22,826 nt of DNA from a virus. Position numbers and translations under genes: made by a program. Below are positions 1 through 22,826 of the stretch, one piece after another. The notes beneath the pieces were generated by a model, which did not search any database, was not told the origin of the DNA, and saw nothing but the letters and a program-made list of their open reading frames with translations. The DNA is taken from IMG/VR virus record IMGVR_UViG_3300021182_000069, positions 1 through 22,826 of that record. One strand, written 5' to 3'. The stretch's first letter is position 1; every line of letters begins with the position of its first letter.

Positions 1-311
1 TCGACTACAACCAGTACAAGTACCTGATTGAGACTCGTGTTTCTGGCGCCCTGACGAAGCCGAAGTCTGCAATCGTTATCAAGCGCGTGTCTGGCACGTT
101 GGCCACTCCGACGGTTCCTACCTACAACCCGGGTACCCACACGATCACGATCCCGACTGTTGCTGGTGTTGTCTACACGGTTGACGACGAGCCCGTTCAG
201 GCTGGTCCTCTCGTCATCACGGAGACCACCGAGGTTGACGCTGTTCCGGACGATGGTTACCACTTCGCACACAACATCGACACCGACTGGACTTACACCT
301 ACCTGGCCTGA
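1..311 (+). CDS. Major capsid protein, C-terminal part (partial)
   Basis: The reading frame is open from base 3 to the TGA at 309-311 and has no start in the window, so this is the 3' end of a longer gene. The first 28 codons (DYNQYKYLIETRVSGAL, then TKPKSAIVIKR) have the look of the last strand of an HK97-fold major capsid protein, which usually ends with a 'TKPKA-hydrophobic' segment. About 70 residues follow that are not part of the fold: a beta-rich Ig/decoration-like domain with the motifs IPTVAGVVYTVDD, LVITETTEVDA and GYHF...DWTYTYL. The same domain ends the major tail protein at 957-1832. A head closure gene follows 18 bp downstream, as expected for a capsid gene. A valine start at 87 would give a free-standing domain, but the capsid-like residues in frame upstream argue against it. 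The capsid assignment rests on a short stretch and on gene order. Confidence 0.68.
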   Translation, partial: DYNQYKYLIETRVSGALTKPKSAIVIKRVSGTLATPTVPTYNPGTHTITIPTVAGVVYTVDDEPVQAGPLVITETTEVDAVPDDGYHFAHNIDTDWTYTYLA

Positions 312-329
312 TTCTAGGGGAGAACTGAA

Positions 330-671
330 ATGGCAAAGTTCTTCGGTAAAATCGGATTCGGCGAATCAGTGGAGAAAGCAGATGGGGTATGGGATGATGT
401 CATTGTCGAACGGGAATATTATGGCGATGTAATCAGAAATATCCGAAGGTTCCAAGAAGGACAGGAGGTCAACAGCGATCTTTCTGTCGGAAACTCCATT
501 AGTATTGTCGCTGACGAATATGCTAACGAACATTTCTTTGCCATTCGTTATATCAAGTGGGCGGGGGCTTTGTGGACTATTTCAGAAGTCGAAAAACAGA
601 GCCCTCGCCTACTCTTGAAGTTGGGTGGTGTTTACAATGGGCCAAAGGCTGGATCTCCAGGTTCTCCTTGA
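330..671 (+). CDS. Head closure / head-tail connector protein
   Basis: A 113-residue protein preceded by GGGGAGAA 6 bp before the ATG. It begins MAKFFGKIGFGESVE, then VWDDVIVEREYYGDV and SISIVADEYANEHFFAIRYIKW, and ends with LLLKLGGVYNG. This pattern matches the small siphophage head closure family (DUF7253 type), which joins the portal/adaptor to the tail end. Position between the major capsid and tail terminator genes agrees. Its 3' end overlaps the next gene by 35 bp, indicating coupled translation. The family name is from memory of its conserved motifs; the role is inferred from family and order. Confidence 0.72.
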   Translation: MAKFFGKIGFGESVEKADGVWDDVIVEREYYGDVIRNIRRFQEGQEVNSDLSVGNSISIVADEYANEHFFAIRYIKWAGALWTISEVEKQSPRLLLKLGGVYNGPKAGSPGSP

Positions 672-942
672 GAGACTTCTTGGTAATGGCCAAGTGTATT
701 TCCAACCTCCAGACAATGTGCAAATGAAGTATCCATGCATCGTTTATAATCGAGACTTTGCAGATACTCAGTTCGCTGGCAATAATCCATACAATTACGT
801 CAAACGATATCAGGTAACGGTTATTGATAGGGATCCGGACAGTGTGATTCCAGACAAAGTCGCTGCTCTTCCGATGTGCCTATTTAACAGGTTCTTCGTA
901 GCAAACAATCTTAATCACGATGTTTTCAACCTATACTTCTAG
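637..942 (+). CDS. Tail terminator protein
   Basis: About 101 residues from the ATG at 637 (a GTG at 625 would add four). It contains VYFQPPDNVQMKYPCIVY, RYQVTVIDRDPDS and NNLNHDVFNLYF, which are characteristic of small siphophage tail terminator/neck proteins that cap the tail tube and join it to the head. The start at 637 is preferred because it opens with MGQRLDLQVLLERLL, a usual N-terminal helix for this family. The gene overlaps the 3' end of the head closure gene and is followed 14 bp later by the major tail protein. The stop is TAG, so TAG acts as a stop codon in this phage. Confidence 0.75.
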   Translation: MGQRLDLQVLLERLLGNGQVYFQPPDNVQMKYPCIVYNRDFADTQFAGNNPYNYVKRYQVTVIDRDPDSVIPDKVAALPMCLFNRFFVANNLNHDVFNLYF

Positions 943-956
943 AAAGGAACCACACC

Positions 957-1832
957 ATGACGAAAGTTGCATGGGATCAGGTCGGTGATCGAACCTATGA
1001 AACTGGTGTAGATCGCGGAGTTCTGTTCATTCCGAGTGCTGGCGGAGTTTACGATACTGGTTTTGCATGGAACGGTCTTACGACTGTTACTGAGAAGCCT
1101 TCTGGTGCTGACGCAAACCCGCAGTATGCGGACAACATCAAGTATCTAAACCTCGTTGCTGCCGAAGAGTTTGGCGCGACCATCGAGGCTTTCACCTATC
1201 CGGCAGAGTTTGCACAGTGTGACGGGACAGCAGAACCTACTCCAGGGGTTACTGTTGGTCAACAGACTCGTAAGTCTTTCGGGTTGGCGTATCGTACATT
1301 GATGGGTAACGATGTCGATGGGACCGACTACGGTTATAAACTGCATCTGGTTTATGGTGCTCTCGCATCTCCTACCGAAAAGGCACACGGGACCGTCAAC
1401 GATAAGCCAGAAGCAATGGCTTTCAGTTGGGATGTCACTACTACTCCAGTTGACGTTCCTGGCTTCAAGCCAACCGCTGTTATGACAGTCGACTCGACCT
1501 TGGTTGATGGTGCAGGTTTGACTGCTCTTGAGAATGCTCTCTATGGTTCAGTTGGTGAAGAACCGCTTCTTCCGACTCCTGCGGAGGTTGTTGCATTCTT
1601 CAGTGGAGCAGTTGTTGAGGCCGTACCAACTCAGCCGACGTTCGTTCAAGGCACCAACACGATCGCGATTCCGACGATTGTTGGCGTGGTCTACACAATC
1701 AATGGTGTCTCTGTAAGTGGCGCTGTTGTTATTACCGAGGACACTATTGTAACTGCTCACCCGGTTTCCGGTTACAAGTTCCCGGCTGTGACAGACAACG
1801 ACTGGCTTTACCCATTCGTGGATACTCACTAA
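957..1832 (+). CDS. Major tail (tube) protein with C-terminal Ig-like domain
   Basis: A 291-residue protein with a strong ribosome-binding site (AGAAAGGA) before the ATG. The body (MTKVAWDQVGDRTYETGVDRG, ... GFAWNGLTTVTEKPSGADA, ... YADNIKYLNL, ... TRKSFGLAYRTLMGND) is typical of siphophage tail tube subunits, which polymerise around the tape measure. The last 70 residues or so (from about 222) form a separate beta-rich domain: IPTIVGVVYTINGVSVSG, VVITEDTIVTAHP, GYKF and DWLYPF. This is clearly homologous to the end of the capsid protein at 1-311. Such domains usually face outward and are dispensable for assembly. Neighbours (tail terminator upstream, chaperone downstream) support the call. 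Confidence 0.85.
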   Translation: MTKVAWDQVGDRTYETGVDRGVLFIPSAGGVYDTGFAWNGLTTVTEKPSGADANPQYADNIKYLNLVAAEEFGATIEAFTYPAEFAQCDGTAEPTPGVTVGQQTRKSFGLAYRTLMGNDVDGTDYGYKLHLVYGALASPTEKAHGTVNDKPEAMAFSWDVTTTPVDVPGFKPTAVMTVDSTLVDGAGLTALENALYGSVGEEPLLPTPAEVVAFFSGAVVEAVPTQPTFVQGTNTIAIPTIVGVVYTINGVSVSGAVVITEDTIVTAHPVSGYKFPAVTDNDWLYPFVDTH

Positions 1833-1850
1833 TAGGAAGGGGGCTGGAGA

Positions 1851-2393
1851 GTGCTCACAATAAAAGTTCCGATGACCGAAGGATTCGACGAAGAAGCACA
1901 AGAGTTTGTAACTTCTGAAGAGTTTACTTTGGAGTTGGAGCACTCTCTGGTTTCCCTCTCAAAATGGGAGTCATTCTTCGAGAAACCGTTTCTTAGTTCT
2001 GAGGATAAGACAACCGAAGAGACCTTGTGGTATGTCCAAGCGATGGCGTTAACCCCAAACGTTTCGTTTGAAGTTTTCGGTAGACTTTCTCAAGAAAATT
2101 ACAAAGACATAAACGATTACATCAATGCTAAGATGACTGCTACTTGGTTTAACGAAAGAGAGTCCAAAGGTCCTAATTGTGAGATCATCACAGCAGAGAT
2201 TATTTACTACTGGATGGTAGCACTCACGATACCGTTTGAATGTCAGTATTGGCATCTGAATCGTCTTCTAACTTTGGTAAAAGTGTGCAACCAAAAGAAT
2301 TCTCCTCCAAAGAAGATGAGCATGCGCGAACTTGCACAAAGAAATCGTGCTCTAAATGAACAACGAAGAGCGCAACTACACACTTCCGGTTAA
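1851..2393 (+). CDS. Tail assembly chaperone
   Basis: 180 residues, GTG start preceded by AGGAAGGGGG about 8 bp upstream. The sequence has the family signature: [65 protein letters not shown] and a basic tail with [20 protein letters not shown]. This is a widespread tail assembly chaperone family located between the major tail protein and the tape measure. It is thought to coat the hydrophobic tape measure during assembly. Many phages make a longer product by programmed frameshift here. I see no clear slippery heptamer at the 3' end and the next gene has its own ribosome-binding site, so I do not propose a frameshift. Confidence 0.8.
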
Positions 2394-2412
2394 TCTTTTG
2401 AAAGGAGTCGGT

Positions 2413-2790
2413 ATGTTTACGTTCGAATCTACAGGCTCCTTCAAGAAGACAGACTCTTTCTTGAAATCCATGTTCAAACTGGATATTAATAGGGTACTGA
2501 ATAACTGTGGTCAAGAAGGCGTATCAGCATTGTCATACGCTGCACCATATGACAGTGGGTTGGTATCAAGATCGTGGGGGTATAAGATTTCTCGGTCGAG
2601 GTCTGGAATTTCTATAACTTGGACGAACTCCGATACTGAGAATGGATTTCCGGTGGCAGTAATGCTTCAGTATGGTTATGGAACTGGAGGGGGTGGGTAT
2701 GTTCAAGGACGTGACTATATCAACCCCGCTATCAAACCCATATTCGACAAGATCTCTAACACTGTATGGAAGGTGGTGACCTCCGCATGA
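2413..2790 (+). CDS. HK97 gp10-like tail completion protein
   Basis: 125 residues from the ATG at 2413, which has a good ribosome-binding site (GAAAGGAG, 5 bp spacing). An in-frame ATG at 2356 lies inside the chaperone gene and lacks such a site. Motifs PYDSGLVSRSWGYKI, WTNSDTENGFPVAVML, QYGYGTGGGGYVQGRDYINP and IFDKISNTVWKVV match HK97 gp10-like neck/tail-completion proteins. In many phages such a gene sits before the tail terminator; here it lies between the chaperone and the tape measure. Its stop overlaps the tape measure start (ATGA at 2787), so the two are probably translationally coupled. Confidence 0.68.
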   Translation: MFTFESTGSFKKTDSFLKSMFKLDINRVLNNCGQEGVSALSYAAPYDSGLVSRSWGYKISRSRSGISITWTNSDTENGFPVAVMLQYGYGTGGGGYVQGRDYINPAIKPIFDKISNTVWKVVTSA

Positions 2791-5700
2791 GCACTATTGA
2801 AGAGCGCGTTGTTTCTATGAAGTTCAACAATGCTCAGTTTCAACAAGGTATCCAGTCAACTCTTGGCTCATTGGATAAGTTGAAGACGAGTCTTAGTTCT
2901 GGGGGAGCCACCAAAGCTCTTGATGGCATCGCATCGTCTGCGAAAAACATCTCTCTTGATGGTGTCTCATCTGCTGTAGACAAACTATCGGAAAAATTTG
3001 GTGCACTTTCTGTTGTTGGCATTACAGCACTTTCGACTATTGCAAACAAAGCAGTAAACGCAGGCATGACTATGGTTAAGTCTCTTACTATTGGACCGAT
3101 TGGTAAAGGGTTCGGTGAGTATGAGGCTGGTCTTACGGCTTTTCAGACAATTGTTGCTAACACCAAAACGGCTGGTGCTACAATTAAAGATGTAAATAAC
3201 ACGCTTGCCGATTTGAACGTCTATGCTAACAAAACTATTTATAGTTTCGGTGATATGACCACGGCGATTGGTTTGTTTACGGCTCAGGGTGTTAAACTTG
3301 GAGATTCTGTTACAGGGATTAAAGGTATTTACAACCTTGTGTCACTTACTGGCGGTGACGCAAATAAAGCGAACTCTGCAATTTATCAACTTTCTCAAGC
3401 AATTGCTAGTGGGTCTGTTAAGGCTCAGGACTGGATTTCTGTGGTTACCGCTGGTATTGGTGGTACGGATTTCCAGAATCAACTTAAACAAACAGCACGT
3501 GTTCATGGAATTCAAGTTGATAAAATGATTAAGAAGGAAGGGAGTTTTAAGGACTCTCTTACGGATGGCTGGTTGACATCGAAAGTTCTTCTTGAGACAT
3601 TGTCGCAATACACCGGAGACATGTCAGCTAGTCAACTTAAGTCTATGGGTTATACGCAACAACAGATTAAGCAGATTCAGGAACTTGGTGCCACTGCTAA
3701 TAACTCAGCCACAAATGTAAAGTCATTTACTCAGTTGATGGACACACTAACCTCAAACGTTGTTACGTCATGGGCTTCGAGTTTCAAATTAGTCATTGGT
3801 AACCTTGACCAAGCTTCTGTATTGTGGACCGCTGTTGGAAATCAAATCGGCGGCATGATGCAGAAATCATACGATGCACGAAACAAATTGCTTCTCACAT
3901 GGAACAAAGGCGGGGGTCGTTCCACTCTTCTTCAAGGAATAGCGCTTTCGTTTCAGGCATTGATGTCTGTCATTAAACCGATTCAAGAAGCATTCCGTGA
4001 AATATTCCCAGCAACAACTGGCAAGCAACTTGTAGACATAACCGTTGTGTTCAGGGATTTCGTAGCAAAACTCATACTTACAAAAGATGAGGCCGCTAAT
4101 CTTAAGACCACGTTTAAAGGAATCTTCTCGATTTTTTCTATTGTCTTTGCACTAGTTAAGGGTATGATTTCAACCTTCTTCAACATGTTTAGTATTGTTC
4201 AAGGTGGTACTGGTGGATTCCTAGCACTCACTGCAGTAGTTGGTGCATTCATCAGTAAGATCAATGATCTTGTGGTTAAAACTGGCGCGATAAAGGCGTT
4301 CTTCGATGGTATGAACAAGGCGAAGCAGAATGTCCTTGGTCCTTTGGTTAAGTTTATTAGTATGCTTGCCATCGCGTTCGCTTCTTTGTTCCAAGGGGAC
4401 ACCTCTGGGTTTGTCACCAAAATGGGAGTAGCTTTCTCAGGTCTTATTGCTGTGTTCAACGGTGTTCGGGCAAACATTCTAAACATGCTTGGTAATATCT
4501 CAAAGGTTACAGGGGCTGTAGGTAAATTCCTTTCAAGTCTTGGGCTAAAGGCTTTGGCACCAGTTATTACTGCGTTTAACAGTGTTTCTGCTATGGTTAA
4601 GAAACTTCAAGGTCAACTGAGTTTCAAAATTGATTTTACAGGTATGTTCAAGGGTCTATCCAGTGGAGTAGCGACTGGAGCAAGCGGAACACTCTCTATC
4701 TTTAGTGACGTAGGTAAGAAACTTCAGAGTGTTTGGGATGGTGTCACTAACGCATTCTCTAAGGTTGGAAACGTTCTAGGAAAGATTCTGCATCCTATCA
4801 ATCAGGTCTTCTCGGCTATTGGTGATAAACTAACCGAGTACATCAAAGGATTGAACATGCAGGATGCTGTGGCTTTACTTAATACAGGTTTCTTCATTGC
4901 TATGTATGCAGCACTTCGTAAGTTTCTTAGTAACATGGGCGGTCTTATTAAGTCCGTTAGTGGAACCTTTAACGCGTTGACGAGTTCTCTAAAGACTATG
5001 CAGCAAAGTGTTAAGGCGAAGATTATTCTTGAGATTGCTGCTTCCGTTGGTGTTCTAGTGGCAGCACTTTATGTGCTTTCAACACTCGATCCGAAGCGGC
5101 TTGGGGCTGGTCTTGCTGGCATCGCTGCATTGATGATTATGATTACTGCAACTATGAAGTCAATGCTCACGATGACAAAACAGGGAGAAGGGGATAGTTG
5201 GAAAACAACTGGTAAGGCTGGCGCTAATCTTATGCTTGCTGGTGGCGCACTTATCCTGATGTCAACAGCAATTCTTATTCTAGCAAGCGCTGTTAAGAAA
5301 CTTGGTAGTCTTAGTCCAGTACAATTGGCTCAGGGTCTTGCTAGTGTTGGTACTATTCTTGCTTCGTTAAGTCTTTTTACAAAGATGGCGGAAGCAAATA
5401 AGGGAGGTATGGCTCAAAGTGGCGGCCTTATTCTTCTTGCTATAGCTATTAGGATTCTATCGAGTTCTGTAATTACTCTTGGACAGACTGATACAGGAGT
5501 GCTTATTAAGGGAATTCTAGCTCTTGGTGTCGTACTTACTCTTTTGACTGGGATGGTTAAACTTGTCAATGGTACTATAGGAATGGTTCAGGCAGCCGCA
5601 GGTATTCTTATTCTAAGTTTCGCTCTTATGTCTCTTTCGATCGCAATTAGAATATATGCGGCGATGGATTATGGTGTGATGACTAAAGGTCTTCTCCTTA

Positions 5701-7430
5701 TGATTGCGACACTTGGAACCATCGGGTTGGCTATGAGAACATTTCCACCGAATATGCCTGCCACTGCGGCCGGTCTACTTATAGTTTCAGGCGCATTGCT
5801 TGTCATTTCTGGTGTGTTGAAAATTCTAGGAGCCATGTCGGTTGCTGAGATTGCTAAGAGTATCATAACTTTGGGGTTGGCTCTTGGGATTATAGCCATT
5901 GCTGTAAATGCGATGACAGGTGCTATGGCTGGAGCAGCCGCCTTAGTTGTTGTAGCATTTGCGTTAACTGGGTTTGCTGTTGTCCTGAAAATCCTAGGCT
6001 CGTTATCCTGGGAATCAATCGCTAAGGGACTTGTGGCTATTTCAGCCGTTTTCTTAATTCTTGGTGTTGCTGGTTTACTTATTGGACCAGTGGTTCCTAT
6101 TCTATTTGCCCTTGGTATAACAATGATGCTATTGGGCACAGCAATGTTAGTAGCTGGTGCAGGATTTGCGCTCTTTGCTGTTGGATTTGCAATGTTTGCG
6201 ACAATTGGAACAGCAGGATTTGCGGTTCTTATGGCAGGTTTTACGAGTCTTCTCGGTTTGATCCCATTGTTTGCACAGCAAATTGGTCTCGGTATGCTTG
6301 CATTCGCGAAAGTTATTGGCGGAGCCGGACCTACGCTTGTTACTGCTTTAACAACAATACTCCTGTCCCTTCTTACAGCGCTTAACAACATTATTCCCCC
6401 ATTGGTTTACACTATGGGTGTATTGGTTATATCTCTGGTTACAAAACTTGTTCAGTTGATACCGTTTCTTGCGGCTGCTGGTCTTCAAATGATTATCGGG
6501 CTTATGACGGCATTGAATAGTCGTGTAGGTGACATAACGGCTGTGGGAATCAGCATCATTACGAATTTCCTGAATGCTCTTGCTACTGGTGTTCCGAAAC
6601 TTGTCGCTGCTGCTGTAAATCTTCTTGTTGCGTTTGTTAATAGCATTGGTTCTCCTGCAAATATTAAGAAGATTCTAGATTCAGCAGTTGGTTTCGTTCT
6701 TAACTTTGTCAATGGACTTTCGAAGGCGATTGATGATCACGCTGCTGAAATTGGTACGGCTGCAGGAAAGTTGGCTGTAGCAGTTGGTGCAGGTCTTGTA
6801 CATGGACTTGGCGCTGCAATTCGAGAGGTAGCAAAGCATGCAGGACTTATTGGTGGGGCTATTCTTAACAAACTTGCCGATGTTCTTGGAGCGAAATCTC
6901 CATCAAAGGAAGCGTACAAATTTGGTATGTATACAGGGCAAGGACTTGCTAATGGTCTAAAAGCATATTCGGGTCTTGCGTCGACAGCAGCGGAGGGTGT
7001 TGGTAGTAATGCTATTGATGCAATGCGAAAGTCGATATCCGGAGTTTCTGATCTCATTACCGAGCCTATGGATATGCAACCAACCATCACTCCAGTGTTG
7101 GATTTGACAAAGGTCCAGAAAGATGCTGGCCTAATTAGCACGTTGTTGCCTTCTCAAAAGATTTCAGTTGGTTCAGCGTATTCTGCAGCATCGTCTCTTG
7201 CGACTCCAACAACATCTACACAAATGCTCAACAATAACATTAAAGCACTTGCTTCGTTGGTGAACACAAAACCCGCCGATGACAAAAAAACTGCTCCTCG
7301 TCCAGTGGAGTTCCACATCGGTACCATTCAGGATGGAGACAGTCTTCTTCGTCGAGCAAGGGCGAACGATCGAATGTTGTCATTGGCTGAAGGCGGAGAC
7401 TCTCCTCAGATGGTTGGAGTAGGGATATGA
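2787..7430 (+). CDS. Tape measure protein
   Basis: 1547 residues from the ATG at 2787, which overlaps the upstream TGA (ATGA) and has AGGTGGTGA upstream; an ATG at 2766 is in frame but lacks a good site. Domains: a helical N-terminal part with a tape-measure-like segment (GLTAFQTIVANTKTAGAT, ITGIKGIYNL region, residues 110-330), a long hydrophobic centre at residues 740-1285 with many potential membrane helices, and a C-terminal motif near residue 1370 (LGAKSPSKEAYKFGMYTGQG) typical of tape measures. The hydrophobic part includes six diverged repeats of about 57 residues around a 'LxxLSxxxLxxGL' core. The protein sets tail length; using about 1.5 angstroms per residue, a tail of roughly 230 nm is expected (inference). 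The next gene overlaps by 4 bp. Confidence 0.93.
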   Translation: MSTIEERVVSMKFNNAQFQQGIQSTLGSLDKLKTSLSSGGATKALDGIASSAKNISLDGVSSAVDKLSEKFGALSVVGITALSTIANKAVNAGMTMVKSLTIGPIGKGFGEYEAGLTAFQTIVANTKTAGATIKDVNNTLADLNVYANKTIYSFGDMTTAIGLFTAQGVKLGDSVTGIKGIYNLVSLTGGDANKANSAIYQLSQAIASGSVKAQDWISVVTAGIGGTDFQNQLKQTARVHGIQVDKMIKKEGSFKDSLTDGWLTSKVLLETLSQYTGDMSASQLKSMGYTQQQIKQIQELGATANNSATNVKSFTQLMDTLTSNVVTSWASSFKLVIGNLDQASVLWTAVGNQIGGMMQKSYDARNKLLLTWNKGGGRSTLLQGIALSFQALMSVIKPIQEAFREIFPATTGKQLVDITVVFRDFVAKLILTKDEAANLKTTFKGIFSIFSIVFALVKGMISTFFNMFSIVQGGTGGFLALTAVVGAFISKINDLVVKTGAIKAFFDGMNKAKQNVLGPLVKFISMLAIAFASLFQGDTSGFVTKMGVAFSGLIAVFNGVRANILNMLGNISKVTGAVGKFLSSLGLKALAPVITAFNSVSAMVKKLQGQLSFKIDFTGMFKGLSSGVATGASGTLSIFSDVGKKLQSVWDGVTNAFSKVGNVLGKILHPINQVFSAIGDKLTEYIKGLNMQDAVALLNTGFFIAMYAALRKFLSNMGGLIKSVSGTFNALTSSLKTMQQSVKAKIILEIAASVGVLVAALYVLSTLDPKRLGAGLAGIAALMIMITATMKSMLTMTKQGEGDSWKTTGKAGANLMLAGGALILMSTAILILASAVKKLGSLSPVQLAQGLASVGTILASLSLFTKMAEANKGGMAQSGGLILLAIAIRILSSSVITLGQTDTGVLIKGILALGVVLTLLTGMVKLVNGTIGMVQAAAGILILSFALMSLSIAIRIYAAMDYGVMTKGLLLMIATLGTIGLAMRTFPPNMPATAAGLLIVSGALLVISGVLKILGAMSVAEIAKSIITLGLALGIIAIAVNAMTGAMAGAAALVVVAFALTGFAVVLKILGSLSWESIAKGLVAISAVFLILGVAGLLIGPVVPILFALGITMMLLGTAMLVAGAGFALFAVGFAMFATIGTAGFAVLMAGFTSLLGLIPLFAQQIGLGMLAFAKVIGGAGPTLVTALTTILLSLLTALNNIIPPLVYTMGVLVISLVTKLVQLIPFLAAAGLQMIIGLMTALNSRVGDITAVGISIITNFLNALATGVPKLVAAAVNLLVAFVNSIGSPANIKKILDSAVGFVLNFVNGLSKAIDDHAAEIGTAAGKLAVAVGAGLVHGLGAAIREVAKHAGLIGGAILNKLADVLGAKSPSKEAYKFGMYTGQGLANGLKAYSGLASTAAEGVGSNAIDAMRKSISGVSDLITEPMDMQPTITPVLDLTKVQKDAGLISTLLPSQKISVGSAYSAASSLATPTTSTQMLNNNIKALASLVNTKPADDKKTAPRPVEFHIGTIQDGDSLLRRARANDRMLSLAEGGDSPQMVGVGI

Positions 7431-7864
7431 CCAGATCAGTCGTTGTGACGAGAAAAGAACTAGGCCTGCCCGATCTTCAGTTGGAGCAGAAGAACAAGTA
7501 CTATATTCCAGACGGAACATTTAGTGCGGGTGAGACTGGGCATCGACGAGTTACATCTGATAGTCCAATGGTTAAAGGACGTTATCCATCCAGTGTGGTT
7601 GAGTCCGAGCGTGTTGCAAACATTGGGGTACATGTCATATCTACCGAGGCAAATCTTCAAGCCGACTCCCAAGTAGTTATTGATGCAATGAGCCAATTTC
7701 GATATTTATTATCTTGGCAGTGGGATGGGTTGAGTGGTGTTTGGCAGTGTGAGGCTGCCGATTGGGCTGTAGGTCAAGCCGGAGTTCTTGATCAACGTTT
7801 TCTAGAACTACACACTCAGATTATTTATTTCACTGTTACGCACAATAGGATAAGTGGGTTCTGA
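7427..7864 (+). CDS. Minor tail protein (possible distal tail / adsorption component)
   Basis: 145 residues; the start overlaps the tape measure stop (ATGA) and is preceded by GGAGTAGG. I do not recognise a specific family. It opens with a beta-like segment (TRSVVVTRKELGLPDLQLEQ), has an aromatic-rich middle (FRYLLSWQWDGLSGVWQCEAADW) and no membrane helix. A gene directly after the tape measure usually encodes a distal tail or baseplate component, so a tail-tip structural role is inferred from position only. Confidence 0.6.
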   Translation: MTRSVVVTRKELGLPDLQLEQKNKYYIPDGTFSAGETGHRRVTSDSPMVKGRYPSSVVESERVANIGVHVISTEANLQADSQVVIDAMSQFRYLLSWQWDGLSGVWQCEAADWAVGQAGVLDQRFLELHTQIIYFTVTHNRISGF

Positions 7865-7865
7865 T

Positions 7866-8279
7866 ATGGCTAATGGACACATCAGTGATATATTTGCTGA
7901 TAATATTCTAGCAGGAGTCTTTACCGCAAATTGGAATTTGCCACAGGGATGTAATGTAGGACTTACACTTGAACTACCATCTGACGTTAATGGGACTGGA
8001 ATAGTTGTTCCAGATGCTCCCGAATATGGTCCGGTATGGATGCCATTTGATGATTACTCTACATGGGCATCTATGGGGGCTGGTTCTCGATCAATAGAGT
8101 CAGCAATTGACGTTGTATTTGAACCAGCAACTGTTGACTGGGGTCAGATTCTAGGATACACACTTCACGATTCATATGGGGTGTATCTTGGTTACGGGAT
8201 AACCAATCCATATTTGATAAAAACTGGCATGACCGCACGACTACCTGCTGGACTCATTGTCATAACAATGCCTATCTAG
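7866..8279 (+). CDS. Small tail fibre-like structural protein
   Basis: 137 residues from the ATG at 7866, one base after the upstream stop; a GTG at 7854 in frame would add four residues. It has the order ISDIFADNILAG...NVGLTLELPSDVNGTG, WMPFDDYSTWASMGAGSR, VVFEPATVDWGQILGYTLHD and a C-terminal TMPI. This order (hydrophobic strand, 'GL.. T.P..G', 'W..A', 'F.PAT.DWG.I.G..L.D') recurs in small phage tail fibre/decoration proteins. The next gene appears to belong to a similar beta-rich class. Function in virion surface or receptor contact is inferred. Confidence 0.6.
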   Translation: MANGHISDIFADNILAGVFTANWNLPQGCNVGLTLELPSDVNGTGIVVPDAPEYGPVWMPFDDYSTWASMGAGSRSIESAIDVVFEPATVDWGQILGYTLHDSYGVYLGYGITNPYLIKTGMTARLPAGLIVITMPI

Positions 8280-8292
8280 GAGAGGAACCACA

Positions 8293-8691
8293 ATGGCAAC
8301 TTTGATATCTGATGCAGATCGTAACTTTATTGCTGATCAGGAGGCATCTCGTATTCAGTTTCTGTCTCTGCATACAGATACCCCAGGCATTGACGGATCA
8401 AACGAAGCGACTGGTGGAACACCGCCATATATTCGATTGGCAGTTACATTCACCGCAGGCGGTGTCGAAGGCATTCTTGGTGCTGTCAAACAACCTGCCA
8501 CTGTCGGAGTTGCATGGAGCAGTGAAGTAGTGTTTGATGCTCCGGCTGGATCATATTCATACTGGGGTGGATGGGATTCAGAGTCGGATGGTGTATATCG
8601 AATGGGACACCAACTTGAACAGACGGAAGAAGCCGTTGGTCAGACTGAGATCACTGTGAGTTGTGGCATCGGTCAAGTGTCTGGGGGTTAA
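8293..8691 (+). CDS. Tail fibre-like protein (gp80-type)
   Basis: 132 residues with a clear ribosome-binding site (GGAGAGGAACC) before ATG. The segment FLSLHTDTPGIDGSNEATGG, then YIRLAVTF, VVFDAPAGSYSYWGGWDSES is the signature of small fibre-like proteins found after the tape measure in actinobacteriophages (mycobacteriophage gp80 type). All-beta character, no membrane helix. It is 3 bp from the beta-propeller gene and shares an operon with it. Exact position in the virion is unknown. Confidence 0.65.
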   Translation: MATLISDADRNFIADQEASRIQFLSLHTDTPGIDGSNEATGGTPPYIRLAVTFTAGGVEGILGAVKQPATVGVAWSSEVVFDAPAGSYSYWGGWDSESDGVYRMGHQLEQTEEAVGQTEITVSCGIGQVSGG

Positions 8692-8694
8692 CTC

Positions 8695-10182
8695 ATGTCT
8701 TCCGAACTTGTTGTCCTTACAGGAGGTGGTGGCTCACCAATTGGTATCTCCTCTAATGGTATTGATTGGGAATTCTCTTCGGATCCATTCGAATTGTGGC
8801 CTCCAACTGATATTATCTGGGACCCTTCACGGTCGTTATTCTTCGCTTCTACATATTATAATGTTTGGACATCTCCCGATGGTATAACTTGGACAAAAAT
8901 ACTCGACACTTACGAATCTAACCTTTATGTGTCTTTACTAGATGGAGCGGTTTCTTCTGAGGGCGTTTTAATATTTGCGGGTGGAGAAGGATTTGTTCTT
9001 TTCGATGGATCTGTATGGTCAACTGCTTCTACTCCTGGAATGTATTGGCGTGGTCTGGTATGGTCTCCGGAGTTAGAAATTTTTGTTGCTTATTCTAGTG
9101 ATACGTATGGAACTAGTGGTCATTTTGGTACTTCACCTGACGGTAAAATTTGGACGACTTATCCTATTGACTTCCCTGGTGAAATATACGGGAGTGGACT
9201 ATATGGGATTGCGTGGTCACCTGAGTTGGGTTTGTTTGTTGCGGTAGGGCAAGACGGTCGATCGTATCCCTCAACAGCATTTTGTTTTACCTCACCAGAT
9301 GGGGCTATATGGACTGAACAAGAAATTAGTACACATACACTTTCATCGATTGCATGGTCGTCTGAACTTGGTTTGTTTGTGGCAGGTGGTCAGCATATAG
9401 TCACGACCTCATCAAACGGAATAATTTGGACATCTTGTTCAGGTTTTGATGATCAATATATTGGTGATATCGCATGGTCAAAAACATTAAGTTTATTCAT
9501 CATGGTAGGCGGAGATTTAAGTTATAAAACAATCTTTACCTCTCCAGATGGGATTAATTGGACTTCTAACGTAACTGATATTCCAGGAATTTCGTATGTA
9601 GGAGTTCGCACAACTGCGGCTACTCCATCGCCGATCTTTATACATGCATCAACACGGTCGCATGGACCAATCTTCAATTTCGCCCAAATCAAGGTGGATG
9701 CTTCAGCAAAGAATCACGGTCCTATATTCAATCTCGCCCCAATCAAGGTTGACGCTTCAGCAAAAACTCGTCATTTGAAATTTAATCTCGCCCCAATTAC
9801 AATTGAGGCATCCGGCGTATCTAGACAGGGCGGTTCCCTATCTGCATATACTGGTGAACCAAATGATATTTTGATGTCAGTTCAACTTACTGGGCGAATT
9901 AGTCCGATTCTTCCTGAGCCAACCCCACCAGTTGACTTTGAAGGAATCCCTGACCCAACTGTTGCTCCAATTTGTGTAGCGTCATCCACTCAAGGAGGGC
10001 ATTTACCATCTGGAGTGTATCGTTATGCATACGCTGCTTGGATTGGTGATGTCGGACAGGCGACGGCTCCATCGCCTTGGTCAGAACCAGTAACATTGAC
10101 TATTGAAGATACAGTAACTTTAACCTATCCAATAATTCTTGAAGCGGATGGGTACCTTGTCTATCGAAGGGAGATGACTTAG
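8695..10182 (+). CDS. Minor tail protein with Asp-box beta-propeller, 18-residue repeats and C-terminal beta domain
   Basis: 495 residues. Residues 1-300 carry seven Asp-box-like motifs of the S-x-D/N-G-x-x-W type (SSNGIDWE, SPDGITWT, FDGSVWST, SPDGKIWT, SPDGAIWT, SSNGIIWT, SPDGINWT), alternating with strands such as IAWSPELGLFVAVG. This indicates a sialidase-type propeller of six or seven blades. Residues 310-375 are about three 18-residue repeats around 'FNLAPIKVDASAK'. The C-terminus (about 400-495) has LPSGVYRYAYAAW and TAPSPWSEPVTLT, like fibronectin-type phage tail domains. The propeller probably binds or processes a host surface glycan (inference); I cannot identify catalytic residues. 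The gene ends in TAG and the next gene starts in the same frame at the following base. Confidence 0.7.
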   Translation: MSSELVVLTGGGGSPIGISSNGIDWEFSSDPFELWPPTDIIWDPSRSLFFASTYYNVWTSPDGITWTKILDTYESNLYVSLLDGAVSSEGVLIFAGGEGFVLFDGSVWSTASTPGMYWRGLVWSPELEIFVAYSSDTYGTSGHFGTSPDGKIWTTYPIDFPGEIYGSGLYGIAWSPELGLFVAVGQDGRSYPSTAFCFTSPDGAIWTEQEISTHTLSSIAWSSELGLFVAGGQHIVTTSSNGIIWTSCSGFDDQYIGDIAWSKTLSLFIMVGGDLSYKTIFTSPDGINWTSNVTDIPGISYVGVRTTAATPSPIFIHASTRSHGPIFNFAQIKVDASAKNHGPIFNLAPIKVDASAKTRHLKFNLAPITIEASGVSRQGGSLSAYTGEPNDILMSVQLTGRISPILPEPTPPVDFEGIPDPTVAPICVASSTQGGHLPSGVYRYAYAAWIGDVGQATAPSPWSEPVTLTIEDTVTLTYPIILEADGYLVYRREMT

Positions 10183-12621
10183 ATGTCCAAATTAGCTCCA
10201 ATTAGTTTAGAAGCATCATCAGAAGTTGTTCTTCTCCCGTTCGCATTTTCTGTAGATGTCACTTTCTCAATTGATGGAAATGTAGTCACCTCAGTAGACA
10301 CTGGTGTTCCTGTTGGATCTTATCCTTCTGATGGAACTGAAGTTGATGGAACGTTTACACCTTTTCCTATCGGTACAGTACTGCTAAATGATGACGATGG
10401 CCATCCACAACTAGCCGGAGATAACGTAAATCCAAACCCAACTACTACTCTAAACTCGACAGAGACGTGGTCAGTCTCTGAGCAACTGTTGCGTCGTGAA
10501 TCTTTGCTCTTTAACAAGCCTTCGAACTTTGGAAGGTTCCATGTTCCGGTAAAATGGATGCCTGCTAAAGCCATTAGCGAAGTTTGGGGTAAGATTCAGA
10601 TCGTTATCGATGGTAAGGACGTTACTTATTTCCGTGGTCATCCAACGGAGATGGGCATTTGGTCAAGTAATGAACCGAATGGAGATGCCGCGTGCTCAAT
10701 CCACTTTCCTCAGATCAGTTGGTTTGAAAGACCATCACATGGTGAGTTGAGTTGGATACGTGGTGGGAAGGATGTGGACATCATCCTCCACCGTCAAAAT
10801 GGCAGTAAAAAGACCTTATTTGAAGGCCTTGTTGTTGGGGTTGCTATTGATGGTCAAGGCGTTGGACTCTCTCTTGATGTGCTAGGGACTTTGTACCAAG
10901 CAGACCACACACCCTACATCCAAGAACTCTATTTAAAGCATCGAGACATTGGAACAGCGATCGCCGATATAATGGATGGTGGAATCAGTCGTAACTATCT
11001 TCCATGCAATCGTCCAGTTACAGGGATCGCTACCAATGTTAGAGGCACTGGTAACAATCGTTTAACGGGAGCAGTTCAAGATCTGTTGGCCACGGCGTTT
11101 ATTGCAGATACAACTAACCAGTGGACTATTACTAATCGTCCTGGACGTCGTCCGTACATTAAGTTAAAAGATAGGGCAACTCATCATTGGTCTATGGCGA
11201 TCGGACATCCTGGGCTTAAGTTGAGTCTAACAAATGATTTTCAGCAAATGGTCGGCATGGTATGGGGTAGTGGAGTTGCAACTGATGGCGGTTCATGGTT
11301 TAACGCCAAGTATCCTGGTATTCGTGTTGATGATGCTCCTTTGTTTCCTTTGGCCGTTGGTCAAGTGTTCTCTGCTGGCGATGGTCACACAGGGTTTGAT
11401 GCTTTGGCTGATGAGTTACGTAACCATGGGTACCGTATGGAATCTCAAGACACTTATGTAGCAAGTGATGTGACAGACGTTCGTGATGCACAACGTCGTT
11501 ACGGGATCACAGTTGATGGCGTTGTTGGAGCACAAACTTGGGCAGCGCTATTTGGTGTTGGTGGATCGGTTCCTTCACTCGATGGCGCTCATATCGCACC
11601 ATTAGCAGCAATTACTGAGAATGTGCAATTTCTTGAGCGTCTTGACGGTTCTATTATTGGTCCTAACCCAAAGTATAACAAAACAAGTTTGGCCATCGGT
11701 AGACTTATAGACTATGGCAACGATACTAGTAAAAGAGAAGGACTATCGTTTGCTCAAGGTGAGATTGCTCCAGCCATCATGTACGACCCTATGTGGGTTG
11801 GATCTGCTACACTGACAATGGATCCGGAAGAAGGTTCTCGTTGGGAGATCAGAGCCGGTGAGAACTTATTTGCTAAGTTCATGTATCCAGCCATGCGTAG
11901 AGTTGGGCTTGATGACGGATTGATTTTGCATATTAGTCAGGCGTCAGTTACTCCTGGTGGAGATGTTACGCTTCAGTTAAGTTATCTTGCCCATGACATG
12001 ACTACTTTGGCTGCAATCAAGAAGCGTAATAAAGACACTCTTGATCCTGCAAGAAAACCAAAGACTCCTTCTACTGCAATTACTCAGAATGCTGTTGTCC
12101 CGTGGGACGCTGAGGCTGGCGGAGGAAAGGTTCCACTTCATAATTTGCAGGGTGGGTATTGGACTGTGGTTCGTATTGCTGGTGGACAGATTGGTAATGT
12201 TGTAACAACTCGTTATGTGTGCTCATCTTCTGCAGGATATAACACCATAAATACAGCATTCGACTCAGAATCATCATTGCCTAATGCTCACGAGTTCTGT
12301 ATTGCCATATTTGGCAAGCCAGTAACATCTAACTTCTTGTTGAATCTGGTTGGTAATCCTCTATCTACGGCTCGAGTTTGGACGACTAAGGCTGCGCAAT
12401 TGAAGGCTGCTGGATTGTTACAAGCATATGGAGCATCGGATCAACCTGCTGGGCATTGGCCTGGTGCCGGTAGTGAGGGTGACGCATTGACTGGAAAGTT
12501 GATGGACGGTTCGGCATGGCCTTGGGAGTCCTCATCGCCACCATATTTGTGGGTTGCTGAGTATTGTGCTCAGTCTACTCGGGTCGCCGGTCAGTTCCGT
12601 AATGCTCCATTAGGGAGTTGA
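10183..12621 (+). CDS. Large minor tail protein with embedded peptidoglycan-binding domain
   Basis: 812 residues, ATG directly after the upstream TAG, with AAGGGAG 9 bp upstream. Residues 400-457 form a PGB_1-type peptidoglycan-binding domain (PF01471): FDALADELRNHGY, then VRDAQRRYGITVDGVVGAQT and WAALFG. The flanking parts (WFERPSHGELSWIRGGKDVDI, LFEGLVVGVAIDG, LSLDVLGTLYQADHTPYIQ) look like a phage tail-tip or baseplate hub protein with viral lectin/hub-like beta domains. A cell-wall-binding module within a tail protein suggests contact with peptidoglycan during adsorption or entry. The N-terminal residues SKLAPISLEAS repeat the 18-residue unit of the preceding protein. No muramidase or amidase motif was seen. 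Confidence 0.72.
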   Translation: MSKLAPISLEASSEVVLLPFAFSVDVTFSIDGNVVTSVDTGVPVGSYPSDGTEVDGTFTPFPIGTVLLNDDDGHPQLAGDNVNPNPTTTLNSTETWSVSEQLLRRESLLFNKPSNFGRFHVPVKWMPAKAISEVWGKIQIVIDGKDVTYFRGHPTEMGIWSSNEPNGDAACSIHFPQISWFERPSHGELSWIRGGKDVDIILHRQNGSKKTLFEGLVVGVAIDGQGVGLSLDVLGTLYQADHTPYIQELYLKHRDIGTAIADIMDGGISRNYLPCNRPVTGIATNVRGTGNNRLTGAVQDLLATAFIADTTNQWTITNRPGRRPYIKLKDRATHHWSMAIGHPGLKLSLTNDFQQMVGMVWGSGVATDGGSWFNAKYPGIRVDDAPLFPLAVGQVFSAGDGHTGFDALADELRNHGYRMESQDTYVASDVTDVRDAQRRYGITVDGVVGAQTWAALFGVGGSVPSLDGAHIAPLAAITENVQFLERLDGSIIGPNPKYNKTSLAIGRLIDYGNDTSKREGLSFAQGEIAPAIMYDPMWVGSATLTMDPEEGSRWEIRAGENLFAKFMYPAMRRVGLDDGLILHISQASVTPGGDVTLQLSYLAHDMTTLAAIKKRNKDTLDPARKPKTPSTAITQNAVVPWDAEAGGGKVPLHNLQGGYWTVVRIAGGQIGNVVTTRYVCSSSAGYNTINTAFDSESSLPNAHEFCIAIFGKPVTSNFLLNLVGNPLSTARVWTTKAAQLKAAGLLQAYGASDQPAGHWPGAGSEGDALTGKLMDGSAWPWESSSPPYLWVAEYCAQSTRVAGQFRNAPLGS

Positions 12622-12622
12622 T

Positions 12623-13255
12623 ATGGGTATTATAAGACCGGTAGGGGATGGCGTTGGTTGGGGTATTCAACCTCATGCTGTTATTGGTGGTATGTCAGAT
12701 CAAAACGATACCACTTATCTTGAGGAGTATGGATCTTGGCCTGTTCCTTACACAGATCAAAGTCACTTTGATCCAGCAAGTGATTGCGGACATGTGGAGT
12801 TACATGGAATTCCTAAGAAGTTGTCAATAAATGTTAGAGTATCTTCAGAGAATCCATCTATTGGGTCTATTCTAGGAGTTGCTCTAGAAGGTTTAGATTT
12901 AAATAACACATGGTGGGTTCCATTAAGAGGATATTGTGGTTTAGAACCGTCAATACTTACTTATAATTGTTCTTCTGATGATATTTCTAAATTTGGTTCG
13001 AACGGAGTGCGGATAGATATAGATACATCTATGGGGGCTAATAATGGTAATGGATGGTATGGAAGTAATACTAAAATTTACGACTGGTGGATCGATACTG
13101 GTGGTATCCCACCTCTTCGTCAACGAGCTCGTAATGATGGGTTGACTACAGATACCAGACAAGAGAAACGACAATTATCAGCATCTCCATTATTAGTTCC
13201 TGATTTATGGTGGGTTGGTGCTCCTGGTCACGAACATCCTGGTAGTAGCACATGA
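12623..13255 (+). CDS. Minor tail protein, unknown
   Basis: 210 residues, ATG one base after the upstream stop, ribosome-binding site TAGGGAG. Rich in Gly, Trp, Tyr and Asn, with no membrane helix or signal peptide. Segments such as SWPVPYTDQSHFDPASDCGHVELHG and NGNGWYGSNTKIYDWWIDTGG suggest an all-beta secreted or virion protein. The C-terminal 40 residues are low-complexity and basic. It sits between the hub-like protein and a glycosyltransferase, with a 4-bp overlap with the latter. A tail-tip role is inferred from position. Confidence 0.55.
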   Translation: MGIIRPVGDGVGWGIQPHAVIGGMSDQNDTTYLEEYGSWPVPYTDQSHFDPASDCGHVELHGIPKKLSINVRVSSENPSIGSILGVALEGLDLNNTWWVPLRGYCGLEPSILTYNCSSDDISKFGSNGVRIDIDTSMGANNGNGWYGSNTKIYDWWIDTGGIPPLRQRARNDGLTTDTRQEKRQLSASPLLVPDLWWVGAPGHEHPGSST

Positions 13256-13812
13256 GTACGCATAGGTTTTGGATGGGGAAATCGCTTCCGGAACAGGTAT
13301 GGATTACCTCAATTGTGCAACAATCACAGGTTGATTTGATTGACTGGACCTTTGATACGTTGCCTCAACAATTGAGTAAATTACTAGATCCTAACGACAA
13401 TCCTCGTCACATATCCAATGTTTCTAGATATTGGTTGTTATATGAGTATGGTGGATTGTGGCTTGATCATGATGTAATCCCGTTTCGTGATCTTACCGGT
13501 TCATCTCGACCATGGACGGCATCTCTTCGTGGACATAGAGAGGGTTGCGCCTTATGGTTTCCAACACCTGGTCATCCTATGTTGGCTGATCTTGTCGCAG
13601 CATCACTAACGACAGATTTTATGTCATCGCCATATCGATCAGGGGCTCACTTACTCGATCGTGTTGGGAGACGATATTCTGATGTTACTCTTGAGCAACG
13701 GGTTCTTCCTCTTGACGCTATGGGTCGTAGAACTTCCACTGAGGAAGTTTGGGCGGTGCATCTATGGAACTCAAGCGCTATTAAGCCGCAATCGACGTTA
13801 GGAAAGAGATGA
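13252..13812 (+). CDS. Glycosyltransferase, DxD sugar-binding type
   Basis: 186 residues. The segment SRYWLLYEYGGLWLDHDVIP (residues 58-77) is the core of the Gly_transf_sug family (PF04488: 'D/N-x2-RY-x-L-x-x-YGG-x-Y/W-x-D-x-D'), with the DxD at residues 72-74 expected to bind nucleotide-sugar through a divalent metal. The N-terminus (HRFWMGKSLPEQVWITS) fits the 'IPKxIHxxW' strand of these enzymes in a reduced form. The protein is short for the family but appears complete. It overlaps the minor tail gene upstream and the membrane protein downstream by 4 bp each, so it is made with virion proteins. It may glycosylate virion proteins or host surface polymers (inference). Confidence 0.75.
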   Translation: MSTHRFWMGKSLPEQVWITSIVQQSQVDLIDWTFDTLPQQLSKLLDPNDNPRHISNVSRYWLLYEYGGLWLDHDVIPFRDLTGSSRPWTASLRGHREGCALWFPTPGHPMLADLVAASLTTDFMSSPYRSGAHLLDRVGRRYSDVTLEQRVLPLDAMGRRTSTEEVWAVHLWNSSAIKPQSTLGKR

Positions 13813-14201
13813 TCCTACAAACAATAGCAGATAACTCAACAGATCTCGATTGGACGTCAATTATTCTTGGGGCCATAACATCAGGCACAGCAATGTTCGC
13901 TGCATGGATGGCAAAGCAGGCAGCATCTCAGTCTCGGGTAAATAACCGGTTGCTTAAAACAAACAGTGGTATGACAATCGGTGAGCATATAGAAGCTTTG
14001 CGTGGCGAGATAGAGATAATGACCGAAGAAAAAACTAAAGCCGATGCCCAACTTGTCGCTGCCGCTCTCGCCGCGGTGGCTAAACTTGCCGTAACTACAG
14101 AACCGCCTCGATTGACAGATCAGGCGGTTAATACCGCTAGTGATCTTATTACCAAAGCAGAACAGACAGCGGCGAGACTTAAGGAGGGGGATAATCCATG
14201 A
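13809..14201 (+). CDS. Single-pass membrane protein, holin-like, tandem paralogue 1
   Basis: 130 residues; ATG overlaps the upstream stop, GGAAAGAG site. One membrane segment at about 15-36 (SIILGAITSGTAMFAAWMA), then a cytoplasmic-type charged region with LKTNSGMTIGEHIEALRGE and a long Ala-rich helix or coiled coil. The 'NSG-hydrophobic-x-EHI-x-x-LR' motif followed by a coiled coil resembles DUF2746-type actinophage proteins often placed with lysis genes. The next gene has the same organisation (KSGMPLGQEIDSLKEE) and is a paralogue. A holin or lysis regulator role is possible but only inferred. Confidence 0.6.
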   Translation: MILQTIADNSTDLDWTSIILGAITSGTAMFAAWMAKQAASQSRVNNRLLKTNSGMTIGEHIEALRGEIEIMTEEKTKADAQLVAAALAAVAKLAVTTEPPRLTDQAVNTASDLITKAEQTAARLKEGDNP

Positions 14202-14575
14202 CAGTCGACTTCACAACGTTTGATTTTGGTGGCTTGGCTGATATAATGTTGCTATATGTATCTATTGTTGTGACTTACAACATGGTAAAGACGCAAAAAG
14301 CCGTGCATACCAAAAGCGGTATGCCTCTAGGCCAAGAAATCGATTCTCTTAAAGAAGAGTTTGCTCAGATTGCCGATTCAAAACTTTTGGCGGATGCTCG
14401 ATTAGCAAGTGCGGCGTTGGTCGCTGTCGCAAAATTGGCAAGAGAAGCAAAAGAAGACTCTAACCTGCTAGTTGAGGCTCAACGTGCCGCCGAACAAATT
14501 ATCGTTGAGGCTGACAAAGCAGCCGTAAGATTAGAGTCGGATAAAAATGTCGAAAAAAAAGGTACCGGTAAGTAA
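14198..14575 (+). CDS. Single-pass membrane protein, holin-like, tandem paralogue 2
   Basis: 125 residues, AAGGAGG 9 bp before an ATG that overlaps the upstream stop. Membrane segment at residues 12-29 (GLADIMLLYVSIVVTYNMV), then KSGMPLGQEIDSLKEE matching the upstream paralogue, and an Ala-rich helical region (LASAALVAVAKLAREAKE). The C-terminus is basic and encoded by a run of eight A (14553-14560). The two proteins may act as a pair, like holin/antiholin systems, but no direct evidence exists here. Confidence 0.6.
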   Translation: MTVDFTTFDFGGLADIMLLYVSIVVTYNMVKTQKAVHTKSGMPLGQEIDSLKEEFAQIADSKLLADARLASAALVAVAKLAREAKEDSNLLVEAQRAAEQIIVEADKAAVRLESDKNVEKKGTGK

Positions 14576-14644
14576 CAAGACATACAACAATTTTCGATCT
14601 ATAGAGTCGTCAAAATGGCAGTAAATTTGGAGGTATGGATCGAA

Positions 14645-14980
14645 ATGAAAGTGCCAATCAAAACCAATCGTCTTTACGATAGCCTAAAGTTTATTGCACT
14701 GGTTTTTCTCCCAGCTCTTGGTACTCTATATTTCGCTTTGGCTGGGTATTGGAATCTACCAAATGCTGAACAAATTGTTGGAAGTATCACCGCGGTCGAT
14801 GCGTTTCTAGGACTCATACTTCATCTAAACACAAAAGCTTACAATTCCAGTGACGCCAAGTATGGTGGTACCATCGATATCGAACAGGTTGAAAATAAAA
14901 AGATTTACTCATTGAATTTGAATTCAGACCCTGATGATCTTGATACCAAGGACCAGGTTATATTCAGGATAAACAAATAA
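14645..14980 (+). CDS. Phage holin (r1t / Dp-1-like)
   Basis: 111 residues from the ATG at 14645; an ATG at 14615 is in frame, but GGAGG at 14629-14633 lies between the two and favours the later start (spacing 11 bp, slightly long). The sequence RLYDSLKFIALVFLPALGTL, then YFALAGYWNLPNAEQIVGSI and TAVDAFLGLILHLNTKAYN matches small two-helix holins (r1t/Dp-1 type; 'K-x-YD-x-LK...LPAL-x-x-LY-x-AL...W-x-LP'). It would form membrane lesions to release or activate endolysin. It is longer than usual, with an extra hydrophilic C-terminal 45 residues. No endolysin is in the window. Confidence 0.75.
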   Translation: MKVPIKTNRLYDSLKFIALVFLPALGTLYFALAGYWNLPNAEQIVGSITAVDAFLGLILHLNTKAYNSSDAKYGGTIDIEQVENKKIYSLNLNSDPDDLDTKDQVIFRINK

Positions 14981-15041
14981 CTTTCGGCAGGGAAAACTCG
15001 CAGTTTAAACATCCCCTATAATGAGATAACCCTACCGAAAG
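14981..15041. repeat. Inverted repeat flanking promoter P1
   Basis: CTTTCGGCAGGG (14981-14992) and CCCTACCGAAAG (15030-15041) match in 11 of 12 positions as an inverted repeat, with promoter P1 between them. The right arm overlaps the ribosome-binding site of the next gene. The left arm could only pair in RNA made by read-through from the holin gene, where it would hide the ribosome-binding site; RNA started at P1 would not contain it. This could separate the two transcripts' translation (inference). Confidence 0.5.
14997..15025 (+). promoter_or_regulatory. Promoter-like element P1
   Basis: CTCGCAG, then TTTAAACAT, CCCC and TATAATGAG. The -10 box is TATAAT at 15017-15022. It precedes the 94-residue membrane protein gene by 24 bp. 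One of twelve copies in the window. Confidence 0.75.
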
Positions 15042-15048
15042 GAGAAGC

Positions 15049-15333
15049 ATGTTCAAATGGAGAACTTCAAAGAAGTCTGGCCTAGTACAGGCTCGTGACG
15101 AAGCCGTTTTCGAGTTGCAAGGATTTGAAGCGCATGAGAAGGAATATAAGAGGATCGTAGCCCGCGTGAAGGAGCTCACTCATCTCATCGACTTGGAAAA
15201 GCCTGAGAGATTGAGCCCCAACACGATTGCCATGATTCTTGGAAATGCCGGAATTACGCTTGTTGTCGTTGCATACGAGAGCAGGAACGTCATGACCACA
15301 AAAGCCAAAGATTTCTGGCTGAAGTTCAAGTGA
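15049..15333 (+). CDS. Small coiled-coil membrane protein
   Basis: 94 residues, strong site (GAAAGGAGAAGC) before ATG and its own promoter P1. A charged N-terminal helix with coiled-coil character (residues 15-50, EAHEKEYKRIVARVKEL) is followed by one membrane segment at about 59-76 (TIAMILGNAGITLVVVAY) and a basic tail (KAKDFWLKFK). Similar proteins recur in actinobacteriophages; no function known to me. It is followed by a strong terminator, making a single-gene transcription unit. Confidence 0.75.
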   Translation: MFKWRTSKKSGLVQARDEAVFELQGFEAHEKEYKRIVARVKELTHLIDLEKPERLSPNTIAMILGNAGITLVVVAYESRNVMTTKAKDFWLKFK

Positions 15334-15363
15334 ACCGCTAACCCATCCCAGGCTAATCGAGAA

Positions 15364-15410
15364 GTAGACGACCTGTAAGAATCGAAACCTTACAGGTCGT
15401 CTACATTTTC
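15364..15410 (+). terminator. Intrinsic terminator
   Basis: A perfect 16-bp stem, GTAGACGACCTGTAAG (15364-15379) with its complement at 15389-15404, 9-nt loop, followed by ATTTTC. It ends the P1 transcript. Confidence 0.9.
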
Positions 15411-15473
15411 GTTTCTACAAGGACTAAAAAGTTTTGCCCAAAAATTCCCCCGGAGGAAAAATTGGGTATATCA

Positions 15474-15501
15474 TCGCAGAAAATACACGGTCTATAATGA
15501 G
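15474..15501 (+). promoter_or_regulatory. Promoter-like element P2
   Basis: TCGCAG, then AAAATACAC, GGTC and TATAATGAG, with -10 at 15493-15498. No coding sequence follows; the downstream unit is the structured RNA at 15499-15605. Confidence 0.75.
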
Positions 15502-15605
15502 AAGGAGCCTACATACGAAAAAGATGGCTTAATACAGCGTTAATGATAGCACCGTGTAATGACGCGCAAAACATAAATCGATCGCGATATTCCTTCTCAT
15601 TTTTT
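15499..15605 (+). ncRNA. Candidate structured RNA A with closing terminator stem
   Basis: GAGAAGGA (15499-15506), directly after the P2 -10 box, is perfectly complementary to TCCTTCTC (15591-15598), which is followed by ATTTTTT. Between them are smaller hairpins: CGTGT-AATG-ACGCG (15553-15566) and ATCG-ATCG-CGAT (15577-15588). No reading frame longer than a few codons has a ribosome-binding site. The arrangement (promoter, short RNA closed by its own terminator) recurs at 16149, 16279, 20612 and 20827. Function unknown. Only two internal hairpins are clear here, with no tandem repeats as in the later RNAs. Confidence 0.6.
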
Positions 15606-15610
15606 GCCTT

Positions 15611-15638
15611 TCGTGAGAATTACATCCCCTATAATGAG
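15611..15638 (+). promoter_or_regulatory. Promoter-like element P3
   Basis: TCGTGAGAATTACAT, CCCC and TATAATGAG, -10 at 15630-15635. TTGCCT lies at 15604-15609. It drives the 38-residue membrane protein gene. Confidence 0.75.
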
Positions 15639-15661
15639 CAGCCCCTACGAAAGGAAAAGAA

Positions 15662-15778
15662 ATGAAGGTTTTTGCGAAAGTGGTTGGAGCGTTTATGTTC
15701 ATTCCGGCATTCATCATACTGATGTTATTCGGATTAATACTATTCACCAACCTGCTGCTTTCCACCACCCCGCACTGA
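15662..15778 (+). CDS. Very small membrane protein (38 aa)
   Basis: MKVFAKVVGAFMFIPAFIIL, then MLFGLILFTNLLLSTTPH, ending at TGA 15776-15778. A good ribosome-binding site (GAAAGGAAAAG) and promoter P3 (24 bp from the -10 box to the Shine-Dalgarno region) precede it, and a terminator follows at 15804, so this is a complete single-gene unit. It has a short basic N-terminus and one long hydrophobic segment (residues 7-34). A larger overlapping frame (15604-15855) begins upstream of the promoter and is not credible. Could be a small holin-like or membrane-disturbing peptide; function unknown. Confidence 0.7.
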   Translation: MKVFAKVVGAFMFIPAFIILMLFGLILFTNLLLSTTPH

Positions 15779-15803
15779 CGTTCCTCACTAGAACGCTCAA
15801 AGG

Positions 15804-15832
15804 CAAGATGCCCTTGCAAGGCGTCTTGTTTT
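15804..15832 (+). terminator. Intrinsic terminator
   Basis: CAAGATGCC (15804-15812) pairs with GGCGTCTTG (15820-15828, one G-U pair), 7-nt loop, then TTTT. The T-tract merges with the start of promoter P4. Confidence 0.8.
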
Positions 15833-15859
15833 CGCAAAAATTACACGCCCTATAATGAA
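15832..15859 (+). promoter_or_regulatory. Promoter-like element P4
   Basis: TCGCAAAAATTACAC, GCCC and TATAATGAA, -10 at 15851-15856. It departs from the others only in the final base (GAA for GAG). It drives the gene at 15890. Confidence 0.75.
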
Positions 15860-15889
15860 CCCCTAGACCCCACTTTATAAGGAGAAATC

Positions 15890-16084
15890 ATGGACCCCAT
15901 CGAGACCCCCGAGACTGACGAAATCAGCTTTGGCAAAACACTTGTAAAAGACTACGCAGAAACTCTTGCCACATCGGCAGGACTTCTTACCGGAGTTGTA
16001 CTGGTGGCATTTGCCTTCGAGCAGATTCAGAAAGTCAGAGCTCGACGCAAAGCCAAGAAGAACCAGATCAAGACCGAGAGCTAG
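15890..16084 (+). CDS. Small membrane protein (64 aa)
   Basis: Site AAGGAGAAATC before ATG, promoter P4 upstream. Acidic N-terminus (MDPIETPETDEISFGKTLVK), one membrane segment at 27-44 (ATSAGLLTGVVLVAFAF), then a very basic tail (VRARRKAKKNQIK), which suggests the C-terminus stays in the cytoplasm. It resembles the protein at 17932 in layout. Function unknown. Confidence 0.75.
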   Translation: MDPIETPETDEISFGKTLVKDYAETLATSAGLLTGVVLVAFAFEQIQKVRARRKAKKNQIKTES

Positions 16085-16123
16085 AGTTCAGACCTATCGT
16101 CCCACAAGGACTTTAGGTTTGCC

Positions 16124-16151
16124 TCGCACAATTTACATGGCATAGAATGAG
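16124..16151 (+). promoter_or_regulatory. Promoter-like element P5
   Basis: TCGCACAATTTACAT, GGCA and TAGAATGAG, -10 (TAGAAT) at 16143-16148, with TTGCCT at 16119-16124. It leads into structured RNA B. Confidence 0.65.
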
Positions 16152-16248
16152 AAGGACATTAAACTACAACGTTTGAATGAACACTACCCGTTAACCACGG
16201 ATGCAGTTTGTTGATACCGAACGATTAGAAATGCTCTTCTTTAATTTT
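16149..16248 (+). ncRNA. Candidate structured RNA B with closing terminator stem
   Basis: GAGAAGGACATT (16149-16160) pairs with AATGCTCTTCTT (16230-16241): 11 of 12 positions pair, two as G-U. TAATTTT follows as U-tract. Inside lie three hairpins: GTTT-GAAT-GAAC (16171-16182), CCGT-TAACC-ACGG (about 16188-16200) and GTTTG-TTGATAC-CGAAC (16206-16222). A reading frame starting at 16201 passes through this RNA and the next promoter and has no ribosome-binding site. Function unknown; same layout as RNA A, D and F. Confidence 0.58.
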
Positions 16249-16253
16249 GCCTC

Positions 16254-16281
16254 TCGCAGGAATTACATGTCCTCTAATGAG
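16254..16281 (+). promoter_or_regulatory. Promoter-like element P6
   Basis: TCGCAGGAATTACAT, GTCC and TCTAATGAG, -10 (TCTAAT) at 16273-16278, TTGCCT at 16247-16252. It leads into structured RNA C and then the gene at 16390. Confidence 0.68.
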
Positions 16282-16376
16282 AGAGATGTTGTCAGAACCC
16301 CCACCGGTTCCCATAGCAAAAGATCCGCGCAAGCGAATCCGCATCCCCTCACCCTTTTTATTTGTCTCTCATTTTT
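16279..16376 (+). ncRNA. Candidate structured RNA C or leader with closing terminator stem
   Basis: GAGAGA (16279-16284) pairs with TCTCTC (16365-16370), followed by ATTTTT. Inside are GAACC-loop-GGTTC (16295-16310) and a hairpin at 16322-16339: GAT, C x A mismatch, CGC/GCG, loop GCAA (GNRA tetraloop). The latter shares the 'outer stem, 1x1 mismatch, 3-bp inner stem' plan of the RNAs at 20.6-20.9 kb. The gene at 16390 starts 13 bp after the U-tract with no other promoter, so the element may be either a free RNA or a terminator-type leader controlling that gene. Confidence 0.5.
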
Positions 16377-16389
16377 GAAAGGAGTAGTC

Positions 16390-16521
16390 ATGCCCTATCG
16401 TTATGTCGAGCCCAAGAAATATGGTTTTTGGCGTTTCATCTTTGACGTCTGCATGGTTTGCATTACATGTGGTTTTTGGCTCATTTGGATATTCGTCCGT
16501 GAGATGCGTCGACAGCGATGA
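16390..16521 (+). CDS. Small membrane protein (43 aa)
   Basis: Starts at the ATG at 16390 after GAAAGGAG (8 bp spacing). MPYRYVEPKKYGFWRFIF, then DVCMVCITCGFWLIWIFV and the basic end REMRRQR. One membrane segment at about 14-36, with three cysteines (VCMVCITCG) inside or next to it. A longer in-frame start at 16201 is rejected because it crosses promoter P6 and has no ribosome-binding site. It overlaps the next small gene by ATGA. Confidence 0.7.
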   Translation: MPYRYVEPKKYGFWRFIFDVCMVCITCGFWLIWIFVREMRRQR

Positions 16522-16640
16522 CATCAACTGAGTCCGTTCCATCAGGTCGTTGCTCATACTGCCACCATATTCGTGATCTCGTTAATGGAGTATTGCGAGT
16601 GCATACATATAGGTTCTGCAATTTGTCCTGGCTCCGATAA
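16518..16640 (+). CDS. Tiny putative zinc-finger protein (40 aa)
   Basis: ATG at 16518 overlaps the TGA of the upstream gene (ATGA); the frame ends at TAA 16638-16640. Sequence MTSTESVPSGRCSYCHHIRD, then LVNGVLRVHTYRFCNLSWLR. Cys12-x2-Cys15 (with His16, His17), His29 and Cys34 could form a small zinc site, as seen in many short phage proteins. The overlap and the Cys spacing are the only support. The 3' end also contains a possible hairpin (GGCT-CCGATA-AGCC, 16629-16642) spanning the stop. Confidence 0.55.
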   Translation: MTSTESVPSGRCSYCHHIRDLVNGVLRVHTYRFCNLSWLR

Positions 16641-16684
16641 GCCTCCTTTAGAGCCTCCGTTGAGAAATAAACAAGGAGCATAAT

Positions 16685-17458
16685 ATGTCCATAAGTTCGA
16701 TAGCCAAGCATGCCGAGAAACTCATCGCCGATAACTCTCCAGCGATTCTAACTATTGTTGCGGTCACAGGAACTCTGACAACTGCGTTCCTGACAGGTAA
16801 GGCGACATTCAAGGCCGCCGAGGTTATCGAACACGAGAAAGAACGACTGGCCATCTACAAGAATTCACGTCATATCGAGTTTAAGGATGAGTTTAAACTT
16901 GTGTGGAAACTTTATATTCCGTCGGCGGGTAGTTGTCTGATGACCATCGTGTGTGTAGTTGGGGCGAATCGCATCGGGTCACGTCGTGCTGCTGCCGTAG
17001 CGGCTGCGTTTTCTATATCTGAGAAGGCTATCGCCGAGTACAAAGACAAAGTAATTGAGCGAGTTGGTGATGTGAAAGAACAAAAGATACGCGATGAAAT
17101 TGCCCAAGATCATGTAGATCGAGATCCCGTAGGTGGGCGTGAGGTGATCATAACGGGGAATGGTGAGGTTCTCTGTTATGACCAGTTCTCCGGTCGTTAC
17201 TTCAAAAGTGCTTATGAGACTTTGAAGAAGGCTCAAAACGACATCAACTACAAACTCATCAGCGATGACTACGCATCTCTAAGCGATTTCTACGACAAGA
17301 TAGGACTCGCGCCGACCGCATATTCTGAAGAGGTTGGATGGAGAGTCGAGACTAAGTTGGAGTTGGAGTTCTCGGCATGCTTGTCCGAAGATCAGCGTCC
17401 CTGCATCTCGATAGGATTTCACATAGCCCCAGTGAGGGACTACTACCGAGTTAACTAA
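16685..17458 (+). CDS. DUF6353-like membrane protein, copy 1
   Basis: 257 residues, site CAAGGAGCAT before ATG. Two membrane segments: about 18-38 (SPAILTIVAVTGTLTTAFLT) and 74-95 (WKLYIPSAGSCLMTIVCVVG), separated by a charged stretch with HEKERL. The 'NSPAIL' motif, the GKATFKA helix and the later AIAEYKDKV and FKSAYETLKKAQ segments match a family of phage membrane proteins (DUF6353) with a C-terminal soluble domain. A paralogue starts at 22267. No promoter motif lies immediately upstream; it may be co-transcribed from P6. Role unknown. Confidence 0.75.
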   Translation: MSISSIAKHAEKLIADNSPAILTIVAVTGTLTTAFLTGKATFKAAEVIEHEKERLAIYKNSRHIEFKDEFKLVWKLYIPSAGSCLMTIVCVVGANRIGSRRAAAVAAAFSISEKAIAEYKDKVIERVGDVKEQKIRDEIAQDHVDRDPVGGREVIITGNGEVLCYDQFSGRYFKSAYETLKKAQNDINYKLISDDYASLSDFYDKIGLAPTAYSEEVGWRVETKLELEFSACLSEDQRPCISIGFHIAPVRDYYRVN

Positions 17459-17473
17459 AAAATAGAAGAGATA

Positions 17474-17872
17474 ATGAATCAACACGTTGAGAAGATTAAG
17501 AAACACTTGCAGGAGAACAAGACGGTTTATATTGCTGGGGCAGGATGTTTGGTTGTCGCAGGAATTACATTCCTTATAATGAGATCCAGTTCAGGATCAA
17601 CTATCCTCCGTGATTCGATCGTGGAGGCCCAGCGTGATTCGATCGTGCTGGGGAAGAACGCGACCCTGAACCAGGTCTCATATTTTGCATCAGAACGTCA
17701 AGGTCCTCCATCCTGGGTTGTTCGTTGTATCGAGACTGGAAACGTCTTTACATCGCAACGATCAGCGGCTTTTGCAATGGAGATTTCTGAGAGCAATATC
17801 TCACGGCAACTTAACGGTCTTAAGGATCAAGCCGACGGTTATCATTTTGAACGCCTATGCATGGCGGCGTAG
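17474..17872 (+). CDS. Membrane-anchored NUMOD1/HTH-like protein, paralogue 1
   Basis: 132 residues, AGAAGAG site before ATG. Basic helix MNQHVEKIKKHLQENK, membrane segment at 18-36, a linker with a duplicated RDSIV, and a C-terminal domain at 85-127 (CIETGNVFTSQRSAAFAM, then SESNISRQLNGLKDQADGYH). That domain follows the NUMOD1/IENR1 pattern ('G..F.S...AA...I..S.IS..LNG....GYHF'), a helix-turn-helix usually attached to homing endonucleases; no nuclease domain is present. The paralogue at 20202 has the same layout. Bases 17556-17583 contain an intact copy of the repeated promoter, coding for part of the membrane segment. Function: possibly DNA binding at the membrane (inference). Confidence 0.72.
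   Translation: MNQHVEKIKKHLQENKTVYIAGAGCLVVAGITFLIMRSSSGSTILRDSIVEAQRDSIVLGKNATLNQVSYFASERQGPPSWVVRCIETGNVFTSQRSAAFAMEISESNISRQLNGLKDQADGYHFERLCMAA
17556..17583 (+). promoter_or_regulatory. Promoter-like element P8 inside a coding sequence
   Basis: TCGCAGGAATTACAT, TCCT and TATAATGAG-type end (-10 TATAAT at 17575-17580), entirely within the gene at 17474-17872. It would start an RNA covering only the 3' two-thirds of that gene, including the HTH-like domain. Confidence 0.6.
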
Positions 17873-17877
17873 TCATC

Positions 17878-17906
17878 TCCGCAGAAATTACATCGCCTAT
17901 AATGAG
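17878..17906 (+). promoter_or_regulatory. Promoter-like element P9
   Basis: TCCGCAG, AAATTACAT, CGCC and TATAATGAG, -10 at 17898-17903. It lies in the gap right after the stop of the gene at 17474 and drives the gene at 17932. Confidence 0.78.
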
Positions 17907-17931
17907 CACCCCCACAAGAAAGGAAATTATC

Positions 17932-18189
17932 ATGGACGCCGAAAACGTTCCGACCACCACCGAACTCCCCGCCGTCAAACTGGCGTCAGAGCCGGTGAAG
18001 AAGAAGTTCTACCGCAACCCCAAGGTTGTCGGAGGCATCGTCGCTGGCTTCATTGCCGCAGGCGTAGCCGTCGCCATCACTGGAATGCGAAAGAGCTCTG
18101 AACCCGACTCCGGCACCGACACCATCGGCGAGGACGACGTGGTCGTCGAGACCTTCGACGAGTCCAGCGAGACACCACCCCTCGACTGA
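17932..18189 (+). CDS. Small membrane protein (85 aa)
   Basis: Starts at the ATG at 17932, after AAGAAAGGAAA and promoter P9. An ATG at 17857 in the same frame lies upstream of the promoter and is not used. Layout: a Pro/Thr-rich N-terminus, basic KKKFYRNPK, one membrane segment at 32-50 (VVGGIVAGFIAAGVAVAI), and an acidic C-terminus (GEDDVVVETFDESSE). Its codons are more GC-rich than those of its neighbours, which may mark a separate origin. A terminator follows. Confidence 0.75.
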   Translation: MDAENVPTTTELPAVKLASEPVKKKFYRNPKVVGGIVAGFIAAGVAVAITGMRKSSEPDSGTDTIGEDDVVVETFDESSETPPLD

Positions 18190-18202
18190 GGACTCAAGGA
18201 GG

Positions 18203-18229
18203 AAGAACCCCTAACACGGGTTCTTTCTC
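18203..18229 (+). terminator. Intrinsic terminator
   Basis: AAGAACCC (18203-18210) pairs with GGGTTCTT (18218-18225), 7-nt loop, followed by a pyrimidine-rich TTCTCTTTG run. It ends the P9 transcript. Confidence 0.82.
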
Positions 18230-18246
18230 TTTGTCTTACCATATTT

Positions 18247-18259
18247 GAAACCCTACGAA
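18247..18259 (+). promoter_or_regulatory. Conserved leader box GAAACCCTACGAA
   Basis: The same 13 bases occur at 20955-20967. In both places the box ends 11 bp before the ATG (18271 and 20979) and follows a terminator. Shortened forms (CCCTACGAA) occur at 15643 and, with one insertion, at 15030. It overlaps the Shine-Dalgarno region and may be a translation or processing signal. Confidence 0.5.
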
Positions 18260-18270
18260 GGAGTATTATC

Positions 18271-18585
18271 ATGTCTGACACAGTACCGATCCCTGTTAAC
18301 TATGGAAATAAATATACATCTTACAAAGAAAGGGAACGACGTAGGATTCAGAGAGAAAACAAACAGAATCTCTTTGTTAGGTTTTACTTAAAGCCGAGTT
18401 TGGTCCTAGTTGGTAGTGTTATGGGTATTGCCACGATTACTGTCTTGGTCAAGAAGAACCAGAAACTGAACAAGGATCTCAACGTAGCCCTCGGAGGTTA
18501 CCTGACCCTTGCCAACGAACTCGCTATCGAGCACGGCTATACCCTTGGGGATTTCCTCAACAAACTTGAAAAGGCTGGATCATGA
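18271..18585 (+). CDS. Membrane protein with basic N-terminus (104 aa)
   Basis: ATG after CGAAGGAG. A highly charged N-terminal region (KERERRRIQRENKQN), one membrane segment at 42-60 (PSLVLVGSVMGIATITVLV), and an amphipathic C-terminal part (LANELAIEHGYTLGDFLNKL). No promoter motif lies between the terminator at 18203-18229 and this gene. Read-through or an unrecognised promoter must supply the RNA. It is first in a run of overlapping genes to 20005. Function unknown. Confidence 0.72.
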   Translation: MSDTVPIPVNYGNKYTSYKERERRRIQRENKQNLFVRFYLKPSLVLVGSVMGIATITVLVKKNQKLNKDLNVALGGYLTLANELAIEHGYTLGDFLNKLEKAGS

Positions 18586-18872
18586 ACGGATTCGATCCTA
18601 TATCGGCATACCCGGCATACGATGGTATGACTCCAATGTCCTCTGAGGAGCATCGTATTCAGATGGATGCCATATCAAATCTTATCGCAGACATGGGTAT
18701 TCAGCATGCTACACCAGAAGAAACACTCCGTGTAGTGCGGCACTTTATGGTTGTCGCTGATGCTGAGAAGCATAACCTAGACTGGAAACAGTCGGCTGTT
18801 GACCATGGGATTGCCCAACTCAAGACAAAATATGAAGGAACCTCAAATGACGGATCACAACGATCCAAATAA
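18582..18872 (+). CDS. Unknown soluble protein (96 aa)
   Basis: ATG overlaps the upstream stop (ATGA). N-terminus MNGFDPISAYPAYDGMTPMS, then helices (EHRIQMDAISNLIADMG, PEETLRVVRHFMVVADAEKH). No membrane helix. The C-terminal 26 bp overlap the next small gene. No family recognised. Confidence 0.68.
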   Translation: MNGFDPISAYPAYDGMTPMSSEEHRIQMDAISNLIADMGIQHATPEETLRVVRHFMVVADAEKHNLDWKQSAVDHGIAQLKTKYEGTSNDGSQRSK

Positions 18873-18975
18873 GAGACGGGTTCAACAAGAAACTCGTCGA
18901 CGTGCAAAAGAGCAGGGCATCAAATATACTAAAGCGCTTCGACAAGTCCTGAAAGAGATTGAGGAAAAACCGTGA
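18847..18975 (+). CDS. Small basic protein (42 aa)
   Basis: ATG at 18847 with GAAGGAACC 6 bp upstream, ending at TGA 18973-18975. Sequence MTDHNDPNKRRVQQETRRRA, then KEQGIKYTKALRQVLKEIEE and KP. A single charged helix is likely. It overlaps both neighbours (26 bp with the upstream gene; GTGA with the next), which supports true translation. Function unknown. Confidence 0.62.
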   Translation: MTDHNDPNKRRVQQETRRRAKEQGIKYTKALRQVLKEIEEKP

Positions 18976-19418
18976 ATATAAGTAAAATCGCTGCTAAGGA
19001 TGCAGCCGAATGGGCACGTGCTGAGATGTTCTTCGGAGAAGGCGCTGGTACTCGACGGAAGTTGCTTGAGGCTGAGATCGCCCACAAAGTTGAGAACCTT
19101 TCTGACTATAACGAACTGTTCAAGAAGGCTTACTCCAAGCAGAATATGGCAGATCATGCCGCTAAGGCCGCCAAAGAACGCAAACATATTGACCGAATGG
19201 CCAAGGTTAGTAAGAACGCACGGGCTCTTGTTCACGGAGATCGACGTGGTCTTTCAACCGGTGTCTTCGTCATAGTCGCTATCGGATACGTCGCTCACCA
19301 GACCGGTTACGACAAAGTGGCTCTCGAAGAGGGAAAGAAGCAGTACCACAAGATCAAGACAAGGTTCGATATCTGGAAACTCAAGCGTGACATCGATAAA
19401 CAATACAGGCCGAAGTGA
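18972..19418 (+). CDS. Helical protein with one possible membrane segment (148 aa)
   Basis: GTG start at 18972 overlapping the upstream TGA (GTGA), continuing NISKIAAKDAAEWARAEMFF. A long helical, Lys/Ala-rich region (residues 28-85), one moderately hydrophobic segment at 95-109 (STGVFVIVAIGYVAH), and a basic C-terminus (KTRFDIWKLKRDIDKQYRPK). The frame is well supported by tight overlap and by codon quality. Not recognised. Confidence 0.68.
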   Translation: MNISKIAAKDAAEWARAEMFFGEGAGTRRKLLEAEIAHKVENLSDYNELFKKAYSKQNMADHAAKAAKERKHIDRMAKVSKNARALVHGDRRGLSTGVFVIVAIGYVAHQTGYDKVALEEGKKQYHKIKTRFDIWKLKRDIDKQYRPK

Positions 19419-19432
19419 AAGGGGAATAACAC

Positions 19433-20005
19433 ATGATCAAAGAGACAATTACGTACAAAACGCCTGACGGAGATAAACTGACCGAGGACTTCTACTTCAA
19501 CTTTGACAAGGTTGAGATCATCGATCTGCAGGTCCAGGACAAACGCGGTCTTCAAGCAGTTCTGGAGGCTATTCAAGCAGCAAAGGATACGAAGGCCGCC
19601 TTTGACTTTATCAAGGACACAATTCTCCTGGCTTACTGCGAAAGGGCTCCCGACGGTAAGGGCGTCAAGAAAACTCAGGAACTTCGTGACTCGTTTCGAG
19701 GAAAAGAAGCATTCGTCAATCTCGTGTTCGAGTTTCTGGAAGACCCAACGGCTGGCGCAAAGTTCTTCGACAGTCTTGTTCCTGAATGGATGAAGAAAGA
19801 ATTTGAGGAAACCGCGAAAAAGGTTGAAGGTATGGATCTGACTATGCCGTCGATCTCGGGAACAGACGCGCCAGTTCGTCCTCCAACAAGGGATCATCAG
19901 CAAAAGAAAGTTGTCGAGAAGGTGGTTGAACTTCCTAGAGAGAAGACTGCCTCTGAACTTGAGGCTGAGATTGCTGCACTGAAGGCTCAACTCGAACGAA
20001 AGTAG
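19433..20005 (+). CDS. Probable second tail assembly chaperone-like protein
   Basis: 190 residues, GAAAGGGG site. The first 125 residues follow a siphophage tail assembly chaperone family: ETITYKTPDGDKLTEDFYFN, then FDKVEIIDLQV, VLEAIQAAKDTKAAFDFIKD, ILLAYCERAPDGKGVKKTQE, LRDSFRGKEAFVNLVFEFL and AKFFDSLVP. The C-terminus differs: a Pro-rich linker and a coiled coil (ASELEAEIAALKAQLERK). The gene is about 12 kb from the tape measure, among small membrane protein genes, and the window already has a chaperone at 1851. It may be a relocated or repurposed chaperone, or the family may have a wider function. The call rests on sequence pattern only. Confidence 0.5.
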   Translation: MIKETITYKTPDGDKLTEDFYFNFDKVEIIDLQVQDKRGLQAVLEAIQAAKDTKAAFDFIKDTILLAYCERAPDGKGVKKTQELRDSFRGKEAFVNLVFEFLEDPTAGAKFFDSLVPEWMKKEFEETAKKVEGMDLTMPSISGTDAPVRPPTRDHQQKKVVEKVVELPREKTASELEAEIAALKAQLERK

Positions 20006-20128
20006 TAAGATTCTGTGAAGGTGGGAACCAGCACAGGGTCCTTTCGTAGGGGTTCAGCCCTATTCCGGATGCTAGGTTTATAAACGACAGCCGAGGGCAT
20101 CTCATCCATGCCGAAACATGTGCCCGTC
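20006..20128 (+). other. Intergenic stretch with several possible hairpins
   Basis: 123 bp without a credible gene. Possible stems: CTGTG/CACAG (about 20012-20036), TAGGG-GTTCAG-CCCTA (20047-20062), the palindrome GTTTATAAAC, and GGCAT-CTCATCC-ATGCC (about 20096-20112). It lacks the repeated promoter at its start and a U-tract at its end. It could be a 3' untranslated structure of the upstream operon. A tRNA was considered and not supported. Confidence 0.3.
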
Positions 20129-20156
20129 TCGCAGAAAAAACATCGCCTATAATGAG
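20129..20156 (+). promoter_or_regulatory. Promoter-like element P10
   Basis: TCGCAGAAAAAACAT, CGCC and TATAATGAG, -10 at 20148-20153. It drives the gene at 20202. Confidence 0.78.
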
Positions 20157-20201
20157 ACCCCCACGGGTTTTATATTTCGAATTCCTATGAAAGAAAAGTC
20201 G

Positions 20202-20597
20202 ATGAATACTAAAGTTGAGAAAATCAAGAACCACTTCAAAGAGAACAAGAAACTCTACATTGGACTAGGAATTGGCGCTGTTGTTGGTGTCGCCGGTACT
20301 ATTATCTTCAAGAAAAACGACGGAAATCAAGCGATCGTGGATTCATTCAAACTTGTCAATTGGAAATCTCCGCATACGTCTCAATTGATACAAGTCGCAA
20401 TTCCTCGACGAGGGAACTCTGGAAATGCGATTCAGTGTGATCAAACCGGGACTATATTTCCGAGTCAGAACCTCGCGGCGAAAGAAATGGACTTAAATGC
20501 TGGAAATCTTTCGCAGCAACTGAATGGAAAAATTCCGTCTGTAAATGGCTTTACTTTTACAAAACTTACCGAAAGCGGTGATCCCATCGCAGAATAA
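20202..20597 (+). CDS. Membrane-anchored NUMOD1/HTH-like protein, paralogue 2
   Basis: 131 residues from the ATG at 20202. This start aligns with its paralogue at 17474 (MNTKVEKIKNHFKENK against MNQHVEKIKKHLQENK). An in-frame ATG at 20187 would add five residues; a start at 20118 precedes promoter P10. Membrane segment at 19-36 (YIGLGIGAVVGVAGTIIF), variable linker, then a C-terminal domain at 79-121 (CDQTGTIFPSQNLAAKEM, DLNAGNLSQQLNGK, NGFTFTKL) of the NUMOD1/IENR1 helix-turn-helix pattern. The last codons overlap promoter P11. No nuclease motif. Confidence 0.72.
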   Translation: MNTKVEKIKNHFKENKKLYIGLGIGAVVGVAGTIIFKKNDGNQAIVDSFKLVNWKSPHTSQLIQVAIPRRGNSGNAIQCDQTGTIFPSQNLAAKEMDLNAGNLSQQLNGKIPSVNGFTFTKLTESGDPIAE

Positions 20598-20614
20598 ACA
20601 TAGCCTATAATGAG
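20587..20614 (+). promoter_or_regulatory. Promoter-like element P11
   Basis: TCGCAGAATAAACAT, AGCC and TATAATGAG, -10 at 20606-20611. Its first bases are the last codons of the gene at 20202. It leads into structured RNA D. Confidence 0.78.
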
Positions 20615-20718
20615 AATCCTCTGGGTCAGTCATTGCGACAGGCTTGATTGGCGTCAGTCATTGCGACGGACCCCATCTTACCCATCATTGTGATGAGTAA
20701 TCAGAGGGTTCTCATTTT
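20612..20718 (+). ncRNA. Three-hairpin structured RNA D (AUUGY loops)
   Basis: The closing stem GAGAATCCTCTG (20612-20623) with CAGAGGGTTCTC (20702-20713) has 12 pairs, one G-U, and is followed by ATTTT. Inside are three tandem hairpins, 27-28 nt apart, with cores GTCATTGCGAC (20629-20639 and 20657-20667) and ATCATTGTGAT (20684-20694). The third core differs from the others by changes on both sides of the stem (G-C to A-U), so pairing is kept. Each core is flanked by a short outer stem with different sequence in each unit. P11 gives the promoter. No reading frame is apparent. A four-way junction fold is predicted; function unknown. Confidence 0.78.
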
Positions 20719-20721
20719 AGG

Positions 20722-20815
20722 ATTAGTGTTTGGATCCGCCGATAAGGCAGATCTGCAGGCCCGCCGATAAGGTAGACTTGCTTGGCCCGCCGATAAGGTA
20801 GACCAACAAACTACA
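20722..20815 (+). ncRNA. Three-hairpin structured RNA E (GAUAA loops)
   Basis: Three tandem hairpins, 25-26 nt apart: GATC, C x A, GCC-GATAA-GGC, GATC (20733-20753); GCAGGCC, C x A, GCC-GATAA-GGT, GACTTGC (20755-20781); TTGGCC, C x A, GCC-GATAA-GGT, GACCAA (20782-20806). Outer stems differ but stay paired. A weak closing stem GTTTG/CAAAC (20728-20732 with 20807-20811) may join them. There is no separate promoter or U-tract: the 3' side runs into P12. It may be transcribed by read-through from P11, or be part of a longer nine-hairpin RNA. Confidence 0.68.
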
Positions 20816-20829
20816 TGTCCTATAATGAG
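20802..20829 (+). promoter_or_regulatory. Promoter-like element P12
   Basis: CCAACAAACTACAT, GTCC and TATAATGAG, -10 at 20821-20826. The upstream half (TCGCAG in other copies) is replaced by the end of RNA E, while TACAT and CC-TATAATGAG are kept. It leads into structured RNA F. Confidence 0.68.
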
Positions 20830-20940
20830 AACCCAGTATCTGGATCACCGTTATGCGGAGATCTGAATGGTCACCGTTATGCGGAGACCGTCTTGGCCAC
20901 CGTTATGCGGAGACCAACAGATACTGGGTTCTCATTTTTC
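20827..20940 (+). ncRNA. Three-hairpin structured RNA F (UUAUG loops)
   Basis: The closing stem GAGAACCCAGTATCTG (20827-20842) pairs perfectly over 16 bp with 20918-20933, followed by ATTTTTC. Three tandem hairpins at 26-nt spacing: GATC, A x A, CCG-TTATG-CGG, GATC (20843-20863); GGTC ... GACC (20869-20889); TTGGCC ... GACCAA (20893-20917). The core is identical in all three, the outer stems change and, apart from one C x A mismatch in the third, stay paired. P12 precedes it. The gene at 20979 follows with the leader box but no new promoter, so RNA F could also be a terminator leader for it. Not a family I recognise. Confidence 0.8.
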
Positions 20941-20954
20941 TGCCTCTAAATTTC

Positions 20955-20967
20955 GAAACCCTACGAA
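20955..20967 (+). promoter_or_regulatory. Conserved leader box GAAACCCTACGAA, copy 2
   Basis: Identical to the box at 18247-18259 and at the same distance (11 bp between box and ATG) from its gene. It lies 15 bp after the U-tract of RNA F. Confidence 0.5.
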
Positions 20968-20978
20968 AAGGAAATGCC

Positions 20979-21248
20979 ATGATCCAAATTGGTACCGTCA
21001 AAAAGTCTGTAACAATCCTTGTCGGCTTCAGCACAAGAAGAATCGTGAAGGCGATCATCGAGAACAACACCGCACCTGAAAATCGAAAAGAGAAATTGAT
21101 CATCGGAATCGGGTCGTGGGTCTTGACTGCTATCGCGGTCAGCGCTTCTAAGGACTATACCGACAAGAAGATTGATATGTACTATAACGCTTGGATTAAT
21201 AGAGGTGTAGTCAAGGATGAAGTGACTGACGCCAAGACTCAGGATTGA
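20979..21248 (+). CDS. Small membrane protein (89 aa)
   Basis: Starts at the ATG at 20979, preceded by AAAAGGAAA. A longer frame from 20853 crosses structured RNA F and is rejected. N-terminus MIQIGTVKKSVTILVGF, one membrane segment at about 40-56 (LIIGIGSWVLTAIAVSA), then a charged C-terminus (DYTDKKIDMYYNAW, KDEVTDAKTQD). It lies 6 bp before the next gene in an operon running to the end of the window. Function unknown. Confidence 0.7.
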   Translation: MIQIGTVKKSVTILVGFSTRRIVKAIIENNTAPENRKEKLIIGIGSWVLTAIAVSASKDYTDKKIDMYYNAWINRGVVKDEVTDAKTQD

Positions 21249-21254
21249 GGAATC

Positions 21255-21917
21255 ATGGAAGAATATCCTAACAACACCCAAAAGAGAAGACAAGAGTCCG
21301 AACCAAAGAAGGTTGAGAGGATTGTTACTGGAGAGGTTATTCGTAAAAAGAAGCCTGTTGGCAGGAAGGTCAAAGAGTTTCTTCTTGGCGTAGATCCTAA
21401 GGCTCTTTGGCTAACCGTCTGGTTTGGGGTTCTTGTCCCGGCAGCAAAAGATATGGTGTATGACGCCGGAGAAGAAGCGCTACGCCAAAGGATTCTTGGA
21501 GACTCTGGTCGTGGTGGAGGTCGTCGTCGTAGCAGGAACCGTTCGTCATCGTTTGATTCCGGCCATTATAGTTACGACAGACCACCGATCCATTCTAGGA
21601 ATACACCAAGGGAAGGTAGACGTGAAGACCCGAGAGACAGAGATCTTAGTCGCCGAGCAAGATCTAACTTTGACTTCGACGAGATCATCTTGGAGAGTCG
21701 TGTCGAGGCTGAAGAAACTTTAGACAGTCTTTTCAGGATAATTGAGGAGTTTGGGACTGCCTCAGTTAGTGATCTATATGGCATTCTTGGTGTTACGCCA
21801 GCATTTACTGATGGTGTATACGGATGGATGGACATTCGTGATGCTGACGCCAGTGTGACTCGAGTTCACGATGGTTATCTTCTGAATCTTCCAAAACCGG
21901 AACCTATCGATCATTAG
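21255..21917 (+). CDS. Arg/Ser-rich protein with C-terminal winged-helix-like domain (220 aa)
   Basis: Site TGAGGAA before ATG. Residues 1-45 are basic (YPNNTQKRRQE ... KKKPVGRKVK). At 50-65 is a hydrophobic segment (ALWLTVWFGVLVPAA), and at 84-137 an Arg/Ser/Asp-rich disordered linker. Residues 141-215 form a compact domain (ESRVEAEETLDSLFRIIEEF, then ASVSDLYGILGVTPAFTDGV, YGWMDIRDA, VHDGYLLNLPKP). It resembles a phage domain seen in other siphophages, with a 'VSVADLYDL.GV...YTD..YGW.DI' pattern. Possibly a membrane-associated scaffold; function not known. Confidence 0.68.
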   Translation: MEEYPNNTQKRRQESEPKKVERIVTGEVIRKKKPVGRKVKEFLLGVDPKALWLTVWFGVLVPAAKDMVYDAGEEALRQRILGDSGRGGGRRRSRNRSSSFDSGHYSYDRPPIHSRNTPREGRREDPRDRDLSRRARSNFDFDEIILESRVEAEETLDSLFRIIEEFGTASVSDLYGILGVTPAFTDGVYGWMDIRDADASVTRVHDGYLLNLPKPEPIDH

Positions 21918-21925
21918 GAAATGTT

Positions 21926-22270
21926 ATGACGGAAGTTCTTCATGTTGACATCGGTCATGGGGTGCAGGTTATTAGAGAGACCTGCTATCCAAATAATACT
22001 CACAAGAGACGAGATATAGAGCAGGAAGACATCGTGCCGATTCCTATGGAGATAAAGGACTATTCGGATCACTACTATGTGAGAGTCAAATATGCAGTCT
22101 GGCCTGAAATCTATGGGGAGCAACTTCCTATCCCGTTCCCAACGTTGACATCTGCCTGGGATTTCGCTAAGCACAACCTCTCGACAACAACGCCAGTCAC
22201 TCGTGTGTATAGTCCAGACGGCGATCTGTGCTGGGTGTTTATCTACGATATCTATAAGGAGAAAAAATGA
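21926..22270 (+). CDS. Unknown protein (114 aa)
   Basis: ATG at 21926 after AGGAA. No membrane helix. Contains ETCYPNNTHKRRDIEQEDIV, a motif shared with the N-terminus of the upstream protein (YPNNTQKRR), then YVRVKYAVWPEIYGEQLPIP and a C-terminal RVYSPDGDLCWVFIYDIYKE. It may be a small alpha/beta protein acting with its neighbour. The stop overlaps the next start (ATGA). Confidence 0.65.
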   Translation: MTEVLHVDIGHGVQVIRETCYPNNTHKRRDIEQEDIVPIPMEIKDYSDHYYVRVKYAVWPEIYGEQLPIPFPTLTSAWDFAKHNLSTTTPVTRVYSPDGDLCWVFIYDIYKEKK

Positions 22271-22826
22271 ACCTCGTGAAGTATATTCCAAACTCGGTAA
22301 CACAGAAGATCGGTCGCTCGATCCTTCTCACCCAGAAGAACTCCCCTACGATTCTCTTCGGTGTCGGCATTATCGGTGTCGTCGCTACCGTGGTTCTCGC
22401 TTCTCGAGCAACTCTGAAACTCGAAGACACGGTCGACGAGACTTCGAAGAACCTCGATGAAGCCAAGCGAAAGCATTACTCGGAGCATGAGCAGTATTCA
22501 ACTCAGGCTTACCAGAAGGATGTCACGATTCAGTATCTTCGTGGTGTTGGCTCTATCACGAAGTTGTATGGTCCGGCGTTTGTGGTAGGCGTGGTGTCAA
22601 TCGGATGTCTCACCGGTTCGCACCATATTCTAACGACCAGGAATACGAGTCTGATGGCGGCATATTCTGTTCTGCAGAAGGGATTCGACGAGTATCGTGC
22701 TCGTGTCAAAGGAGAACTCGGTCCAGACAAGGATCGTGAGTTCCGATATGGTACCGAGACCCACGAGATCCTTGAAGAGACAAAAAAGGGTGAACCGATA
22801 GTCAAGCAGGTCAAGCGAGTCGGTCC
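22267..22826 (+). CDS. DUF6353-like membrane protein, copy 2 (partial)
   Basis: The start overlaps the upstream stop (ATGA, AAGGAG site) and the frame is open to the window end (186 codons). Membrane segments at about 26-46 (SPTILFGVGIIGVVATVVLA) and 102-118 (GPAFVVGVVSIGCLTGS), separated by a helical, charged region (LEDTVDETSKNLDEAKRKHY). The 'NSP-x-I/IL' entry into the first helix, the alpha-helical hairpin and the later AYSVLQKGFDEYRARVK match the copy at 16685. The C-terminus is cut off. Confidence 0.78.
   Translation, partial: MNLVKYIPNSVTQKIGRSILLTQKNSPTILFGVGIIGVVATVVLASRATLKLEDTVDETSKNLDEAKRKHYSEHEQYSTQAYQKDVTIQYLRGVGSITKLYGPAFVVGVVSIGCLTGSHHILTTRNTSLMAAYSVLQKGFDEYRARVKGELGPDKDREFRYGTETHEILEETKKGEPIVKQVKRVG

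Follow-up and report, generated by a model that had tools for sequence, protein, structure and literature searches.

Among the phage-encoded RNA polymerases formed by a single chain with two barrels, YonO of the Bacillus phage SPbeta is an enzyme of about 100 kDa that transcribes phage genes; the authors who described it mapped its start but settled neither the promoter sequence nor whether such single-chain polymerases find promoters alone (PMC5467207). The Thermus phages P23-45 and P74-26 provide further single-chain two-barrel enzymes, gp64, gp62 and the TMP-fused gp96, each with its own promoter motif; one of these motifs was likewise argued from co-occurrence with the polymerase (PMC10770324). 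The crAss-like phage phi14:2 has a further single-chain two-barrel polymerase, which its virions contain according to the title of 6vr4. With regard to DNA motifs, cluster K and EF actinophages have start-associated sequences (SAS/ESAS), short repeated motifs located upstream of small genes (PMC7302621).

The late genes that YonO transcribes form one long operon, whereas in the phages analysed here many candidate promoters stand in front of small genes and RNAs located downstream of the tail genes. The P23-45/P74-26 polymerases have about 590 residues (gp64 class) or are tail-tape fusions, their promoter motifs are described as GC-rich and AT-rich, and neither helix-turn-helix (HTH) ends nor a TCGCA...TTACA...TATA element was found described for them in the available part of that source (PMC10770324). 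The phi14:2 enzyme is a chain of 2,166 residues, and its match to the protein described below was weak (E 0.03) and obtained only with the first, poor structure model. SAS/ESAS differ from the present element in sequence and position, and no motif of this type is reported for cluster EL in the available text (PMC7302621); 8 copies of the present element were detected in Camille, a phage of this cluster.

The repeated element in the window and in other phages

A weight-matrix scan of the window, meaning the whole analysed stretch of 22,826 nt, detected 11 copies of the element, all on the + strand (Table 1), with scores of 29 to 39 bits, whereas the best remaining site reached 10 bits; Markov-shuffled windows, scored on a nearly equal scale, yield a mean of about 0.1 site exceeding 8 bits. 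With 3 mismatches allowed, an IUPAC scan gave 12 matches versus 2.3 expected. The earlier note had claimed twelve copies, but the number is 11, because the twelfth IUPAC match (22244) is an unrelated site with 3 mismatches. The layout that it had described, TCGCAG, 3 nt, TTACAT, 4 nt and TATAATGAG, was borne out, with fixed spacing between the blocks and with TCGCAG 13 bp upstream of the TATAAT box, as had been estimated. The lack of copies in the structural region also held, since none was detected by the weight matrix in positions 1-14996. Two copies carry a single change in TATAAT and one lacks the TCGCA block.

Five copies precede structured RNAs, as the note had counted, and five, rather than the six proposed, are each separated by a short leader from a downstream coding gene, the remaining one being placed inside an ORF. 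The structured RNA of one of the five RNA-preceding copies runs into a small gene. No Rfam match was found in the window.

Table 1. Copies of the element and terminator-like sites in the window (T1, first T of TATAAT).
Feature	T1	Position	Strand	PWM score (bits)	Context
Copy 1	15017	14998..15026	+	33.1	Upstream of gene 15049-15333
Copy 2	15493	15474..15502	+	36.0	Upstream of structured RNA ~15497-15603; stem GAGAAGGA/UCCUUCUC, then T-run
Copy 3	15630	15611..15639	+	32.1	Upstream of 38-aa membrane-like ORF 15662-15778
Copy 4, variant	15851	15832..15860	+	33.7	Upstream of gene 15890-16084
Copy 5, TAGAAT	16143	16124..16152	+	33.4	Upstream of structured RNA ~16147-16250, fold z -2.5
Copy 6, TCTAAT	16273	16254..16282	+	36.5	Upstream of structured RNA ~16277-16375, fold z -4.0; followed by ORF 16390-16521
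Copy 7	17575	17556..17584	+	35.4	Intragenic, ORF 17474-17872
Copy 8	17898	17879..17907	+	37.4	Upstream of gene 17932-18189
Copy 9	20148	20129..20157	+	38.7	Upstream of gene 20202-20597
Copy 10	20606	20587..20615	+	36.1	Upstream of structured RNA ~20610-20719, fold z -4.3
Copy 11, without TCGCA	20821	20802..20830	+	29.1	Upstream of structured RNA ~20825-20939; 16 uninterrupted base pairs from GAGA onward, fold z -7.4
Terminator-like TCTCATTTT		15595..15603	+		Pairs with GAGA of copy 2
Terminator-like TCTCATTTT		16367..16375	+		Pairs with GAGA of copy 6
Terminator-like TCTCATTTT		20710..20718	+		Pairs with GAGA of copy 10
Terminator-like TCTCATTTT		20930..20938	+		Pairs with GAGA of copy 11

The element is not specific to the phage of the window. 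A set of 390 non-redundant copies was collected from phages of Gordonia, Rhodococcus, Streptomyces, Arthrobacter and Microbacterium and from metagenomic phages, giving the logo TCGCA-N5-wTTACA-N5-TATA(A/G)TGAGA, in which 99% of the copies have a purine (A or G) at T1+4. All copies of a contig lie on one strand, except for a single odd copy in 1 contig. Distinct variants, at 9 to 12 copies per phage, were found in one Curtobacterium phage and two Lactococcus phages; the latter, 1706 and P162, belong to hosts of a different phylum, have a GC content of about 33% and carry their own consistent variants in about 12 copies each. A literature search with the motif string returned chance matches only, and in the available parts of papers on Gordonia, Arthrobacter, Microbacterium and Rhodococcus phages small-gene arrays are mentioned but the present element was not found.

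Start site and nature of the TATAAT block

The RNA stems that close terminators were used to place the 5' ends. In 17 of 20 cases their outermost paired base fell between T1+2 and +6, and in none between +7 and +22; these figures come from about 20 RNAs, and similarity among neighbouring terminators lets shuffled pairings form 3 to 9 stems as well. In the control for exact 7-mer stems, shuffling gives too high a count at T1+3, as TCTCATTTT recurs across neighbouring terminators. In several genes, a Shine-Dalgarno sequence follows immediately 3' of TATAAT. As GAGA lies within the downstream stems and some ribosome-binding sites begin there, transcripts should therefore start inside TATAAT or just after it. 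The positions of tRNAs beside the elements are compatible with both this start and a sigma-type one.

TTGACA-like -35 sequences at 16-18 bp showed mismatch counts at the level of control spacings in the 390 copies, and an extended -10 (TGn) was present in only 3 of the 390. TATAAT is thus probably not a sigma -10 box, and the reading of it as a -10 in the earlier note is probably wrong, given that the stems and ribosome-binding sites also point to a start earlier than the one expected for a sigma promoter, about 7 nt 3' of the -10.

TATAAT could nevertheless serve as a -10 for the host's RNA polymerase carrying the housekeeping sigma if a phage activator bound to TCGCA/TTACA replaced the -35, for which MotA of T4 with AsiA is the model. 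TATAAT is a perfect -10, GAG might be a discriminator, and the two upstream blocks are separated by about one helical turn, as expected for an activator. However, the stems and Shine-Dalgarno sequences imply that GAGA is part of the transcript, although it lies upstream of a sigma-type start. Moreover, the element is nearly constant from Actinomycetota hosts to Lactococcus, positions 3 and 4 of TATA are conserved at 94-99% in the 390 copies, above what is expected for a -10 box, and no shared activator was recognised in the core genes, all of which makes this explanation improbable.

A phage-encoded sigma guiding the host enzyme would account for the non-standard upstream block, and the earlier note had suggested searching for one. 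None was found: sigma region 2 (PF04542) was detected in 0 of 13 complete phage genomes, while the control search was positive in 10 known bacteria, and the region-4-like matches are located within the polymerase described below, so that this alternative is very hard to sustain. T7-type promoters resemble the element in being compact, with TATA beside the start and a short leader, but T7-type polymerases belong to a class unrelated to the two-barrel one; PF00940 gave no match in the 13 genomes, and the control search likewise gave none.

The element is repeated, conserved and mainly intergenic, as an operator, a stoperator or a recombination site without promoter activity might also be. Against this, it is oriented at the 5' end of units, on a strictly single strand per contig and at a short, fixed distance from the starts of genes and RNAs, it contains a TATA core, and RNA stems begin at it; a site of this kind is therefore highly improbable.

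The predicted polymerase gene that accompanies the element

When a 46-nt consensus was compared by blastn with 50,697 phage records, 205 records matched, all of them within genera that hold the polymerase gene (PHROG 4291). At the level of genus counts, the records with element and with polymerase agreed in Gordonia (55/55), Streptomyces (54/54) and Rhodococcus (4/4), and were 74/95 in Arthrobacter, 2/4 in Microbacterium and 4/7 in Curtobacterium. The polymerase was present in 21 of the 22 element-matching IMG/VR records of at least 38 kb, the exception having one weak site. In the reverse test, ACA-N5-TATAATGAG (at most 1 mismatch) was detected in 20 of 21 contigs chosen by the polymerase alone, yielding 91 sites, always on one strand, compared to 2 for the reversed control pattern. 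A correlation between element distances and polymerase distances was not used as evidence, because common descent is enough to generate it. PHROG 4291 was found exactly once per genome in 13 of 13 phages. In relatives the polymerase gene occupies the genome's right end, and the 22.8-kb window is a fragment that ends before that region and does not include the gene.

The proposal that one regulator or polymerase form reads the whole element is thus well supported, because in different host genera and phyla the element accompanies one and the same phage RNA polymerase gene. By itself, co-occurrence does not point to the polymerase exclusively, since the core shared by these phages also comprises DNA polymerase/primase, helicase, nucleases, PHROG 4303 and PHROG 4079. 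The polymerase might then be the enzyme while a separate phage factor reads the promoter, a sub-case of the main explanation. A candidate is PHROG 4303, a protein of 80 aa whose gene immediately follows that of the polymerase. It was found in 10 of 11 compared relatives, Lactococcus included, and these are the records in which the polymerase was found too. However, no DNA-binding domain was recognised in it, whereas the polymerase has HTH domains at both ends, so that a separate factor appears rather unlikely.

The sequence ADFDGD (DxDGD catalytic motif) is invariant in 88 polymerase sequences and is also present in Lactococcus 1706, the 1706/P162 polymerase being about 38% identical. Among 10 members, Pfam matches were obtained to RdRP (PF05183) in 8, to sigma-70 region 4 in 8-9 and to HTH_23 in all 10; the terminal HTH domains are sigma-region-4-like or other, with the region-4-like one N-terminal. 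PDB searches with the sequence, single or as a profile, returned HTH and weak matches only. An AlphaFold model from the 88 sequences reached a pLDDT of 86.8 and a pTM of 0.76, compared to an earlier, poor model from 15 sequences (pTM 0.34). Over model residues ~222-741, to which the fold match is limited, the matches were QDE-1 (Z 15.0 over 373 residues), P32 gp64 (Z 12.9) and P74 gp62 (Z 12.7), with multisubunit polymerases at Z ~11; the model and the QDE-1/gp64 matches thus predict a core of two double-psi beta-barrels in one chain. Direct comparison with YonO by hhalign, against its single sequence, was not significant (probability 3.8%), and YonO itself matches neither Pfam RdRP nor a Pfam HTH. 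From its motifs and modelled fold, the element-linked protein is predicted to be a single-chain two-barrel RNA polymerase of the YonO/QDE-1 kind. Annotations of the gene mostly read 'HTH protein' or 'RNA-dependent RNA polymerase'.

Upstream of yonK in SPbeta, the 11-base sequence TTACATACCCT is found at record position 60146, minus strand; a genome scan for this sequence found nothing, and no argument is based on it.

Proposed mechanism and its meaning

The above results lead by strong inference to the element being, very likely, the promoter of the phage-encoded single-chain two-barrel RNA polymerase, which would probably read it unaided. Contacts with TCGCA and TTACA, the two upstream blocks, would be made by the N-terminal, sigma-region-4-like HTH and the C-terminal HTH, an assignment of domains to blocks that is a guess. 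Melting would occur at TATA, and the first transcribed base would be the purine that follows it (T1+4, with T1 numbered 0) or one of the two bases after that purine, giving an RNA that begins RTGAGA. Every promoter would serve a single small gene or structured RNA, in an array downstream of the tail genes.

More tentatively, these phages may have a self-sufficient viral transcription, in which a virion-carried two-barrel polymerase with built-in sigma-like HTH would enter with the DNA and transcribe the array of small genes and RNAs before host sigma factors act or without them; the one basis for virion carriage is that the homologue orf75 is labelled structural protein in the Lactococcus 1706 record. 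If true, such a system would ease the moves of phages between host genera and phyla; mutable host preferences have been suggested for phages in this network (PMC7302621).

A compact polymerase-promoter pair functional across hosts would be a useful laboratory tool. The element offers a testable answer to the question of which DNA sequence single-chain viral polymerases recognise: cultured phages that infect Gordonia, Streptomyces, Arthrobacter and Lactococcus contain hundreds of candidate promoters, and the start predicted for them is precise. If the proposal is true, a function would be assigned to a gene that now carries the two labels given above, and the transcription programme of more than 200 sequenced phages, whose hosts are very different bacteria, would be explained.

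Occurrence of the element in the window and among phages

A weight-matrix scan of the window detected 11 copies of the 29-bp element (blocks TCGCA, TTACA and TATAAT followed by GAGA), every one of them on the + strand and within 14998-20830, with the blocks and spacings described in the earlier note; that note had counted twelve copies, and no twelfth was present. The copies scored 29 to 39 bits and the next best site in the window 10 bits, and shuffled windows, on a closely similar scale, yielded about 0.1 site above 8 bits. As the note had also said, the structural genes were devoid of the element (none in 1-14996). Start codons were found 32 to 54 bp downstream of five of the 11 copies, and structured RNAs directly after five. 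One strong copy, with the first T of TATAAT (T1, counted as 0) at 17575, lies inside the coding sequence of a PHROG 27818 paralogue (see table), within its predicted membrane-helix part. In both paralogues of this family, a membrane helix is predicted at the N-terminus and the C-terminus gives a weak NUMOD-like match, an odd combination.

The closest DNA similarity of the window was to Gordonia cluster DJ phages (Deejayvirinae), with looser similarity to Streptomyces, Rhodococcus and Microbacterium phages. In IMG/VR, 47 stretches matched the element in a pattern scan, the majority with arrays of 4 to 20 copies; as several chance matches to a pattern of 17 fixed bases are expected in such a collection by our own estimate, a few single-copy contigs were also recovered. 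In the 60-kb Avazak genome, 12 strong copies at 28.7-38.9 kb sit after the tail genes and before the replication genes, with weak ones further on. About 5 to 14 copies were counted in each of ReqiPepy6, Bilo, Rima, Mudcat, Camille, Shiba, Thiqqums and the oral phage D_HF5_2C, and versions of their own are present in Lactococcus phages 1706 and P162 (about 12 copies each) and Curtobacterium phage JoyLin (9 copies). Pooling 390 non-redundant copies gave the logo TCGCA-N5-wTTACA-N5-TATA(A/G)TGAGA, then a weaker CCCCTA, in which the C of ACA was conserved in 100%, both outer T's of TATAAT in 98-99% and the next G in 97%.

Transcription start and RNAs of the array

With a sigma-type -10 box, transcription starts some 7 nt past the hexamer, which would leave GAG outside the RNA. 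Structured RNAs whose stems include GAGA argue against this reading of TATAAT, which was put forward earlier. The closing stem of the RNA at 20821 has 16 uninterrupted base pairs, from the GAGA right after TATAAT to UCUCAUUUUU, and that at 20606 is of the same type (14 of 15 paired). Among the 20 terminator-closing stems from all phages, the outermost pair fell at T1+2 to +6 in 17 and at +7 to +22 in none; shuffled pairings gave 3 to 9 stems. Exact 7-mers matching their own partner were in excess at T1+6 (10 vs. 0.7) and T1+7 (12 vs. 2.1). Several genes have a Shine-Dalgarno site directly after TATAAT (TATAATAGGAGGAACCAAAATG, TATAATAGGAGGATGATAATG), which a start at T1+12 would remove, although leaderless translation may apply to these genes instead. 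A start at T1+4 fits the expectation for a first nucleotide, as 99% of copies have a purine (A or G) there. Among the 390 copies, a -35 box was not above control and an extended -10 was almost absent. From the stems, the Shine-Dalgarno sites, the purine and these absences, all features of the sequence, a start at T1+4, or T1+5/6, is proposed.

Each of three neighbouring RNAs is made up of a short hairpin in three almost identical copies (repeats CACCGTTATGCGGAGA, GTCATTGCGAC and CCGCCGATAAGGxAGA), with fold z-scores of -7.4, -4.3 and -2.6 and no match in Rfam; in two of them the long closing stem also serves as terminator. They look like small RNAs showing one loop three times. The structured RNA after copy 6 has a terminator at its end, with a Shine-Dalgarno site and a 43-aa ORF immediately beyond it, and looks like an attenuated leader.

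Features of the array and of the polymerase locus (window coordinates unless preceded by L057, the Avazak stretch, or L095, the Lactococcus phage 1706 stretch)
Feature	Coordinates	Remark
Copy 6 of the element	16254-16282	TATAAT at 16273
Structured RNA after copy 6, with the 43-aa ORF	16277-16521	
PHROG 27818 paralogue	17474-17872	contains copy 17575
PHROG 27818 paralogue	20202-20597	
Free-standing 96-aa ORF	18582-18872	matches PHROG 4291 residues 542-635
Three hairpin RNAs	20611-20939, 20722-20812	
PHROG 4303 gene, Avazak gene 93	L057:9860-10102	directly downstream of polymerase gene
PHROG 4303 gene, 1706 orf76	L095:49578-49838	directly downstream of polymerase gene

The predicted PHROG 4291 polymerase and its association with the element

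The last large gene in these genomes is a member of PHROG 4291 (Avazak 92, Kenosha 89, 1706 orf75), a family labelled RNA-dependent RNA polymerase and often deposited as helix-turn-helix (HTH) protein. Its ADFDGD motif was invariant in 88 sequences; of 10 diverse members, 8 matched Pfam RdRP and all 10 matched HTH families. In individual polymerases, residues about 78-129 matched sigma-70 region 4 and HTH_23, and the C-terminus HTH_23 or other HTH models. An AlphaFold model from the 88 sequences (pLDDT 86.8, pTM 0.76) had as top Foldseek matches QDE-1 (E 4.5e-08) and phage P74 gp62 (E 1.3e-06). VIA-align gave Z 15.0 over 373 residues for QDE-1, 14.9 for maize RDR2, 12.9 for P32 gp64 and 12.7 for P74 gp62, with multisubunit polymerases next (Z near 11). 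These motif, domain and fold matches predict an RNA polymerase of the single-chain two-barrel type, with HTH domains at its N- and C-termini.

The free-standing 96-aa ORF of the window matches (E 1.4e-26) the stretch of this protein right after ADFDGD. In the loci examined it was the only free-standing copy, the 145 other matches being inside full polymerases; the ORF may be a duplicate fragment or decoy.

Among IMG/VR records that matched the element and were 38 kb or longer, 21 of 22 encoded the polymerase, the lone exception having a single weak site. Conversely, among 21 contigs picked by the polymerase alone, the core pattern occurred in 20, at 91 sites and with a single strand used throughout each contig; the reversed pattern gave 2 sites. 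A 46-nt consensus matched 205 of 50,697 phage records, and element and polymerase, compared as counts per genus, agreed: 55/55 in Gordonia, 54/54 in Streptomyces and 4/4 in Rhodococcus, with fewer element than polymerase records in the other genera. The 13 complete relatives each encode exactly one polymerase, and sigma region 2 was found in none of them, contrary to the phage-encoded sigma suggested before. Other core genes are common to the same phages, so that association alone does not single out the polymerase. The most interesting of these as a possible helper or partner is the 80- to 86-aa PHROG 4303 protein, which was present in 10 of 11 relatives compared and whose gene is the next one downstream of the polymerase gene.

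Comparison with known systems and proposed mechanism

YonO transcribes the SPbeta late genes, with its start mapped and its promoter left undetermined (PMC5467207). The P23-45 polymerases have promoter motifs of their own, partly argued from co-occurrence (PMC10770324), the same kind of argument as used here. In the passages considered from papers on these actinophages, small-gene arrays are described and a mutable host preference is proposed for this phage network (PMC7302621); neither the element nor a role for the polymerase was found in those passages. There is a survey of viral two-barrel polymerases, which may already list the polymerase itself.

The upstream block is TCGCA in actinophages, TTTTA in P162 and looser in 1706, and a TATAGTAGAA variant was seen in 1706 and some JoyLin sites. 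Such variants were uniform inside one genome but differed from one genome to another, a pattern that a polymerase with promoters of its own should produce, though shared descent would give it too. That the polymerase itself reads the element is the simplest reading. It would use its own HTH domains to bind the TCGCA and TTACA blocks, which are separated by one helical turn, and would melt TATA, the RNA beginning at the next purine. The record of phage 1706 names the polymerase homologue (orf75) structural protein, and this naming by itself hints that the polymerase may be carried in the virion and used early.

What the first reader, a model, noticed from the sequence alone, without database searches (positions are those of the whole stretch)
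15499..16376. Three more short RNAs with the same 'promoter, GAGA closing stem, hairpins, U-tract' plan
Units at 15499-15605, 16149-16248 and 16279-16376 each begin directly after the -10 box with GAGA, whose complement occurs 85-100 nt later before a U-tract (8 perfect pairs, 11 of 12 pairs, and 6 pairs). Hairpins lie inside, one of them with the same C x A 1x1 mismatch as in the later RNAs and a GCAA tetraloop. Together with the later units they define a family of at least five independently started, self-terminated RNAs in one phage.
Basis: partly seen in the sequence, partly recalled or inferred. Interest (0 to 1): 0.75.

Follow-up and report, generated by a model that had tools for sequence, protein, structure and literature searches.

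The report
Phage-polymerase-driven self-closed small RNAs
This soil phage fragment carries at least six roughly 100-nucleotide RNAs, each starting at a special phage promoter and folding its two ends together; the promoter goes with an unusual phage RNA polymerase, and related phages keep swapping different RNAs (including tRNA look-alikes without an anticodon) into the same places.

Summary
All three units have a high-scoring promoter, a GAGA-start closing stem better than shuffled downstream sequence (p 0/2000, 0.0015, 0.0095) and a U-tract. Internal hairpins beat chance clearly only in the third unit. The window has six such units, not five: one more, with a duplicated hairpin, lies inside an ORF (17579-17687).

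What drives them is the main new result. The '-10 box' is part of a ~30-bp element, TCGC[AG]-N6-ACA-N5-TATAATGAG. It tracks a phage-encoded two-barrel, single-chain RNA polymerase (phrog_4291; DFDGD motif; model matches QDE-1 at Z 18 and phage P74-26 polymerase at Z 14). Records found through the polymerase gene carry the promoter in 17 of 20 cases, unrelated records in 0 of 30. Closing stems start 0-3 nt from TATA, which a sigma-70 start site would not allow.

Relatives place self-closed RNAs of different kinds in the same slots: tRNA-like RNAs with a GCAA tetraloop for an anticodon loop, a covarying pseudoknotted T-arm RNA absent from Rfam, and repeated-hairpin arrays. Best guess on function: early trans-acting decoy or host-takeover RNAs. 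That step is inference; no transcript has been measured.

The parts
15473..15503 (+). phage-type promoter of unit 1 (TCGCAGAAAATACACGGTCTATAATGAG)
   Evidence: PSSM 40.9 bits
15497..15606 (+). unit 1: self-closed RNA, U-tract at its 3' end
   Evidence: 11-pair closing stem p 0/2000; whole-unit z -2.2; interior not above chance
16123..16153 (+). promoter of unit 2
   Evidence: PSSM 33.6 bits
16147..16249 (+). unit 2: self-closed RNA
   Evidence: closing stem p 0.0015; z -2.7; interior z -1.6
16253..16283 (+). promoter of unit 3
   Evidence: PSSM 38.2 bits
16277..16376 (+). unit 3: self-closed RNA with GCAA-capped hairpin; its U-tract abuts the Shine-Dalgarno of gene 16390
   Evidence: closing stem p 0.0095; z -4.3; interior z -3.6; same slot holds other RNAs in relatives
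16390..16521 (+). 43-aa membrane microprotein gene behind unit 3, conserved in relatives
   Evidence: tblastn homologues in about 37 fetched loci
17555..17585 (+). promoter of an additional unit, inside ORF 17474-17872
   Evidence: PSSM 36.5 bits
17579..17687 (+). additional unit: closing stem plus two hairpins sharing CGUGAUUCGAUCGUG
   Evidence: stem p 0/2000; z -4.5, 15-nt repeat 0/200 shuffles
20586..20616 (+). promoter of the 20610 unit
   Evidence: PSSM 40.4 bits
20610..20721 (+). later unit with UCAUUGCGA hairpins
   Evidence: stem p 0/2000; z -4.5, 15-nt repeat
20801..20831 (+). promoter of the 20825 unit (upstream TCGCA element lost)
   Evidence: PSSM 17.5 bits
20825..20941 (+). later unit with three CCGUUAUGCGGAG hairpins
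   Evidence: stem p 0/2000; z -8.4, 18-nt repeat; same hairpin x3 in Captrips

Best explanation
Units 15497-15606, 16147-16249 and 16277-16376 are three of at least six short non-coding RNA genes. They are transcribed, together with several small protein genes, from promoters recognised by the phage's own two-barrel single-chain RNA polymerase (its gene lies outside this fragment). Transcription starts at or within about 3 nt of the A that follows TATA. The GA-rich 5' start pairs with its complement ahead of a U-tract, which clamps the RNA ends and probably helps termination and stability. The polymerase-promoter link rests on co-occurrence and structure prediction; the start site is inferred from pairing; the transcripts are not shown. 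The interior is a variable payload: tRNA-elbow mimics without an anticodon, a pseudoknotted T-arm RNA, and 2-4-fold hairpin arrays in relatives, exchanged in the same genomic slot. The most likely role, by inference, is trans-acting RNAs that bind or titrate host RNA-handling or defence proteins early in infection (this last step about 0.3 on its own).
For: Promoter: 325-instance PSSM; 11 window sites, control 0. Polymerase: phrog_4291 E=0, invariant ADFDGD, model Z 18 to QDE-1 and 14 to P74-26 gp62, Foldseek E 2e-9 and 4e-7. Co-occurrence: polymerase-selected records 17/20 with promoter, controls 0/30 with promoter and only one marginal polymerase-model hit; records >=50 kb 12/13 against 0/5. 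Recognisable variant in Lactococcus phage 1706, whose polymerase is only 38% identical and whose host is unrelated. Start site: closing helix starts at nt 1-4 after TATA in 43 of 43 scored units. Plan in relatives: about 45 units above the 99% quantile of a swapped-head control. RNA-level selection in the T-arm class: covariation 0.71 against 0.24 shuffled, 0/500, with a covarying pseudoknot pair; found promoter-blind in 10 viral stretches, 8 with the promoter upstream, against 0 of 12 bacterial matches. Slot swapping upstream of gene 16390 homologues.
Against: No transcript data. The window itself lacks the polymerase gene (fragment; only a 96-aa ORF at 18582-18872 matches a piece of it). Interiors of units 1 and 2 are not clearly more structured than shuffled sequence. 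The start-site argument uses units chosen partly because they pair near the start. Unit 3's U-tract abuts the Shine-Dalgarno of 16390, so a cis-leader role is not excluded. No trans target is known. No sequence similarity to YonO itself was found.
Confidence: 0.66

Rival explanations
1. Cis elements: the units are 5' leaders, attenuators or insulators that end one transcript and set the expression of the next gene; the closing stem is a long-range terminator and the interior has little function of its own.
For: Unit 3's U-tract runs directly into the Shine-Dalgarno of gene 16390 and about a dozen homologues of that gene also have a self-closed RNA in that slot; interiors of units 1 and 2 are not structured beyond chance.
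Against: The T-arm class shows strong covariation and a pseudoknot, tRNA-like interiors keep D and T arms, and hairpin arrays are internally duplicated; the same interiors occur in different contexts; many homologues of gene 16390 have a short mRNA-type leader or no such unit.
Confidence: 0.2
2. Host-polymerase small RNAs: ordinary sigma-A promoters (TATAAT) with a phage activator bound at TCGCA/ACA drive the units.
For: The core contains a perfect TATAAT; transcription by host RNAP is the default for most actinophages (general knowledge).
Against: No -35 hexamer signal; closing stems require a start inside what would be the discriminator; the motif follows the polymerase gene across hosts as different as Gordonia and Lactococcus.
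Confidence: 0.12
3. Antisense or base-pairing small RNAs that regulate host or phage mRNAs through their loops.
For: Size, own promoter and terminator fit the general build of bacterial small RNAs (general knowledge).
Against: Interiors include tRNA-like and highly structured elements with few free stretches; no target was sought here.
Confidence: 0.1
4. Chance: GA-rich promoter starts finding a pyrimidine-rich complement upstream of T-runs by accident.
For: Unit 3's stem alone is only p 0.0095 and unit 1's interior is unstructured.
Against: Six of six non-mRNA promoters pair and none of the five mRNA promoters do; swapped-head control in relatives.
Confidence: 0.02

Closest known systems
Two-barrel single-chain phage RNA polymerases and their promoters (P23-45/P74-26 gp64/gp62, PMC10770324; SPbeta YonO, PMC5467207)
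   Same: Single-chain polymerase with the DFDGD motif and the QDE-1-like fold; dedicated promoters; in SPbeta the YonO start also lies upstream of an unannotated non-coding RNA.
   Different: Different promoter sequence; no detectable sequence homology to YonO; here many single-RNA transcription units are interspersed with small genes.
tRNA-like RNAs (bacterial Y RNAs/YrlA, viral tRNA-like structures)
   Same: Some relatives' units carry D and T arms inside a stem that joins the 5' and 3' ends and end in U rather than CCA.
   Different: No Rfam Y-RNA match among the relatives scanned; the anticodon arm ends in a GCAA tetraloop; the window's own units are not tRNA-like.
Repeat-type decoy or antitoxin RNAs (type III toxin-antitoxin RNAs, CsrB-type sponges)
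   Same: 2-4 near-identical hairpins in one short RNA.
   Different: Each RNA has its own hairpin sequence and its own phage promoter; no partner protein was identified. Resemblance from general knowledge only.
Phage small RNAs such as phi29 pRNA
   Same: Short, structured, phage-encoded, ends paired together (general knowledge).
   Different: No shared sequence; several different RNAs per phage; not tied to packaging genes.

Membership tests
Two-barrel (QDE-1-like) single-chain RNA polymerase, for the protein linked to the promoter | DxDxD (DFDGD) metal-binding motif | tested here: met
   Invariant in 15 and in 67 aligned relatives
Two-barrel (QDE-1-like) single-chain RNA polymerase, for the protein linked to the promoter | Fold of QDE-1 / phage nvRNAP catalytic core | tested here: met
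   AF2 model pLDDT 80; Z 18 to QDE-1, 14 to P74-26 gp62 over residues ~226-707
Two-barrel (QDE-1-like) single-chain RNA polymerase, for the protein linked to the promoter | DNA-dependent RNA synthesis | not testable with these tools
   Needs purified protein
YonO family proper | Sequence homology to SPbeta YonO | tested here: inconclusive
   BLASTP E 1.9, hhalign probability 1.1% against a single YonO sequence
sigma-70-type promoter | -10 hexamer TATAAT | tested here: met
   In 9 of 11 window sites the hexamer is exact; it is part of the seed of the PSSM
sigma-70-type promoter | -35 hexamer at 16-18 nt, start 6-8 nt downstream of -10 | tested here: not met
   No -35 signal, instead TCGCA at a fixed site nearer the core; closing helices begin at nt 1-4 after TATA
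Intrinsic terminator hairpin | Short-loop G+C-rich hairpin directly before a U-tract | tested here: not met
   The paired arms are separated by about 70-85 nt and are GA/UC-rich
T-arm pseudoknot RNA class described here (model R1) | Match of a window unit to the covariance model | tested here: not met
   Best 7 bits, E 0.5, filters off
tRNA (for units in relatives L150, L427, L149) | D arm and T arm | tested here: met
   Rfam tRNA 28.6 (just under the gathering score of 29), 37.4 and 41.1 bits
tRNA (for units in relatives L150, L427) | 7-nt anticodon loop and 3' CCA | tested here: not met
   GCAA tetraloop in place of the anticodon loop; RNA runs into a U-tract (sequence)
YrlA / bacterial Y RNA | Rfam match | tested here: inconclusive
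   No such match in the window or the scanned relatives; presence of a linked Ro60 gene not tested
Type III antitoxin RNA | Tandem repeats next to a cognate endoribonuclease toxin gene | not tested
   Repeats present in some units; no toxin search was done

The most novel reading that the evidence does not exclude
Phages with this two-barrel polymerase carry an interchangeable arsenal of small decoy RNAs (anticodon-less tRNAs, pseudoknotted T-arm RNAs, multi-hairpin arrays), made from the polymerase's own promoters at the start of infection to neutralise host RNA-targeting or RNA-dependent defences: an RNA counterpart of anti-defence protein islands.
Probability: 0.3. Interest if true: 0.92.

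Novelty: new variant of a known kind. Interest (0 to 1): 0.72.

Why it matters
It predicts the promoter of a widespread phage RNA polymerase family (250 phage records matched), whereas the promoter of YonO, an enzyme of related kind, was reported as undetermined (PMC5467207), and it gives a simple way to test it. It also reveals an unannotated layer of phage non-coding RNAs, including a new covarying RNA class and tRNA mimics without anticodons, in well-known isolates for which laboratory hosts exist.

Tried and rejected
Rfam on the window and relatives: no family for the units; window hits were sub-threshold chance matches. ARAGORN: no tRNA in the window. Direct nucleotide relatives: none by megablast; distant blastn hits to the unit region cover at most 16% of it and were not resolved into RNA bodies.

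T-arm model R1 on the window: best 7 bits, E about 0.5, so the window units are not members. UCAUUGCGA hairpin motif as a family signature: 186 matches, only 6 with the promoter, so the motif alone is a common repeat and not diagnostic. GCCGATAAGG pairs: none with the promoter and mostly repeat-coding sequence.

Homology of the polymerase to YonO by sequence: not detectable. First AlphaFold model from 5 sequences: too poor to use (pLDDT 61); replaced by a 67-sequence model. Promoter PSSM on SPbeta 40-90 kb: best 5.8 bits, nothing convincing, so the motif is not claimed for YonO.

A 30-codon ORF (16286-16378) spans unit 3; it has no properly spaced Shine-Dalgarno and such a length is not unusual by chance, so it was not taken as a gene. 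A resemblance of the complement of UCAUUGCGA to the two ends of the promoter was considered and dropped as unsupported.

Full report
The window is a 22.8-kb virus record of IMG/VR kind, distantly related to Gordonia phages of the Deejayvirinae. After the tail genes it carries a run of small genes, many of them predicted membrane proteins in relatives, and intergenic stretches, among them the reported region 15499-16376.

OBSERVATION. A PSSM from 325 promoter instances, nearly all from relatives, finds 11 sites in the window, all on the + strand, with zero in Markov controls. Five lead into protein genes. Six lead into a unit whose first nucleotides are complementary to a stretch about 95-110 nt downstream that is followed by a U-tract. 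With the 5' head fixed and the downstream sequence shuffled, the six units give p = 0, 0.0015, 0.0095, 0, 0 and 0 (of 2000), the five mRNA promoters 0.26-0.59. Whole-unit folding z-scores are -2.2, -2.7 and -4.3 for the three reported units and -4.5, -4.5 and -8.4 for the others. Without the closing stem, unit 1 is not structured beyond chance, unit 2 is marginal and unit 3 is significant.

THE PROMOTER DOES NOT LOOK LIKE A SIGMA-70 PROMOTER. The element is TCGC[AG]-N6-ACA-N5-TATAATGA[GA], with a sharp upstream edge at TCGCA and no information at a -35 position (CG, ACA and TATAATGA were fixed by the seed). The closing helix starts at nucleotide 1-4 after TATA in all 43 scored units, so the RNA must start at or before the GAG that follows TATAAT; a sigma-70 start lies several nucleotides further on (general knowledge). 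Caveat: those units were scored from that end. A selection on the variable part only returned 34 units against 9.3 expected, and many of these also have UCUC or UCUCAU as 3' partner.

THE POLYMERASE. Relatives encode near the right genome end a ~900-aa protein usually annotated as a helix-turn-helix or hypothetical protein. It is PHROG 4291, 'RNA-dependent RNA polymerase' (E=0), with an invariant GADFDGD motif. An AlphaFold2 model from 67 sequences (pLDDT 80) matches QDE-1 (Z 18), plant RDR2 (Z 18.6) and the solved phage polymerases P74-26 gp62 and gp64 of its relative (Z 14) over residues ~226-707 (Foldseek). So it has the core of a two-barrel single-chain RNA polymerase. It occurs in 250 phage records: Arthrobacter, Gordonia, Streptomyces, Lactococcus and others. 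Records fetched with the polymerase alone carry the promoter pattern in 17 of 20 cases, on one strand in each record; 30 records fetched with an unrelated motif carry it in 0 cases and hold no convincing polymerase; the reversed-pattern control is 0 throughout. Among the first 50 records, those of at least 50 kb split 12 of 13 (with polymerase) against 0 of 5 (without). Lactococcus phage 1706, with an unrelated low-GC host and a polymerase 38% identical, has a recognisable variant of the promoter repeated upstream of its small genes. The promoter therefore follows the polymerase and not the host. The 1706 homologue, orf75, is annotated 'structural protein', which hints at a virion polymerase; this was not tested. 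The two P23-45 polymerases likewise have their own promoter motifs (PMC10770324). [quoted passage not shown] No sequence homology to YonO was detected.

RNAs IN RELATIVES. About 45 promoter-linked self-closed RNAs score above the 99% quantile of a swapped-head control. Of 29 such units in loci around the 257-aa gene (window 16685), 23 lie within 2.5 kb upstream of it. Three kinds stand out. (a) tRNA-like RNAs with D and T arms in which the anticodon loop is a GCAA tetraloop and the acceptor stem is part of the closing stem: Gordonia Jodelie19 (28.6 bits, just under the threshold) and Rhodococcus ReqiPoco6 (37.4 bits, annotated 'tRNA-OTHER'). (b) A T-arm RNA: AGACAC[GU]AAUG, a T-arm-like hairpin, and a UUU[CA]GUUGG hairpin. 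16 of 18 pairs show changes on both sides in 14 sequences, covariation 0.71 against 0.24 for shuffles, plus a pseudoknot ACGAA/UUCGU that switches to ACUAA/UUAGU. A model built on it gives 26 matches in fetched loci (some loci overlap), none in the window. (c) Arrays of 2-4 near-identical hairpins: nine relative units have an internal repeat reached by at most 1 of 60 shuffles. The CCGUUAYRCGGAG hairpin occurs three times both in the window's 20825 unit and in Captrips and a 60-kb relative. A promoter-blind search for the T-arm sequence returns 10 stretches in IMG/VR, 8 with this promoter upstream, and 12 bacterial stretches, none with it.

SLOT SWAPPING. The microprotein gene that follows unit 3 (16390) has homologues in about 37 fetched loci. 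In about a dozen of them the slot directly upstream holds a promoter and a self-closed RNA, but of different kinds: a T-arm RNA in L017 and L138, hairpin arrays in L141 and L043, others in L004, L072, L047 and L086.

MECHANISM. Shown by sequence statistics: promoter, closing stems, link to the polymerase, RNA-level selection in the T-arm class. Inferred: the start site, termination at the U-tract, and that the RNAs act in trans. Turnover in fixed slots, tRNA-elbow mimicry without decoding capacity and multivalent hairpins are what one expects of decoys or titrators of host RNA-binding, RNA-processing or defence proteins, but no target is known. The main rival is that the units, or unit 3 at least, are cis leaders or insulators of the gene behind them.

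VERDICT. The finding is real; its interpretation is widened and corrected. It is a new variant of known kinds (phage RNA polymerase regulons; phage small RNAs), with one RNA class in relatives that has no Rfam match and a testable promoter prediction for a large polymerase family.

Noticed in passing
window 18582-18872: A 96-aa ORF is 52% identical to residues 542-633 of the phage RNA polymerase: a free-standing fragment or paralogue of the polymerase; similar partial matches occur in two other records (G001, G023).
   Followed up: partly
window 17474-17872: A promoter and a duplicated-hairpin RNA lie entirely inside an ORF that has a paralogue at 20202-20597 lacking the element: apparent overlap of a protein gene and an RNA gene.
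   Followed up: partly
window 20738-20803: Three CCGAUAAGG hairpins in tandem without their own promoter or closing stem, overlapping the place where the next promoter has lost its TCGCA element.
   Followed up: partly
window 15355-15414: Near-perfect 60-nt palindrome followed by T-rich sequence: a strong terminator-like hairpin upstream of unit 1.
   Followed up: no
L174 (Lactococcus phage 1706) 24380-31080: A variant promoter (TTTTACAT..RCTATAGTAGAA) is repeated about nine times upstream of small genes; several copies directly follow a T-run.
   Followed up: partly
L178 2082-5171 (phage 1706 orf75): The polymerase homologue is annotated 'structural protein', which would make it a virion polymerase.
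   Followed up: no
L427 2202-2275 (Rhodococcus phage ReqiPoco6): The annotated 'tRNA-OTHER' is a promoter-driven tRNA-like RNA with a GCAA tetraloop instead of an anticodon loop; a T-arm RNA lies at 2622-2747.
   Followed up: yes
IMG/VR viral contigs: Closely spaced pairs of TCATTGCGA occur in well over 100 unrelated viral stretches; it looks like a widespread repeat element, unrelated to these promoters.
   Followed up: no

Follow-up and report, generated by a model that had tools for sequence, protein, structure and literature searches.

The locus raised the question of what a virus might gain from three adjacent short RNAs, each built of tandem hairpins. The window, that is, the whole 22,826-base stretch of viral DNA that was analysed, carried siphovirus tail genes and, after them, small genes that in many cases encode short membrane-type proteins, and two phrog_2152 proteins of unknown function (16685-17458 and 22267-22826) flanked the region. 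The closest relatives of the 20.1-21.0 kb region, weakly similar, were Gordonia phages of the subfamily Deejayvirinae, and Arthrobacter phage Qui and Rhodococcus phage ReqiPepy6 were related at the protein level. The upstream gene (19433-20005) led to no relatives in viral contigs. The data pointed to an undescribed RNA-protein module of soil actinobacterial viruses, in which RNAs of two to four hairpins usually stand beside a membrane-protein gene, possibly with a role in conflicts inside the infected cell. The following features were recorded at the locus:

20202-20597, plus strand: gene of a 131-aa protein of phrog_27818, the proposed partner
20588-20614, plus strand: RNA1 promoter of the CGCA-N7-CA-N4-CTATAATGAG type
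20612-20718, plus strand: RNA1, three hairpins with AUUGC (20632), AUUGC (20660) and AUUGU (20687) loops; fold z -4.79
20612-20623 with 20702-20713, plus strand: RNA1 closing stem GAGAATCCTCTG/CAGAGGGTTCTC, followed by a U-tract at 20715-20718
20729-20810, plus strand: RNA2, three GAUAA hairpins (20741, 20766, 20792); fold z -2.53
20820-20829, plus strand: -10 region of the RNA3 promoter, CTATAATGAG, the GAG of which doubles as the start of the closing stem
20827-20939, plus strand: RNA3, three hairpins CCGU-UAU-GCGG with loops at 20851, 20877 and 20903; fold z -8.01
20827-20842 with 20918-20933, plus strand: RNA3 closing stem GAGAACCCAGTATCTG/CAGATACTGGGTTCTC, followed by a U-tract at 20935-20939

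The nine hairpins in three groups that had been reported in the preliminary description were present at this place. A strict descriptor (5-nt loop, 3-bp inner stem, non-Watson-Crick 1x1 position and outer stem) selected eight of the nine, with loop starts at 20632, 20660, 20741, 20766, 20792, 20851, 20877 and 20903. The uniform 3-bp inner stem claimed earlier thus held for eight hairpins, and the ninth (AUUGU, 20687-20691) had a longer one. Full descriptor triples occurred twice in the window and never in 60 dinucleotide shuffles.

The promoter element CTATAATGAG was found 12 times in the window with at most one mismatch, compared to 1.3 expected, and the promoter layout of RNA1 was also seen 5' of homologous RNAs. 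A conserved promoter together with a closing stem and a U-tract had been ascribed to two groups, and these were RNA1 and RNA3 only. In both of them the GAGAA after the -10 element paired with the TTCTC before the U-tract, hence the closing stem would be the terminator as well. RNA2 lacked its own terminator, nor was a promoter found for it; it matched the covariance model with an E-value of 5.5e-15, being itself among the ten model sequences. RNA3, also a model sequence, matched at 1e-13 and had blastn homologues in Gordonia phages; a direct blastn search of RNA1 against phages gave none. A further RNA at 15492-15605 of the window shared the promoter type and had a closing stem with a U-tract (TGAGAAGGAGCC...CCTTCTCATTTTTT), and it contained no tandem hairpins. 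Several actinophage-like contigs shared RNAs that start at a promoter, are closed by a stem and carry a tRNA-like T-arm, GUGUAGGUUCGAAUCCUACC in L024 (L008 1460; L013 8629, minus strand; L009 2157; L024 1254, minus strand; L116 1179; L121 5105).

The structure was assessed on ten homologous RNAs with triple hairpins, of which the window supplied two, phages seven and an IMG/VR contig one. Pairing was found in 98.4% of the cells and fell to 42-48% when the partners were slid by one base, two-sided (compensatory) changes occurred in 14 of 25 pairs, and the covariation score was 0.599 against 0.196 in shuffles (none of 500 reached it) and at most 0.093 with slid partners; these figures overstate independence, since the ten RNAs were relatives and their alignment had also supplied the structure. 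Inner-stem pairs had changed, for instance, from CG to UA and to GC, and outer-stem pairs from AU to GC, and such changes are difficult to explain otherwise. The homologues confirmed that the outer stems vary and yet stay paired, as had been noted from the window. The consensus pairs included 24 G.U cells and one C.A cell, fitting a transcript of the plus strand, on which the structure had been chosen. Hairpins 2 and 3 were flanked by a conserved C.A mismatch, once replaced by U-A. The proposal of a multivalent structured non-coding RNA was well backed by the covariation and by the promoter and terminator anatomy.

It had also been stated that such a form belonged to no named RNA family. In agreement, the window gave no Rfam match at gathering thresholds, and a search with Rfam 15 at E <= 10 over positions 19980-20960 of the window returned chance-level matches only. 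The same result bears on the suggestion that a type III antitoxin of the host, or a CRISPR repeat, is imitated by the RNAs. Such mimicry would agree with a tandem-repeat RNA followed by a terminator and has a precedent in phage PhiTE, where pseudo-ToxI repeats suppress ToxIN (PMC3475682). However, the lack of an Rfam match, the variable hairpin cores and the linkage to a phage gene spoke against it. Neither the RNA nor the protein family was found in 401 sampled Mycobacteriaceae genomes, a set without a positive control, and the zero matches of the triple-hairpin model there leave room for host loci of other sequence. The mimic was considered very improbable.

The strongest clue, and the main finding, lay outside the coordinates first described: the RNAs were linked to a protein gene. 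The 131-aa product of the gene just upstream matched phrog_27818 over residues 5-124 (E 1.1e-16). It comprised a Lys-rich helix at the N terminus, a predicted membrane helix spanning about residues 19-37, and a putative NUMOD/I-HmuI-like domain at the C terminus. The hydrophobic helix in the N-terminal half was read from the sequence as a putative membrane segment, and its orientation was ambiguous, since positive charges were located on both sides. In the AlphaFold2 model the C-terminal domain was predicted with pLDDT of 81-97 and the N-terminal half with low confidence. The Pfam I-HmuI_NUMOD-like match was weak (E 5e-4, 20 bits, below the cut-off of 27). The predicted domain resembled the DNA-binding part of I-HmuI (1u3e; Z 8.0, rmsd 5.0, 63 residues), sCTP-23166 (8b6e; Z 6.5 over 51 residues) and the DNA-binding part of I-TevI (Z 5.2). 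The protein matched no PADLOC defence family, and with its I-HmuI-like domain it was not an endoribonuclease of the ToxN/AbiQ fold. One paralogous member was encoded in the same window, and no tandem-repeat RNA adjoined it:

17474-17872, plus strand: paralogous member, phrog_27818 with E 2e-10; profile match E 3.3e-43

At 20020-20124 of the window, 5' of the 20202 gene, a further structured RNA was observed that is conserved and about 110-150 nt long. It occupied an equivalent position in Gordonia phages and ReqiPepy6, contained the invariant blocks GTAGGGGT and TAAACNACA, and had no match in Rfam. Secretariat carried an RNA of this type, yet had no match to the family of ~130-aa proteins.

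The fold of the C-terminal domain raised the possibility that the repeats act as DNA, namely as tandem inverted repeats bound by a membrane-anchored helix-turn-helix protein for regulation of the locus or tethering of phage DNA to the membrane, with the RNA fold as a by-product. I-HmuI and I-TevI bind DNA through this fold, and the cores are short tandem inverted repeats spaced by 25-27 nt. On the other hand, the promoter, the long closing stem and the U-tract suited a transcript, the outer stems differed between the units with two-sided changes keeping them paired, and the RNA3-type core (CCKTTATRMGG) was confined to the RNAs in the five records searched. Given the covarying outer stems and a core found nowhere else in those records, the DNA-site explanation was regarded as less likely, and it was given a low probability.

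In the phages with triple-hairpin RNAs that were examined first, the RNA adjoined the gene of a ~130-aa protein. A tandem repeat of 11 nt or longer lay no farther than 350 nt from 22 of the 33 family members and from 61 of 660 positions drawn at random in these loci, numbers that serve as a description and carry no p-value, since the members are related and the random places can include the RNAs themselves. The remaining 11 of the 33 members had no adjoining repeat by this criterion. Promoter-type patterns, rather than the protein, were used to fetch 146 loci, and scanning these revealed a promoter with tandem hairpins at four places, all of them within 230 nt of a member gene. Over 30 records, every confident match of the covariance model was at a member gene or the remnant of one, and most of its strong matches were its own training sequences. 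The RNA was mostly located 3' of the gene and was upstream of it in L064, L104 and L251; hence, the linkage was independent of a single gene order. Such linkage to a gene for a membrane/NUMOD-like protein makes a phage-encoded partner likelier than a host one.

Some members of this protein family were accompanied by a second RNA type, in which a single hairpin varied (UUUA or CUAUG) and the frame around it, GARUCRC...GAGGYCAU...GCACUG...UUGG, was constant (L257 3398-3508; L256 3409-3526; L240 12558-12670; L237 11898-11998; L045 2800-2900).

Some RNAs were kept without a matching protein. In L051 the protein gene ended after 17 codons and ran directly into an RNA promoter, and two tandem-hairpin RNAs were retained after this remnant (covariance-model match 2e-8). 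The RNA beside Artorias gp44 was also present in Conley and Perkunas, which had no gp44-type protein and encoded one full-length family member each, of another type. At the window locus, three RNA types accompanied one protein gene. An excess of RNA over protein would be expected of an antidote or immunity RNA; a sponge directed at the host would fit it too.

The loops were described earlier as 5-nt loops, which stood as a simplification; the sequences are better read as triloops in RNA1 and RNA3 and as a GNRA-like pentaloop in RNA2. The UUAUG of RNA3 would be a UAU triloop on a fourth Y-R pair formed by loop positions 1 and 5. This fourth pair was U.G in the window and Artorias, U-A in Avazak, and C-G in hairpin 1 of Petito and in L051. 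The GAUAA of RNA2 fits a G-N-Y-R-A set together with GCUAA, GUUAA and GACGA, which may adopt a GNRA fold with base 3 looped out. The AUUGC and AUUGU of RNA1, as well as AUCGU, fit a putative three-base loop (UUG in RNA1) closed by A.C or A-U. Two ideas on the loops were discarded. A four-bp loop-loop pairing between RNA2 (AUAA) and RNA3 (UUAU) is easily given by chance with 5-nt loops, and mimicry of tRNA anticodons (GAU-AA, GUU-AA) lacked an equivalent of U33, involved a 5-nt loop and did not fit the other cores.

The loops were RNA-specific, as proposed, inside this phage, but recurred in other phages. AUUGC cores were found in Gordonia phages Conley, Pherobrine, Artorias and Perkunas, in Arthrobacter phage Qui (in the RNA after gp172) and in contig L052, and GAUAA cores occurred on different stems in L034 and Pherobrine. 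The same core types recurring across host genera made sponges or decoys for host factors, either proteins or RNAs, the most serious rival explanation, with the protein gene being an accessory-region neighbour or an RNA placer. The few cores (AUUGC, G-N-Y-R-A and the UAU triloop) shared by Gordonia, Rhodococcus and Arthrobacter phages, the several core types in one phage and the persistence of the L051 RNAs without the protein were all consistent with it. However, host sponges would not predict the linkage of 22 of 33 members of one protein family, nor a core that changes with the binding domain of the protein, and a host-directed role was given about one chance in four, less than a phage-encoded partner.

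The joint change of the core and the domain was observed in one pair of closely related phages. The N-part of Avazak gp56 was 100% identical to that of Artorias gp55, whereas the NUMOD-like domain was 76% identical. In their RNAs (CCG-UUAUA-CGG in Avazak against CCU-UUAUG-AGG in Artorias) all three cores were changed, and the outer stems and flanks were nearly constant. Perkunas, which shared the core with Artorias, had a more distant N-part (93%) and a binding domain closer to that of Artorias (88%). A second contrast was suggestive of joint change: Tanis and Odesza (N-part 92%, binding domain 61%) differed in the loop, whereas Tanis and Pepy6/Pherobrine57 (N-part 61-67%, binding domain 70-80%) shared it. 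Among the same-core pairs the identity of the binding domain was higher (permutation p 0.016), whereas that of the N-part was not (p 0.62); a direct permutation test of the binding-domain minus N-part identity did not reach significance (p 0.17 over 21 dependent pairs). A single recombination tract may have altered both domain and RNA, as the RNA adjoins the part of the gene that encodes the domain. That only the cores were changed inside the RNA argued for function. Against the proposed pairing, similar recognition helices were accompanied by different first RNAs (LNAGNLSQQL with AUUGC in the window, LNAGNLCSHL with GUUAA in L045), and AUUGC cores accompanied dissimilar recognition helices.

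A stretch of ~33 nt, GTCCATCTTGTCGGGACGAATCTATATTTCAA, located just 5' of the NUMOD-coding part (L005 5850-5885 and equivalents in L007, L238, L239 and L240), was identical or nearly so even at synonymous sites. It is a possible recombination anchor for domain swapping.

Based on these observations, we proposed a module of RNA and protein encoded by the phage, in which the three RNAs form one half and the membrane protein is the cognate partner, and estimated the probability of this reading at about 0.5. Each RNA would be transcribed as a short molecule, in most cases from a separate promoter, and would present one hairpin in two to four copies, closed by its own terminator stem. Its partner would be the small neighbouring protein, held in the membrane by an N-terminal helix, and the protein's NUMOD/I-HmuI-like helix-turn-helix domain would recognise the hairpin core. 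Direct binding of the RNA by the protein was inferred as slightly the better bet. Several identical sites may allow one RNA to hold several protein molecules. As the favoured direction, the RNA might then restrain the protein in an antidote-like manner, and extra RNAs with other cores might act against the protein versions of other phages. Restraint rather than clustering or localisation was speculative and rather doubtful.

It was also considered that the RNAs are scaffolds clustering the membrane protein into an active assembly, with no inhibition involved. Two to four sites per RNA and a membrane-anchored partner would suit a scaffold, which, however, leaves unexplained both the RNAs without a matching protein and the surplus of RNAs over proteins at the window locus; it was thought improbable. 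A more specific form of the proposed module would be self/non-self recognition between co-infecting phages, where each phage encodes a membrane-bound nucleic-acid-binding effector and a neutralising multivalent RNA, the two change together as exchangeable alleles, and the extra RNAs confer immunity against effectors of competing phages. This form was regarded as unlikely, though somewhat less so than the scaffold.

If the pairing is true, it would represent a new RNA-protein partnership in phages, in which a membrane-anchored helix-turn-helix protein is matched to a structured, multivalent RNA by a recognition code that can be exchanged. A protein family of unknown function would acquire a role and RNA family databases a new structured-RNA class, and orthogonal pairs of RNA hairpins and proteins comparable to MS2 or boxB would become available. 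RNA-based competition between phages would then be directly testable in laboratory Gordonia and Arthrobacter.

No similar module was present in Rfam, PADLOC or the literature searched (NUMOD with membrane and RNA-binding; tandem-repeat phage RNA with superinfection). A close likeness was found in type III toxin-antitoxin systems (ToxIN, CptIN, TenpIN) and the pseudo-ToxI of PhiTE, in which a short tandem-repeat non-coding RNA also adjoins a protein gene and some phages carry the RNA alone. The module resembles these systems in layout without being a member of them, as its protein is not a ToxN-type ribonuclease. Their partner is an endoribonuclease and their repeats are processed pseudoknots, whereas here the partner is a predicted membrane protein with a NUMOD-like domain and the repeats are hairpins, simple by covariation. 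In addition, a separate promoter is usual for the RNA here, its position is either 3' or 5' of the gene, and one closing stem encloses all repeats. Binding between protein and RNA is known there and proposed here.

The phage-encoded AbiF/RCd22 of Clostridioides difficile likewise combines a protein with an associated RNA containing two copies of a conserved motif, and its toxicity, binding and neutralisation have been demonstrated (PMC12373285), whereas binding and restraint are proposed here. The AbiF protein belongs to the Abi_2/AbiF family, which has Cas13 links and another fold. Together with PhiTE pseudo-ToxI, this system shows that proteins can be neutralised by RNAs which phages encode and which contain repeated motifs.

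In the GACAA pentaloop of P22 boxB, base 3 is looped out of a GNRA fold (PMC12550061), and the GAUAA, GCUAA, GUUAA and GACGA sequences fit such a P22-type GN(Y)RA pentaloop. Unlike lambdoid boxB, the hairpins here occurred in short terminated RNAs of 2-4 repeats, with no nut-site context and no arginine-rich N-like peptide. Finally, the predicted fold of the C-terminal domain was similar to the NUMOD/I-HmuI and I-TevI DNA-binding domains of homing endonucleases, whereas the protein here had no nuclease domain, carried a putative membrane segment and was linked to structured RNAs.
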